From a virus: a stretch of 26,456 bases of DNA. A program made the translations under genes and the position numbers. Below the pieces are notes generated by a model, which ran no database searches, was not told the DNA's origin, and worked only from the letters and a program-made list of their open reading frames with translations. Location of the stretch: positions 1 through 26,456 of IMG/VR virus record IMGVR_UViG_3300032116_001143. One strand, written 5' to 3'. This document shows positions 1-26,456 of the stretch, piece by piece. Within the stretch, counting starts at the first letter, position 1. Every line of letters begins with the position of its first letter.

Positions 1-471
1 TACATGCTTGGAGGCTTGCAGGATGAGTCTGCATTCAGCCTCCCGCCGCGCAACTAGCCCCGGTAGTACTCTCCCACCACCGTACACCCACCGCCTAAGT
101 TCGAAGGCCACGCCAACCCAGTCCCGCTGATTGATTCGACGTCTCAGAGTAGAAGTCTGCAGCCGGCCGGCTCCCAGATTAAAGGTGAAGTCGACGATTG
201 CGCCCAAACGACCAGCGGGCTCCGTCGCCAACACAGGGCAGTAACGTAGGGTTGCTCTCAGAGCGACCTGCATGTCTTGCGTCAGGTAGGCTTCGCCCTC
301 AACCACGGTTATTGGTGGATGCGATTGGTCGCATAGGTGGCCATACCCAATCGTCCAAAACCCAGCCGGGCAAATGTACGGATAGGCCCGTCCAGGATCA
401 TTTCTGGGCACGCGGCAAAAGCCCTCGAACCGCTTGGCGAGGTCGATTGCCACCTGGGGAACAGCAGTCAT
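1..471 (-). CDS. Endolysin, GH24 (T4-type) lysozyme, 3' end beyond window
   Basis: The frame is open from an ATG at 471 to the window edge (157 codons, no stop), so the gene is partial. The product is a muramidase that would cut the peptidoglycan sugar backbone during lysis. Visible hallmarks are the KRFEGF start of the fold with Glu16, the PAGFWTIGYGH active-site strand, the DFTFNLGAG helix and the GLVARREAE motif near the C-terminus. The family's catalytic signature E...D/C-5aa-T is present as Glu16, Cys34, five residues, Thr40: the usual Asp is Cys, a known variant (for example P1 Lyz). Glu16 and Cys34 are farther apart than usual because of an inserted loop (RVPRNDPGRAYPY). No signal peptide is evident, so release probably needs the holin. 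The start overlaps the holin stop as ATGA. Confidence 0.9.
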   Translation of the reverse strand, partial: MTAVPQVAIDLAKRFEGFCRVPRNDPGRAYPYICPAGFWTIGYGHLCDQSHPPITVVEGEAYLTQDMQVALRATLRYCPVLATEPAGRLGAIVDFTFNLGAGRLQTSTLRRRINQRDWVGVAFELRRWVYGGGRVLPGLVARREAECRLILQASKHV

Positions 472-944
472 GACCGCACCCGATCAAAGACGCGTCCGAG
501 GAACCAGAAATTGAGAACGCCAGCCCAAAGCGCCTGATCGGCATCAGTCCAGGCGTGCAGGATGGCGTCCCCCCAACCAGCACCAGCAGACGAGGCTGCC
601 GCAAATGCTGCCGTTTTCGCCGCACAGTACAGTGCCATGAACCAGTAGGTGATCACTGGGCGCACAGTGCTGGAAAGCGCATCAGCCCATGCCACCCCGG
701 TTTTTTCACCCTGAGAACGCACGGCATCGCGAATGGTTTCGATTGCGCCGGTGTTCCATGCGCCGTCGGCAGCCGCGCCGATCTCGGACATGCGCTGGGC
801 ACCGCGCAGTTTCTCGAACTCCAGCGCCTTGTCCTGCATAGCCAACTCGTGGACACGCTCACCTTGGCGGTCGAACCATTTCAGGACCTCGGGAGCCAGG
901 CGAAACGCTCCGCCCAGCAAGCCACCCAATAGTGTCTCGATCAT
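468..944 (-). CDS. Holin, 3-TM gene-transfer-agent type
   Basis: This 158-residue protein resembles the family of 3-TM holins first described for gene transfer agent release (PF11351). It starts with the amphipathic stretch IETLLGGLLGGAFRLAPEVL, then has a charged helical segment rich in Glu and Lys (residues about 25-50), then two hydrophobic segments (around PVITYWFMALYCAAKTAAFA and LWAGVLNFWFLGRVF). It would form the inner-membrane lesions that let the endolysin reach the cell wall. It is translationally coupled on both sides: its ATG overlaps the upstream stop as ATGA (941-944) and its stop overlaps the endolysin ATG. Position directly before the lysozyme supports the role. Assignment rests on recalled family resemblance and context. 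Confidence 0.8.
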   Translation of the reverse strand: MIETLLGGLLGGAFRLAPEVLKWFDRQGERVHELAMQDKALEFEKLRGAQRMSEIGAAADGAWNTGAIETIRDAVRSQGEKTGVAWADALSSTVRPVITYWFMALYCAAKTAAFAAASSAGAGWGDAILHAWTDADQALWAGVLNFWFLGRVFDRVRS

Positions 945-1240
945 TGGGGACCTCCCATCAGACGCAACTTAATGGCGATGCCGACCAGCAATGCAGCCAA
1001 CACTCCGGTAGTCAGCACCTTGACCGTGGTTTGCCAGGCCGTTCGGCGCGCTTCACGCCAGGCATCGATGAGACCCCGCAGGTCGCGGATGTCGGCGGCG
1101 GCGTGGCCGTTTTCAAGGCCAAGACAGGCCAATGCGCGCTCGGCCCCCCGCTCGGCGGCGCGGGTCAGCAACTCATCAAGGTCCTCCGGGCGCAGGTTCA
1201 GGATGTCAGCGCTGTGGTTGCTGGTGGATTCTTCTGTCAT
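941..1240 (-). CDS. DUF6127-like small membrane protein of the lysis module
   Basis: This 99-residue protein has a charged, helical N-terminal two thirds with the segment AAERGAERALACLGLENG and then RDLRGLIDAWREARRTAW, followed by one transmembrane helix (residues about 72-91) and a short basic tail. The pattern matches DUF6127-type proteins that sit beside holins in proteobacterial prophages. A second holin, antiholin or pinholin-like role is possible but not shown. The ATG at 1240 is preferred over an upstream TTG (1252) because GGAG lies six bases before it. The gene starts immediately after a strong terminator (1251-1288), so it is either read through or has its own signal. Its stop overlaps the next gene's ATG. 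Confidence 0.7.
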   Translation of the reverse strand: MTEESTSNHSADILNLRPEDLDELLTRAAERGAERALACLGLENGHAAADIRDLRGLIDAWREARRTAWQTTVKVLTTGVLAALLVGIAIKLRLMGGPQ

Positions 1241-1250
1241 GGGCATCTCC

Positions 1251-1288
1251 AAAAAGAAAAAGCCCGCACTGGTGTGAACCAGGCGGGC
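1251..1288 (-). terminator. Rho-independent terminator closing the radical SAM/oxygenase unit
   Basis: On the minus strand the sequence forms GCCCGC-CTGG, a six-base loop, CCAG, one unpaired T, then GCGGGC, followed directly by TTTTTCTTTTT. The ten paired bases and the U-tract make a textbook intrinsic terminator. It lies 27 bases after the radical SAM stop codon and its U-tract runs into the Shine-Dalgarno region of the lysis gene at 1240. Lysis genes would therefore need read-through, late antitermination or another promoter. Confidence 0.9.
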
Positions 1289-1315
1289 GATTGATGAAAC
1301 GATTTATTGGCTGGC

Positions 1316-2671
1316 TTAGGCTGCTTGCTGCGCTGCAAGGATCGGAATCACGCGCTTGACTGGCTCCTTGGGAATTCCATGAACCAGACCAAAAATATCC
1401 TTGCGGGATTCACGGAACTCGCCCTCGATGTAGACCGGCTTGCAGCCCGTCATGTACTCCAGGCCAGCCGAAAAGAAGGGGATGTTGTCTGAATAGCTGG
1501 CGTCACAGCCCGCTTCCCACAATGGGCCATGCAAGAACATACAACTGCCTTGGCAAATCTGTAGCACCGGGCAACTGATGCATTCTTTACGTTGGCTCCA
1601 GTGGGTTGAGGTCTTCATCTTCACGCCTGCCAAGTCATCGAGCTTGCCAATCAGGTGACTCTCACCATTTGGGCCAGTCGATGCAGCGCTCACGTTTTGG
1701 CACGTAAGAACATTGCCATGGAGGTCCACTGCCATGTTGTCTGTCTTGTCCATGCCGCACTTCTGACCAAGGGCGCTGGCTGGCCGAGCGGTCCTCACTG
1801 AATCCACAAAGCCCTTGATTTTCTGACGTGCAATATCAAAGTTACCGACCCGGCCGGTGCGCAATTCATCAAAGGCAGTAGCGCGGTAGCCAATCTGCTC
1901 AGCTTGGGTCTTCAGCGTTGCAGCCATGCCGCCCTCGTCGTAAGGGTCGATGAACGCCCCTTCGCCAATCCTCACATCCTCCCCAAAGCGATCTCGTAGC
2001 CAATTCTGCACAGCAGCGCGGCTCGGGTTGTCTTTGTGCATCATGGCGTTGATGCTGATTCGCCCTTGCGGCTGAAGGCGGCCATACAAGTCCATGATGG
2101 CCGCGCGCTTGTCTGGGTCATCCAGCGGGTCAGCGCCGCGCGCGTGATAGCCCGGGCCATCGTGACTGATGCCAACACCGAAGCCCAGATCATCAAGCCA
2201 TTGGTTTTTTTCTTCATCGAGCAAAGAGCCGTTGGTGATGATGTTGAAGTCAGCATCCGGGTACAACACACGCAGCCGTTCGGCCAGAGGTTTGAGCGTT
2301 TTCCAATAGACGAACGGCTCACCGCCCCAGAATTCGATGCGCTGTGGCGCTTGAGTCAGCGCGCCTGTGAGTTGAGCCACAAACGGTTCAATGTCATCGG
2401 GATTGCTGGATTCGGCATGAGGCACAAAGCGCTGTGAGCAGTAGTTGCACTCGTAGTTGCAACTCAGACCCAGGCTGACCTTGAGCGTCTTGATAACGCC
2501 CTTCAGTCCGGGCTGATCCACCGACACCACAGTGGCGTCACCGTACTGACGCGGCTGCACGGGGGCAACGGGTCGACCATCCTCCCAGGTTAGGCTGCTA
2601 GTTTGGTTGTCGTAGAGCAGGACGGGTTCACTGCCATCTGGCGCTTGGGTTTTGATTCGAAACTGTGACAT
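1316..2671 (-). CDS. Radical SAM/SPASM domain protein, putative peptide-modifying enzyme
   Basis: This 451-residue enzyme has the radical SAM CxxxCxxC motif (Cys71, Cys75, Cys78), the WGGEP SAM-binding motif (115-119), and a C-terminal SPASM domain with Cys305, a GNVLTC segment (Cys324), CxxCx5CxxxC (364, 367, 373, 377) and Cys389. This is the full set for two auxiliary iron-sulfur clusters, as in anaerobic sulfatase-maturating enzymes and RiPP thioether synthases. Such enzymes abstract hydrogen from peptide substrates to install formylglycine, thioether or C-C links. The N-terminal 60 residues are extra; a RiPP recognition element there is untested. The ATG at 2671 is chosen over TTG 2683 because it has GAAAG upstream. 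It is the last gene of a compact unit following three oxygenase-like genes, and the Cys-rich tail fibre upstream is the obvious candidate substrate (inference). Confidence 0.88.
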   Translation of the reverse strand: MSQFRIKTQAPDGSEPVLLYDNQTSSLTWEDGRPVAPVQPRQYGDATVVSVDQPGLKGVIKTLKVSLGLSCNYECNYCSQRFVPHAESSNPDDIEPFVAQLTGALTQAPQRIEFWGGEPFVYWKTLKPLAERLRVLYPDADFNIITNGSLLDEEKNQWLDDLGFGVGISHDGPGYHARGADPLDDPDKRAAIMDLYGRLQPQGRISINAMMHKDNPSRAAVQNWLRDRFGEDVRIGEGAFIDPYDEGGMAATLKTQAEQIGYRATAFDELRTGRVGNFDIARQKIKGFVDSVRTARPASALGQKCGMDKTDNMAVDLHGNVLTCQNVSAASTGPNGESHLIGKLDDLAGVKMKTSTHWSQRKECISCPVLQICQGSCMFLHGPLWEAGCDASYSDNIPFFSAGLEYMTGCKPVYIEGEFRESRKDIFGLVHGIPKEPVKRVIPILAAQQAA

Positions 2672-2679
2672 GGTGTCTT

Positions 2680-3345
2680 TCAAAGATTGACGTATAAATC
2701 GCCGTAGTTGTGAGAAGCAACGCGCAGGGTCACCGCCAGCAAGCTGCGATGCCCTGTGCCATCAAAAGGGTTGGTCTCGTGCCAAACCCGCGAGGGATGC
2801 AGCACCGCTAATCCGGGCGTTGTGTAGATGTACTTTGTCTTTTCCCAAAATGGAAATCCAGCCATCGGTCGTGGGTCTTGCAGCACCAATTCGCCATCGC
2901 CCTTTTCTCGAGTAAGCGTGTCTCTAGATGGGCGGTCTTGGCCGCAGTCCAAGTACAGGCACAGCACATGGTCACAGGTGTGGTGGTAGTGAGGCGGGGT
3001 TCGCATCCCTGGTGTGTAGTGGCCAACAATGCAGCGCGCCACAATGTCCAGATCGTCGGCGTTATTGACGCCGTGGGCATCAAGCAAAAACGCCCGGTAG
3101 GTTGTATCCACCCAACGCCTGAACACATGCCATACCTCTGGAGCGCCAACCTCCTGCTCCGCATCAAACAAGTTGTAATGCCCGCGCAACTTTATGCTCG
3201 TGATGTCTGGCAACTTGTTAACTGGAGGGTTGGCTCGTTTGTAGGCTGCTTTCCCAGTTGAGTACGCCAGCAATTCACTTAACTGGTCCGCGTCGAATGG
3301 CGCATCCAGCGTCAGTATGGGCGTTGGCCAGAGGTACTCAATCAT
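2680..3345 (-). CDS. Putative 2OG-Fe(II) oxygenase (third of three)
   Basis: This 221-residue protein has the layout of 2-oxoglutarate/Fe(II) dioxygenases. There is a proximal metal-binding stretch PPHYHHTCDH (residues 117-126, with His119, His121, His122 and Asp125 as candidate ligands), a strand GELVLQDPRP, and a distal His in PSRVWHETNP (His189). Arg200 or Arg208 in the last core strands could bind the 2OG carboxylate. It resembles the double-stranded beta-helix proteins grouped under TIGR02466 more than the prolyl hydroxylases. The substrate is unknown; hydroxylation of a protein side chain is the default guess. The ATG overlaps the stop of the preceding oxygenase as ATGA, and the radical SAM ATG follows eight bases after its stop, so the proteins are probably made together. 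Confidence 0.68.
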   Translation of the reverse strand: MIEYLWPTPILTLDAPFDADQLSELLAYSTGKAAYKRANPPVNKLPDITSIKLRGHYNLFDAEQEVGAPEVWHVFRRWVDTTYRAFLLDAHGVNNADDLDIVARCIVGHYTPGMRTPPHYHHTCDHVLCLYLDCGQDRPSRDTLTREKGDGELVLQDPRPMAGFPFWEKTKYIYTTPGLAVLHPSRVWHETNPFDGTGHRSLLAVTLRVASHNYGDLYVNL

Positions 3346-3920
3346 GGGACGATCTCGCAGCCAAAGGACACTGCAATCCGAAGCTCAGTGCAAAACCTTG
3401 AAATCGGCCGAGCCGCATGGGCTCGCGTGCCGTCAAACACCACCATCCGATTGGGCTTGACCATGGCGCAATGCTCGATTTCGCCATCGTCGCCCATCAC
3501 GATAAAGTCGCCGCCCCAGTCTTTATCCCACTTCAAAACCGGATACCAAACCACCGACCTAGCCCTGCCTGCAAACTCGGCGGGGAAGTCCCTGTGCAAT
3601 GACGCCTCGTCACCAAAGGTCTGTGCGTTGGCCCAGACTCGGGTGAGTTGGGTGTCGCCAAAGAAGCGCTGCTGAACTCGCTTGGTCACTTCAGCCAGGG
3701 GCCCGCCTTGCGACAAAAAGGCAGCAAGGGTCAGACTTGGGTGCCAGACATGACTGTCGTAGTGGTGTTTATTCGTGCCCGGCAGAACGTAGTTTCGGTG
3801 CCAAAAGGCTGCTGGTGATTTTTCATGAGCACGCCATCCAAACGAAAGGGTCTGGTGCTGAAACCAATCCCTTGTGACCTGCATCAGTTCAGGGTCAACC
3901 AAGTTGTCAACAATGTGCAT
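3342..3920 (-). CDS. 2OG-Fe(II) oxygenase, prolyl-4-hydroxylase-like (second of three)
   Basis: This 192-residue protein carries the clearest dioxygenase signature of the three. His109-Arg-Asp111 form the HxD metal motif in ASLHRDFPAEF, a GGDFIVMGDDGE strand pair follows, the distal His168 lies in GTRAHAARPIS, and Arg181 in LRIAVSF is placed to bind 2-oxoglutarate. The size and order match the P4H-like superfamily, which hydroxylates protein or small-molecule substrates with Fe(II), O2 and 2OG. The start ATG at 3920 has AGAAAGA upstream and overlaps the preceding gene by 14 bases. Neighbouring oxygenases and a radical SAM enzyme suggest a shared modification pathway. The substrate cannot be read from the sequence. 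Confidence 0.82.
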   Translation of the reverse strand: MHIVDNLVDPELMQVTRDWFQHQTLSFGWRAHEKSPAAFWHRNYVLPGTNKHHYDSHVWHPSLTLAAFLSQGGPLAEVTKRVQQRFFGDTQLTRVWANAQTFGDEASLHRDFPAEFAGRARSVVWYPVLKWDKDWGGDFIVMGDDGEIEHCAMVKPNRMVVFDGTRAHAARPISRFCTELRIAVSFGCEIVP

Positions 3921-4515
3921 GGTGAATCTTTCTGGACATATCTAACGGGTTCAAACTGATCTCAAAGTGCAGTTCGACAGAAGGTTCTACGCCGTTGTAA
4001 GGGTGGCTGTGATGCGCCAAGTAACTGGGGAAGATCACGAGCGTCCCAGGCTTGGGATGGATCAGTTCCGACCTCCATCCCTCCCAAGGTAGTTTTCTTG
4101 CGCCGTAAGCACCGCTTGGGTTGACCAGCGCTAGCGCGCCAGCGTAGTTCTGCTGGCACCTATTGGGCTGCGGTGTCCCAGCTATCCAATAGATCGCTGA
4201 TAACTCGGTAGCCTCAACATGCAGCGGAATGAACTGACCGGCCTGAACCACCACCTCGCGCGCAGTCAAGGACAAAGGGGTGCAGCCGTATTCATCAACT
4301 ATGAGCCGCCTGACCTCGTCAGACAACGCAAGGAAGATATCGCCCGACTCGGGCGCAGTGAGGATGTTGCTCACTCCATTGCGTGACCAAGGCATCCCGT
4401 CAAGGTTGTAGCGAGCGTGGCTTTCCAGGGCGCACCTTCGCATCGATTCGCGGGTGGCGTTATCCAACGGAAATTCGCCCTGGTAAACCCGAGCTGAAAA
4501 CAGTTCACGGATCAT
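3907..4515 (-). CDS. 2OG-Fe(II) oxygenase-like protein (first of three), possibly degenerate
   Basis: This 202-residue protein looks like a TIGR02466-type 2OG oxygenase fold. It has FIPLHVEATELSAIYWIAG (His99 and Glu101 as candidate proximal ligands), PGTLVIFPSYLAHHSHPYNG with a distal His (168, 169 or 171), and a final core strand VELHFEISLN. Family members normally have an Arg at the start of that last strand to hold 2-oxoglutarate; here the position reads Val-Glu-Leu-His. It may therefore bind metal without normal 2OG chemistry, or serve as a non-catalytic partner. The C-terminus is His/Cys-rich (KIHHAHC). The ATG overlaps the stop of the Ig-domain gene as ATGA. Confidence 0.6.
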   Translation of the reverse strand: MIRELFSARVYQGEFPLDNATRESMRRCALESHARYNLDGMPWSRNGVSNILTAPESGDIFLALSDEVRRLIVDEYGCTPLSLTAREVVVQAGQFIPLHVEATELSAIYWIAGTPQPNRCQQNYAGALALVNPSGAYGARKLPWEGWRSELIHPKPGTLVIFPSYLAHHSHPYNGVEPSVELHFEISLNPLDMSRKIHHAHC

Positions 4516-5318
4516 GTGATGGCCACCTCAGCATCACTCGCGCCGGGGTAGAACTTAAATCCCGCCTTCAGCCGAACCGCATCACCTGCTTGCATCCCCG
4601 TGGTCAACACCGTCGCCACCGCCTTACCGCCTTGACTGGTGCGGCGCGTGACCGGCAAGAAGCCATTGACCGTTTCCAGATACAGATCGGCATCGCGGGT
4701 GATCGGATTGCCCAGGCCGTCGACCATTTGCAAGTTGAAACTGGCGGGCTCTCCGGCTTTGACCGTTGGGGCGACTGCATCAACTCGGACACTTGGAAAT
4801 TCCATTTCGCGGACATAGCCGGAGAATTGGTATGCGGACTCCTCAATATCCTCAATCGGCAGGCCGTCCACTAAACACTCGCAAGCCCCCTGACCTAAGT
4901 TGACGGTGACAAAACATTCATCAAACGTGCTGTTGGCGAATGGAACATTTAAGCCAACTAAAAAGTTGCCATTCCAGACATGCCGCGAGGCATCTGCTGC
5001 CGAGAACCGGGTGGGCATCGTAAACGTGCTCAATGGAACTGGTGAGCGAAACCGACCAGACAGCCAGTCAAACCCAGCAAGGTAAGCTTGACGCTCTGAC
5101 CAATCCCGCCCAGCCCTTAACTCTCGCGCAGAAAAGAGGACGCTATCTTTGTCTACATAGGGACGAAAAGATTCGTCCCCGATCTCGGGGGCTGAGTTAT
5201 GAATGGCGCGCAAAGCCAGACTCGCTTTAACGGTCTCAGCGGCACGATCAACCACGATGTTGATGTTGTAATCACGCGCTCCAGATAGCCCGGCATTTTT
5301 GACAATATAAAGTTTCAT
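4512..5318 (-). CDS. Ig-like domain protein of the tail/modification unit, function unknown
   Basis: I do not recognise the N-terminal part of this 268-residue protein. It begins MKLYIVKNAGLSGARDYN, contains several aromatic-rich strands (VWNGNFLVGLNVPFANSTF) and has three cysteines, two of them close together in QGACECLVDG. Residues about 176-268 look like a bacterial Ig-like (Big_1/invasin-type) domain: a VxAGEPASFNL strand, VDGLGNPI, TVNGF and GGKAVATVLTTG. Such domains decorate phage tails and bind surfaces. The ATG at 5318 lies 11 bases after the Cys-rich fibre stop and has AAGGGG upstream; the longer reading from 5360 would overlap the fibre gene. It is coupled to the oxygenase genes downstream. 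It could be a virion protein, a chaperone of the fibre or a second modification target. Confidence 0.72.
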   Translation of the reverse strand: MKLYIVKNAGLSGARDYNINIVVDRAAETVKASLALRAIHNSAPEIGDESFRPYVDKDSVLFSARELRAGRDWSERQAYLAGFDWLSGRFRSPVPLSTFTMPTRFSAADASRHVWNGNFLVGLNVPFANSTFDECFVTVNLGQGACECLVDGLPIEDIEESAYQFSGYVREMEFPSVRVDAVAPTVKAGEPASFNLQMVDGLGNPITRDADLYLETVNGFLPVTRRTSQGGKAVATVLTTGMQAGDAVRLKAGFKFYPGASDAEVAIT

Positions 5319-5329
5319 GCCTATGCCCC

Positions 5330-6352
5330 TTAGCAGCAGCCGCAGCAGTTGCCACAACAAGCGCAGTTGCAGTTAGTACGGCAGTTGAAGGCTCCACAGT
5401 TGCAGTTGCGGTAATTGCGGCGGTACTCTCCGCCGCCAATTTCATCGGCACTCAGGTAGTAAGCGTCGTAGTTAAAGCTCACTGAAACAGCGTTATTTGC
5501 GTAGGTGGTTCCCCCAGCGCCGTCATAGGAGCCGCTGTTGTGCCAAGCCGTCTGCCCAATAAGCGTGTACCAAGTCCACCAGTTACCGTTAGGGGGAGTC
5601 CAATATGGATTTCCTTGGCAATTCCCATTGGGGACGTAGCCGTTGCAATTGCTGGCCAAGTCGTCGTAGTACTGATTGCTACGGTTCATCTCCCCCAAGT
5701 CTTGACCATCCGACATCTTGTAGCCCGTGTCACGGGCGTTGTCGCCGGGGCGAGAAGACCGAATGTTCGCGCTGTTGGACATGACGAGATTTCCCGTCAT
5801 CGTGTCGCCCGTCTTCGCAACCCGACTTGATAAGTCGATGTTGACCGTCGCATTTCCTGCTGCGTCAGGACCGGCTCCGTTTACTGACCTCACAAACGCG
5901 GCTGAGTCGTAGCCATCCAACTTGTCGGCGTCAGCGGCTTTGGCAGTAATTCCAAGGTACGTTGTGTTGTGATTGTGCGTGGACGAAGCAAATGCACTCG
6001 CATGCTGACCATCGAGAAAGTCAGCATCCAAACCAGTTCCAGCACCATCAACGGTAAGAAGCTTTGCCAAGACATCGGCAGCGGTATAGGAAGCGGCATT
6101 GAGCTTGGCCGCAAACTGGGAATCGATCCCACTGGACAAGTCCAAGATGAAGCGCCAGTTATCGGGGTTGGTTCCGATCAACTGATAGAGCTTCAATTGA
6201 TCTGTGCGGTAGCAAAGCATCCCGACTTGCTGATTTGTAGTCGGAAAAGTTGTGCCGCTATTGCAAGAAATTCCAGTCTTGTCATTATTCAAAATCTCAA
6301 TGAGCGAATCTGAAAGCGAGCGCGACGACGGAATGTCGGTAAAGTTTTGCAT
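5330..6352 (-). CDS. Tail fibre protein with Cys-rich C-terminus
   Basis: The 340-residue product is a phage tail fibre by its central motifs. GLDADFLDGQHASAF (107-121) and the related DADKLDGYDSAAF (141-153) are typical tail-fibre repeats, and AKTGDTMTGNLVMSN (179-193) is the common pre-tip motif. Residues 230-300 are rich in Asn, Gly, Trp and Tyr, including NGNWWTWYT. The last 24 residues hold 11 cysteines (317, 319, 324, 328, 330, 332, 333, 336, 337, 339, 340), mostly as Asn-Cys or Cys-Cys, after an Arg/Asn-rich linker. That tail is unlike ordinary fibre tips and resembles the core of a modified peptide or a metal-binding tail. The ATG follows the previous stop directly (TAA ATG), with AGGGG upstream. 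The oxygenase and radical SAM genes downstream in the same unit are its likely partners (inference). Confidence 0.85.
   Translation of the reverse strand: MQNFTDIPSSRSLSDSLIEILNNDKTGISCNSGTTFPTTNQQVGMLCYRTDQLKLYQLIGTNPDNWRFILDLSSGIDSQFAAKLNAASYTAADVLAKLLTVDGAGTGLDADFLDGQHASAFASSTHNHNTTYLGITAKAADADKLDGYDSAAFVRSVNGAGPDAAGNATVNIDLSSRVAKTGDTMTGNLVMSNSANIRSSRPGDNARDTGYKMSDGQDLGEMNRSNQYYDDLASNCNGYVPNGNCQGNPYWTPPNGNWWTWYTLIGQTAWHNSGSYDGAGGTTYANNAVSVSFNYDAYYLSADEIGGGEYRRNYRNCNCGAFNCRTNCNCACCGNCCGCC
5333..5416 (-). other. Cys-rich C-terminal tail segment of the fibre (putative modified core)
   Basis: This stretch encodes residues 313-340 of the fibre: 11 Cys, 6 Asn, 3 Gly and 3 Arg, with the pattern NCNC, NC, NCNC, ACC, NCC, GCC. 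The DNA is low in complexity, with TGC/TGT and AAC/AAT codons alternating. The even spacing and near-absence of hydrophobic residues argue against an ordinary folded tip. The features fit a substrate for thioether or formylglycine chemistry, or a metal-binding tail; the sequence cannot decide. Confidence 0.5.
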
Positions 6353-7705
6353 TTAGTACCCCTGTGCAATCCAAGTGAAGGAACCGGCAACCCGAGTGCC
6401 GGACGTGTTTTCCAGAACAGCGGTAAAGCCGCCTGTTGTGATGGAGCCAACTAGCCGCGCTATTGCCACGACCGTTCCGCCCTTGTGGGTCATAGTGACT
6501 TCGGGAGGAACCCGAAAGGTGCGTGTGAAAGTGATTGCGACACCAGAAGCTGCGTCGGTAATCTGAGCTGTACCCCGATCAAAGATGTCGGGCACATCCA
6601 CCGTTACCCTCAGGGCATCAATAAAGCCACGGTCTGAATTTCTTGAGTTCAAAATTGCTCTGAATAGAGCGCGTCGGTAGGTGTAGTCACCCTGAATGAA
6701 ATCTCGAAAGTCGGTGTAGCCCGGTGGATGTCCAGACTGAACGATGGCTGCAAAGTCATCTTCAGTGATCTCACCGCTGGCAACAATCATGTCGCTGATA
6801 ACGCCATTGGCATGCCTGCGGTACTGCTCGGCAAGAAGTAACGCCTCTCGAGCGGTCAGCCTCAAAGCTTTTCGCAGTGCCTCAGATACGCCGAAGCCAT
6901 CAGTGAGGTTGCGTCGGTATGCCACAGTCCTGCCTAGGGCCTCGCCAATGGCCACGGCTTCGGCAACTCGCTTGATCGCTTGGCGGGTCACCTTATCGGA
7001 CGTGCCAAAGGATTCAACGAGTGGCTTTCTTACCTGCTTAGCGCCTAAATCGCTGACGCCAAGGCCTTCGCTCACTCGCAAGACAAAAGCAATGAGGTCT
7101 GTGTAGGTTTCAGCAAACGCAATCGCCTCTGCAACCTGCTTTGTGATGACCCGATCCAAGTCGTCGCCTAGTCCAAAGCATTCGGACCTGTTTTTTACGA
7201 TTAGCTTTTGAAGGGATTCAGAGATGGGCATCAATTCAGCTAGGCGCTTTACGCTGTTTTGCCGAAGTGATTCAGACCATGTGACGCTTTCGCCAGTATT
7301 TTTTGTCAGTGCTCGCGTAAGGTAGTCAGCAGCCTGGAATGACTCTGCCGCTTGTTTTTTGTTGCCTTTCGCGACGCCTTCTGCAAAGGCCATCGATTCA
7401 ACCCAGCGCAAAACAAAAGCGATGAGGTCCGAGTAGGTTTCAGAGAACCCAACCGCCTCAGATTCACGCAGGGTGAATATGTTTTTTCGCCCTTCTGAAA
7501 TTGGAAGGCTCTCACTCGAACGCTTTGTCCAGCTTCGCGATCCAGCTTCGATGAAGGCAAGCGTTGCGGCTACAGCAATGCTATAGACCGCAGGATAGGC
7601 TGCTGTCCAGCTTTTCCCTGCGCTGGCACTCGACCATGTGAATCCGGCAGATGCCCAGGTGTAGCGAGATCCCTGGGTTTCAGTAACCGTCACCGTTTCG
7701 GGCAT
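6353..7705 (-). CDS. Tail fibre/tip protein with 18-19-residue repeats and H-type-lectin-like C-terminus
   Basis: This 450-residue protein has three parts. Residues 1-45 are Trp/Ser/Ala-rich. Residues about 45-297 are around fourteen degenerate repeats of 18-19 residues with the core xxE-x-h-x-h-[SAG]-[ED], spaced by basic stretches (for example AEAIAFAETYTD, AELMPISESLQK, AREALLLAEQYR). Residues about 385-450 resemble an H-type lectin fold as used at phage tips: FTRTFRVPPEVTMT, then TTGGFTAVLEN and the ending GSFTWIAQGY. The protein may bind a host surface glycan through the C-terminal domain, with the repeats as a shaft. It lies between a small virion protein and the Cys-rich fibre. The start ATG has only a weak GAG-type ribosome site. 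The lectin call is from the pattern alone. Confidence 0.75.
   Translation of the reverse strand: MPETVTVTETQGSRYTWASAGFTWSSASAGKSWTAAYPAVYSIAVAATLAFIEAGSRSWTKRSSESLPISEGRKNIFTLRESEAVGFSETYSDLIAFVLRWVESMAFAEGVAKGNKKQAAESFQAADYLTRALTKNTGESVTWSESLRQNSVKRLAELMPISESLQKLIVKNRSECFGLGDDLDRVITKQVAEAIAFAETYTDLIAFVLRVSEGLGVSDLGAKQVRKPLVESFGTSDKVTRQAIKRVAEAVAIGEALGRTVAYRRNLTDGFGVSEALRKALRLTAREALLLAEQYRRHANGVISDMIVASGEITEDDFAAIVQSGHPPGYTDFRDFIQGDYTYRRALFRAILNSRNSDRGFIDALRVTVDVPDIFDRGTAQITDAASGVAITFTRTFRVPPEVTMTHKGGTVVAIARLVGSITTGGFTAVLENTSGTRVAGSFTWIAQGY
6815..7573 (-). repeat. Tandem 18-19-residue coding repeat with 330-bp block duplication
   Basis: About fourteen degenerate repeats encode residues 45-297. 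A higher-order unit of six repeats is visible: ETYSDLIAFVLR (89-100) recurs as ETYTDLIAFVLR (199-210) exactly 110 residues later, and ESF (121) recurs at 231. The DNA of the two copies (about 7408-7448 and 7080-7120) is nearly identical, so the block was duplicated more recently than the single repeats diverged. Confidence 0.8.
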
Positions 7706-7710
7706 GACGA

Positions 7711-8157
7711 TCAGCTCATCGTGAAGGTGAAAACGGCGGTCAGGCTGTCATCAGCACCTTTATTGACCACAGGGAACACCACTCGGTCAAACATGATGCC
7801 AGCTGACGCTGCGTTGAATACCCCTGCCTCTGTGATTGCACCGGTCCCATCACCAGCCAGGAAATCAGCTGTGAAAGTAAATGTTTTGGTGCCAGCAGTA
7901 TGGGCGTAGGTCGCAGCGTTGCGATCGAGTTCTGTCACCAGCGCCGACTGTGTTGCTGCGGCTGCGGTAGTCCCTGTGCCAAGGGCAATGAATCCCATCA
8001 CGTTGGGACGACTGACAGACTTTCCAATGGCATCGGCAATAAAGTCGAAGCCCACGTTGACGATGATGTTGTCCTTGTGAACAGTTTCAACCTCGCCGTT
8101 AGAACGGTGCACGATGAGAGTCATCGCGCCATAAAGCTGCATAGATTCTTGGATCAT
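7711..8157 (-). CDS. Small virion/tail-associated protein, function unknown
   Basis: This 148-residue protein resembles small structural proteins found after the tail tip gene in siphophages. It has an N-terminal beta segment (MTLIVHRSNGEVETVHKDN), a VMGFIALGTGTTAAA stretch, then TELDRNAATY and the common ending AITEAGVFNAASAGIMFDR followed by a final FTFTMS strand. Its exact role is not known; it may cap or join tail fibres. The second ATG (8157) is chosen over the first (8169) because GAGGA lies about five bases before it and covers the first ATG. A terminator-like hairpin separates it from the J gene. Confidence 0.72.
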   Translation of the reverse strand: MIQESMQLYGAMTLIVHRSNGEVETVHKDNIIVNVGFDFIADAIGKSVSRPNVMGFIALGTGTTAAAATQSALVTELDRNAATYAHTAGTKTFTFTADFLAGDGTGAITEAGVFNAASAGIMFDRVVFPVVNKGADDSLTAVFTFTMS

Positions 8158-8170
8158 AAAAGTCCTCATT

Positions 8171-8205
8171 TAAAAAAAATGACGCCGCCTCTTGCGAGAG
8201 CAGCG
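8171..8205 (-). terminator. Terminator-like hairpin between J and fibre genes
   Basis: On the minus strand CGCTG-CTCT, the loop CGCA, and AGAG-(G)-CGGCG form a nine-pair stem with one bulge and one G-U pair. TCA and eight U residues follow. The distance to the U-run and the bulge make it weaker than the 1251 terminator. It lies 33 bases after the J stop and just before the Shine-Dalgarno site of the next gene, so it may lower expression of the fibre genes. Confidence 0.5.
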
Positions 8206-8237
8206 ACACGGTTGGGTGAAATTTGGTTGAGCTAGAT

Positions 8238-11200
8238 CTAGTACAAACGCAGGCTTGTAAAGGTGCCGACCGGCGCTATTGCAGCGCTCGCCGAATCGAT
8301 ATCACCACCCATTCGTCCTGCAAAGAGTCGGCGCTCGCTGGCCGTTTGACAAACACCGAGACAAATCCTGTCCGTAATGGATACAGAGAACGCAACACTC
8401 ACTCGCCTTGAGAGTTGGTCCTCCAAGAAAAAGGAGGCATTTGAAGCGTCATATCCCACGAGCAGTTGCCCCGATGAGCCTGTCGCGGCCCAGATGACAC
8501 AAGTTGTAATCTCAGAAGGCGCAAACCAGAATGACGTGTGAAAGACGTCTGGAATGCTCACACTCCAAGCGACTCGGGTCGTGTCCTTGACCATCAGCCC
8601 GTCCCCATAACGACCTGCGGCGTAACTCACGCTTGCTGCTTGGCTTAGCAACGGGTTACCAAGACCGTTAGTGGAACCATTAAGCCTCCAGCCGTAAATT
8701 TCTCCGGCTTGCAGCGCATCTTCACGCGCAATTTGAAACCGCGCATCCACGTTGGCAATTGCACCGTCATATGCCCATTGGCGTTTGGCAGCATCACTTG
8801 CCCAAGGAAAGTTCGCCTCCAGCCATGTTGTACGGTCATCAACCGATGCACCCAAACTGTTGAGCAACGTGTTCTGAGCACGGATGGGTGAGACCAAGTC
8901 CAACTCAAATAGATACTCAGCCATCTGAGCACCAGTGCTCATGCGCAGCACATTGCGGCCATTGACCGAGACGACCGATGCGAAGTGCTTGGTACCAGGA
9001 AACCCTAGAGCCTGCTCATCGCGTGCGAGTATTAGATTTGCGTTTTGGGGTTGGGCCACCACCGTCGAGACAAAGGTCGGCGTGTCGCTGTAAATCCCAG
9101 GTGACGCAATTGCTTTGATCCAAAACTTACGTTCGCCATCAAAACCGGATGGCAGCGTGTAGCTGGTGGATTTGACCTCGGCAACAAATAGCGAAGCGTC
9201 CCAAGCCGCCCCTTCGCGTAACTCATAGCCCACCACCTCTGGCTCAGGGTTAGGTTGCCAGCGAAATTCCAAACGATTGGCCGATTGCACAACATCGAAC
9301 TGCCGAACCGTACTCGGAGCAAGTAAATTCAGAACAAAGGTTGTTACGTGCGCGCTGTAATTTCCAGAGGTATCAATCGCACGAATGTGATACGGGTACT
9401 GACCTGCTGCACTTTGATCATGCAACATCTGAGTACCTGACGTCTTGGCCACAAGTTGAGCATCATCCCAACCTGGCCCCACACGCACCTCGTATCCTGA
9501 GAGGTCAGCATCTTGCAGTTCATCCCAAGCAATCATCAAGTCTGAAACTCTGCGCTGGACCGTAAATCCAGTGACGTCCGATGGCGGCAACGTCTTACCC
9601 AGCACTACCCCGCTGAGCGTTGCGGGAATGCTCTCCTTACGGGTGATGCCAATGGCTCTCAGACTGAACTCGTACTGCCCCTCTTGGGCGTCACGAATTT
9701 CAGCGTAGTTTGCGCTGGTCAGTGGCAGGCTTACGAAGTTTCCGCCTGCGACCCGATAAGACAGGCGGTAGGCAATGGCAGTTTGAACCTCGGTCCATGA
9801 GACCTGAACCAAGACTTGAGCCTGGTCTTTCACCCTATAAAGACTCTCTTGCATTGCCAACCCCGTAGGCGGTGGAGGAATGTCCGAAAGAACAGTAATC
9901 GAGCGTGGCTGAAGTGCCAGACCTTCTTCAATCGCTGCGTATTTGCTTGGGTTGTGCGCCAGTGCCGTTACTTCATGGACACCCGGATCACGCTCAGCGA
10001 CAGACACCACCCTAAAAAGCTGCGGCTCAATGATTGAGGATGCCAACATCCAAATTGCATCAACTTGGGGGACCGAACTGAACGGTATCGTCACTGTCAA
10101 AGTGCGACCGGATACAGGCCCCACCAGTCGCTCCTCGACAGTTCCATTCGGCAAAACGACCGAGAGTCGCCAAGGTAAATCAGCTGGCAACTCTTGGTCG
10201 AGCGTGACAGTGCTAGCCGTTGCAGCGGCGGTCCGACCACCCAAGCGCATACCGCCGCGAACAGGATCAGCGACCTTGATGACGTCGCCTGGACGCACCA
10301 CTGCACCTTCAAGGCCCGTTCGGAAAGTGACAATTTCTGACTCAGATTGCTCGGAGAACAAAAGCCACTTGCCCACCCGGTGGGCTTGACCTCGAGCAGT
10401 GCAACCGAGTGCAACTACATCGCTTTGCACAATCCCATAACGGGCGATACCTGCGGCATCTTCGACATATTCAACCTTCTGACGGTAGAAATCATCTGGA
10501 TCATTCCAGGTCACGAGCGCCACGGTGTGACGAGCTTTAGCTGAAGACCCTTGGTAGGCAAACTCACCGTCCACCACGTTGCCGGGGGCGAACTGGTAAA
10601 CCGCATCACTGGGTGCGTCCTGCGTGACAGTGATTGCTCCACCCGACCAATACACCATGCCTCGAAAAATCGAGGCCATGTCCTGCACGACCTTGTAAGC
10701 CTGCTCGCGCGTCTGAAGATACAAGTTACAGGTAAAGCGTGGCTCAAAGCCCCCAAGCCCGTTAGGAACCAACTGGTCACAGTACTGCGCTACTCGGTAA
10801 AGCGCCCATTTGTCGACCTGTGACTCAGGGATGTATCCACCCAAGCCGTACCGGGTACTGGTGACCAGGTCATAAAAACACCACGCAGGGTTGTCTGTCC
10901 ATGCGATTTTGAAGTTTCCGTTCCACACGCCACTGTAGGTTCGTGTACCAGGGTCATAGTTCACCGGCACACGGACACGCAGCAGTTTCATGTCGTAGCT
11001 GCGCCGAGGGATGGCCGAAAACTGCGAAGCATCTACCCTCAACGCAACCAAGGCGCTGTTGGGATAGCGCAGCTTGCTCTCAACAACTTCGGTGTAGGAG
11101 TCGAGGTAGGTCTTGTTCTGGATGGCGCTGGAGGTTGAATCCGCCGTGACACGCCGAACACGAATTTCCCACGGGCCGTTACCGGTTAGCGGCACGTAGT

Positions 11201-11741
11201 AACTGCGCTGGTACTTGGTCGTGGTCTTACCTGAGATCGTGTCGTTTATTACTTCGACAAACCCGCCGCCGCTGACCTGCCGATCGATGGAAAACGATAC
11301 AGCGCTTCCGTTCAGATCTCCATTGGTCGTGTCTTGGTTGGTCAGTTGCCCAACGCTCACCTTAATCCTGACTGCGTCTACATCAGGATCAGTGATTGAG
11401 CGAACCACAGGCTGGCTCGCCTTGATCTCAACGCCAACGGGTACCTCGTTTTCGACAGAAGAGAACCCAGGTACGTAGCTTTGCTGCTGTGTGCCATCTC
11501 TGGTCTCAAGCGTTACGCCAGAAAAATTGGTTGTACCGTCGGCGTTCTGTATGGGCGTGTCGTCCAGATATACCGATTGGAGCCCATCGACCAAGCCCTC
11601 AATCTCTCCCTCGGAAATGAGATCAACAACCCGTGCATAGGCTTTGGAGCGTAAGCTGTCAGGCGCTTCTTGGGCTACGCGTGCGCTAGCACCTCCGCCC
11701 CCTTTGCCACCACCTCCTGCGCCGATGATTAGTTCAGTCAT
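8238..11741 (-). CDS. J: Tail tip/host specificity protein J homologue
   Basis: This 1167-residue protein matches lambda J through its first ~600 residues, with long shared stretches such as ISEGEIEGLVDGLQSV, RTYSGVWNGNFKIAW, DKWALYRVAQYCDQLVPNG and ARYGIVQSDVVALGCTARGQ. It forms the central tail tip hub. Three fibronectin type III-like domains follow (about 620-715, 719-805 and 808-894), each with a Trp-containing core and a Y-E/YRL-type strand. Residues about 1042-1167 look like a concanavalin/LamG-type domain (GRYGDGLMVKD, then FHTSFWFAP, ATGSSGQLLVGY) and replace the lambda receptor-binding end. The N-terminus is Gly-rich. The ATG overlaps the stop of the I homologue as ATGA. Host range should depend on this C-terminus together with the fibres. 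Confidence 0.93.
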   Translation of the reverse strand: MTELIIGAGGGGKGGGGASARVAQEAPDSLRSKAYARVVDLISEGEIEGLVDGLQSVYLDDTPIQNADGTTNFSGVTLETRDGTQQQSYVPGFSSVENEVPVGVEIKASQPVVRSITDPDVDAVRIKVSVGQLTNQDTTNGDLNGSAVSFSIDRQVSGGGFVEVINDTISGKTTTKYQRSYYVPLTGNGPWEIRVRRVTADSTSSAIQNKTYLDSYTEVVESKLRYPNSALVALRVDASQFSAIPRRSYDMKLLRVRVPVNYDPGTRTYSGVWNGNFKIAWTDNPAWCFYDLVTSTRYGLGGYIPESQVDKWALYRVAQYCDQLVPNGLGGFEPRFTCNLYLQTREQAYKVVQDMASIFRGMVYWSGGAITVTQDAPSDAVYQFAPGNVVDGEFAYQGSSAKARHTVALVTWNDPDDFYRQKVEYVEDAAGIARYGIVQSDVVALGCTARGQAHRVGKWLLFSEQSESEIVTFRTGLEGAVVRPGDVIKVADPVRGGMRLGGRTAAATASTVTLDQELPADLPWRLSVVLPNGTVEERLVGPVSGRTLTVTIPFSSVPQVDAIWMLASSIIEPQLFRVVSVAERDPGVHEVTALAHNPSKYAAIEEGLALQPRSITVLSDIPPPPTGLAMQESLYRVKDQAQVLVQVSWTEVQTAIAYRLSYRVAGGNFVSLPLTSANYAEIRDAQEGQYEFSLRAIGITRKESIPATLSGVVLGKTLPPSDVTGFTVQRRVSDLMIAWDELQDADLSGYEVRVGPGWDDAQLVAKTSGTQMLHDQSAAGQYPYHIRAIDTSGNYSAHVTTFVLNLLAPSTVRQFDVVQSANRLEFRWQPNPEPEVVGYELREGAAWDASLFVAEVKSTSYTLPSGFDGERKFWIKAIASPGIYSDTPTFVSTVVAQPQNANLILARDEQALGFPGTKHFASVVSVNGRNVLRMSTGAQMAEYLFELDLVSPIRAQNTLLNSLGASVDDRTTWLEANFPWASDAAKRQWAYDGAIANVDARFQIAREDALQAGEIYGWRLNGSTNGLGNPLLSQAASVSYAAGRYGDGLMVKDTTRVAWSVSIPDVFHTSFWFAPSEITTCVIWAATGSSGQLLVGYDASNASFFLEDQLSRRVSVAFSVSITDRICLGVCQTASERRLFAGRMGGDIDSASAAIAPVGTFTSLRLY

Positions 11742-12331
11742 GCAGGAATCTCGTCGACATCAATACCTGCACTGATCACAGCCGAGCCAACAATCAATCG
11801 ACCATAACCCACAGGCACGGGGTGACCCTGTGCCGTCGTGTTGACTGCACCGTTGAAGCTGTAGCTTGGCTTGTTTTCTGGACGCTCAGATGGTTCAGTT
11901 GCTTTGGGTGTGGGTGCAATCATCTGCGCAACACCGCCAAGAATCATGGCTGTGCCCACCGAATAGAGCGTGGCCTGAGACAGAAATGCACCCGATGCAG
12001 CCCAGCCAAGTGGGTTCCACCATGCGACGGCAAGCAATGCTGCGCCAAGCAAGATTTGCCCCAAACCATCTCCGCCAGCGCCAGACAATACCGGCGCAAT
12101 CGTGATGCGCTGGGAGCCGGTGGGCTCGTGCAATCGCTCCAAGTTAAGGGAATCTCGGCCAGCAAGCACCCGGTAGCCAACCCCGCGTTCACCGGAGGCA
12201 ACCAACTCCCGCTCAAAGGTAGGAAAGTTGGCACTAAGCGCGCGAATCGCTTCTGCGGCTGATGAAATGGCAAGGGTATGCCTGCGCCCAAAGCTGCGTC
12301 CGAGTTCACCGAGAAGTATGACTGTGACCAT
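11738..12331 (-). CDS. I: Tail assembly protein I homologue
   Basis: The 197-residue product starts MVTVILLGELGRSFGRRHTL and has the AAEAIRALSANFPTFE segment typical of lambda I-type tail assembly proteins (PF06805). A Gly-rich stretch and two hydrophobic helices follow (about residues 88-130, GQILLGAALLAVAWW and ATLYSVGTAMILGGVAQMI), and the C-terminus ends HPVPVGYGRLIVGSAVISAGI. It helps assemble the tail tip and is not known to remain in the virion. A longer reading from 12379 is possible; 12331 matches the family start and overlaps the K homologue by only 26 bases. The ribosome site is weak, so coupling to K is likely. Confidence 0.85.
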   Translation of the reverse strand: MVTVILLGELGRSFGRRHTLAISSAAEAIRALSANFPTFERELVASGERGVGYRVLAGRDSLNLERLHEPTGSQRITIAPVLSGAGGDGLGQILLGAALLAVAWWNPLGWAASGAFLSQATLYSVGTAMILGGVAQMIAPTPKATEPSERPENKPSYSFNGAVNTTAQGHPVPVGYGRLIVGSAVISAGIDVDEIPA

Positions 12332-13022
12332 ATCGAATGACGTGCGTTGTAACTTTTTGCCAGTACCCACCGTAAACATCGCGGCTGGAAAGACGTCCTT
12401 GCAAGTGATGCAGGATCAGTCCATCCCCGAGATAGACGGCAGCGTGATTGGGAACAGGCGAAGCAACCTGCATCAAGATGCAATCGCCCATTTGGATTTC
12501 CTCTGGCTTGACTTGCGTAAAACCTACTTTTTCGAAGTTGTCGATGTACAAGTTCTCACCACGTTTCCACCAATCATCAAAGCGCACGAAGTTTGGAAGC
12601 ACAACCCCACGCTCCGACTGGAACCAGTCCCGCAGTAACGCGTAACAGTCAAGAACACCGTGAGACCATTCACGCCCCACAAGCGGTGCGACATAGCCAG
12701 AAGGCTGAATTTGCGCCCATTGACCACTGGGAAAACTGATGATGTGCCAAGGCAAACCACTGGCTTCACAAGCCACGCGATCGGCCTGACTCGCTGTCGG
12801 AGGTAAGCCCGGATGGCTGTGCACCACGCCTACGATCTGCCCCCTTGAGTCAGCTTGTGCGAAGTCCTCGGGATGAATAACGAATTGATCGGTGCCCACG
12901 CCGATGTTTCGGCAAGGCACATACACCTCACGGCCACGGCGGATCACAAGCAAGCCACAAGATTCGCGCGGATACTCCTCGCGGGCGTGATCCATTGCCA
13001 GAGACTGGTTCTCGCTTTGCAT
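12306..13022 (-). CDS. K: Tail tip assembly protein K homologue (JAMM + NlpC/P60 peptidase)
   Basis: This 238-residue protein joins two peptidase domains as in lambda K. The N-terminal JAB/JAMM zinc metallopeptidase domain shows Glu20, His68-Ser-His70-Pro and Ser78-x-x-Asp81. The C-terminal NlpC/P60 domain shows the nucleophile Cys126 in GVLDCYALLRDWF, His193 in PNHAAVYLGDG and a third polar position near His205. It probably acts in tail tip assembly and may cut peptidoglycan during DNA entry. The ATG at 13022 shares its A with the preceding stop (TGATG); a TTG one codon upstream is less likely. Confidence 0.9.
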   Translation of the reverse strand: MQSENQSLAMDHAREEYPRESCGLLVIRRGREVYVPCRNIGVGTDQFVIHPEDFAQADSRGQIVGVVHSHPGLPPTASQADRVACEASGLPWHIISFPSGQWAQIQPSGYVAPLVGREWSHGVLDCYALLRDWFQSERGVVLPNFVRFDDWWKRGENLYIDNFEKVGFTQVKPEEIQMGDCILMQVASPVPNHAAVYLGDGLILHHLQGRLSSRDVYGGYWQKVTTHVIRYGHSHTSR

Positions 13023-13726
13023 CAACGAATCAACCCAGCTGCGGGGAAACCGCCGAATGGAAGCTCAGCGTTTTGTCCAAACCGCACTTGGCATGAAGCC
13101 AATCGCTTGCCACAGATATCCTGAATGCTTGAAACAACCGACTGATCGTTAGCGTTGAAATAATTTGAGCCTGTGTAGCCACACTCAGATCCCCGGTAAC
13201 GCCAGGGACATACGTTTTGAACGATCTGCCTGCGCGGCAAAGTTACGCCCTCAAGATCAAATGAAGCTGCGAGTTCGAACTCAACAACATCTCTAGTCTC
13301 ACGCGACTTTCGATCCATGTAATAAATGTCATCGGCAAACTCCGCCAAAGGGTCAGCAGTTGGGTTTGATCCACCGGAAAAATTAACTGCGTCAAGGTAT
13401 TTGGCAAGCGTTCGCTTGCGTGTGATCTTGGCACCCACCAAGTCCTGATAGGTCAGTACAAGCGCCGTAATGGCTCCAGTGACGTTCGCCACGCGCAGAC
13501 GCGGCCTTGGCACCTGGCCATTGCCGTTGAACTCGAACCCCTCGACCTCAATTGGAAATGCTTCGTAGGCGTTCCCCTGCCAGACCACGCGCTGCTGCAA
13601 CGCATTTGTACCTGCATGAAAGCGCACTGGCCCCTGTCCAAAGATCGCCAGATCCAAAACGAACAGCTCAATGACACTACTGGGTGCGAGCTTCTGGATT
13701 TCCGAAGAGATGGCGACAGCAGTCAT
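13022..13726 (-). CDS. L: Minor tail protein L homologue, Fe-S cluster type
   Basis: The 234-residue product matches the lambda L family (PF05100): an N-terminal beta domain with SSVIELFVLDLAIFG and GFEFNGNGQVPRPRLRVANV, then RDVVEFELAASFDLEGVTLPRR, and a Cys-containing C-terminal domain. Four cysteines (173, 182, 205, 212), in NVCPWRYRGSECGY and ICGKRLASC, are the ligands that hold a [4Fe-4S] cluster in lambda L. It sits at the tail tip between the distal tail and J. Its ATG overlaps the M homologue stop as ATGA. Confidence 0.92.
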   Translation of the reverse strand: MTAVAISSEIQKLAPSSVIELFVLDLAIFGQGPVRFHAGTNALQQRVVWQGNAYEAFPIEVEGFEFNGNGQVPRPRLRVANVTGAITALVLTYQDLVGAKITRKRTLAKYLDAVNFSGGSNPTADPLAEFADDIYYMDRKSRETRDVVEFELAASFDLEGVTLPRRQIVQNVCPWRYRGSECGYTGSNYFNANDQSVVSSIQDICGKRLASCQVRFGQNAELPFGGFPAAGLIR

Positions 13727-14061
13727 GAGAGATCAAATACCTGCTTAAAAGTTGCTCGGACAGATTCAATATTTGGCTCGTCCACGGAACGACTCCATTC
13801 ATCACAAACAAACTTGGCAGGCAATCCACCTGGAGGCGTCCAATCAAAGGCCTGGACTGCACCACGAGCCCGAAGAAAGTTGTCGATTGCTACGGCATCA
13901 CTACTGGTGCGTCCGCGAAACTCCAGCGACCACACCTGCGGCTGTGTATTGATTCCGAATCCCAAGCGCTGTTCATAGCCATCACCAAAGGAGACACGGC
14001 GCACTGTGGGACGCATTGACAAATTGGCACCAACAGAAGGAGTCCAAGTAAATGTGGCCAT
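13723..14061 (-). CDS. M: Minor tail protein M homologue
   Basis: The 112-residue protein matches the lambda M/distal tail family (PF05939). It has MATFTWTPSVGA at the start, RRVSFGDGYEQRLGFGINTQP, then WSLEFRGRT, an AFDWTPPGG segment and a C-terminal ESVRATFKQVFD. It forms the ring at the end of the tail tube that joins it to the tip. The ATG directly follows the tape measure stop (TAA ATG), so the two are coupled. Confidence 0.92.
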   Translation of the reverse strand: MATFTWTPSVGANLSMRPTVRRVSFGDGYEQRLGFGINTQPQVWSLEFRGRTSSDAVAIDNFLRARGAVQAFDWTPPGGLPAKFVCDEWSRSVDEPNIESVRATFKQVFDLS

Positions 14062-16524
14062 TTACGCCCCCCTGCGACCGTCAAGCAGGCCACCGGCACG
14101 TTTTTGCGCAAGGAGTTCTTGCCGCACTGCACTTGCTATAGCGCGGCCTAAATCGCGCCCACCTGGGTCATCACCACGGCTAGATGCACCTGAGTCAGTC
14201 AAACTGACGGAAATGTTGAAGACATCCCCACCGCCCCCAGCCCCACTCATGGTTACGGGAATTGAACGACCATCAGGCAGCGGTACATAGGCTTCTGGGC
14301 GAGAGCCTTCACCAAAAAGGGCTAACTGAGGTGAGTTGGCAATACCCCCGCTGGCATAACTGCGCAGTGCAGTTGGACCTGCAGAAGTCATGACACCACC
14401 GCTGGCAAAACCAAAAAACCCGGCCATGGCGTTGGCCAGGGGCAGTGTGATGGCCCTCTGAATCTGAATCCTGATCAAGTCAGAAATGATGGAGTTTGCC
14501 AAGGTTCTGAAATCAAGCTTGCCGGTCATCACAAAGTTCACCAAAGCATCGGTCATCCCGTTAAATGCTCGGGTGGTGGCTGACTCCATTTGCTTGCCAA
14601 CCTGCTCGGCTTCTTCGGCAACAGAGCGCAGGCCCTTGGCAAAGCCAGCTTCCGGATCAGACAGTTCCTTGACACGTAAAGTCAAAAGAGATGCGCCATC
14701 AGCTGCCTGTCGAGCCGCTTCCTCGATTTTTCTGAGGGCATCTGCTAGCTTTTCGTTACCAGGCGCTGCCTCAGCCAATTCACGTGCCTGTCGAGCAAGC
14801 GCTGACAATTGAAGACCACTTTCTTGGCGTGCCGTTGCCAGTTGCTGCAATGATTTCAGTTCACTGATAGCGCCCGTTTCACGCAAAGTTTTGATTTGCT
14901 CTTCAACCGCACGAAGCTCCCCAAGCCCTCGGGCTGCTTGCTCTTGCAGATCCTTCATCGACTCGCCAGGCAACCGAATCTGGCGCTCCAAATTCGACTG
15001 TTGAGCTTCACGCTCTAGTCTTTGCCGTTTTAAAGTGATTTCAGCCAGACGATCCTGAAGCTTAAGTTTGTCTTGGGTGGTCTTAGCGACTGTCTCTAGG
15101 CCTCTGCGCAAGATCGTCTCTTCATCTGCAGACAGTGCACGAAGCTTTTCCGTGAAGTCTTCTTGCGCAGCCAGGCGCGCCTCACTTGCTTCTTTAAAGC
15201 TCAGGTAGCCCTGACTTTCGTAGAGGTCGATGATTCTTTGCCTATCCTTGAGGATGGCACTTTCGACATCCACCTGCCCCTGAAGACGCTTAATCTCGCT
15301 GTCTATTCCGGCCATTGCATTGGCCGAAACAGCGCCAGTCGCAGTGCTGTAATTCAACTGCTTTCTGGGAGCGGCTGCCTGAATGGCTGCGTTGGAAGCC
15401 TCCGAACCTTTGCGGATCTCGTCAAATCGTTTAGTTACCGCATCTGCCAAAAGCGGCATATCCCAGAGCTCAACGTAGTTCTGGTTGGACTGCGCCACGA
15501 TGGCATTGCGCTTTTCAAGCGCTGCCTGCAAGCGAGAACGGTTTTCATCTGAAAAAGGATTGAGCCCTTTACCCCCCGCCAAGAATGTTCCCGCCAATTC
15601 AATATCGGCCCAAACAGCAGAAAAGCTGCCGATGACCGATTTGATTGTGTGGCCAATACCTCGAAGTGCATCAATAACGACGGCAATCGCATAGGCCGTT
15701 TTCTCTGCCCAGTTGGTCAGCGTACCTTCAGCGCGCATGCGCTGAATTCCCTCAACTGCGTTATCTGTTCCCAGAAAAACACGCTTGAGTTCTTGTGTCA
15801 AAACGGACATTGAAGGAATTGCCGCCGTCACCAAAGTCTGAGCAACGAAATTCGACTCTGCTCTCATGCGGCCCATTGCCTTGGAGGCGTTGTCTGCCTC
15901 CTCAATTTGCTTAGCCGTTAAGCGAATGTTTAGGTCTTGGTTTTCAGCCAAATCTTTAAGGAACGGGAGCATGGTGGCCCCCGACTTTCCAAAGAGTTCC
16001 ATTGCAATAGCGGTTTTTCCAGCACCGTCCTCAAACTCCGCCAATTTGAGCGCGACATCATTCATGACCTCTGCAGGATCACGCAAAGTTCCACTGGCTT
16101 CTTTTGCGCGAATACCTAAAAACTGCAGCGCCTTCGTTGCCCCAGCAGTCTCATCATCAACACCTGCCAAGCCTTTGGAGAGTTTGGCGAGATTGCCGCC
16201 AATTGCCTCCATGGCCGTGCCTGAAATAGTGGCCACGGGTGCAAAGCCTGAAAGGGCCGCAGCACTTGCGCCTGTCTGCTCTGAGAAACCCTGAAGAGCC
16301 GCAGCGGCCTCGATGGTCTGACTAACAAAGTCTCTCAAGGCGGCAACAGAGGTCGCACCTATCGCTACCGCAAAGGTTGTCCTGGCAATGGATGAGACCT
16401 GCTGCAGCGAGGTCTTCATGTCATTGGCATGTCGATCTAAAAGTCGCGCCGTCCGTCCTAGATCGGCACGAAACTCAGAGGTTTCCGCCGAAAGCTTTAC
16501 GACAAGTGAGCCAAGATCAGCCAT
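14062..16524 (-). CDS. H: Tail tape measure protein
   Basis: This 820-residue protein sets tail length. It begins MADLGSLVVKLSAETSEFRADL, has an Ala/Gly-rich region with hydrophobic helices (about 45-130), a long coiled coil rich in Glu, Lys, Gln and Leu (about 405-625), and a lambda-type C-terminal domain with LDFRTLANSIISDLIRIQIQ, then ASGGVMTSAGP and the GEGSRPEAYVPLPDGRSIPV motif. The ATG at 16524 is chosen because it matches the family start and overlaps the T-like stop by eight bases; the frame is open to 16545. At about 2.5 kb it predicts a tail of roughly 120 nm by the usual rule of about 1.5 angstrom per residue (inference). Confidence 0.93.
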   Translation of the reverse strand: MADLGSLVVKLSAETSEFRADLGRTARLLDRHANDMKTSLQQVSSIARTTFAVAIGATSVAALRDFVSQTIEAAAALQGFSEQTGASAAALSGFAPVATISGTAMEAIGGNLAKLSKGLAGVDDETAGATKALQFLGIRAKEASGTLRDPAEVMNDVALKLAEFEDGAGKTAIAMELFGKSGATMLPFLKDLAENQDLNIRLTAKQIEEADNASKAMGRMRAESNFVAQTLVTAAIPSMSVLTQELKRVFLGTDNAVEGIQRMRAEGTLTNWAEKTAYAIAVVIDALRGIGHTIKSVIGSFSAVWADIELAGTFLAGGKGLNPFSDENRSRLQAALEKRNAIVAQSNQNYVELWDMPLLADAVTKRFDEIRKGSEASNAAIQAAAPRKQLNYSTATGAVSANAMAGIDSEIKRLQGQVDVESAILKDRQRIIDLYESQGYLSFKEASEARLAAQEDFTEKLRALSADEETILRRGLETVAKTTQDKLKLQDRLAEITLKRQRLEREAQQSNLERQIRLPGESMKDLQEQAARGLGELRAVEEQIKTLRETGAISELKSLQQLATARQESGLQLSALARQARELAEAAPGNEKLADALRKIEEAARQAADGASLLTLRVKELSDPEAGFAKGLRSVAEEAEQVGKQMESATTRAFNGMTDALVNFVMTGKLDFRTLANSIISDLIRIQIQRAITLPLANAMAGFFGFASGGVMTSAGPTALRSYASGGIANSPQLALFGEGSRPEAYVPLPDGRSIPVTMSGAGGGGDVFNISVSLTDSGASSRGDDPGGRDLGRAIASAVRQELLAQKRAGGLLDGRRGA

Positions 16525-16813
16525 GCTTTTTGACCCTGTGTGCAAACATTGACTTAAGACGAGCGACGTTCAATCGGGCCTCATCAATTGGCTCGGGTCG
16601 GTCGATAAATGGCATGAAATCTTCTGGCGTAAAAGGACGTGCGTGCTTGGTACGGTTGGCGTTGGCAAAGGTTGACGCAATCACACCACTTCTCAAATCA
16701 GCCCGCATGTCGCCAAAGGGTTCCAGTTGATAAAAGGCCATCCACTCGGTGATCTCGTCTGATCCGATCCGCTGCAATAGCTCACGAACCGGCATGCCCA
16801 GCGCAAGCGCCAA
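16517..16813 (-). CDS. Tail assembly chaperone T-like extension, made by -1 frameshift
   Basis: This frame encodes a lambda T-like domain (VRELLQRIGSDEITEWMAFYQLEPFG, then RLNVARLKSMFAHR). It has no convincing start: the first candidate is a TTG at 16813 with no Shine-Dalgarno site. The frame is open further upstream to the slippery heptamer at 16852-16858 in the preceding gene. A -1 shift there adds 111 residues (starting GLKANPTRRFAF) to the first 117 residues of the chaperone, giving a 228-residue fusion like lambda gpGT. The T part is expected to bind the tail tube protein and recruit it to the tape measure. The stop overlaps the tape measure ATG. Confidence 0.85.
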   Translation of the reverse strand: MALALGMPVRELLQRIGSDEITEWMAFYQLEPFGDMRADLRSGVIASTFANANRTKHARPFTPEDFMPFIDRPEPIDEARLNVARLKSMFAHRVKKHG

Positions 16814-16845
16814 GCGAAAAGCGAAGCGACGAGTGGGATTGGCCT

Positions 16846-17202
16846 TTAGTCCTTTTTTGCTAATTCAGCCTGCTCGATACCGATACCGTTTAGACGCTGA
16901 GCAACAGCGAAAACCCTGTCTAGTGCACGAGCACTTTTTCGGCCAAGGGCAACAATTTCACCATCTTCAAAAAGACGGCTGCCCGTCGCATCGCAAAGGG
17001 TGAGCGCGACAAGTCTGGCTCGAACGTTTTCCATACGACCATCCTTTGCACCATCGCGAGCAATAAGGCTGCTCTCAAAGGCATCGCGGTCCGTACCGCT
17101 CATGGTGCGGACGTAGACGTCTCCCCCCCACTCAGGTACCAGGACTGTTTCGCGCGGCAGATCATCGGCTGCAAGGATGGCTTCTTTGGTCAAAATATTC
17201 AT
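16846..17202 (-). CDS. Tail assembly chaperone G-like
   Basis: The 118-residue product is the short form of the tail assembly chaperone by position between tail tube and tape measure and by its features: EAILAADDLPRETVLVPEWGG, then GTDRDAFESSLI, a helix with ENVRARLVALTLCDATG, and GRKSARALDRVFAVAQRLNG. It coats the tape measure before tube assembly and is absent from virions. It ends LAKKD at a slippery sequence, so a fraction of ribosomes makes the longer fusion. The ATG has GGAGG ten bases upstream, within the end of the tail tube gene. Confidence 0.88.
   Translation of the reverse strand: MNILTKEAILAADDLPRETVLVPEWGGDVYVRTMSGTDRDAFESSLIARDGAKDGRMENVRARLVALTLCDATGSRLFEDGEIVALGRKSARALDRVFAVAQRLNGIGIEQAELAKKD
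16852..16858 (-). promoter_or_regulatory. -1 programmed frameshift site A AAA AAG
   Basis: On the minus strand the chaperone frame reads GCA AAA AAG GAC TAA. The heptamer A-AAA-AAG fits X-XXY-YYZ and is among the most slippery for bacterial ribosomes. The zero-frame stop lies one codon later. After a -1 slip the next codons are GGA CTA AAG GCC, which continue without a stop into the T-like frame. This equals the lambda G/GT arrangement. Confidence 0.92.
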
Positions 17203-17207
17203 AGTCT

Positions 17208-17621
17208 TTATGCCTCCGTGATATCGCCATCGATTTCGATCGTGACGCTAGCTTCAACTACAGCATCCACACCACCTTGAACACTGAACTGTGTAACGTA
17301 GCCGTAGAAAGTCCATGTCGCAGCGGGCGTGGTGTCGGTGAAGGTGATCTTGAACTGGCGGCGCACGCGATTGGCTCGATCTGTACGAAGGCCCTGATGG
17401 ACCGTGTCGTCAGGATTGAAGTGCAGGCTCAGTGAGAGTTGACCTTCATCGCGAAGACCGACTCTCTTCTCTTTGGCTGTTGAAGCAAGATTGGTGACGT
17501 CAATAACTGAGGCTTGACCCCCAGGCCCCTGAAAGGAGACTACGTTGGGGATGGTCTCAAAGGTTGTGGTTCCAAACCGGGCAATGGTGATGCCCTGCGC
17601 GGTGATGGCAGTACTAGGCAT
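17208..17621 (-). CDS. Tail tube (major tail) protein
   Basis: The 137-residue protein has the pattern of siphophage tail tube subunits: an N-terminal strand with GITIARFGTTTFETIPNVVSF, a DVTNLASTAKEKRVGLRDEG segment shared by this family, then SLSLHFNPDD, QFKITFTDT and a C-terminal DAVVEASVTIEIDGDITEA. It polymerises into the tube around the tape measure. The start ATG has GGAGG six bases upstream, a strong site that fits high expression. It lies directly before the chaperone pair, as in lambda-like tails. Confidence 0.9.
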   Translation of the reverse strand: MPSTAITAQGITIARFGTTTFETIPNVVSFQGPGGQASVIDVTNLASTAKEKRVGLRDEGQLSLSLHFNPDDTVHQGLRTDRANRVRRQFKITFTDTTPAATWTFYGYVTQFSVQGGVDAVVEASVTIEIDGDITEA

Positions 17622-17663
17622 AAAAGGCCTCCATAAAAAAATGAAAAGACAACCTGACCACCG

Positions 17664-17999
17664 TTACCGGTAGTAGGTGAAGTCCACGGATATCCGGTAA
17701 GTACCGGCTTCATCGTCGAAATCGGTAAGGCCCATGCGTACATCGGCCACCGTTTTGATACTGGCTAGCAATGCCGCAAGGACCTGCTCTTGCAGTTGTT
17801 CGCAAGCGACCAGCGTTAGTGCGTACGCATCGACTTGCACTCGCGAGCGCCGCAGCTGGTTTGGTCCGTCAAGCGACGCAACGTTTGACTGATCAATAGG
17901 GGTGTAAACAAGCGTCGGATACTGAGCACCCGCAGGTGCAACGATGGCGTACACCTGCCCAGCGGCCAGATGTTTGATCGCGTCATAGAAGTCCTGCAT
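17664..17999 (-). CDS. Tail completion/terminator protein, DUF3168
   Basis: The 111-residue product matches DUF3168 (PF11367, gp17-like): QDFYDAIKHLAAGQVYAIVAP at the start, YPTLVYTPIDQSN, then the RRSRVQVDAYA strand and a C-terminal RISVDFTYYR. It caps the tail tube at the head-proximal end and stops its growth. It starts two bases after the gp10-like stop and precedes the tail tube gene. The 42 bases that follow contain the tail tube ribosome site and a weak stem that I do not call as a terminator. Confidence 0.88.
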   Translation of the reverse strand: MQDFYDAIKHLAAGQVYAIVAPAGAQYPTLVYTPIDQSNVASLDGPNQLRRSRVQVDAYALTLVACEQLQEQVLAALLASIKTVADVRMGLTDFDDEAGTYRISVDFTYYR

Positions 18000-18001
18000 C
18001 G

Positions 18002-18490
18002 TTATCGACCATTCAAGGCTCGCGCTTCTATCTCGATGCGCTGGGTCAGTCGCTGCTTAATGGCATCAACGGCTTGGCGGCGGCGAGATTCCAGTGCCGG
18101 ACGCAGAAATGGACGAGCCGCCATCTTGCGAGTACCTAATTCAACAAAGCGCCAATACCAAGCATCTTGCGATAGGTTCCCTCGCTTGCCTTGATTGCGG
18201 TACTTTTTACCGTGGCGCACCAAAACATAAAAGGTCTGGCGACCCCCACCAGATAGCTCGCGAACGTGCTTCATGATCACCGAACGCTTGAGCGTTCCGG
18301 GTGGTGGTTGCTTAGAGCCAAGCGACTGCGCAGCTTTTGGAGCCTGAGCACGCGCCTCATCACGTATGACCTTTGCTCCTGCGTAAACCGATGCCCTGAG
18401 CCCTCGATTAGCAACACGGTCAGGCAGTTCACGAAGTGCACGATCAAGTTGTGCCAGTCCTTCAATGCGAACTGTTTCAACTTTAGCCAT
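18002..18490 (-). CDS. HK97 gp10-like head-tail/tail component
   Basis: The 162-residue protein matches the HK97 gp10 family (PF04883): ETVRIEGLAQLDRALRELP, then RASVYAGAKVIRDEARAQAP, the TLKRSVIM segment, and YWRFVELGTRKMAARPFLRPA near the C-terminus. It acts at the junction of head and tail. The ATG at 18490 (AAGGGG upstream) is preferred to an open frame that begins at 18556 deep in the previous gene. It overlaps the head closure gene by eight bases. Confidence 0.9.
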   Translation of the reverse strand: MAKVETVRIEGLAQLDRALRELPDRVANRGLRASVYAGAKVIRDEARAQAPKAAQSLGSKQPPPGTLKRSVIMKHVRELSGGGRQTFYVLVRHGKKYRNQGKRGNLSQDAWYWRFVELGTRKMAARPFLRPALESRRRQAVDAIKQRLTQRIEIEARALNGR

Positions 18491-18833
18491 TGCGCGCCCC
18501 TTCACTTGCCAAAAGCATGACCGAGACATTGGCCTCGTCTTCATTAAGGGCAGCATAGATTGAAAAAATACGATCTCGAAACAGAACTCGCATTTGTGAA
18601 ACGCTTTTGGGGTCGTTGAACTCGGGTCTGTAACGCACAGTAATTTGATGACTCACCACCGCAGCTATACGATCTGCAATTCGTGCCTCGCGCCCTGATA
18701 TCGGTTGTATATCAGCCCAGACAGTCGCTATATCGCTCCAGGTCTGTGTCGGCGCACCCAATGCATCTTTTGCAACAGTGGGCTGCTGAATGCGAACACG
18801 CTGGCTCATCTGACCAGCACTGATTAAGCTCAT
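18483..18833 (-). CDS. Head closure protein (head-tail joining)
   Basis: The 116-residue product matches the phage head-tail joining family (PF05521, SPP1 gp16/HK97 gp7 type): AGQMSQRVRIQQPTVAKDALG, then WSDIATVWADIQPISGREA, the HQITVRYRPEFN strand, FRDRIFSIYAALNED and a short C-terminus. It closes the connector channel after packaging and offers the surface for tail binding. Its ATG overlaps the connector stop as ATGA. Confidence 0.92.
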   Translation of the reverse strand: MSLISAGQMSQRVRIQQPTVAKDALGAPTQTWSDIATVWADIQPISGREARIADRIAAVVSHQITVRYRPEFNDPKSVSQMRVLFRDRIFSIYAALNEDEANVSVMLLASEGARNG

Positions 18834-19453
18834 ACAACGCTTACGCGGTAGCCGTCTAAAAGTCCATCTACAAATGGCAATGAGTCAATGCGACCGCGCG
18901 TTAGCACTGCCATTTCTTCCCGATGTCCGTACAGGCTTCCCACACGCAACTTAATCCAACTCTTGATTCCCTCGGGCACAGAGGAGCCTGCGCCGTATCC
19001 TGCGTCAAAGGTGACGCTCACAGAGCCAATCTGTGGGAGAGTCGGGGGCCAAGTCTTACCAAATACCGGGGTGAGTCTCGCAGGCTCGCATGCTGCGTCC
19101 AAGACGTAATCGCCAGGCGGCATCAACTCGGGGTTGCCATTCATGTCAAGGTACTCGATGCTGACCAATGACTGCACTGGGCATTTATCAAGAAGGATTG
19201 CGTGCCCAGGCAAACTAAAGGAAGCATCGGATGGAACATGATTGGCCAAAGAACCCGGAAAGGCGTCGAGCACCAGCTTCCAGCGGGCAGTCATCAACTG
19301 CCTGCCGGTGCGAGTCTCGGCTGCCTGCCGGGCTGCCGTAATCAGCGAGCCGATCAATGCATCATCGTCATCAACATCCACCCGCAGGTGCTGCTTTGCC
19401 TCAAGAAGCGTGATCGGCTCCCCGGCTGGAGCTGAAACGAGTTGCAGTGGCAT
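18830..19453 (-). CDS. Head-tail connector protein, gp6-like
   Basis: The 207-residue protein matches gp6-type connectors (PF05135 and related): SAPAGEPITLLEAKQHLRVD, then DDALIGSLITAARQAAETRTGRQ, TARWKLVLDAFPG, and a C-terminal helix WIKLRVGSLYGHREEM. The family usually has this long insertion when 190-210 residues long. It binds below the portal and starts the neck. The ATG directly follows the preceding stop (TAA ATG). Confidence 0.9.
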   Translation of the reverse strand: MPLQLVSAPAGEPITLLEAKQHLRVDVDDDDALIGSLITAARQAAETRTGRQLMTARWKLVLDAFPGSLANHVPSDASFSLPGHAILLDKCPVQSLVSIEYLDMNGNPELMPPGDYVLDAACEPARLTPVFGKTWPPTLPQIGSVSVTFDAGYGAGSSVPEGIKSWIKLRVGSLYGHREEMAVLTRGRIDSLPFVDGLLDGYRVSVV

Positions 19454-19900
19454 TTAGACAATCTGCACAACAGCCGCCTGATTACCAGCATTGGCAGGGA
19501 GCTCTCGCGGATTAACACCTAGGACTTGAGCAGCAGTTTGGCTGGCAGCCACTCCTACCGTCAGAGACAGGCGAACAAAGCCAAAGCCGTTGACTGTGTC
19601 GAGCTCCTCGGGCTTAACGTTGATAAGCGCCTGCTTGTTGTCGCCTGTGGCTTTGATGATCTGGGTGATCGCTTTGCCGGTGATGTCCTTGGCACTGGTG
19701 CCAGTGGAATCAACAGCTTGCTGCAACTTCGCATCCACTGTGGCGCTGGTGCCGAGCACTCCGGTCTGAACCAAGGAGAGGAATCCGTGGTGGTTGGCCA
19801 CAGAAATCCAGCCTGTAGTGACAGTTCCTGCGGCTTGCGCGGCAGGGTCGATGGTGGCGAGAACGGACAGCAGTTCGCTGCCTTTTGCGTTGGGAAACAT
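19454..19900 (-). CDS. Head-region structural protein, function unknown (possible decoration protein)
   Basis: I do not recognise the 148-residue product with certainty. It is rich in Ala, Thr, Val and Gly, with the segments LSVLATIDPAAQAAGTVTTG, ISVANHHGFLSLVQTG, VDAKLQQAVDSTG and a C-terminal SQTAAQVLGVNPRE. It has no cysteine and no membrane segment. Its place between the major capsid and connector genes, and a strong AGGAG ribosome site, fit a head decoration or stabilisation protein, but this is context only. Confidence 0.65.
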   Translation of the reverse strand: MFPNAKGSELLSVLATIDPAAQAAGTVTTGWISVANHHGFLSLVQTGVLGTSATVDAKLQQAVDSTGTSAKDITGKAITQIIKATGDNKQALINVKPEELDTVNGFGFVRLSLTVGVAASQTAAQVLGVNPRELPANAGNQAAVVQIV

Positions 19901-19926
19901 AGTTTTCTCCTAAGGTTTGGGGCTGC

Positions 19927-21264
19927 TTAGCGCGCGCCCAGTTGGATGAAGGGCGACATCGTTGCGCTGCCTTTGGCAGGCGTGATCGCTGTAGAAATCT
20001 TCGACTGACCATCCATACGGAAGGTGGTTCGAAACGCCGTGAGATCAGCATCGAAGTACAGGTGCATCGATGTGGCGGTCTGCATGCCACCTGCCTTGGT
20101 GATGGTCTGGTAGTACTTCAGGTCCACCAGCAAGATGTCCCCTTGGGCCGAGAAGGTGTTGGCGTGCTGAGACACAAACACCGGGCGACCCAGCAGCGTG
20201 CCGTAGGGAGAGACCTGCATGCCGCCAACGTTCAATCCGGTAGGCAGGTAGATCGGGTAGTTCCCCAAGGTTAAGGTGAACAATGCTGGCAGCACGTCGT
20301 TGTTGACGATCCATACCGCATTGGCCAGGCTGCCCGAGGGAAGTCGCGCAATCATCTTGGCCAGGTTTTGCGGAAGCAGCGTTTGAGTCAACTGCCCAGT
20401 CTCCTTGGCCACACTGACCGTAGCGCCAGCATTGAGTGCACCTACCGGTACGCCAGAGCCCGAGCCGAACAGGATGGATTCATTGGTTTTCCAGCGAATG
20501 GAGTGTGCAATTTTCTCGGGCAGATAGGTCGACAAGGCATTGGCGTCTTCCAACAACTCATCGGTTGTTGGCACCAGAGCCATCAGCTTTTTGAGCCGCA
20601 AAGTAGACAGTCCTAACACGGGCTTGGTGGTCACCGAAGGCGCCGCTTCGCCTTGCCAGTAAGCGCGAATGCCGTTGGTGCCCCAGGGCGTGGTTTCATC
20701 CTTAGGAAACGCCATGGTGTTTCCGCTGATCTCCACATTGTCAGTAAGCGGCAGCAATGAGTCCTCGCCCAAAGACAGCTGGAAAATCTCCTTTGAGAAC
20801 TGTGGCGGTACAAAGAAGCCACCGTCTTGACCGGAGCCTTCACTGCCAAAGGTGGCTGGAGCGGCAGCACCACGACCGCTGCCAATCAGCAGGCGATCGT
20901 CTATCGGGTTGCCTGGCTTTTGCGCATGGCAGACGTTTTGCAAAAAGTCACCCAGGCTTTGAAACCCATGTTTGGGGTCGAGTTCGCGGTTATCGCTCAC
21001 TATGACGCTTGGGAATACCGAACCATTACCAGCACCAGAGTGGTTGCCTACATGCGCCCCCATCTGAACCTCTTCGGAAATCAAGGCCGACTCGCGGTCA
21101 ATTGCTGCCGAAGCGGTCTCAATTCGACTCTTGAGTCCATTGAACTTGGTTACCTCCTCATCTGAGAGGTCACGGTTTTCTTGGGCGGCGATGTCAGTTA
21201 AGGCACGAGCCTCTTTGACAAGATCAGACTTACGAGCTTGAAGCTCGCGCAATTGCTTACTCAT
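19927..21264 (-). CDS. Major capsid protein, HK97 family
   Basis: The 445-residue product has the HK97 precursor layout. Residues 1 to about 75 form a charged coiled coil (LRELQARKSDLVKEARALTD and following) that acts as the scaffolding delta domain and is normally cut off by the prohead protease. The shell domain follows, with GSEGSGQDGGFFVPPQFSKEI, then KKLMALVPTTDELLED, IAHSIRWKTNESILFGSG and PVGALNAGATVSVA. The ATG at 21264 has GGAG eight bases upstream; a longer frame to 21315 runs into a terminator hairpin and is rejected. The S49 protease lies immediately upstream. Confidence 0.94.
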   Translation of the reverse strand: MSKQLRELQARKSDLVKEARALTDIAAQENRDLSDEEVTKFNGLKSRIETASAAIDRESALISEEVQMGAHVGNHSGAGNGSVFPSVIVSDNRELDPKHGFQSLGDFLQNVCHAQKPGNPIDDRLLIGSGRGAAAPATFGSEGSGQDGGFFVPPQFSKEIFQLSLGEDSLLPLTDNVEISGNTMAFPKDETTPWGTNGIRAYWQGEAAPSVTTKPVLGLSTLRLKKLMALVPTTDELLEDANALSTYLPEKIAHSIRWKTNESILFGSGSGVPVGALNAGATVSVAKETGQLTQTLLPQNLAKMIARLPSGSLANAVWIVNNDVLPALFTLTLGNYPIYLPTGLNVGGMQVSPYGTLLGRPVFVSQHANTFSAQGDILLVDLKYYQTITKAGGMQTATSMHLYFDADLTAFRTTFRMDGQSKISTAITPAKGSATMSPFIQLGAR

Positions 21265-21282
21265 TTGGGTTTCTCCAGACGT

Positions 21283-21304
21283 AAAAAAACCACCTCTTGG
21301 GTGG
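21283..21304 (-). terminator. Terminator-like hairpin before the capsid gene (second)
   Basis: On the minus strand CCACC, the loop CAAGA and GGTGG are followed directly by seven U residues. The stem is short (5 bp) but perfect. It lies 19 bases before the capsid ATG, close to its GGAG ribosome site, so it may attenuate or process the transcript rather than end the operon. Confidence 0.6.
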
Positions 21305-21313
21305 CGGGATTGC

Positions 21314-21347
21314 AAATATTAAAAAATGCGCAAAGCTAGTCACGCAT
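21314..21347 (-). terminator. Terminator-like hairpin before the capsid gene (first)
   Basis: On the minus strand ATGCG and CGCAT (21343-21347 with 21326-21330) pair around a 12-base loop, and TTTTTT follows directly. The stem is short and the loop large, so it is weaker than the next hairpin. The two stand in tandem between protease and capsid. Confidence 0.4.
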
Positions 21348-21354
21348 CAGGTTT

Positions 21355-21414
21355 GCGACCTACGGGTCGCCTTTCGGACTGGAGGCGCTCAACGGAGCAA
21401 CTCCTGAGCAGTCC
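21355..21414 (-). other. Structured intergenic RNA upstream of the capsid gene
   Basis: Two further hairpins precede the terminator pair. Outer stem GGACTG with CAGTCC (21409-21414 with 21376-21381) encloses GCTCA with TGAGC and GGAG with CTCC. A second stem GCGACC-CGTA-GGTCGC spans 21355-21370 with a perfect six-base stem. No ORF of note is in this 153-base gap (21265-21417). Whether it sets capsid expression, protects or cuts the transcript is not visible. Confidence 0.55.
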
Positions 21415-21417
21415 AAA

Positions 21418-22362
21418 TTACAAAATCCCAAGCTCTGAGCGGGCTTGGGCCAATCGGGAGGTTTTGAGCTTGGCAGGTGGACTGGTCTTAGCACTTGACG
21501 CCGCGTCTTTATGCATCTTGCTCAAGACCTGATCGAAGCTGGCGATGCCGTCGACCATGTTTTGAGCCAAGGCCGCATCAGCGCCCAAGACCCGGCCCTG
21601 GCCCATTCCATCTCGTACCTGAGTGATGGGCACACCACGCCCCTTGGCCACAGCCTTGGTAAATGCGGCGTAATAGTCATCTACGCGGGACTGCATAAAT
21701 CCTTGCGCTTCTTCGTCCAGTGGTGCATATGGATTTCCCTCGACCTTGAACTTGCCCGCCGATATGAGCGTCGTCTTAACGCCAGCTTCATCCATGGCTT
21801 TGCTGTAGTCCTGGTGCGCCTGCCACACGCCAATTGAGCCGACTTCTCCGCCGGATGTGACGTAGAACTCACTGGCTTGGGAACCGATCCAGTAAGCCGC
21901 CGAAGCTGCCAGACTGTTAGCGATGGCCACCACCGGCTTTTGGGCACGAGCACTCAAAATAGCATCACCCAGTTCAGAAACGCCGTAGACGCTGCCGCCA
22001 GGGCTATCAATGTCCAGCAATATCTGACTGACCGCGTCGTCGGCAACAGCTTGTCTGAGCATTTGGGTGACGATCTGGGTGCTGACCATGCCAGGGCCGG
22101 AGACGTCATCCACCATATTTCCACGCTGTGTGATGACGCCGTAAATCGGGATGACGGCAATGCCGCCACCCGAAATGGCAGCCGAGGTCTGTCTGCGAGT
22201 GTCGCGCAGCACACGGTCTGTTTGGACCTGAAACCTGGCGGCGTCGCTGGCAGGCTCACCTTGCGACCACCGGGAAATGACAGTGGCCAGAGCACTTAAA
22301 CGCTCAGGCATCAAGGCCCAAGGCGTTGCCAAAAATTCAGCGACTAAAAGTTGGTTTTTCAT
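21418..22362 (-). CDS. Prohead protease/signal peptide peptidase-like, S49 family
   Basis: The 314-residue product is an S49 serine peptidase with the ClpP/SppA fold, acting as the capsid maturation protease in this phage type. The LLDIDSPGGSVYGVSEL segment, the nucleophile Ser154 in NSLAASAAYWIGSQA, and the GEVGSIGVWQAHQDY strand are typical. Lys206 in SAGKFKVEGNP lies 52 residues after the Ser, the spacing of the SppA Ser-Lys dyad. The C-terminal 35 residues are basic and could bind the capsid precursor. The ATG at 22362 overlaps the portal stop as ATGA; the longer frame from 22437 is rejected. Confidence 0.93.
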   Translation of the reverse strand: MKNQLLVAEFLATPWALMPERLSALATVISRWSQGEPASDAARFQVQTDRVLRDTRRQTSAAISGGGIAVIPIYGVITQRGNMVDDVSGPGMVSTQIVTQMLRQAVADDAVSQILLDIDSPGGSVYGVSELGDAILSARAQKPVVAIANSLAASAAYWIGSQASEFYVTSGGEVGSIGVWQAHQDYSKAMDEAGVKTTLISAGKFKVEGNPYAPLDEEAQGFMQSRVDDYYAAFTKAVAKGRGVPITQVRDGMGQGRVLGADAALAQNMVDGIASFDQVLSKMHKDAASSAKTSPPAKLKTSRLAQARSELGIL

Positions 22363-23876
22363 AAATTCTGTCCGAGGGAGATAAGTGATTCGGTAAGCTG
22401 TTTTTGATCTAGCGGCTCGTCTATTTGGCTTGCCCAAAGCTGAACCTGGTCTAGCGGTACGGCCAAGGCTTGGGAGATCAACAAGATGTCTTTTTCGGCC
22501 AGATGATCTGATCGGCTGATACGGCGAGCAAGTCGCTCAGAGGTCGTTTGAACAAGGGCGCTATATCGCCCACTGAGTCGGGTAACACTCTCATCCTCCG
22601 AAGGCTTGATCGCTTTTTTCTCCAGTGGCTTTGCCACTTCTGTTTGTGTATCGATTTCCAAATCCTCCGCCACGTCCTCCTCGACCATATTGAGTGGTCG
22701 TAGTGGCTGATCAAGTCCGTCAATGGGATTGAGATTTTCTGCAATGCGTGCTTCGTTTCTGGTGAGCCAGCCGTTCTGAATTCCGCTTTGGTAGTAGCTT
22801 GAGCGGCTGGACGCATCGCCGCGCATCAGATTGGCGAAATCAAACTCAATCTCTATATCGTCACTCTCAAGAAGTAACTCAGATTGAATGCTAGCCTCCC
22901 AGCGCTCAGCCCAAGGCGTCATGGTGTGCATGACGAACTCCAGACTCTGCTGCTCGATGTTGGAGAAGGTCGCTCTATCAAGATCAGCAATCATGTGCGG
23001 TGGCACACGAAAGAGCCGGGCCACGTCGGTGATCTGAAACTTGCGCAGTTCCAGAAACTGGGCGTCTTTGTTTGTGACGCCCACTTCGTGAAACTTCATG
23101 CCGTTTTCCAACACCAGGACCTTGCCCCGGTTGGAGCCGGACTGCGCCTGCTGATAAGACTCACGAAACACCTTCTTGGCCTCGGAGTCCTTGAACGAGC
23201 CAGGAAATTCAATCCACCCTCCTGTGGGCTTGGCGTCATTGGCAAAGAAACGTGCACCATAGCCTTGGGCTGCTAGTGCAGTACCCAGATTCTCCCGGGC
23301 AAGCTCAATCGGGCTCATACCCATCAAGCCGTCCGAGGACAGGCCACGCAAGTGCCAGACCTCCCCTCTTGGCAAGATCACCTCAGTGCCAGAACGATCG
23401 CTAATTCGGTAGCGGTATTCACCTGATGGCAACAACTCAATCTTGACCCGGTCCGGGTGGATCGGCATGAGTTCGATGATCTCGCCGCGCGGGTTGGTGA
23501 TGATCTGGTTAAAGGCGTTACCGCGCAAAGCCAGGTGTCCTTGCAGCATCTCGCGCCACTCAAAAGGATTTTGAAACCGGTTCGGCCGCTTGGCCATTAA
23601 GCGGTAAAGCCAGTGGTCCGTGACCCTGTCCTTGCCGCCGTCAGGGCGGCGCTGGTAAACCACCAATGGCAGTGATGCAATTGTTTCGGCCAGTATCCGC
23701 ACACAGGCATACACAGCAGCTAGGCGCAGCGCGCTATCGGGCGAGACGCGCATGCCACTGCTGGTACGCGCAGACACTGACTCGAATGAAAAGTCACCCC
23801 ATGGCGAACGATCTCCACCTGAGGCGTTGGAGCTACCAGATCCTCGATAGCGATCAAAAAAGCTAAACAGTCCCAT
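22359..23876 (-). CDS. Portal protein, HK97 family
   Basis: The 505-residue protein matches the HK97 portal family (PF04860): VSPDSALRLAAVYACVRILA, SLPLVVYQRRPDGGK, LMAKRPNRFQNPFEWREMLQ, GNAFNQIITNPRGEIIELMP, and later FRVPPHMIADLDRATFSNIE and LNPIDGLDQP. It forms the dodecameric ring for DNA entry and exit at one vertex and nucleates the prohead. Residues about 390-505 are extra, charged and likely helical. It begins four bases after the large terminase stop and is coupled to the protease. Confidence 0.95.
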   Translation of the reverse strand: MGLFSFFDRYRGSGSSNASGGDRSPWGDFSFESVSARTSSGMRVSPDSALRLAAVYACVRILAETIASLPLVVYQRRPDGGKDRVTDHWLYRLMAKRPNRFQNPFEWREMLQGHLALRGNAFNQIITNPRGEIIELMPIHPDRVKIELLPSGEYRYRISDRSGTEVILPRGEVWHLRGLSSDGLMGMSPIELARENLGTALAAQGYGARFFANDAKPTGGWIEFPGSFKDSEAKKVFRESYQQAQSGSNRGKVLVLENGMKFHEVGVTNKDAQFLELRKFQITDVARLFRVPPHMIADLDRATFSNIEQQSLEFVMHTMTPWAERWEASIQSELLLESDDIEIEFDFANLMRGDASSRSSYYQSGIQNGWLTRNEARIAENLNPIDGLDQPLRPLNMVEEDVAEDLEIDTQTEVAKPLEKKAIKPSEDESVTRLSGRYSALVQTTSERLARRISRSDHLAEKDILLISQALAVPLDQVQLWASQIDEPLDQKQLTESLISLGQNL

Positions 23877-23880
23877 CAGT

Positions 23881-25593
23881 TCAAAGCAGCATGAGTTCGT
23901 AGTCGGATCCCAGCACCACCGAGTCCCCCGGTTTGATTGCCCTTGAAAGGGCCATGATCAGTGCCACGATGCCGTCGATCTTGTTTTCTGCTCGCTCCTT
24001 GCGTGGGTAAATGTTGTCTTTCGCGTCCAGGTGGGCCACCACGTTGCTGACCATCCAGCCGAGCACCGGGTCACCGTCGTGAACCAATTTCTTTTGAAGC
24101 ACCAGGGCTTCAAGCGTCTTCATCGGTTCTGAGAAATTCAGCACCGTCGGACGCACTTCAATCATGGGCAGACCCTCACTCATCATTCGGGTCGAGAGTT
24201 GCGTCGCCTGAAACGGATCAAACGCGACTGCCTGAACAGCAAAGCGAGAGGACAGATCATTCAGATCCGCTTCGATCCAACTGAAATCAATCACATTGCC
24301 AGGCGTCACCGTCAGCCGTCCGGTGTGCATCCAACCGGAGTACTGACTGTTGCCGTTGGCGTTGACCGTGTCCTCTGGCAGGTAGTACTTGCCAAAGACT
24401 GCAAACGCATCGGCAATCTCAGGATGGGCAAAAACAATGACCAAGGCGGCAATGTCCGTCTTGCTGGCCAGGTCCAGACCCACCCAGCAGGGCTGGCCGA
24501 CAAAGGACTCGATGTCCAGGTCCTGATCAGCACAGGCGTCCCAGGAGCGCATGTCCATCCATGCGGTGTCGGCATTGACCCACTCGTTCAAGTGTTTGGT
24601 CTTGAAGTTGTTCATCGCACTGGGGAGTTGCATGGCCTTGGCTTGCAGCGGTCCCAGAATTTCCGGGCGCACCGAAATACCCCAATTGGGGTTCGCCTTC
24701 ATCAGCGAGTCTTCGCTGGTCCAGTCGTCCCCGTCATCCAGCCCGTAGACGATGCCAAACTGGCTGTCATCCTCGAACACGCCATCGAGCAGTCGGGTTA
24801 CAAAGATGCGTACCTCGTAGCAAATGCCTGCGCGATTGCTGCCAGCGGTGGTGATCACCCACAGAAGTGAGTTATCTCGCTTGCCGGTACCGGTCTCCAC
24901 CACGTCATAGACGGTGCGGGTTTTGTGGGCGTGCAGTTCATCAATGCAGCCGAAGTGAATGTTCAGGCCGTCGAGCGTAGATCCCTCTGCCGAGAGCGCT
25001 TCAAACTTTGAGCCGGTATGCAGCACGTTCATGTTGTGCGCACCAACGTTGACAGAGAACCGGCTGCGAAAGCCCTGTGACCTGCGCGCCATGGTCTGCG
25101 CATCACCAAACACAATGCGCGCCTGGTCGCGGGTGGTGGCCAGAGAGTAAACCTCTGCACCACCTTCACCATCGGCGGCCAGCATGTACAGCGCAAGCGC
25201 AGACGACAGAGTCGACTTAGCGTTGCCACGTGGCACCTCAATGTACGAGCGCCGAAAGCGGCGATTACCGTCAGGCTTGACCCATCCAAATACGGTGGTC
25301 AGGATGAACACCTGCCAAGGCTCCAACTTGATCGTCTCGCCTGCCAGCGGCCCCTTGACGTGGGGCAGGCGTTCAATGAACGCGCACAGGTTGTCAGCGG
25401 GATGGAATTCCCGCCCGTCCTTGTCGGTGAGCTTTGGGTTGAACTGGTAGGGACTTGCCTTGCCCTTGAACTTTGCCAGATCGTTCAACTGCCGTTGGCA
25501 TGCCCGCTGGACCCATTTGCAGGTCAGGATGTCACCGGCAACGACTGCCTGCGCATACTTGCGGGCAACGGCGGCGTAGTTATCTGCTGCCAA
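23881..25593 (-). CDS. Terminase large subunit, Terminase_1 type
   Basis: The 570-residue protein has both motor domains. The ATPase part shows the PRGNAKST P-loop (121-128), the Walker B stretch GCIDELHAH (Asp218-Glu219) and the ITTAG coupling motif (247-251). The nuclease part has the acidic residues Asp374 in GLDLASKTD, Asp459 in AFDPFQATQ and Asp541 in KIDGIVALIMAL, an RNase H-like arrangement. It cuts concatemers and drives DNA into the prohead. The only start in frame near the small terminase stop is a TTG at 25593, preceded by a stop at 25597-25599. This start is unusual and points to coupling with terS, nine bases upstream. Confidence 0.95.
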   Translation of the reverse strand: MAADNYAAVARKYAQAVVAGDILTCKWVQRACQRQLNDLAKFKGKASPYQFNPKLTDKDGREFHPADNLCAFIERLPHVKGPLAGETIKLEPWQVFILTTVFGWVKPDGNRRFRRSYIEVPRGNAKSTLSSALALYMLAADGEGGAEVYSLATTRDQARIVFGDAQTMARRSQGFRSRFSVNVGAHNMNVLHTGSKFEALSAEGSTLDGLNIHFGCIDELHAHKTRTVYDVVETGTGKRDNSLLWVITTAGSNRAGICYEVRIFVTRLLDGVFEDDSQFGIVYGLDDGDDWTSEDSLMKANPNWGISVRPEILGPLQAKAMQLPSAMNNFKTKHLNEWVNADTAWMDMRSWDACADQDLDIESFVGQPCWVGLDLASKTDIAALVIVFAHPEIADAFAVFGKYYLPEDTVNANGNSQYSGWMHTGRLTVTPGNVIDFSWIEADLNDLSSRFAVQAVAFDPFQATQLSTRMMSEGLPMIEVRPTVLNFSEPMKTLEALVLQKKLVHDGDPVLGWMVSNVVAHLDAKDNIYPRKERAENKIDGIVALIMALSRAIKPGDSVVLGSDYELMLL

Positions 25594-25602
25594 AGTTCAG
25601 TC

Positions 25603-26061
25603 TCAGCCTGCTATGTCCGCCCAAGGATCGAGATCGATCTGGGTATCTGTGGGCTGTGTGATACGCGAACGAGAGGCTGGCGTAAATCCCATCTCCACCG
25701 CTGCCTTGGTCATGATCTGGGCCTGCTTGTTGGCGATGGCCAGGTACGGCGACTGCATCGGCACACCGGTGTTCGGCGCTTTGATCAGCAGACCCGTCTT
25801 GGTGATTCCGATCTGGGCCTTGCGGTACAGGTCAGCGGCGCAGGACCAAACCTCCAGCACCGACATATCAAGCTTGCGCAGCAAATGCTCGGGCGCGCTG
25901 TCAATGGCATAGCGCCAGGCCTGCTTGGCACCGTCAGACATGTACTCGGGCGGCGCAACCAGATCCCCTTGGGGCTGTGGCTCATGCGGGTTAGTTCTGC
26001 ACTTTTGCAGGGTTCCCCTGAGCTTTTTGATCTCCGTCGGGAGTGGTTTTCGTCCGGCCAT
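25603..26061 (-). CDS. Terminase small subunit, P27 family
   Basis: The 152-residue product begins MAGRKPLPTEIKKLRGTLQK, the hallmark start of P27-type small terminases (PF05119). It then has QPQGDLVAPPEYMSDGAKQAW, a helix KLDMSVLEVWSCAADLYRKA, GLLIKAPNTGVPMQSPYLAI and an acidic end (DLDPWADIAG). It recognises the packaging site and delivers it to the large subunit. No Shine-Dalgarno site is evident before the ATG at 26061. It is the first minus-strand gene in the window. Confidence 0.93.
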   Translation of the reverse strand: MAGRKPLPTEIKKLRGTLQKCRTNPHEPQPQGDLVAPPEYMSDGAKQAWRYAIDSAPEHLLRKLDMSVLEVWSCAADLYRKAQIGITKTGLLIKAPNTGVPMQSPYLAIANKQAQIMTKAAVEMGFTPASRSRITQPTDTQIDLDPWADIAG

Positions 26062-26121
26062 CTGGGTTCAGTCGTTGGTAATCGTTAATATGGAGGCTTC
26101 AAACCCACCGGAAAACTCCCA

Positions 26122-26349
26122 GTGCGCAAAGCCGACGTCATCGCAAAATGCCTCGTTCAGTCCGCTCTGGCGGCTGATATGAAAGCTGGGCGTGAGGAGG
26201 TCCGATCTGCGTTTGACAAGAGCGTGACGGACAAGAGCTTTTCCAAATGGAACAGCGTCGTTGAAGAAAACGTCGCCAACTCCATCATTCGCTCGGTGGG
26301 GAAATCCAAAGCCATCAATATCGAAAAGTTCATCGCCGACCTCAACTGA
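26122..26349 (+). CDS. Small plus-strand ORF, hypothetical, divergent from terS
   Basis: A GTG-started frame encodes 75 residues on the plus strand, the only plausible plus-strand gene here. The product is helical and mixed-charge (LVQSALAADMKAGREEVRSA, then DKSFSKWNSVVEENVANSII, ending AINIEKFIADLN), with balanced composition unlike antisense shadow frames. There is no good ribosome site, and a stop lies 34 bases before the GTG, so it may be a leftover C-terminal piece of a longer gene. I do not recognise the family. It could be a phage accessory gene or neighbouring non-phage sequence. Confidence 0.4.
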   Translation: MRKADVIAKCLVQSALAADMKAGREEVRSAFDKSVTDKSFSKWNSVVEENVANSIIRSVGKSKAINIEKFIADLN

Positions 26350-26456
26350 TCGGCAGGTTGTGCCCACTGGCCATGCCTGGTATGAGGCTGCCTTCGGGGT
26401 ATCCCCCCTAGGTTTCAATTTGCACGCGCAAAAATCTTGGCAGGCGCACGCATCTT
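26350..26456. other. Short non-coding right end with GC-rich dyad; possible cos region
   Basis: No gene is visible in these 107 bases. They hold the perfect inverted repeat GGGGTATCCCC (26396-26406) followed by CCTAGG. In phages with P27 and Terminase_1 terminases the cohesive end usually lies upstream of terS, so this is where a cos site would be expected. No cos sequence can be confirmed. Confidence 0.2.

Follow-up and report, generated by a model that had tools for sequence, protein, structure and literature searches.

Organization of the fibre locus

The window (the whole 26,456-nucleotide stretch of viral DNA analysed here) carries on its (−) strand a tail fibre gene, followed downstream by genes for an Ig-like protein, three 2OG oxygenases and a radical SAM enzyme, and then by a terminator.

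5330..6352 (−), tail fibre of 340 aa, proposed substrate (PHROG and JWF fibre matches)
5330..5407 (−), Cys-rich C-terminal tail (NCNCGAFNCRTNCNCACCGNCCGCC-stop), proposed modified tip (Cys count; recurrence)
4512..5318 (−), Ig-like companion protein of 268 aa (AlphaFold2 model; PDB Ig-like matches; alignment of 35 sequences)
3907..4515 (−), 2OG-Fe(II) oxygenase OG3 (PF13759, E 8.9e-8, 32.9 bits against a cut-off of 27)
3342..3920 (−), 2OG-Fe(II) oxygenase OG2 (PF13640, E 1.5e-7, 32.7 bits against a cut-off of 27)
2680..3345 (−), 2OG-Fe(II) oxygenase OG1 (PF13759, E 1.5e-5, 25.7 bits, slightly below the cut-off of 27; PHROG 81, E 4.7e-12)
1316..2671 (−), SPASM radical SAM enzyme (PHROG 1802), proposed fibre-tip maturase (profiles, alignment, AlphaFold2)
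1248..1292 (−), Rho-independent terminator of the unit (fold energy and U run)

The initial annotation had reported a fibre ending in 11 Cys within 24 residues, followed by an Ig-domain gene, three oxygenase-like genes and a SPASM radical SAM gene in one overlapping unit closed by a strong terminator, and each of these points was confirmed. Direct reading of the 340-aa fibre gave 15 Cys, of which 11 lie within the final 24 residues, NCNCGAFNCRTNCNCACCGNCCGCC, and the NC/Cys tail makes up the final 25 residues. The identities of the downstream genes were borne out by profile and structure matches. The Ig and OG3 genes share 4 nt, OG3 and OG2 14 nt, and OG2 and OG1 4 nt, while 11 nt separate the fibre stop from the Ig start. 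The segment 1248–1292 (−) folds at −20.9 kcal/mol (z −4.36) with a U run at its end; this terminator was absent from the pattern-scan listing. Residues 79–131 of the fibre matched a PHROG tail fibre family (E 2.5e-10), and residues 1–208 showed 34% identity with the fibre of Achromobacter phage JWF (E 2e-15). Tails of the window type also occur in L237, L251, L002, L004, L029, L045 and others; since the Cys-rich end recurs in many other phages, it is not a chance observation.

Radical SAM enzyme and its companion proteins

The likely start of the radical SAM gene is the ATG at 2671, the listed open reading frame starting with TTG at 2683; part of the analyses of this enzyme used a start at 2665. 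The product scored 32.1 bits with PF04055 (cut-off 29.5) and 33 bits with the SPASM domain model TIGR04085 (cut-off 27), and resembles PHROG 1802 (E 1e-58), which PHROGs files as 'other'. In an alignment of 36 sequences, C69, C73 and C76 (alignment numbering) of the CxxxCxxC radical SAM motif and the seven SPASM cysteines C303, C322, C362, C365, C371, C375 and C387 were invariant. Mean column identity was 60% for the enzyme versus 20% for the Ig partner (alignments of 36 and 35 sequences). Among the best 25 of 44 family matches, the enzyme fell under the cut-off for all 24 enzyme families and only the SPASM domain model was above it; the PapB ranthipeptide maturase model NF047865 gave 50.9 against 340 bits. 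A search for an RRE (PqqD-like) domain gave no Pfam match at E 1, the model aligning to CteB from residue 1. The enzyme had no match on plasmids at E 1e-20, and a second, marine-type enzyme query matched only the same Achromobacter phages (JWF and 2-1) at E 1e-15.

The AlphaFold2 model of the enzyme (pLDDT 90) matched best CteB (Z 24.0), ChlB with its precursor (20.7), anSMEcpe (19.8) and TigE (18.6). CteB, ChlB and anSMEcpe act on peptides or proteins, as TigE presumably does, and by this predicted structure the enzyme is nearest to peptide-modifying SPASM enzymes. With CteB/SCIFF, the PapB ranthipeptide enzymes and TIGR04463 maturases it shares a common fold (CteB Z 24.0) and a 7-Cys SPASM domain, and in CteB/PapB-type systems as here the enzyme gene adjoins the gene of a substrate, or proposed substrate, with a Cys-rich C-terminus. 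Unlike those systems, the enzyme here is paired with a protein of ca. 90–900 aa instead of a short peptide, the tail of this protein consists of xC repeats, and the genes lie within phage tail operons.

The AlphaFold2 model of the Ig-like protein (mean pLDDT 92) was beta-rich, and its best PDB matches were Ig-like adhesin domains (E 1e-4, with query TM-scores of ca. 0.3); by sequence, the Ig family had no PDB match under E 0.1. Among the oxygenases, OG1 and OG3 belong to one family, in which two His were invariant across 47 sequences, and OG2 to another, distantly similar to NF052475 FlmC (49.4 bits, cut-off 240). OG2 and OG3 passed their family profile cut-offs and OG1 fell slightly below (25.7 against 27). 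Among 50,697 phage records, tblastn gave no match to OG1 at E 1e-3 or to the Ig-like protein at E 1e-2.

Genetic linkage of Cys-rich tails and PHROG 1802 enzymes

To compare tails with enzymes in both directions, IMG/VR contigs were searched, without regard to the enzyme, for ORFs with a terminal NCNCNC and a length of 80 aa or more. Of the 66 found, 49 lay on a contig carrying PHROG 1802 (E below 1e-45), compared with 1 of 54 chance-match contigs (Fisher p 1e-17; 2 of 54 if one match at E 8e-4 is counted). Of 120 motif stretches, 54 had an ORF shorter than 80 aa (including L133, 60 aa) and formed the control, and several of the 49 enzyme-bearing contigs are near-copies of one phage. Fibre and non-fibre ORFs, and phage and non-phage settings, were distinguished by eye. 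All nine enzyme-less fibre-type cases were truncated by a contig end. A homologous Cys-tailed fibre in a phage lacking all the enzymes would have spoken against the initial annotation, and this enzyme-blind search returned none on contigs extending far enough. Eight non-fibre ORFs ending in NCNCNC (L097, L156, L177, L145, L100, L138, L164 and L188) had no PHROG 1802 on their contigs, so that this ending does not always need that enzyme.

In the reciprocal scan, enzymes were clustered at 70% identity, and 7 of the 76 clusters were excluded for having less than 2.3 kb of upstream sequence; a CxCxC-tailed protein was found near 61 of the remaining 69, compared with 0 of 69 in the opposite-strand control. 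The 61 comprise 59 found by script plus L268 and L304 found by eye; the tails of L013, L038, L054 and L268, missed by the gene caller, were recovered by frame scans. Among clusters at least 44.5% identical to the window enzyme, the tail was near 44 of 45. The motif search had supplied ten of the 69 cluster representatives, whose tails are therefore a product of selection; with these ten removed, the counts were 51 of 59 and, for the closer relatives, 34 of 35. The tree omitted 11 of the 76 clusters (enzyme shorter than 380 aa, or less than 2.3 kb of upstream sequence). Of the exceptions, L059 has the enzyme and the Ig protein with no Cys-tailed protein within 3.6 kb upstream, and the seven further tail-less clusters (L275, L289, L290, L291, L298, L303 and L308) are distant relatives. 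The tail of L306 (Parasutterella), counted among the 61, was located 6 kb downstream, with another SPASM enzyme next to it; a tail, an Ig-like protein and a SPASM enzyme are together there again. The order fibre–Ig–(2OG)–radical SAM was usually conserved in phages and prophages. The proposed co-occurrence of tail and radical SAM enzyme therefore held from both sides (49/66 contigs versus 1/54; 61/69 clusters versus 0/69), and the tail–enzyme operon is a recurrent cassette.

The Ig-like protein, usually located between the fibre and enzyme genes, was recognised in at least 41 of 69 enzyme clusters and 2OG oxygenases in at least 25 of 69, both lower bounds because the simple gene caller lost some genes. 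With the oxygenases optional, the core pair is therefore tail plus radical SAM enzyme. The main claim of the initial annotation, that the enzymes of the unit act on the fibre C-terminus, was strongly supported by comparative genomics. Presence of 2OG genes went with adjacent Cys (CC) in the tail (12/24 versus 1/35, p 2e-5) and showed no association with Asp in the tail (p 1.0); these two features were chosen post hoc, and kinship was left uncorrected.

In the terminal (xC)n run, x was Asn in 72.5% of positions versus 8.1% in the fibre bodies (64 distinct tails, none motif-chosen; a larger set of 84 tails also included motif-chosen loci). Both Asn codons and both Cys codons occur in the tails. 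A DNA-level repeat was rejected on this ground, and selection accordingly acts on the protein. The partner proteins are mostly fibre-like, and BLAST clustering placed 80 of 84 fibre bodies in one component, so that we make no claim of unrelated fibres gaining the tail.

A Hint-like domain directly follows the tail in 11 loci, Achromobacter phages JWF and 2-1 and nine others. In the JWF fibre it scored 47.5 bits with PF05203 (cut-off 32.1) from residue 308, the Cys of CFPAGT directly after the NC tail; in L264 and L311 the domain was below the cut-off, and the other eight loci were assigned by sequence only. JWF and 2-1 carry a homologous PHROG 1802 enzyme (47–49% identity to that of the window) as the second gene after an NC-tailed fibre, as in the window. 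They differ in the Hint domain, in the lack of a recognised 2OG gene, and in the middle gene between fibre and enzyme, which profile comparison does not connect with the Ig protein (probability 0.3% for JWF gp029 plus two related proteins against the Ig family). Hint/intein-like self-processing domains of other phage proteins likewise form the end of tail proteins; here the domain directly follows a CxCxC tail and co-occurs with a radical SAM gene. A 317-aa protein of Providencia phage PSTNGR1 matches the Hint part of JWF and has no CxCxC tail; the 57 phage records that gave an enzyme match do not include this phage. Some distant relatives of the enzyme, apparently non-phage, sit in RiPP-like clusters: L299 adjoins a YcaO/nitroreductase protein and a 69-aa peptide, and L275 and L289 adjoin C39-peptidase and other ABC exporters.

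Proposed maturation of the fibre tip and alternatives

These data make it probable that the operon is a fibre-tip maturation cassette in which the SPASM radical SAM enzyme modifies the fibre tail, and we infer that the tail is its substrate. The fibre would be attached to the virion by its N-terminus, so that the alternating Asn/Asp/Ala-Cys tail would form the distal tip. The enzyme would alter the Cys and/or Asn of this tip post-translationally, much as RiPP maturases act on short precursor peptides. As with RiPPs, a dedicated enzyme is tied to its putative substrate, here by a genetic tie only, and the substrate is a C-terminal tail of a 340-aa fibre and not a short leader-bearing precursor cleaved from a modified core. 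From the enzyme fold, we tentatively propose thioether chemistry as the likeliest, in which carbon–sulphur bonds from tail cysteines to neighbouring residues would give a rigid, oxidation-proof cap. The 2OG oxygenases, in about one-third of cassettes, could contribute an optional oxidation step, for instance hydroxylation. The Ig-like protein probably serves the tip as a structural or delivery partner, and in several phages and prophages self-cleavage of the Hint-like domain would leave the tail as the new C-terminus.

Other uses of the same genes were weighed against this maturation. An enzyme that epimerises, hydroxylates or otherwise alters the Asn, Ala or Asp between the Cys (e.g. to alternate D-residues), the Cys merely holding the product, would suit the strong preference for Asn at x, and the radical SAM epimerase EpeE is also a fold match (Z 13); EpeE is far below CteB and ChlB in the fold ranking, however, and Cys, not x, is the constant element of the tail, which makes this reading unlikely. 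Conversion of tail Cys to formylglycine, whose aldehydes could bind host amines covalently, draws on anSMEcpe being among the best fold and sequence matches and on one JWF record that labels the gene a sulfatase-maturating enzyme. The enzyme shares with anSME, which acts on Cys in proteins, the SPASM fold and a sequence match at E 1e-9. However, TIGR03942 gave only 40.5 bits against a cut-off of 349.45, and the residue after the GxxxxC Cys, Asp in anSMEcpe (which we take to be the catalytic Asp277), is an invariant Gln in 36 sequences (CQN versus CDF). As neither the score nor the catalytic Asp was found, we set this improbable route aside.

A cap without enzymatic modification, binding metal or held by disulphides with three chains giving rings of Cys, the enzymes serving another purpose, was given an equally small chance. 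It accords with the regular Cys alternation, which suits a beta-strand with one Cys face, and with the NCNCNC ends on non-fibre proteins that lack the enzyme; the T4 long fibre tip, whose His rings presumably bind iron, would be a parallel. It leaves unexplained why tail and enzyme go together nearly one to one where the protein is of fibre type, and why x is so strongly Asn, which metal binding does not require. The initial annotation had also offered an unrelated moron or auxiliary metabolic island acting on host molecules and lying beside the fibre by chance. The 2OG genes are indeed optional, and in a marine virome study (PMC7150976) radical SAM and 2OG genes are among the auxiliary metabolic genes. 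Because tail and enzyme are genetically linked, in a usually conserved gene order and together again in Parasutterella, such a moron is very improbable and was set aside.

To our knowledge, such radical chemistry is so far known only from peptide natural products and from cofactor or sulfatase maturation. A literature search by title and the opening of the abstract, outside whose scope most subscription papers fell, found no link between radical SAM enzymes and phage fibre tails. PMC7150976 lists radical SAM among marine phage auxiliary genes and PMC10783043 describes one phage cluster as having a radical SAM protein; the available part of PMC11118758 does not contain 'radical SAM', and its 'tail' passages do not concern phage tails. 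The term 'radical' or 'radical SAM' is absent from PMC9959647 and PMC10457797, on relatives of JWF.

We rather favour a widespread virion modification in phages and prophages whose hosts are Comamonadaceae, Burkholderiaceae or Rhodospirillaceae, or in many cases unassigned, in which Asn-Cys tips would be cross-linked by a SPASM radical SAM enzyme, some also tailored by 2OG oxygenases or released by Hint domains, as a RiPP-like end in contact with the host. This suggests that many phages chemically rework the fibre tip that touches the host; the benefit, we guess, would be stability or adhesion. If this is true, phages use radical chemistry to build part of their adhesion apparatus by a class of virion modification that is widespread and previously unnoticed, and a phage radical SAM family filed under 'other' gains a function. 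The self-cleaving Hint domain would be a means of presenting a modified C-terminus, the family would offer dozens of natural enzyme–substrate pairs for new peptide chemistry, and the tips would indicate a route to very robust binding tips.

Organization of the fibre cassette

By our reading of its ORFs, the minus strand of the window (26,456 bases; IMG/VR virus record) carries a siphophage-like tail region, with the following gene order.

8238–11741, minus strand: J-like protein
7711–8169 and 6353–7705, minus strand: two further genes, between the J-like protein and the fibre
after 6353–7705, minus strand: fibre, Ig-like protein, three oxygenases, radical SAM enzyme, and small genes

One small gene beyond the radical SAM gene matched PHROG 6637, and a lysozyme-like gene lies at the contig end. 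This order places the cassette between tail tip genes and probable lysis genes. Every element of the unit described in the initial annotation was present: the fibre with its Cys-packed end and, after it, one Ig-like, three oxygenase-like, and one radical SAM/SPASM gene. Degenerate repeats of the SES/GESL type are numerous in the 450-aa product of 6353–7705, whose C-terminus showed a weak H-type lectin match (PF09458, E 5e-4, under the cut-off).

Using the window radical SAM protein as bait against viral contigs, we obtained 273 relatives and retained 80 loci (handles beginning with L denote individual loci). In a DNA scan, nearly all loci with sufficient upstream sequence showed, before the enzyme, a protein that terminates in a run like NCNCNCNC. 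This NC tail mostly lay 0.7 to 3.3 kb from the enzyme; some loci had less than 0.3 kb between the two, and a few had 5 to 6 kb. The common order was one or more fibres, an Ig-like protein, zero to three oxygenases, and the radical SAM gene; in some phages the Ig gene lay 3′ of the enzyme. In one group (L035, L042, L046, L047, L049, L050, and L055), the single fibre is replaced by three tandem NC-tailed proteins of ca. 90 to 170 aa. In the 34-kb L207 (record G005), eight radical SAM matches surround an NC-tailed protein. A piece 94% identical to the window enzyme also occurs in L300, which was assigned to a Klebsiella pneumoniae MAG but is probably a misbinned phage contig.

Linkage of the tail and the radical SAM enzyme

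To avoid circularity, the viral collection was searched for DNA of NCNCNC-stop alone. This search returned at least 120 stretches, and the figures here concern the 120 listed. The motif terminated an ORF of 80 aa or longer in 66 of them (45 of the first 80 and 21 of the other 40). PHROG 1802, the family of the window enzyme, was present on 49 of these 66 contigs (33/45 and 16/21), an effective number below 49 since one phage is represented by several near-identical positive contigs; the 116 enzyme loci at that stage formed 60 clusters at 80% identity. Among 54 control contigs with a chance motif match, the enzyme was found in one, 58 kb from the motif, with one additional weak hit (E 8e-4). 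The difference between true ends and chance matches gave p = 1e-17 (Fisher's exact test).

Seventeen contigs with an NCNCNC-ended ORF were enzyme-negative. The counter-case named in the initial annotation, the same fibre ends without the enzymes, was represented by nine fibre-like candidates, all on contigs that end 72 to 1,420 bases past the tail. Going by the tail-to-enzyme distances of the nearest tail types, each of these contigs stops short of the expected enzyme start; L142, with 1,041 bases after the tail, has room for at most the first ca. 70 bases of the enzyme. The other eight (L097, L100, L138, L145, L156, L164, L177, and L188) encode proteins of non-fibre appearance. One group of non-fibre NCNCNC-ended proteins holds many additional Cys.

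For the reciprocal test, bacterial and archaeal genomes were also scanned and contributed 77 loci. The resulting 193 enzyme loci formed 76 clusters at 70% identity, and those with 2.3 kb or more of upstream sequence (69 clusters) were used. A tail was located near the enzyme in 61 of 69 clusters (59 by script; L268 and L304 by eye); run on the opposite strand of these loci, the same script gave 0/69. The 61 include L306, whose tail lies 6 kb downstream, adjoining a different SPASM enzyme. By identity to the window enzyme, a tail was present in 44/45 clusters at 44.5% or above, 10/11 at 40–44.5%, and 7/13 below 40% (including L268 and L304). Ten cluster representatives derive from the motif search; excluding them left 51/59 overall and 34/35 in the top class. 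No tail was found in L059, L275, L289, L290, L291, L298, L303, and L308. Thus, the proposal in the initial annotation that the enzymes modify the fibre end gained support from linkage in both directions; the nature of the product and its benefit are guesses.

Ig and oxygenase genes were recognised in at least 41 and at least 25 of the 69 clusters, respectively. The oxygenase label required 13 changes on a tree of 65 enzymes, indicating that oxygenases were gained and lost while tail and enzyme mostly remained together. Carriers among bacterial genomes, whose loci are taken to be prophages, include Limnohabitans, Burkholderia paludis, Polynucleobacter, Magnetospirillum, Paraburkholderia, and Rhodoplanes.

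Tail composition and Hint-like domains

Among 64 distinct tails of loci that entered the set independently of the motif, Asn made up 72.5% of the residues directly before a Cys of the terminal run, Ala 10%, and Asp 8%, while the protein bodies contained 8.1% Asn and 0.6% Cys. The run ended precisely at the stop codon in 51 of the 64. Including motif-chosen loci, these values were 77% Asn and 71/84. Both Asn codons and both Cys codons occur in the tails.

The run leads into a Hint-like domain (as in NCNCDCNCNCS-CFPAGTMVLMADG) in eleven loci; these include Achromobacter phages JWF and 2-1 as well as bacterial contigs (e.g., B. paludis MSh1). Pfam Hom_end_hint matched JWF with 47.5 bits (cut-off, 32.1) and was under the cut-off in the two other loci tested. 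Hint-type domains cleave at their first Cys; such predicted cleavage would again make the tail the C-terminus. Providencia phage PSTNGR1 encodes a protein matching the Hint part without a CxCxC tail, and this phage was absent from the records matching the enzyme. In Rhodospirillales contigs, long CxC runs of ca. ten units enter a Hint-like domain (L292:5371–6600, L297:5035–6600, and L279:6032–7051).

The enzyme family and its possible chemistry

The radical SAM triad was invariant among 36 sequences, as were seven SPASM Cys. The closest folds to the predicted enzyme model (pLDDT 90) were CteB (Z 24.0), ChlB in complex with its precursor (20.7), anSMEcpe (19.8), and TigE (18.6). PHROG labels PHROG 1802 simply as 'radical SAM domain-containing protein'. 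Among the 25 of 44 NCBIfam matches listed, scores were at most ca. 52 bits against cut-offs of 170 to 600, except for the SPASM domain model. In the simplest account, the radical SAM protein would be the enzyme and the fibre tail its substrate. The modelled fold and the Cys-rich proposed substrate suggest thioether chemistry; the enzyme may instead yield a formyl, epimer, or hydroxyl product. anSME has a catalytic Asp, whereas the family here has Gln at that position. The oxygenases may work on the same tail. In a post hoc comparison uncorrected for kinship, adjacent Cys (CC) occurred in 12 of 24 oxygenase-associated tails and in 1 of the 35 others. The window has three oxygenases, and CC pairs occur in its fibre tail, consistent with this association.

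Judging from their gene neighbourhoods, distant relatives without CxCxC tails appear to have surroundings like peptide natural-product clusters. Directly upstream of the enzyme, Variovorax L299 encodes a 69-aa peptide, also conserved in L308, and a YcaO-nitroreductase protein (PF02624, E 1e-41). Within the YcaO-like group, the Pfam assignment is for L299 only; L290, L298, L303, and L308 showed the same gene order by eye. The chromosomal cluster of L299 (5391–9299; L301 and L308 similar by eye), whose radical SAM enzyme belongs to the same family, looks like a RiPP cluster. L275 neighbours a C39-peptidase ABC exporter and L289 an ABC exporter. Parasutterella L306 encodes a fibre ending NCNCDCRCDCDC... 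and an additional protein with an end similar by eye to the Ig family; a more distant SPASM enzyme (PHROG 1802, E 4e-24) lies downstream of both. Fibre, Ig-like protein, and this divergent enzyme occupy 12843–16002, and a second such enzyme lies at 8001.

Our literature search returned no report of a radical SAM enzyme paired with a phage fibre tail. SPASM-type precursor–enzyme pairs are already known; what is new is a virion fibre as the partner, together with optional oxygenases and predicted Hint release. We can guess that the phage gains a hard, reduction-proof, or sticky tip, and once the product is known, the pairing may turn out to be new in kind.

Follow-up and report, generated by a model that had tools for sequence, protein, structure and literature searches.

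A C-terminal Asn-Cys tail on phage fibres and its association with a radical SAM/SPASM enzyme, its likely modifier

The window analysed here, a 26,456-base IMG/VR virus record, encodes a phage tail fibre, the structure that makes contact with the bacterium, ending in a Cys-rich Asn-Cys (NC) tail, with a radical SAM (rSAM) enzyme encoded downstream on the same strand. Overall, the best explanation, and a likely one, is that the NC tail and the Asn-Cys dyads of the fibre tip are the substrate of this co-encoded enzyme in a RiPP-like maturation of a virion protein, with thioethers as the likeliest product. The features discussed below are as follows.

5330..6352, minus strand: tail fibre protein, 340 aa, identified from its relatives and from matches to PHROG tail fibre entries, strongest over residues 79-131
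5333..5416, minus strand: Asn-Cys/Cys-Cys tail, residues 313-340, the proposed substrate array, conserved in relatives
5618..5650, minus strand: a pair of isolated tip-domain Asn-Cys dyads, C236 and C245, suggested as additional sites on the basis of dyad enrichment in distal domains
4512..5318, minus strand: p268, 268 aa, the usual companion, described from a fold model
3907..4515, minus strand: oxygenase A, PF13759, over the Pfam cut-off
3342..3920, minus strand: oxygenase B, PF13640, over the Pfam cut-off
2680..3345, minus strand: oxygenase C, phrog_81 and a weak PF13759 match under the gathering score
1316..2671, minus strand: radical SAM/SPASM enzyme, from profile matches, invariant Cys and a fold model
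2340..5786, minus strand: exchange cassette comprising the tip, NC tail, p268, oxygenases and rSAM start, from DNA comparison with six sister phages

Anatomy and distribution of the Asn-Cys tail

The fibre contains a shaft (residues 1-188), a tip domain (about 189-315) and the NC tail (316-340); by our own reading, the genes upstream of it resemble a siphovirus tail tip. The last 28 residues (313-340), NYRNCNCGAFNCRTNCNCACCGNCCGCC, contain 11 Cys, and the remaining 312 contain four; at that rate, the probability of finding at least 11 in 28 is ~3e-14. The original prediction, made from the sequence alone, had described these 28 residues as built of Asn, Cys, Gly, Ala, Arg and little else, in an order of NC and then CC pairs, with almost no hydrophobic residues. 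Composition and order were both confirmed from the 340-aa ORF sequence, and only four hydrophobic residues (Y, F and two A) were found; the accompanying statement that such a tail cannot form a hydrophobic core is an inference only. The CC pairs at the end of the tail are not Asn-Cys. Outside the tail, the distal C236 and C245 are both Asn-Cys, and the shaft residues C30 and C47 are not.

C-termini were inspected at 69 loci of fibre relatives and 25 loci of rSAM relatives. An Asn-Cys run was observed to end every complete fibre gene, preceded by a variable domain, with four apparent exceptions described below. Among 79 distinct tails, 451 of 582 Cys are preceded by Asn, and the repeat number varies. 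Conserved Asn-Cys spacing with variable repeat number is what the original prediction had looked for in homologues, and the case named as refuting it, intact enzymes without the Cys segment, was not found among complete fibre genes. When 185 NC-tailed proteins were clustered by the 120 residues ahead of the tail, 12 groups were obtained, some of them single or possibly spurious. The NC tail is a mobile C-terminal tag that ends several unrelated tip domains. Slippage of a DNA repeat was ruled out as its origin, because 181 of the 185 related tails mix synonymous codons of Asn or Cys.

The four apparent exceptions, in L029, L069 and phages JWF and 2-1, carry a non-terminal run that immediately precedes a Hint or Hint-like domain, an arrangement of NC run and Hint-like domain found in seven proteins. 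The JWF Hint domain (PF05203, above cut-off) starts at residue 308, inside ...NCNCDCNCNCSCFPAGT; the PF05203 match is over the cut-off in L095 and weaker in L029, L069, L156 and L167, and L175 gives no Pfam match. The criteria for a Hint domain, an N-terminal Cys and a TxxH-type block B, are met, with block B present in six of the seven proteins. Hint domains cleave at their first Cys. If such cleavage happens here, the NC run would be the mature C-terminus in these proteins too; this is inferred without cleavage data, and is a possible explanation of the exceptions.

Further NC-bearing proteins were observed. At L094:4986-5777 and L112:41-934, the NC run is neither terminal nor next to a Hint domain, as non-terminal runs usually are; it leads into a C-terminal domain common to both proteins (GKIICTKLYQLG.. 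/ SKIICTKLFSLG..) that has no Pfam match. L104, L107, L113, L153, L158 and L169 carry NC tails on small non-fibre-like proteins (67-220 aa, e.g. ...YDDYSTACNCNCNCNCSRGIL), most of which adjoin one to four distant rSAM relatives; L104 additionally encodes a CQTCQGCQ-repeat protein with an NC tail. These small proteins may belong to another branch of this system, carried by different phages. L266, a contig of an Acidaminococcus fermentans genome, encodes a 327-aa NC-tailed protein, and no rSAM was found within the 8 kb examined. In the L046 fibre locus, where the tail reads NCNCDRNCGC, the J, p450 and rSAM genes are each split into several ORFs, and this locus could be a decaying prophage or a poor assembly.

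The dyad itself is enriched beyond the tail. In the distal region of non-redundant proteins (130 residues ahead of the tail), 116 of 173 Cys are preceded by Asn versus 19 expected, a 6-fold excess. The corresponding numbers are 0 of 31 versus 1.9 expected for the shaft, and 26 of 570 versus 27 expected for the rSAMs of the same loci. Asn-Cys therefore appears to be selected across the whole distal tip. The alternative unit NxxC, with Asn at position -3, is disfavoured relative to NC and is not excluded: among tail Cys, Asn is found at -1 in 0.77 and at -3 in 0.67, with 68 Cys having it only at -1 and 43 only at -3.

Association of the tail with a radical SAM gene

A blind DNA pattern scan for NCNCNC[ND]C over IMG/VR, using no gene information, yielded at least 118 loci. 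The pattern was in frame in 103 of these, and in 88 of the 103 it lay no more than 15 residues from the C-terminus. Of the C-terminal NC tails, 49 had 4 kb or more of sequence downstream, and all 49 of these are followed by an rSAM gene on the same strand, at a distance of 10 to 5300 bases (median 1.3 kb). The count was 40 of 40 after removal of loci related to those used to train the rSAM model, a locus being dropped if more than 5% of its 60-mers were common to the training loci. As controls, out-of-frame pattern matches had an rSAM in 1 of 15 cases, and a Ser scan (NSNSNS[ND]S) gave 68 in-frame loci, 4 of them C-terminal, with an rSAM in 0 of 68. Conversely, 133 loci containing a strong rSAM were evaluable, and 130 of them have an NC run upstream. 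In L112 the run lies on the opposite side of the rSAM; L073 and L092 are rSAM contigs without an NC run, and both are fragments. The association of the NC tail with the rSAM is tight.

The Achromobacter phages JWF and 2-1 contain both NC run and rSAM, and their relative Lumi contains neither in its whole 82.8-kb genome. These loci are related by descent, with 141 rSAMs forming 79, 46, 15 and 6 clusters at 90, 70, 50 and 40% identity, and the 49 loci are therefore not 49 independent events. An origin of the pattern in host genomes was rejected, since most matches to this DNA pattern in genome contigs are out of frame or of low complexity; an rSAM was present in one of 52 in-frame genome loci, in a betaproteobacterial MAG.

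Tip and enzyme genes were also shown to be exchanged. Six sister phages match the window at 90 to 97% DNA identity as far as base 5787, near fibre residue 189, where the match stops in all six; similarity is regained within the rSAM gene, at points from about 2202 to 2339. The tip, tail, p268, oxygenases and rSAM start were thus exchanged together, and each exchanged tip bears its own NC tail.

These results bear on the possibility that the tail is unmodified, being metal-binding or cross-linked by disulfides, and that the rSAM and oxygenases act elsewhere, for example on a host surface molecule. In its favour, known proteins coordinate metals through Cys-Cys and Cys-x-Cys motifs, an iron ion is present in the tips of some phages, and direct evidence of modification is lacking. 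However, this explanation, which we regard as unlikely, leaves unaccounted for the rSAM beside the tail in 49 of 49 loci, the conservation of dyads rather than of Cys alone, and the joint movement of tip and enzymes as a cassette. The original prediction had listed cross-linking and metal binding beside modification; neither metal binding nor plain disulfide cross-linking is excluded. Its suggestion that the tail is modified and that the Asn-Cys pairs are the recognition unit of the enzymes is supported, without any chemistry having been measured. Action of the rSAM on the tail is considered very likely, an inference made in the absence of mass spectra or activity data.

The enzyme, its accessory genes and the proposed maturation

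The rSAM ORF is listed to 2683 with a TTG start, and homologues begin at MSQF, 2671; the residue numbers used here are those of the 455-aa ORF. The enzyme meets the membership criteria for radical SAM/SPASM proteins, with PF04055 at 32 bits (cut-off 29.5) and the TIGR04085 SPASM model at 33 (cut-off 27), and matches phrog_1802 at 1e-58. Ten Cys are invariant in 28 diverse members, comprising C75/C79/C82 of the RS cluster and seven with SPASM spacing (C309-x13-G-x4-C328, C368-x2-C371-x5-C377-x3-C381, C393), which were assigned to auxiliary cluster (aux) I (C309/C328/C381) and aux II (C368/C371/C377/C393). PapB has AC1 bound by C352/C370/C421 and AC2 by C408/C411/C417/C440 (PMC10470005), so that the two enzymes have the same ten-Cys order with nearly equal spacing and three aux-I Cys in both. 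The criterion of thioether-forming ranthisynthases, an aux I with three Cys, is thus met, the open iron itself being inferred and product data being absent. The PapB equivalog model (NF047865, cut-off 340) is not met by the window enzyme, which scores 50.9 bits. The PapB and QhpD models each match 28 of 28 members, and the anSME model matches 27 of 28.

The AlphaFold model of the enzyme has a mean pLDDT of 92. Its best fold match is CteB (Z 24.4 over 357 residues, 16% identity), followed by ChlB (Z 21.7), anSME (Z 20.8) and TigE (Z 18.7), and the epimerase EpeE is also matched (Z 13.2). ChlB and anSME are almost as good matches as CteB, so the chemistry cannot be read from the fold. CteB and SkfB have an open site at an auxiliary cluster, and anSME and SuiB lack one (PMC8326336).

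One alternative is that the rSAM oxidises the tail Cys to formylglycine, as an anaerobic sulfatase maturase does, to give an aldehyde-studded reactive tip. In favour of it are the structural closeness of anSME, the match of its model to nearly all members, and the GenBank name of the JWF enzyme, anaerobic sulfatase-maturating. However, both anSME auxiliary clusters are fully Cys-ligated (PMC8326336), and the seven invariant SPASM Cys found here, with three in aux I, do not meet that criterion. CxPxR-type sequences are the sulfatase motif, and the tail lacks one. Formylglycine formation is accordingly judged unlikely.

An RRE is an N-terminal winged helix of three strands and three helices; the rSAM model has strands at 7-33 and lacks any helix of at least four residues ahead of residue 95, and no full RRE was seen in this predicted model, its first 60 residues containing strands only. 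The criterion of a RiPP precursor, a separate short leader-core peptide, is not fulfilled, as the candidate substrate is the C-terminus of a 340-aa fibre in which no leader was seen.

Directly downstream of the fibre, p268, three 2OG-Fe(II) oxygenase-like genes and the rSAM form a same-strand operon, in which neighbouring ORFs, from p268 through the oxygenases to the rSAM, share a few bases. The p268 model (pLDDT 92) shows an Ig-like C-terminal domain and an N-terminal domain for which no clear PDB match was obtained; p268 was rejected as an RRE, since only Ig-like matches, to the C-terminal domain, were obtained. In oxygenase A, H99 and H168 are invariant, an acidic residue was not seen as conserved, and no conserved C-terminal Arg was found. 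In oxygenase B, H109-x-D111, H168 and R181 are invariant in 23 distinct sequences, and only this protein fully meets the 2OG-Fe(II) oxygenase criteria of metal triad and Pfam cut-off. Of 130 loci, 80 have a recognised oxygenase and 91 have p268 between tail and rSAM. The oxygenases were rejected as essential, because 10 of these 130 lack any gene of at least 100 aa in this interval.

A Pfam search of ten intervening genes identified one further oxygenase and one DctP-type protein, the latter being a solute-binding protein at L094:7145-8086 (E 5.8e-51), on a viral contig where the NC proteins lie to one side of it and the rSAM to the other. In L095:8941-9663, L016:9841-10539, L083 and L093, proteins of ~230-260 aa lie just ahead of the rSAM and share a similar-looking end motif (..FK..R..Q..YF); the two tested had no Pfam match. 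These proteins possibly replace p268 or an oxygenase.

A second alternative chemistry, also considered unlikely, is epimerisation of backbone carbons by the rSAM, by which alternating D-Asn/L-Cys would form a beta-helix to which the oxygenases add hydroxyls, giving a polytheonamide-like tip. A parallel with polytheonamide-type peptides exists, most tails show strict two-residue alternation, EpeE is among the fold matches, and an oxygenase is often recognised. However, no alternation is seen in the isolated Asn-Cys dyads within tip domains, and the ten-Cys SPASM arrangement is the one found in thioether formers.

Thioether formation remains our best single guess at the chemistry, inferred with no product having been seen, and we would not put its chances much above or below even. 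In this preferred reading, the fibre end would in effect be a RiPP core peptide fused to a virion adhesin. Each Cys thiolate would most likely bind the open iron of aux I, the rSAM would abstract a hydrogen from the Asn preceding that Cys, and the sulphur would be joined to that Asn carbon as a Cys-to-Asn thioether, resulting in a fibre tip that is rigid and cross-linked. The 2OG-Fe oxygenases, which are optional, would probably hydroxylate tip residues, perhaps Asn, and p268 may help or cap the tip; both roles are inferred, as is any use of the tip in adsorption. A bolder reading, towards which we lean slightly, is that a dedicated phage maturation cassette builds a cross-linked, non-natural tip from Asn-Cys arrays for host contact, is swapped as a host-range module, and would bring RiPP-type chemistry into the virion.

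Significance and comparison with known systems

No rSAM maturation of phage fibres was found in the literature searched, which was limited to open-licence papers. If the proposal is true, it would provide a role for unexplained phage radical SAM genes (phrog_1802), the adhesin tips of many environmental phages would differ from what the gene sequence alone would make, and structure prediction, host-range and receptor studies would be affected. The system is also a possible source of enzymes that cross-link any protein carrying a short C-terminal tag. The claim is directly testable in culture with JWF and 2-1.

How does the proposed system compare with known radical SAM maturases? The phage radical SAM proteins of phrog_1802 have a domain annotation only, and the entry shows no link to fibre tails. 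The sulfatase maturase anSME is similar in fold, but differs in its fully Cys-ligated auxiliary clusters and in modifying one sulfatase active-site residue. CteB, the SCIFF maturase, is the closest solved fold and has an auxiliary cluster with an open site, but it contains an N-terminal RRE, acts on a leader-bearing peptide and is only 16% identical. QhpD, the quinohemoprotein amine dehydrogenase maturase, resembles the proposal in being an rSAM/SPASM enzyme that modifies Cys within a larger protein; the substrate of QhpD is a cellular enzyme subunit with Cys-Asp/Glu links, not a virion adhesin or an Asn-Cys array. The ranthipeptide maturases PapB, which produces freyrasin, and NxxcB have, like the window enzyme, an rSAM core and a SPASM domain, with the PapB aux I bound by three Cys. 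In likeness to the proposed substrate, freyrasin has Cys joined to a side-chain carbon of Asp and NxxcA to one of Asn, the latter as a Cys-Asn C-beta thioether (PMC8326336). Unlike the PapB and NxxcB substrates, the one proposed for the window enzyme is a phage fibre C-terminus with no leader, export or protease visible, in which Asn stands immediately before Cys.
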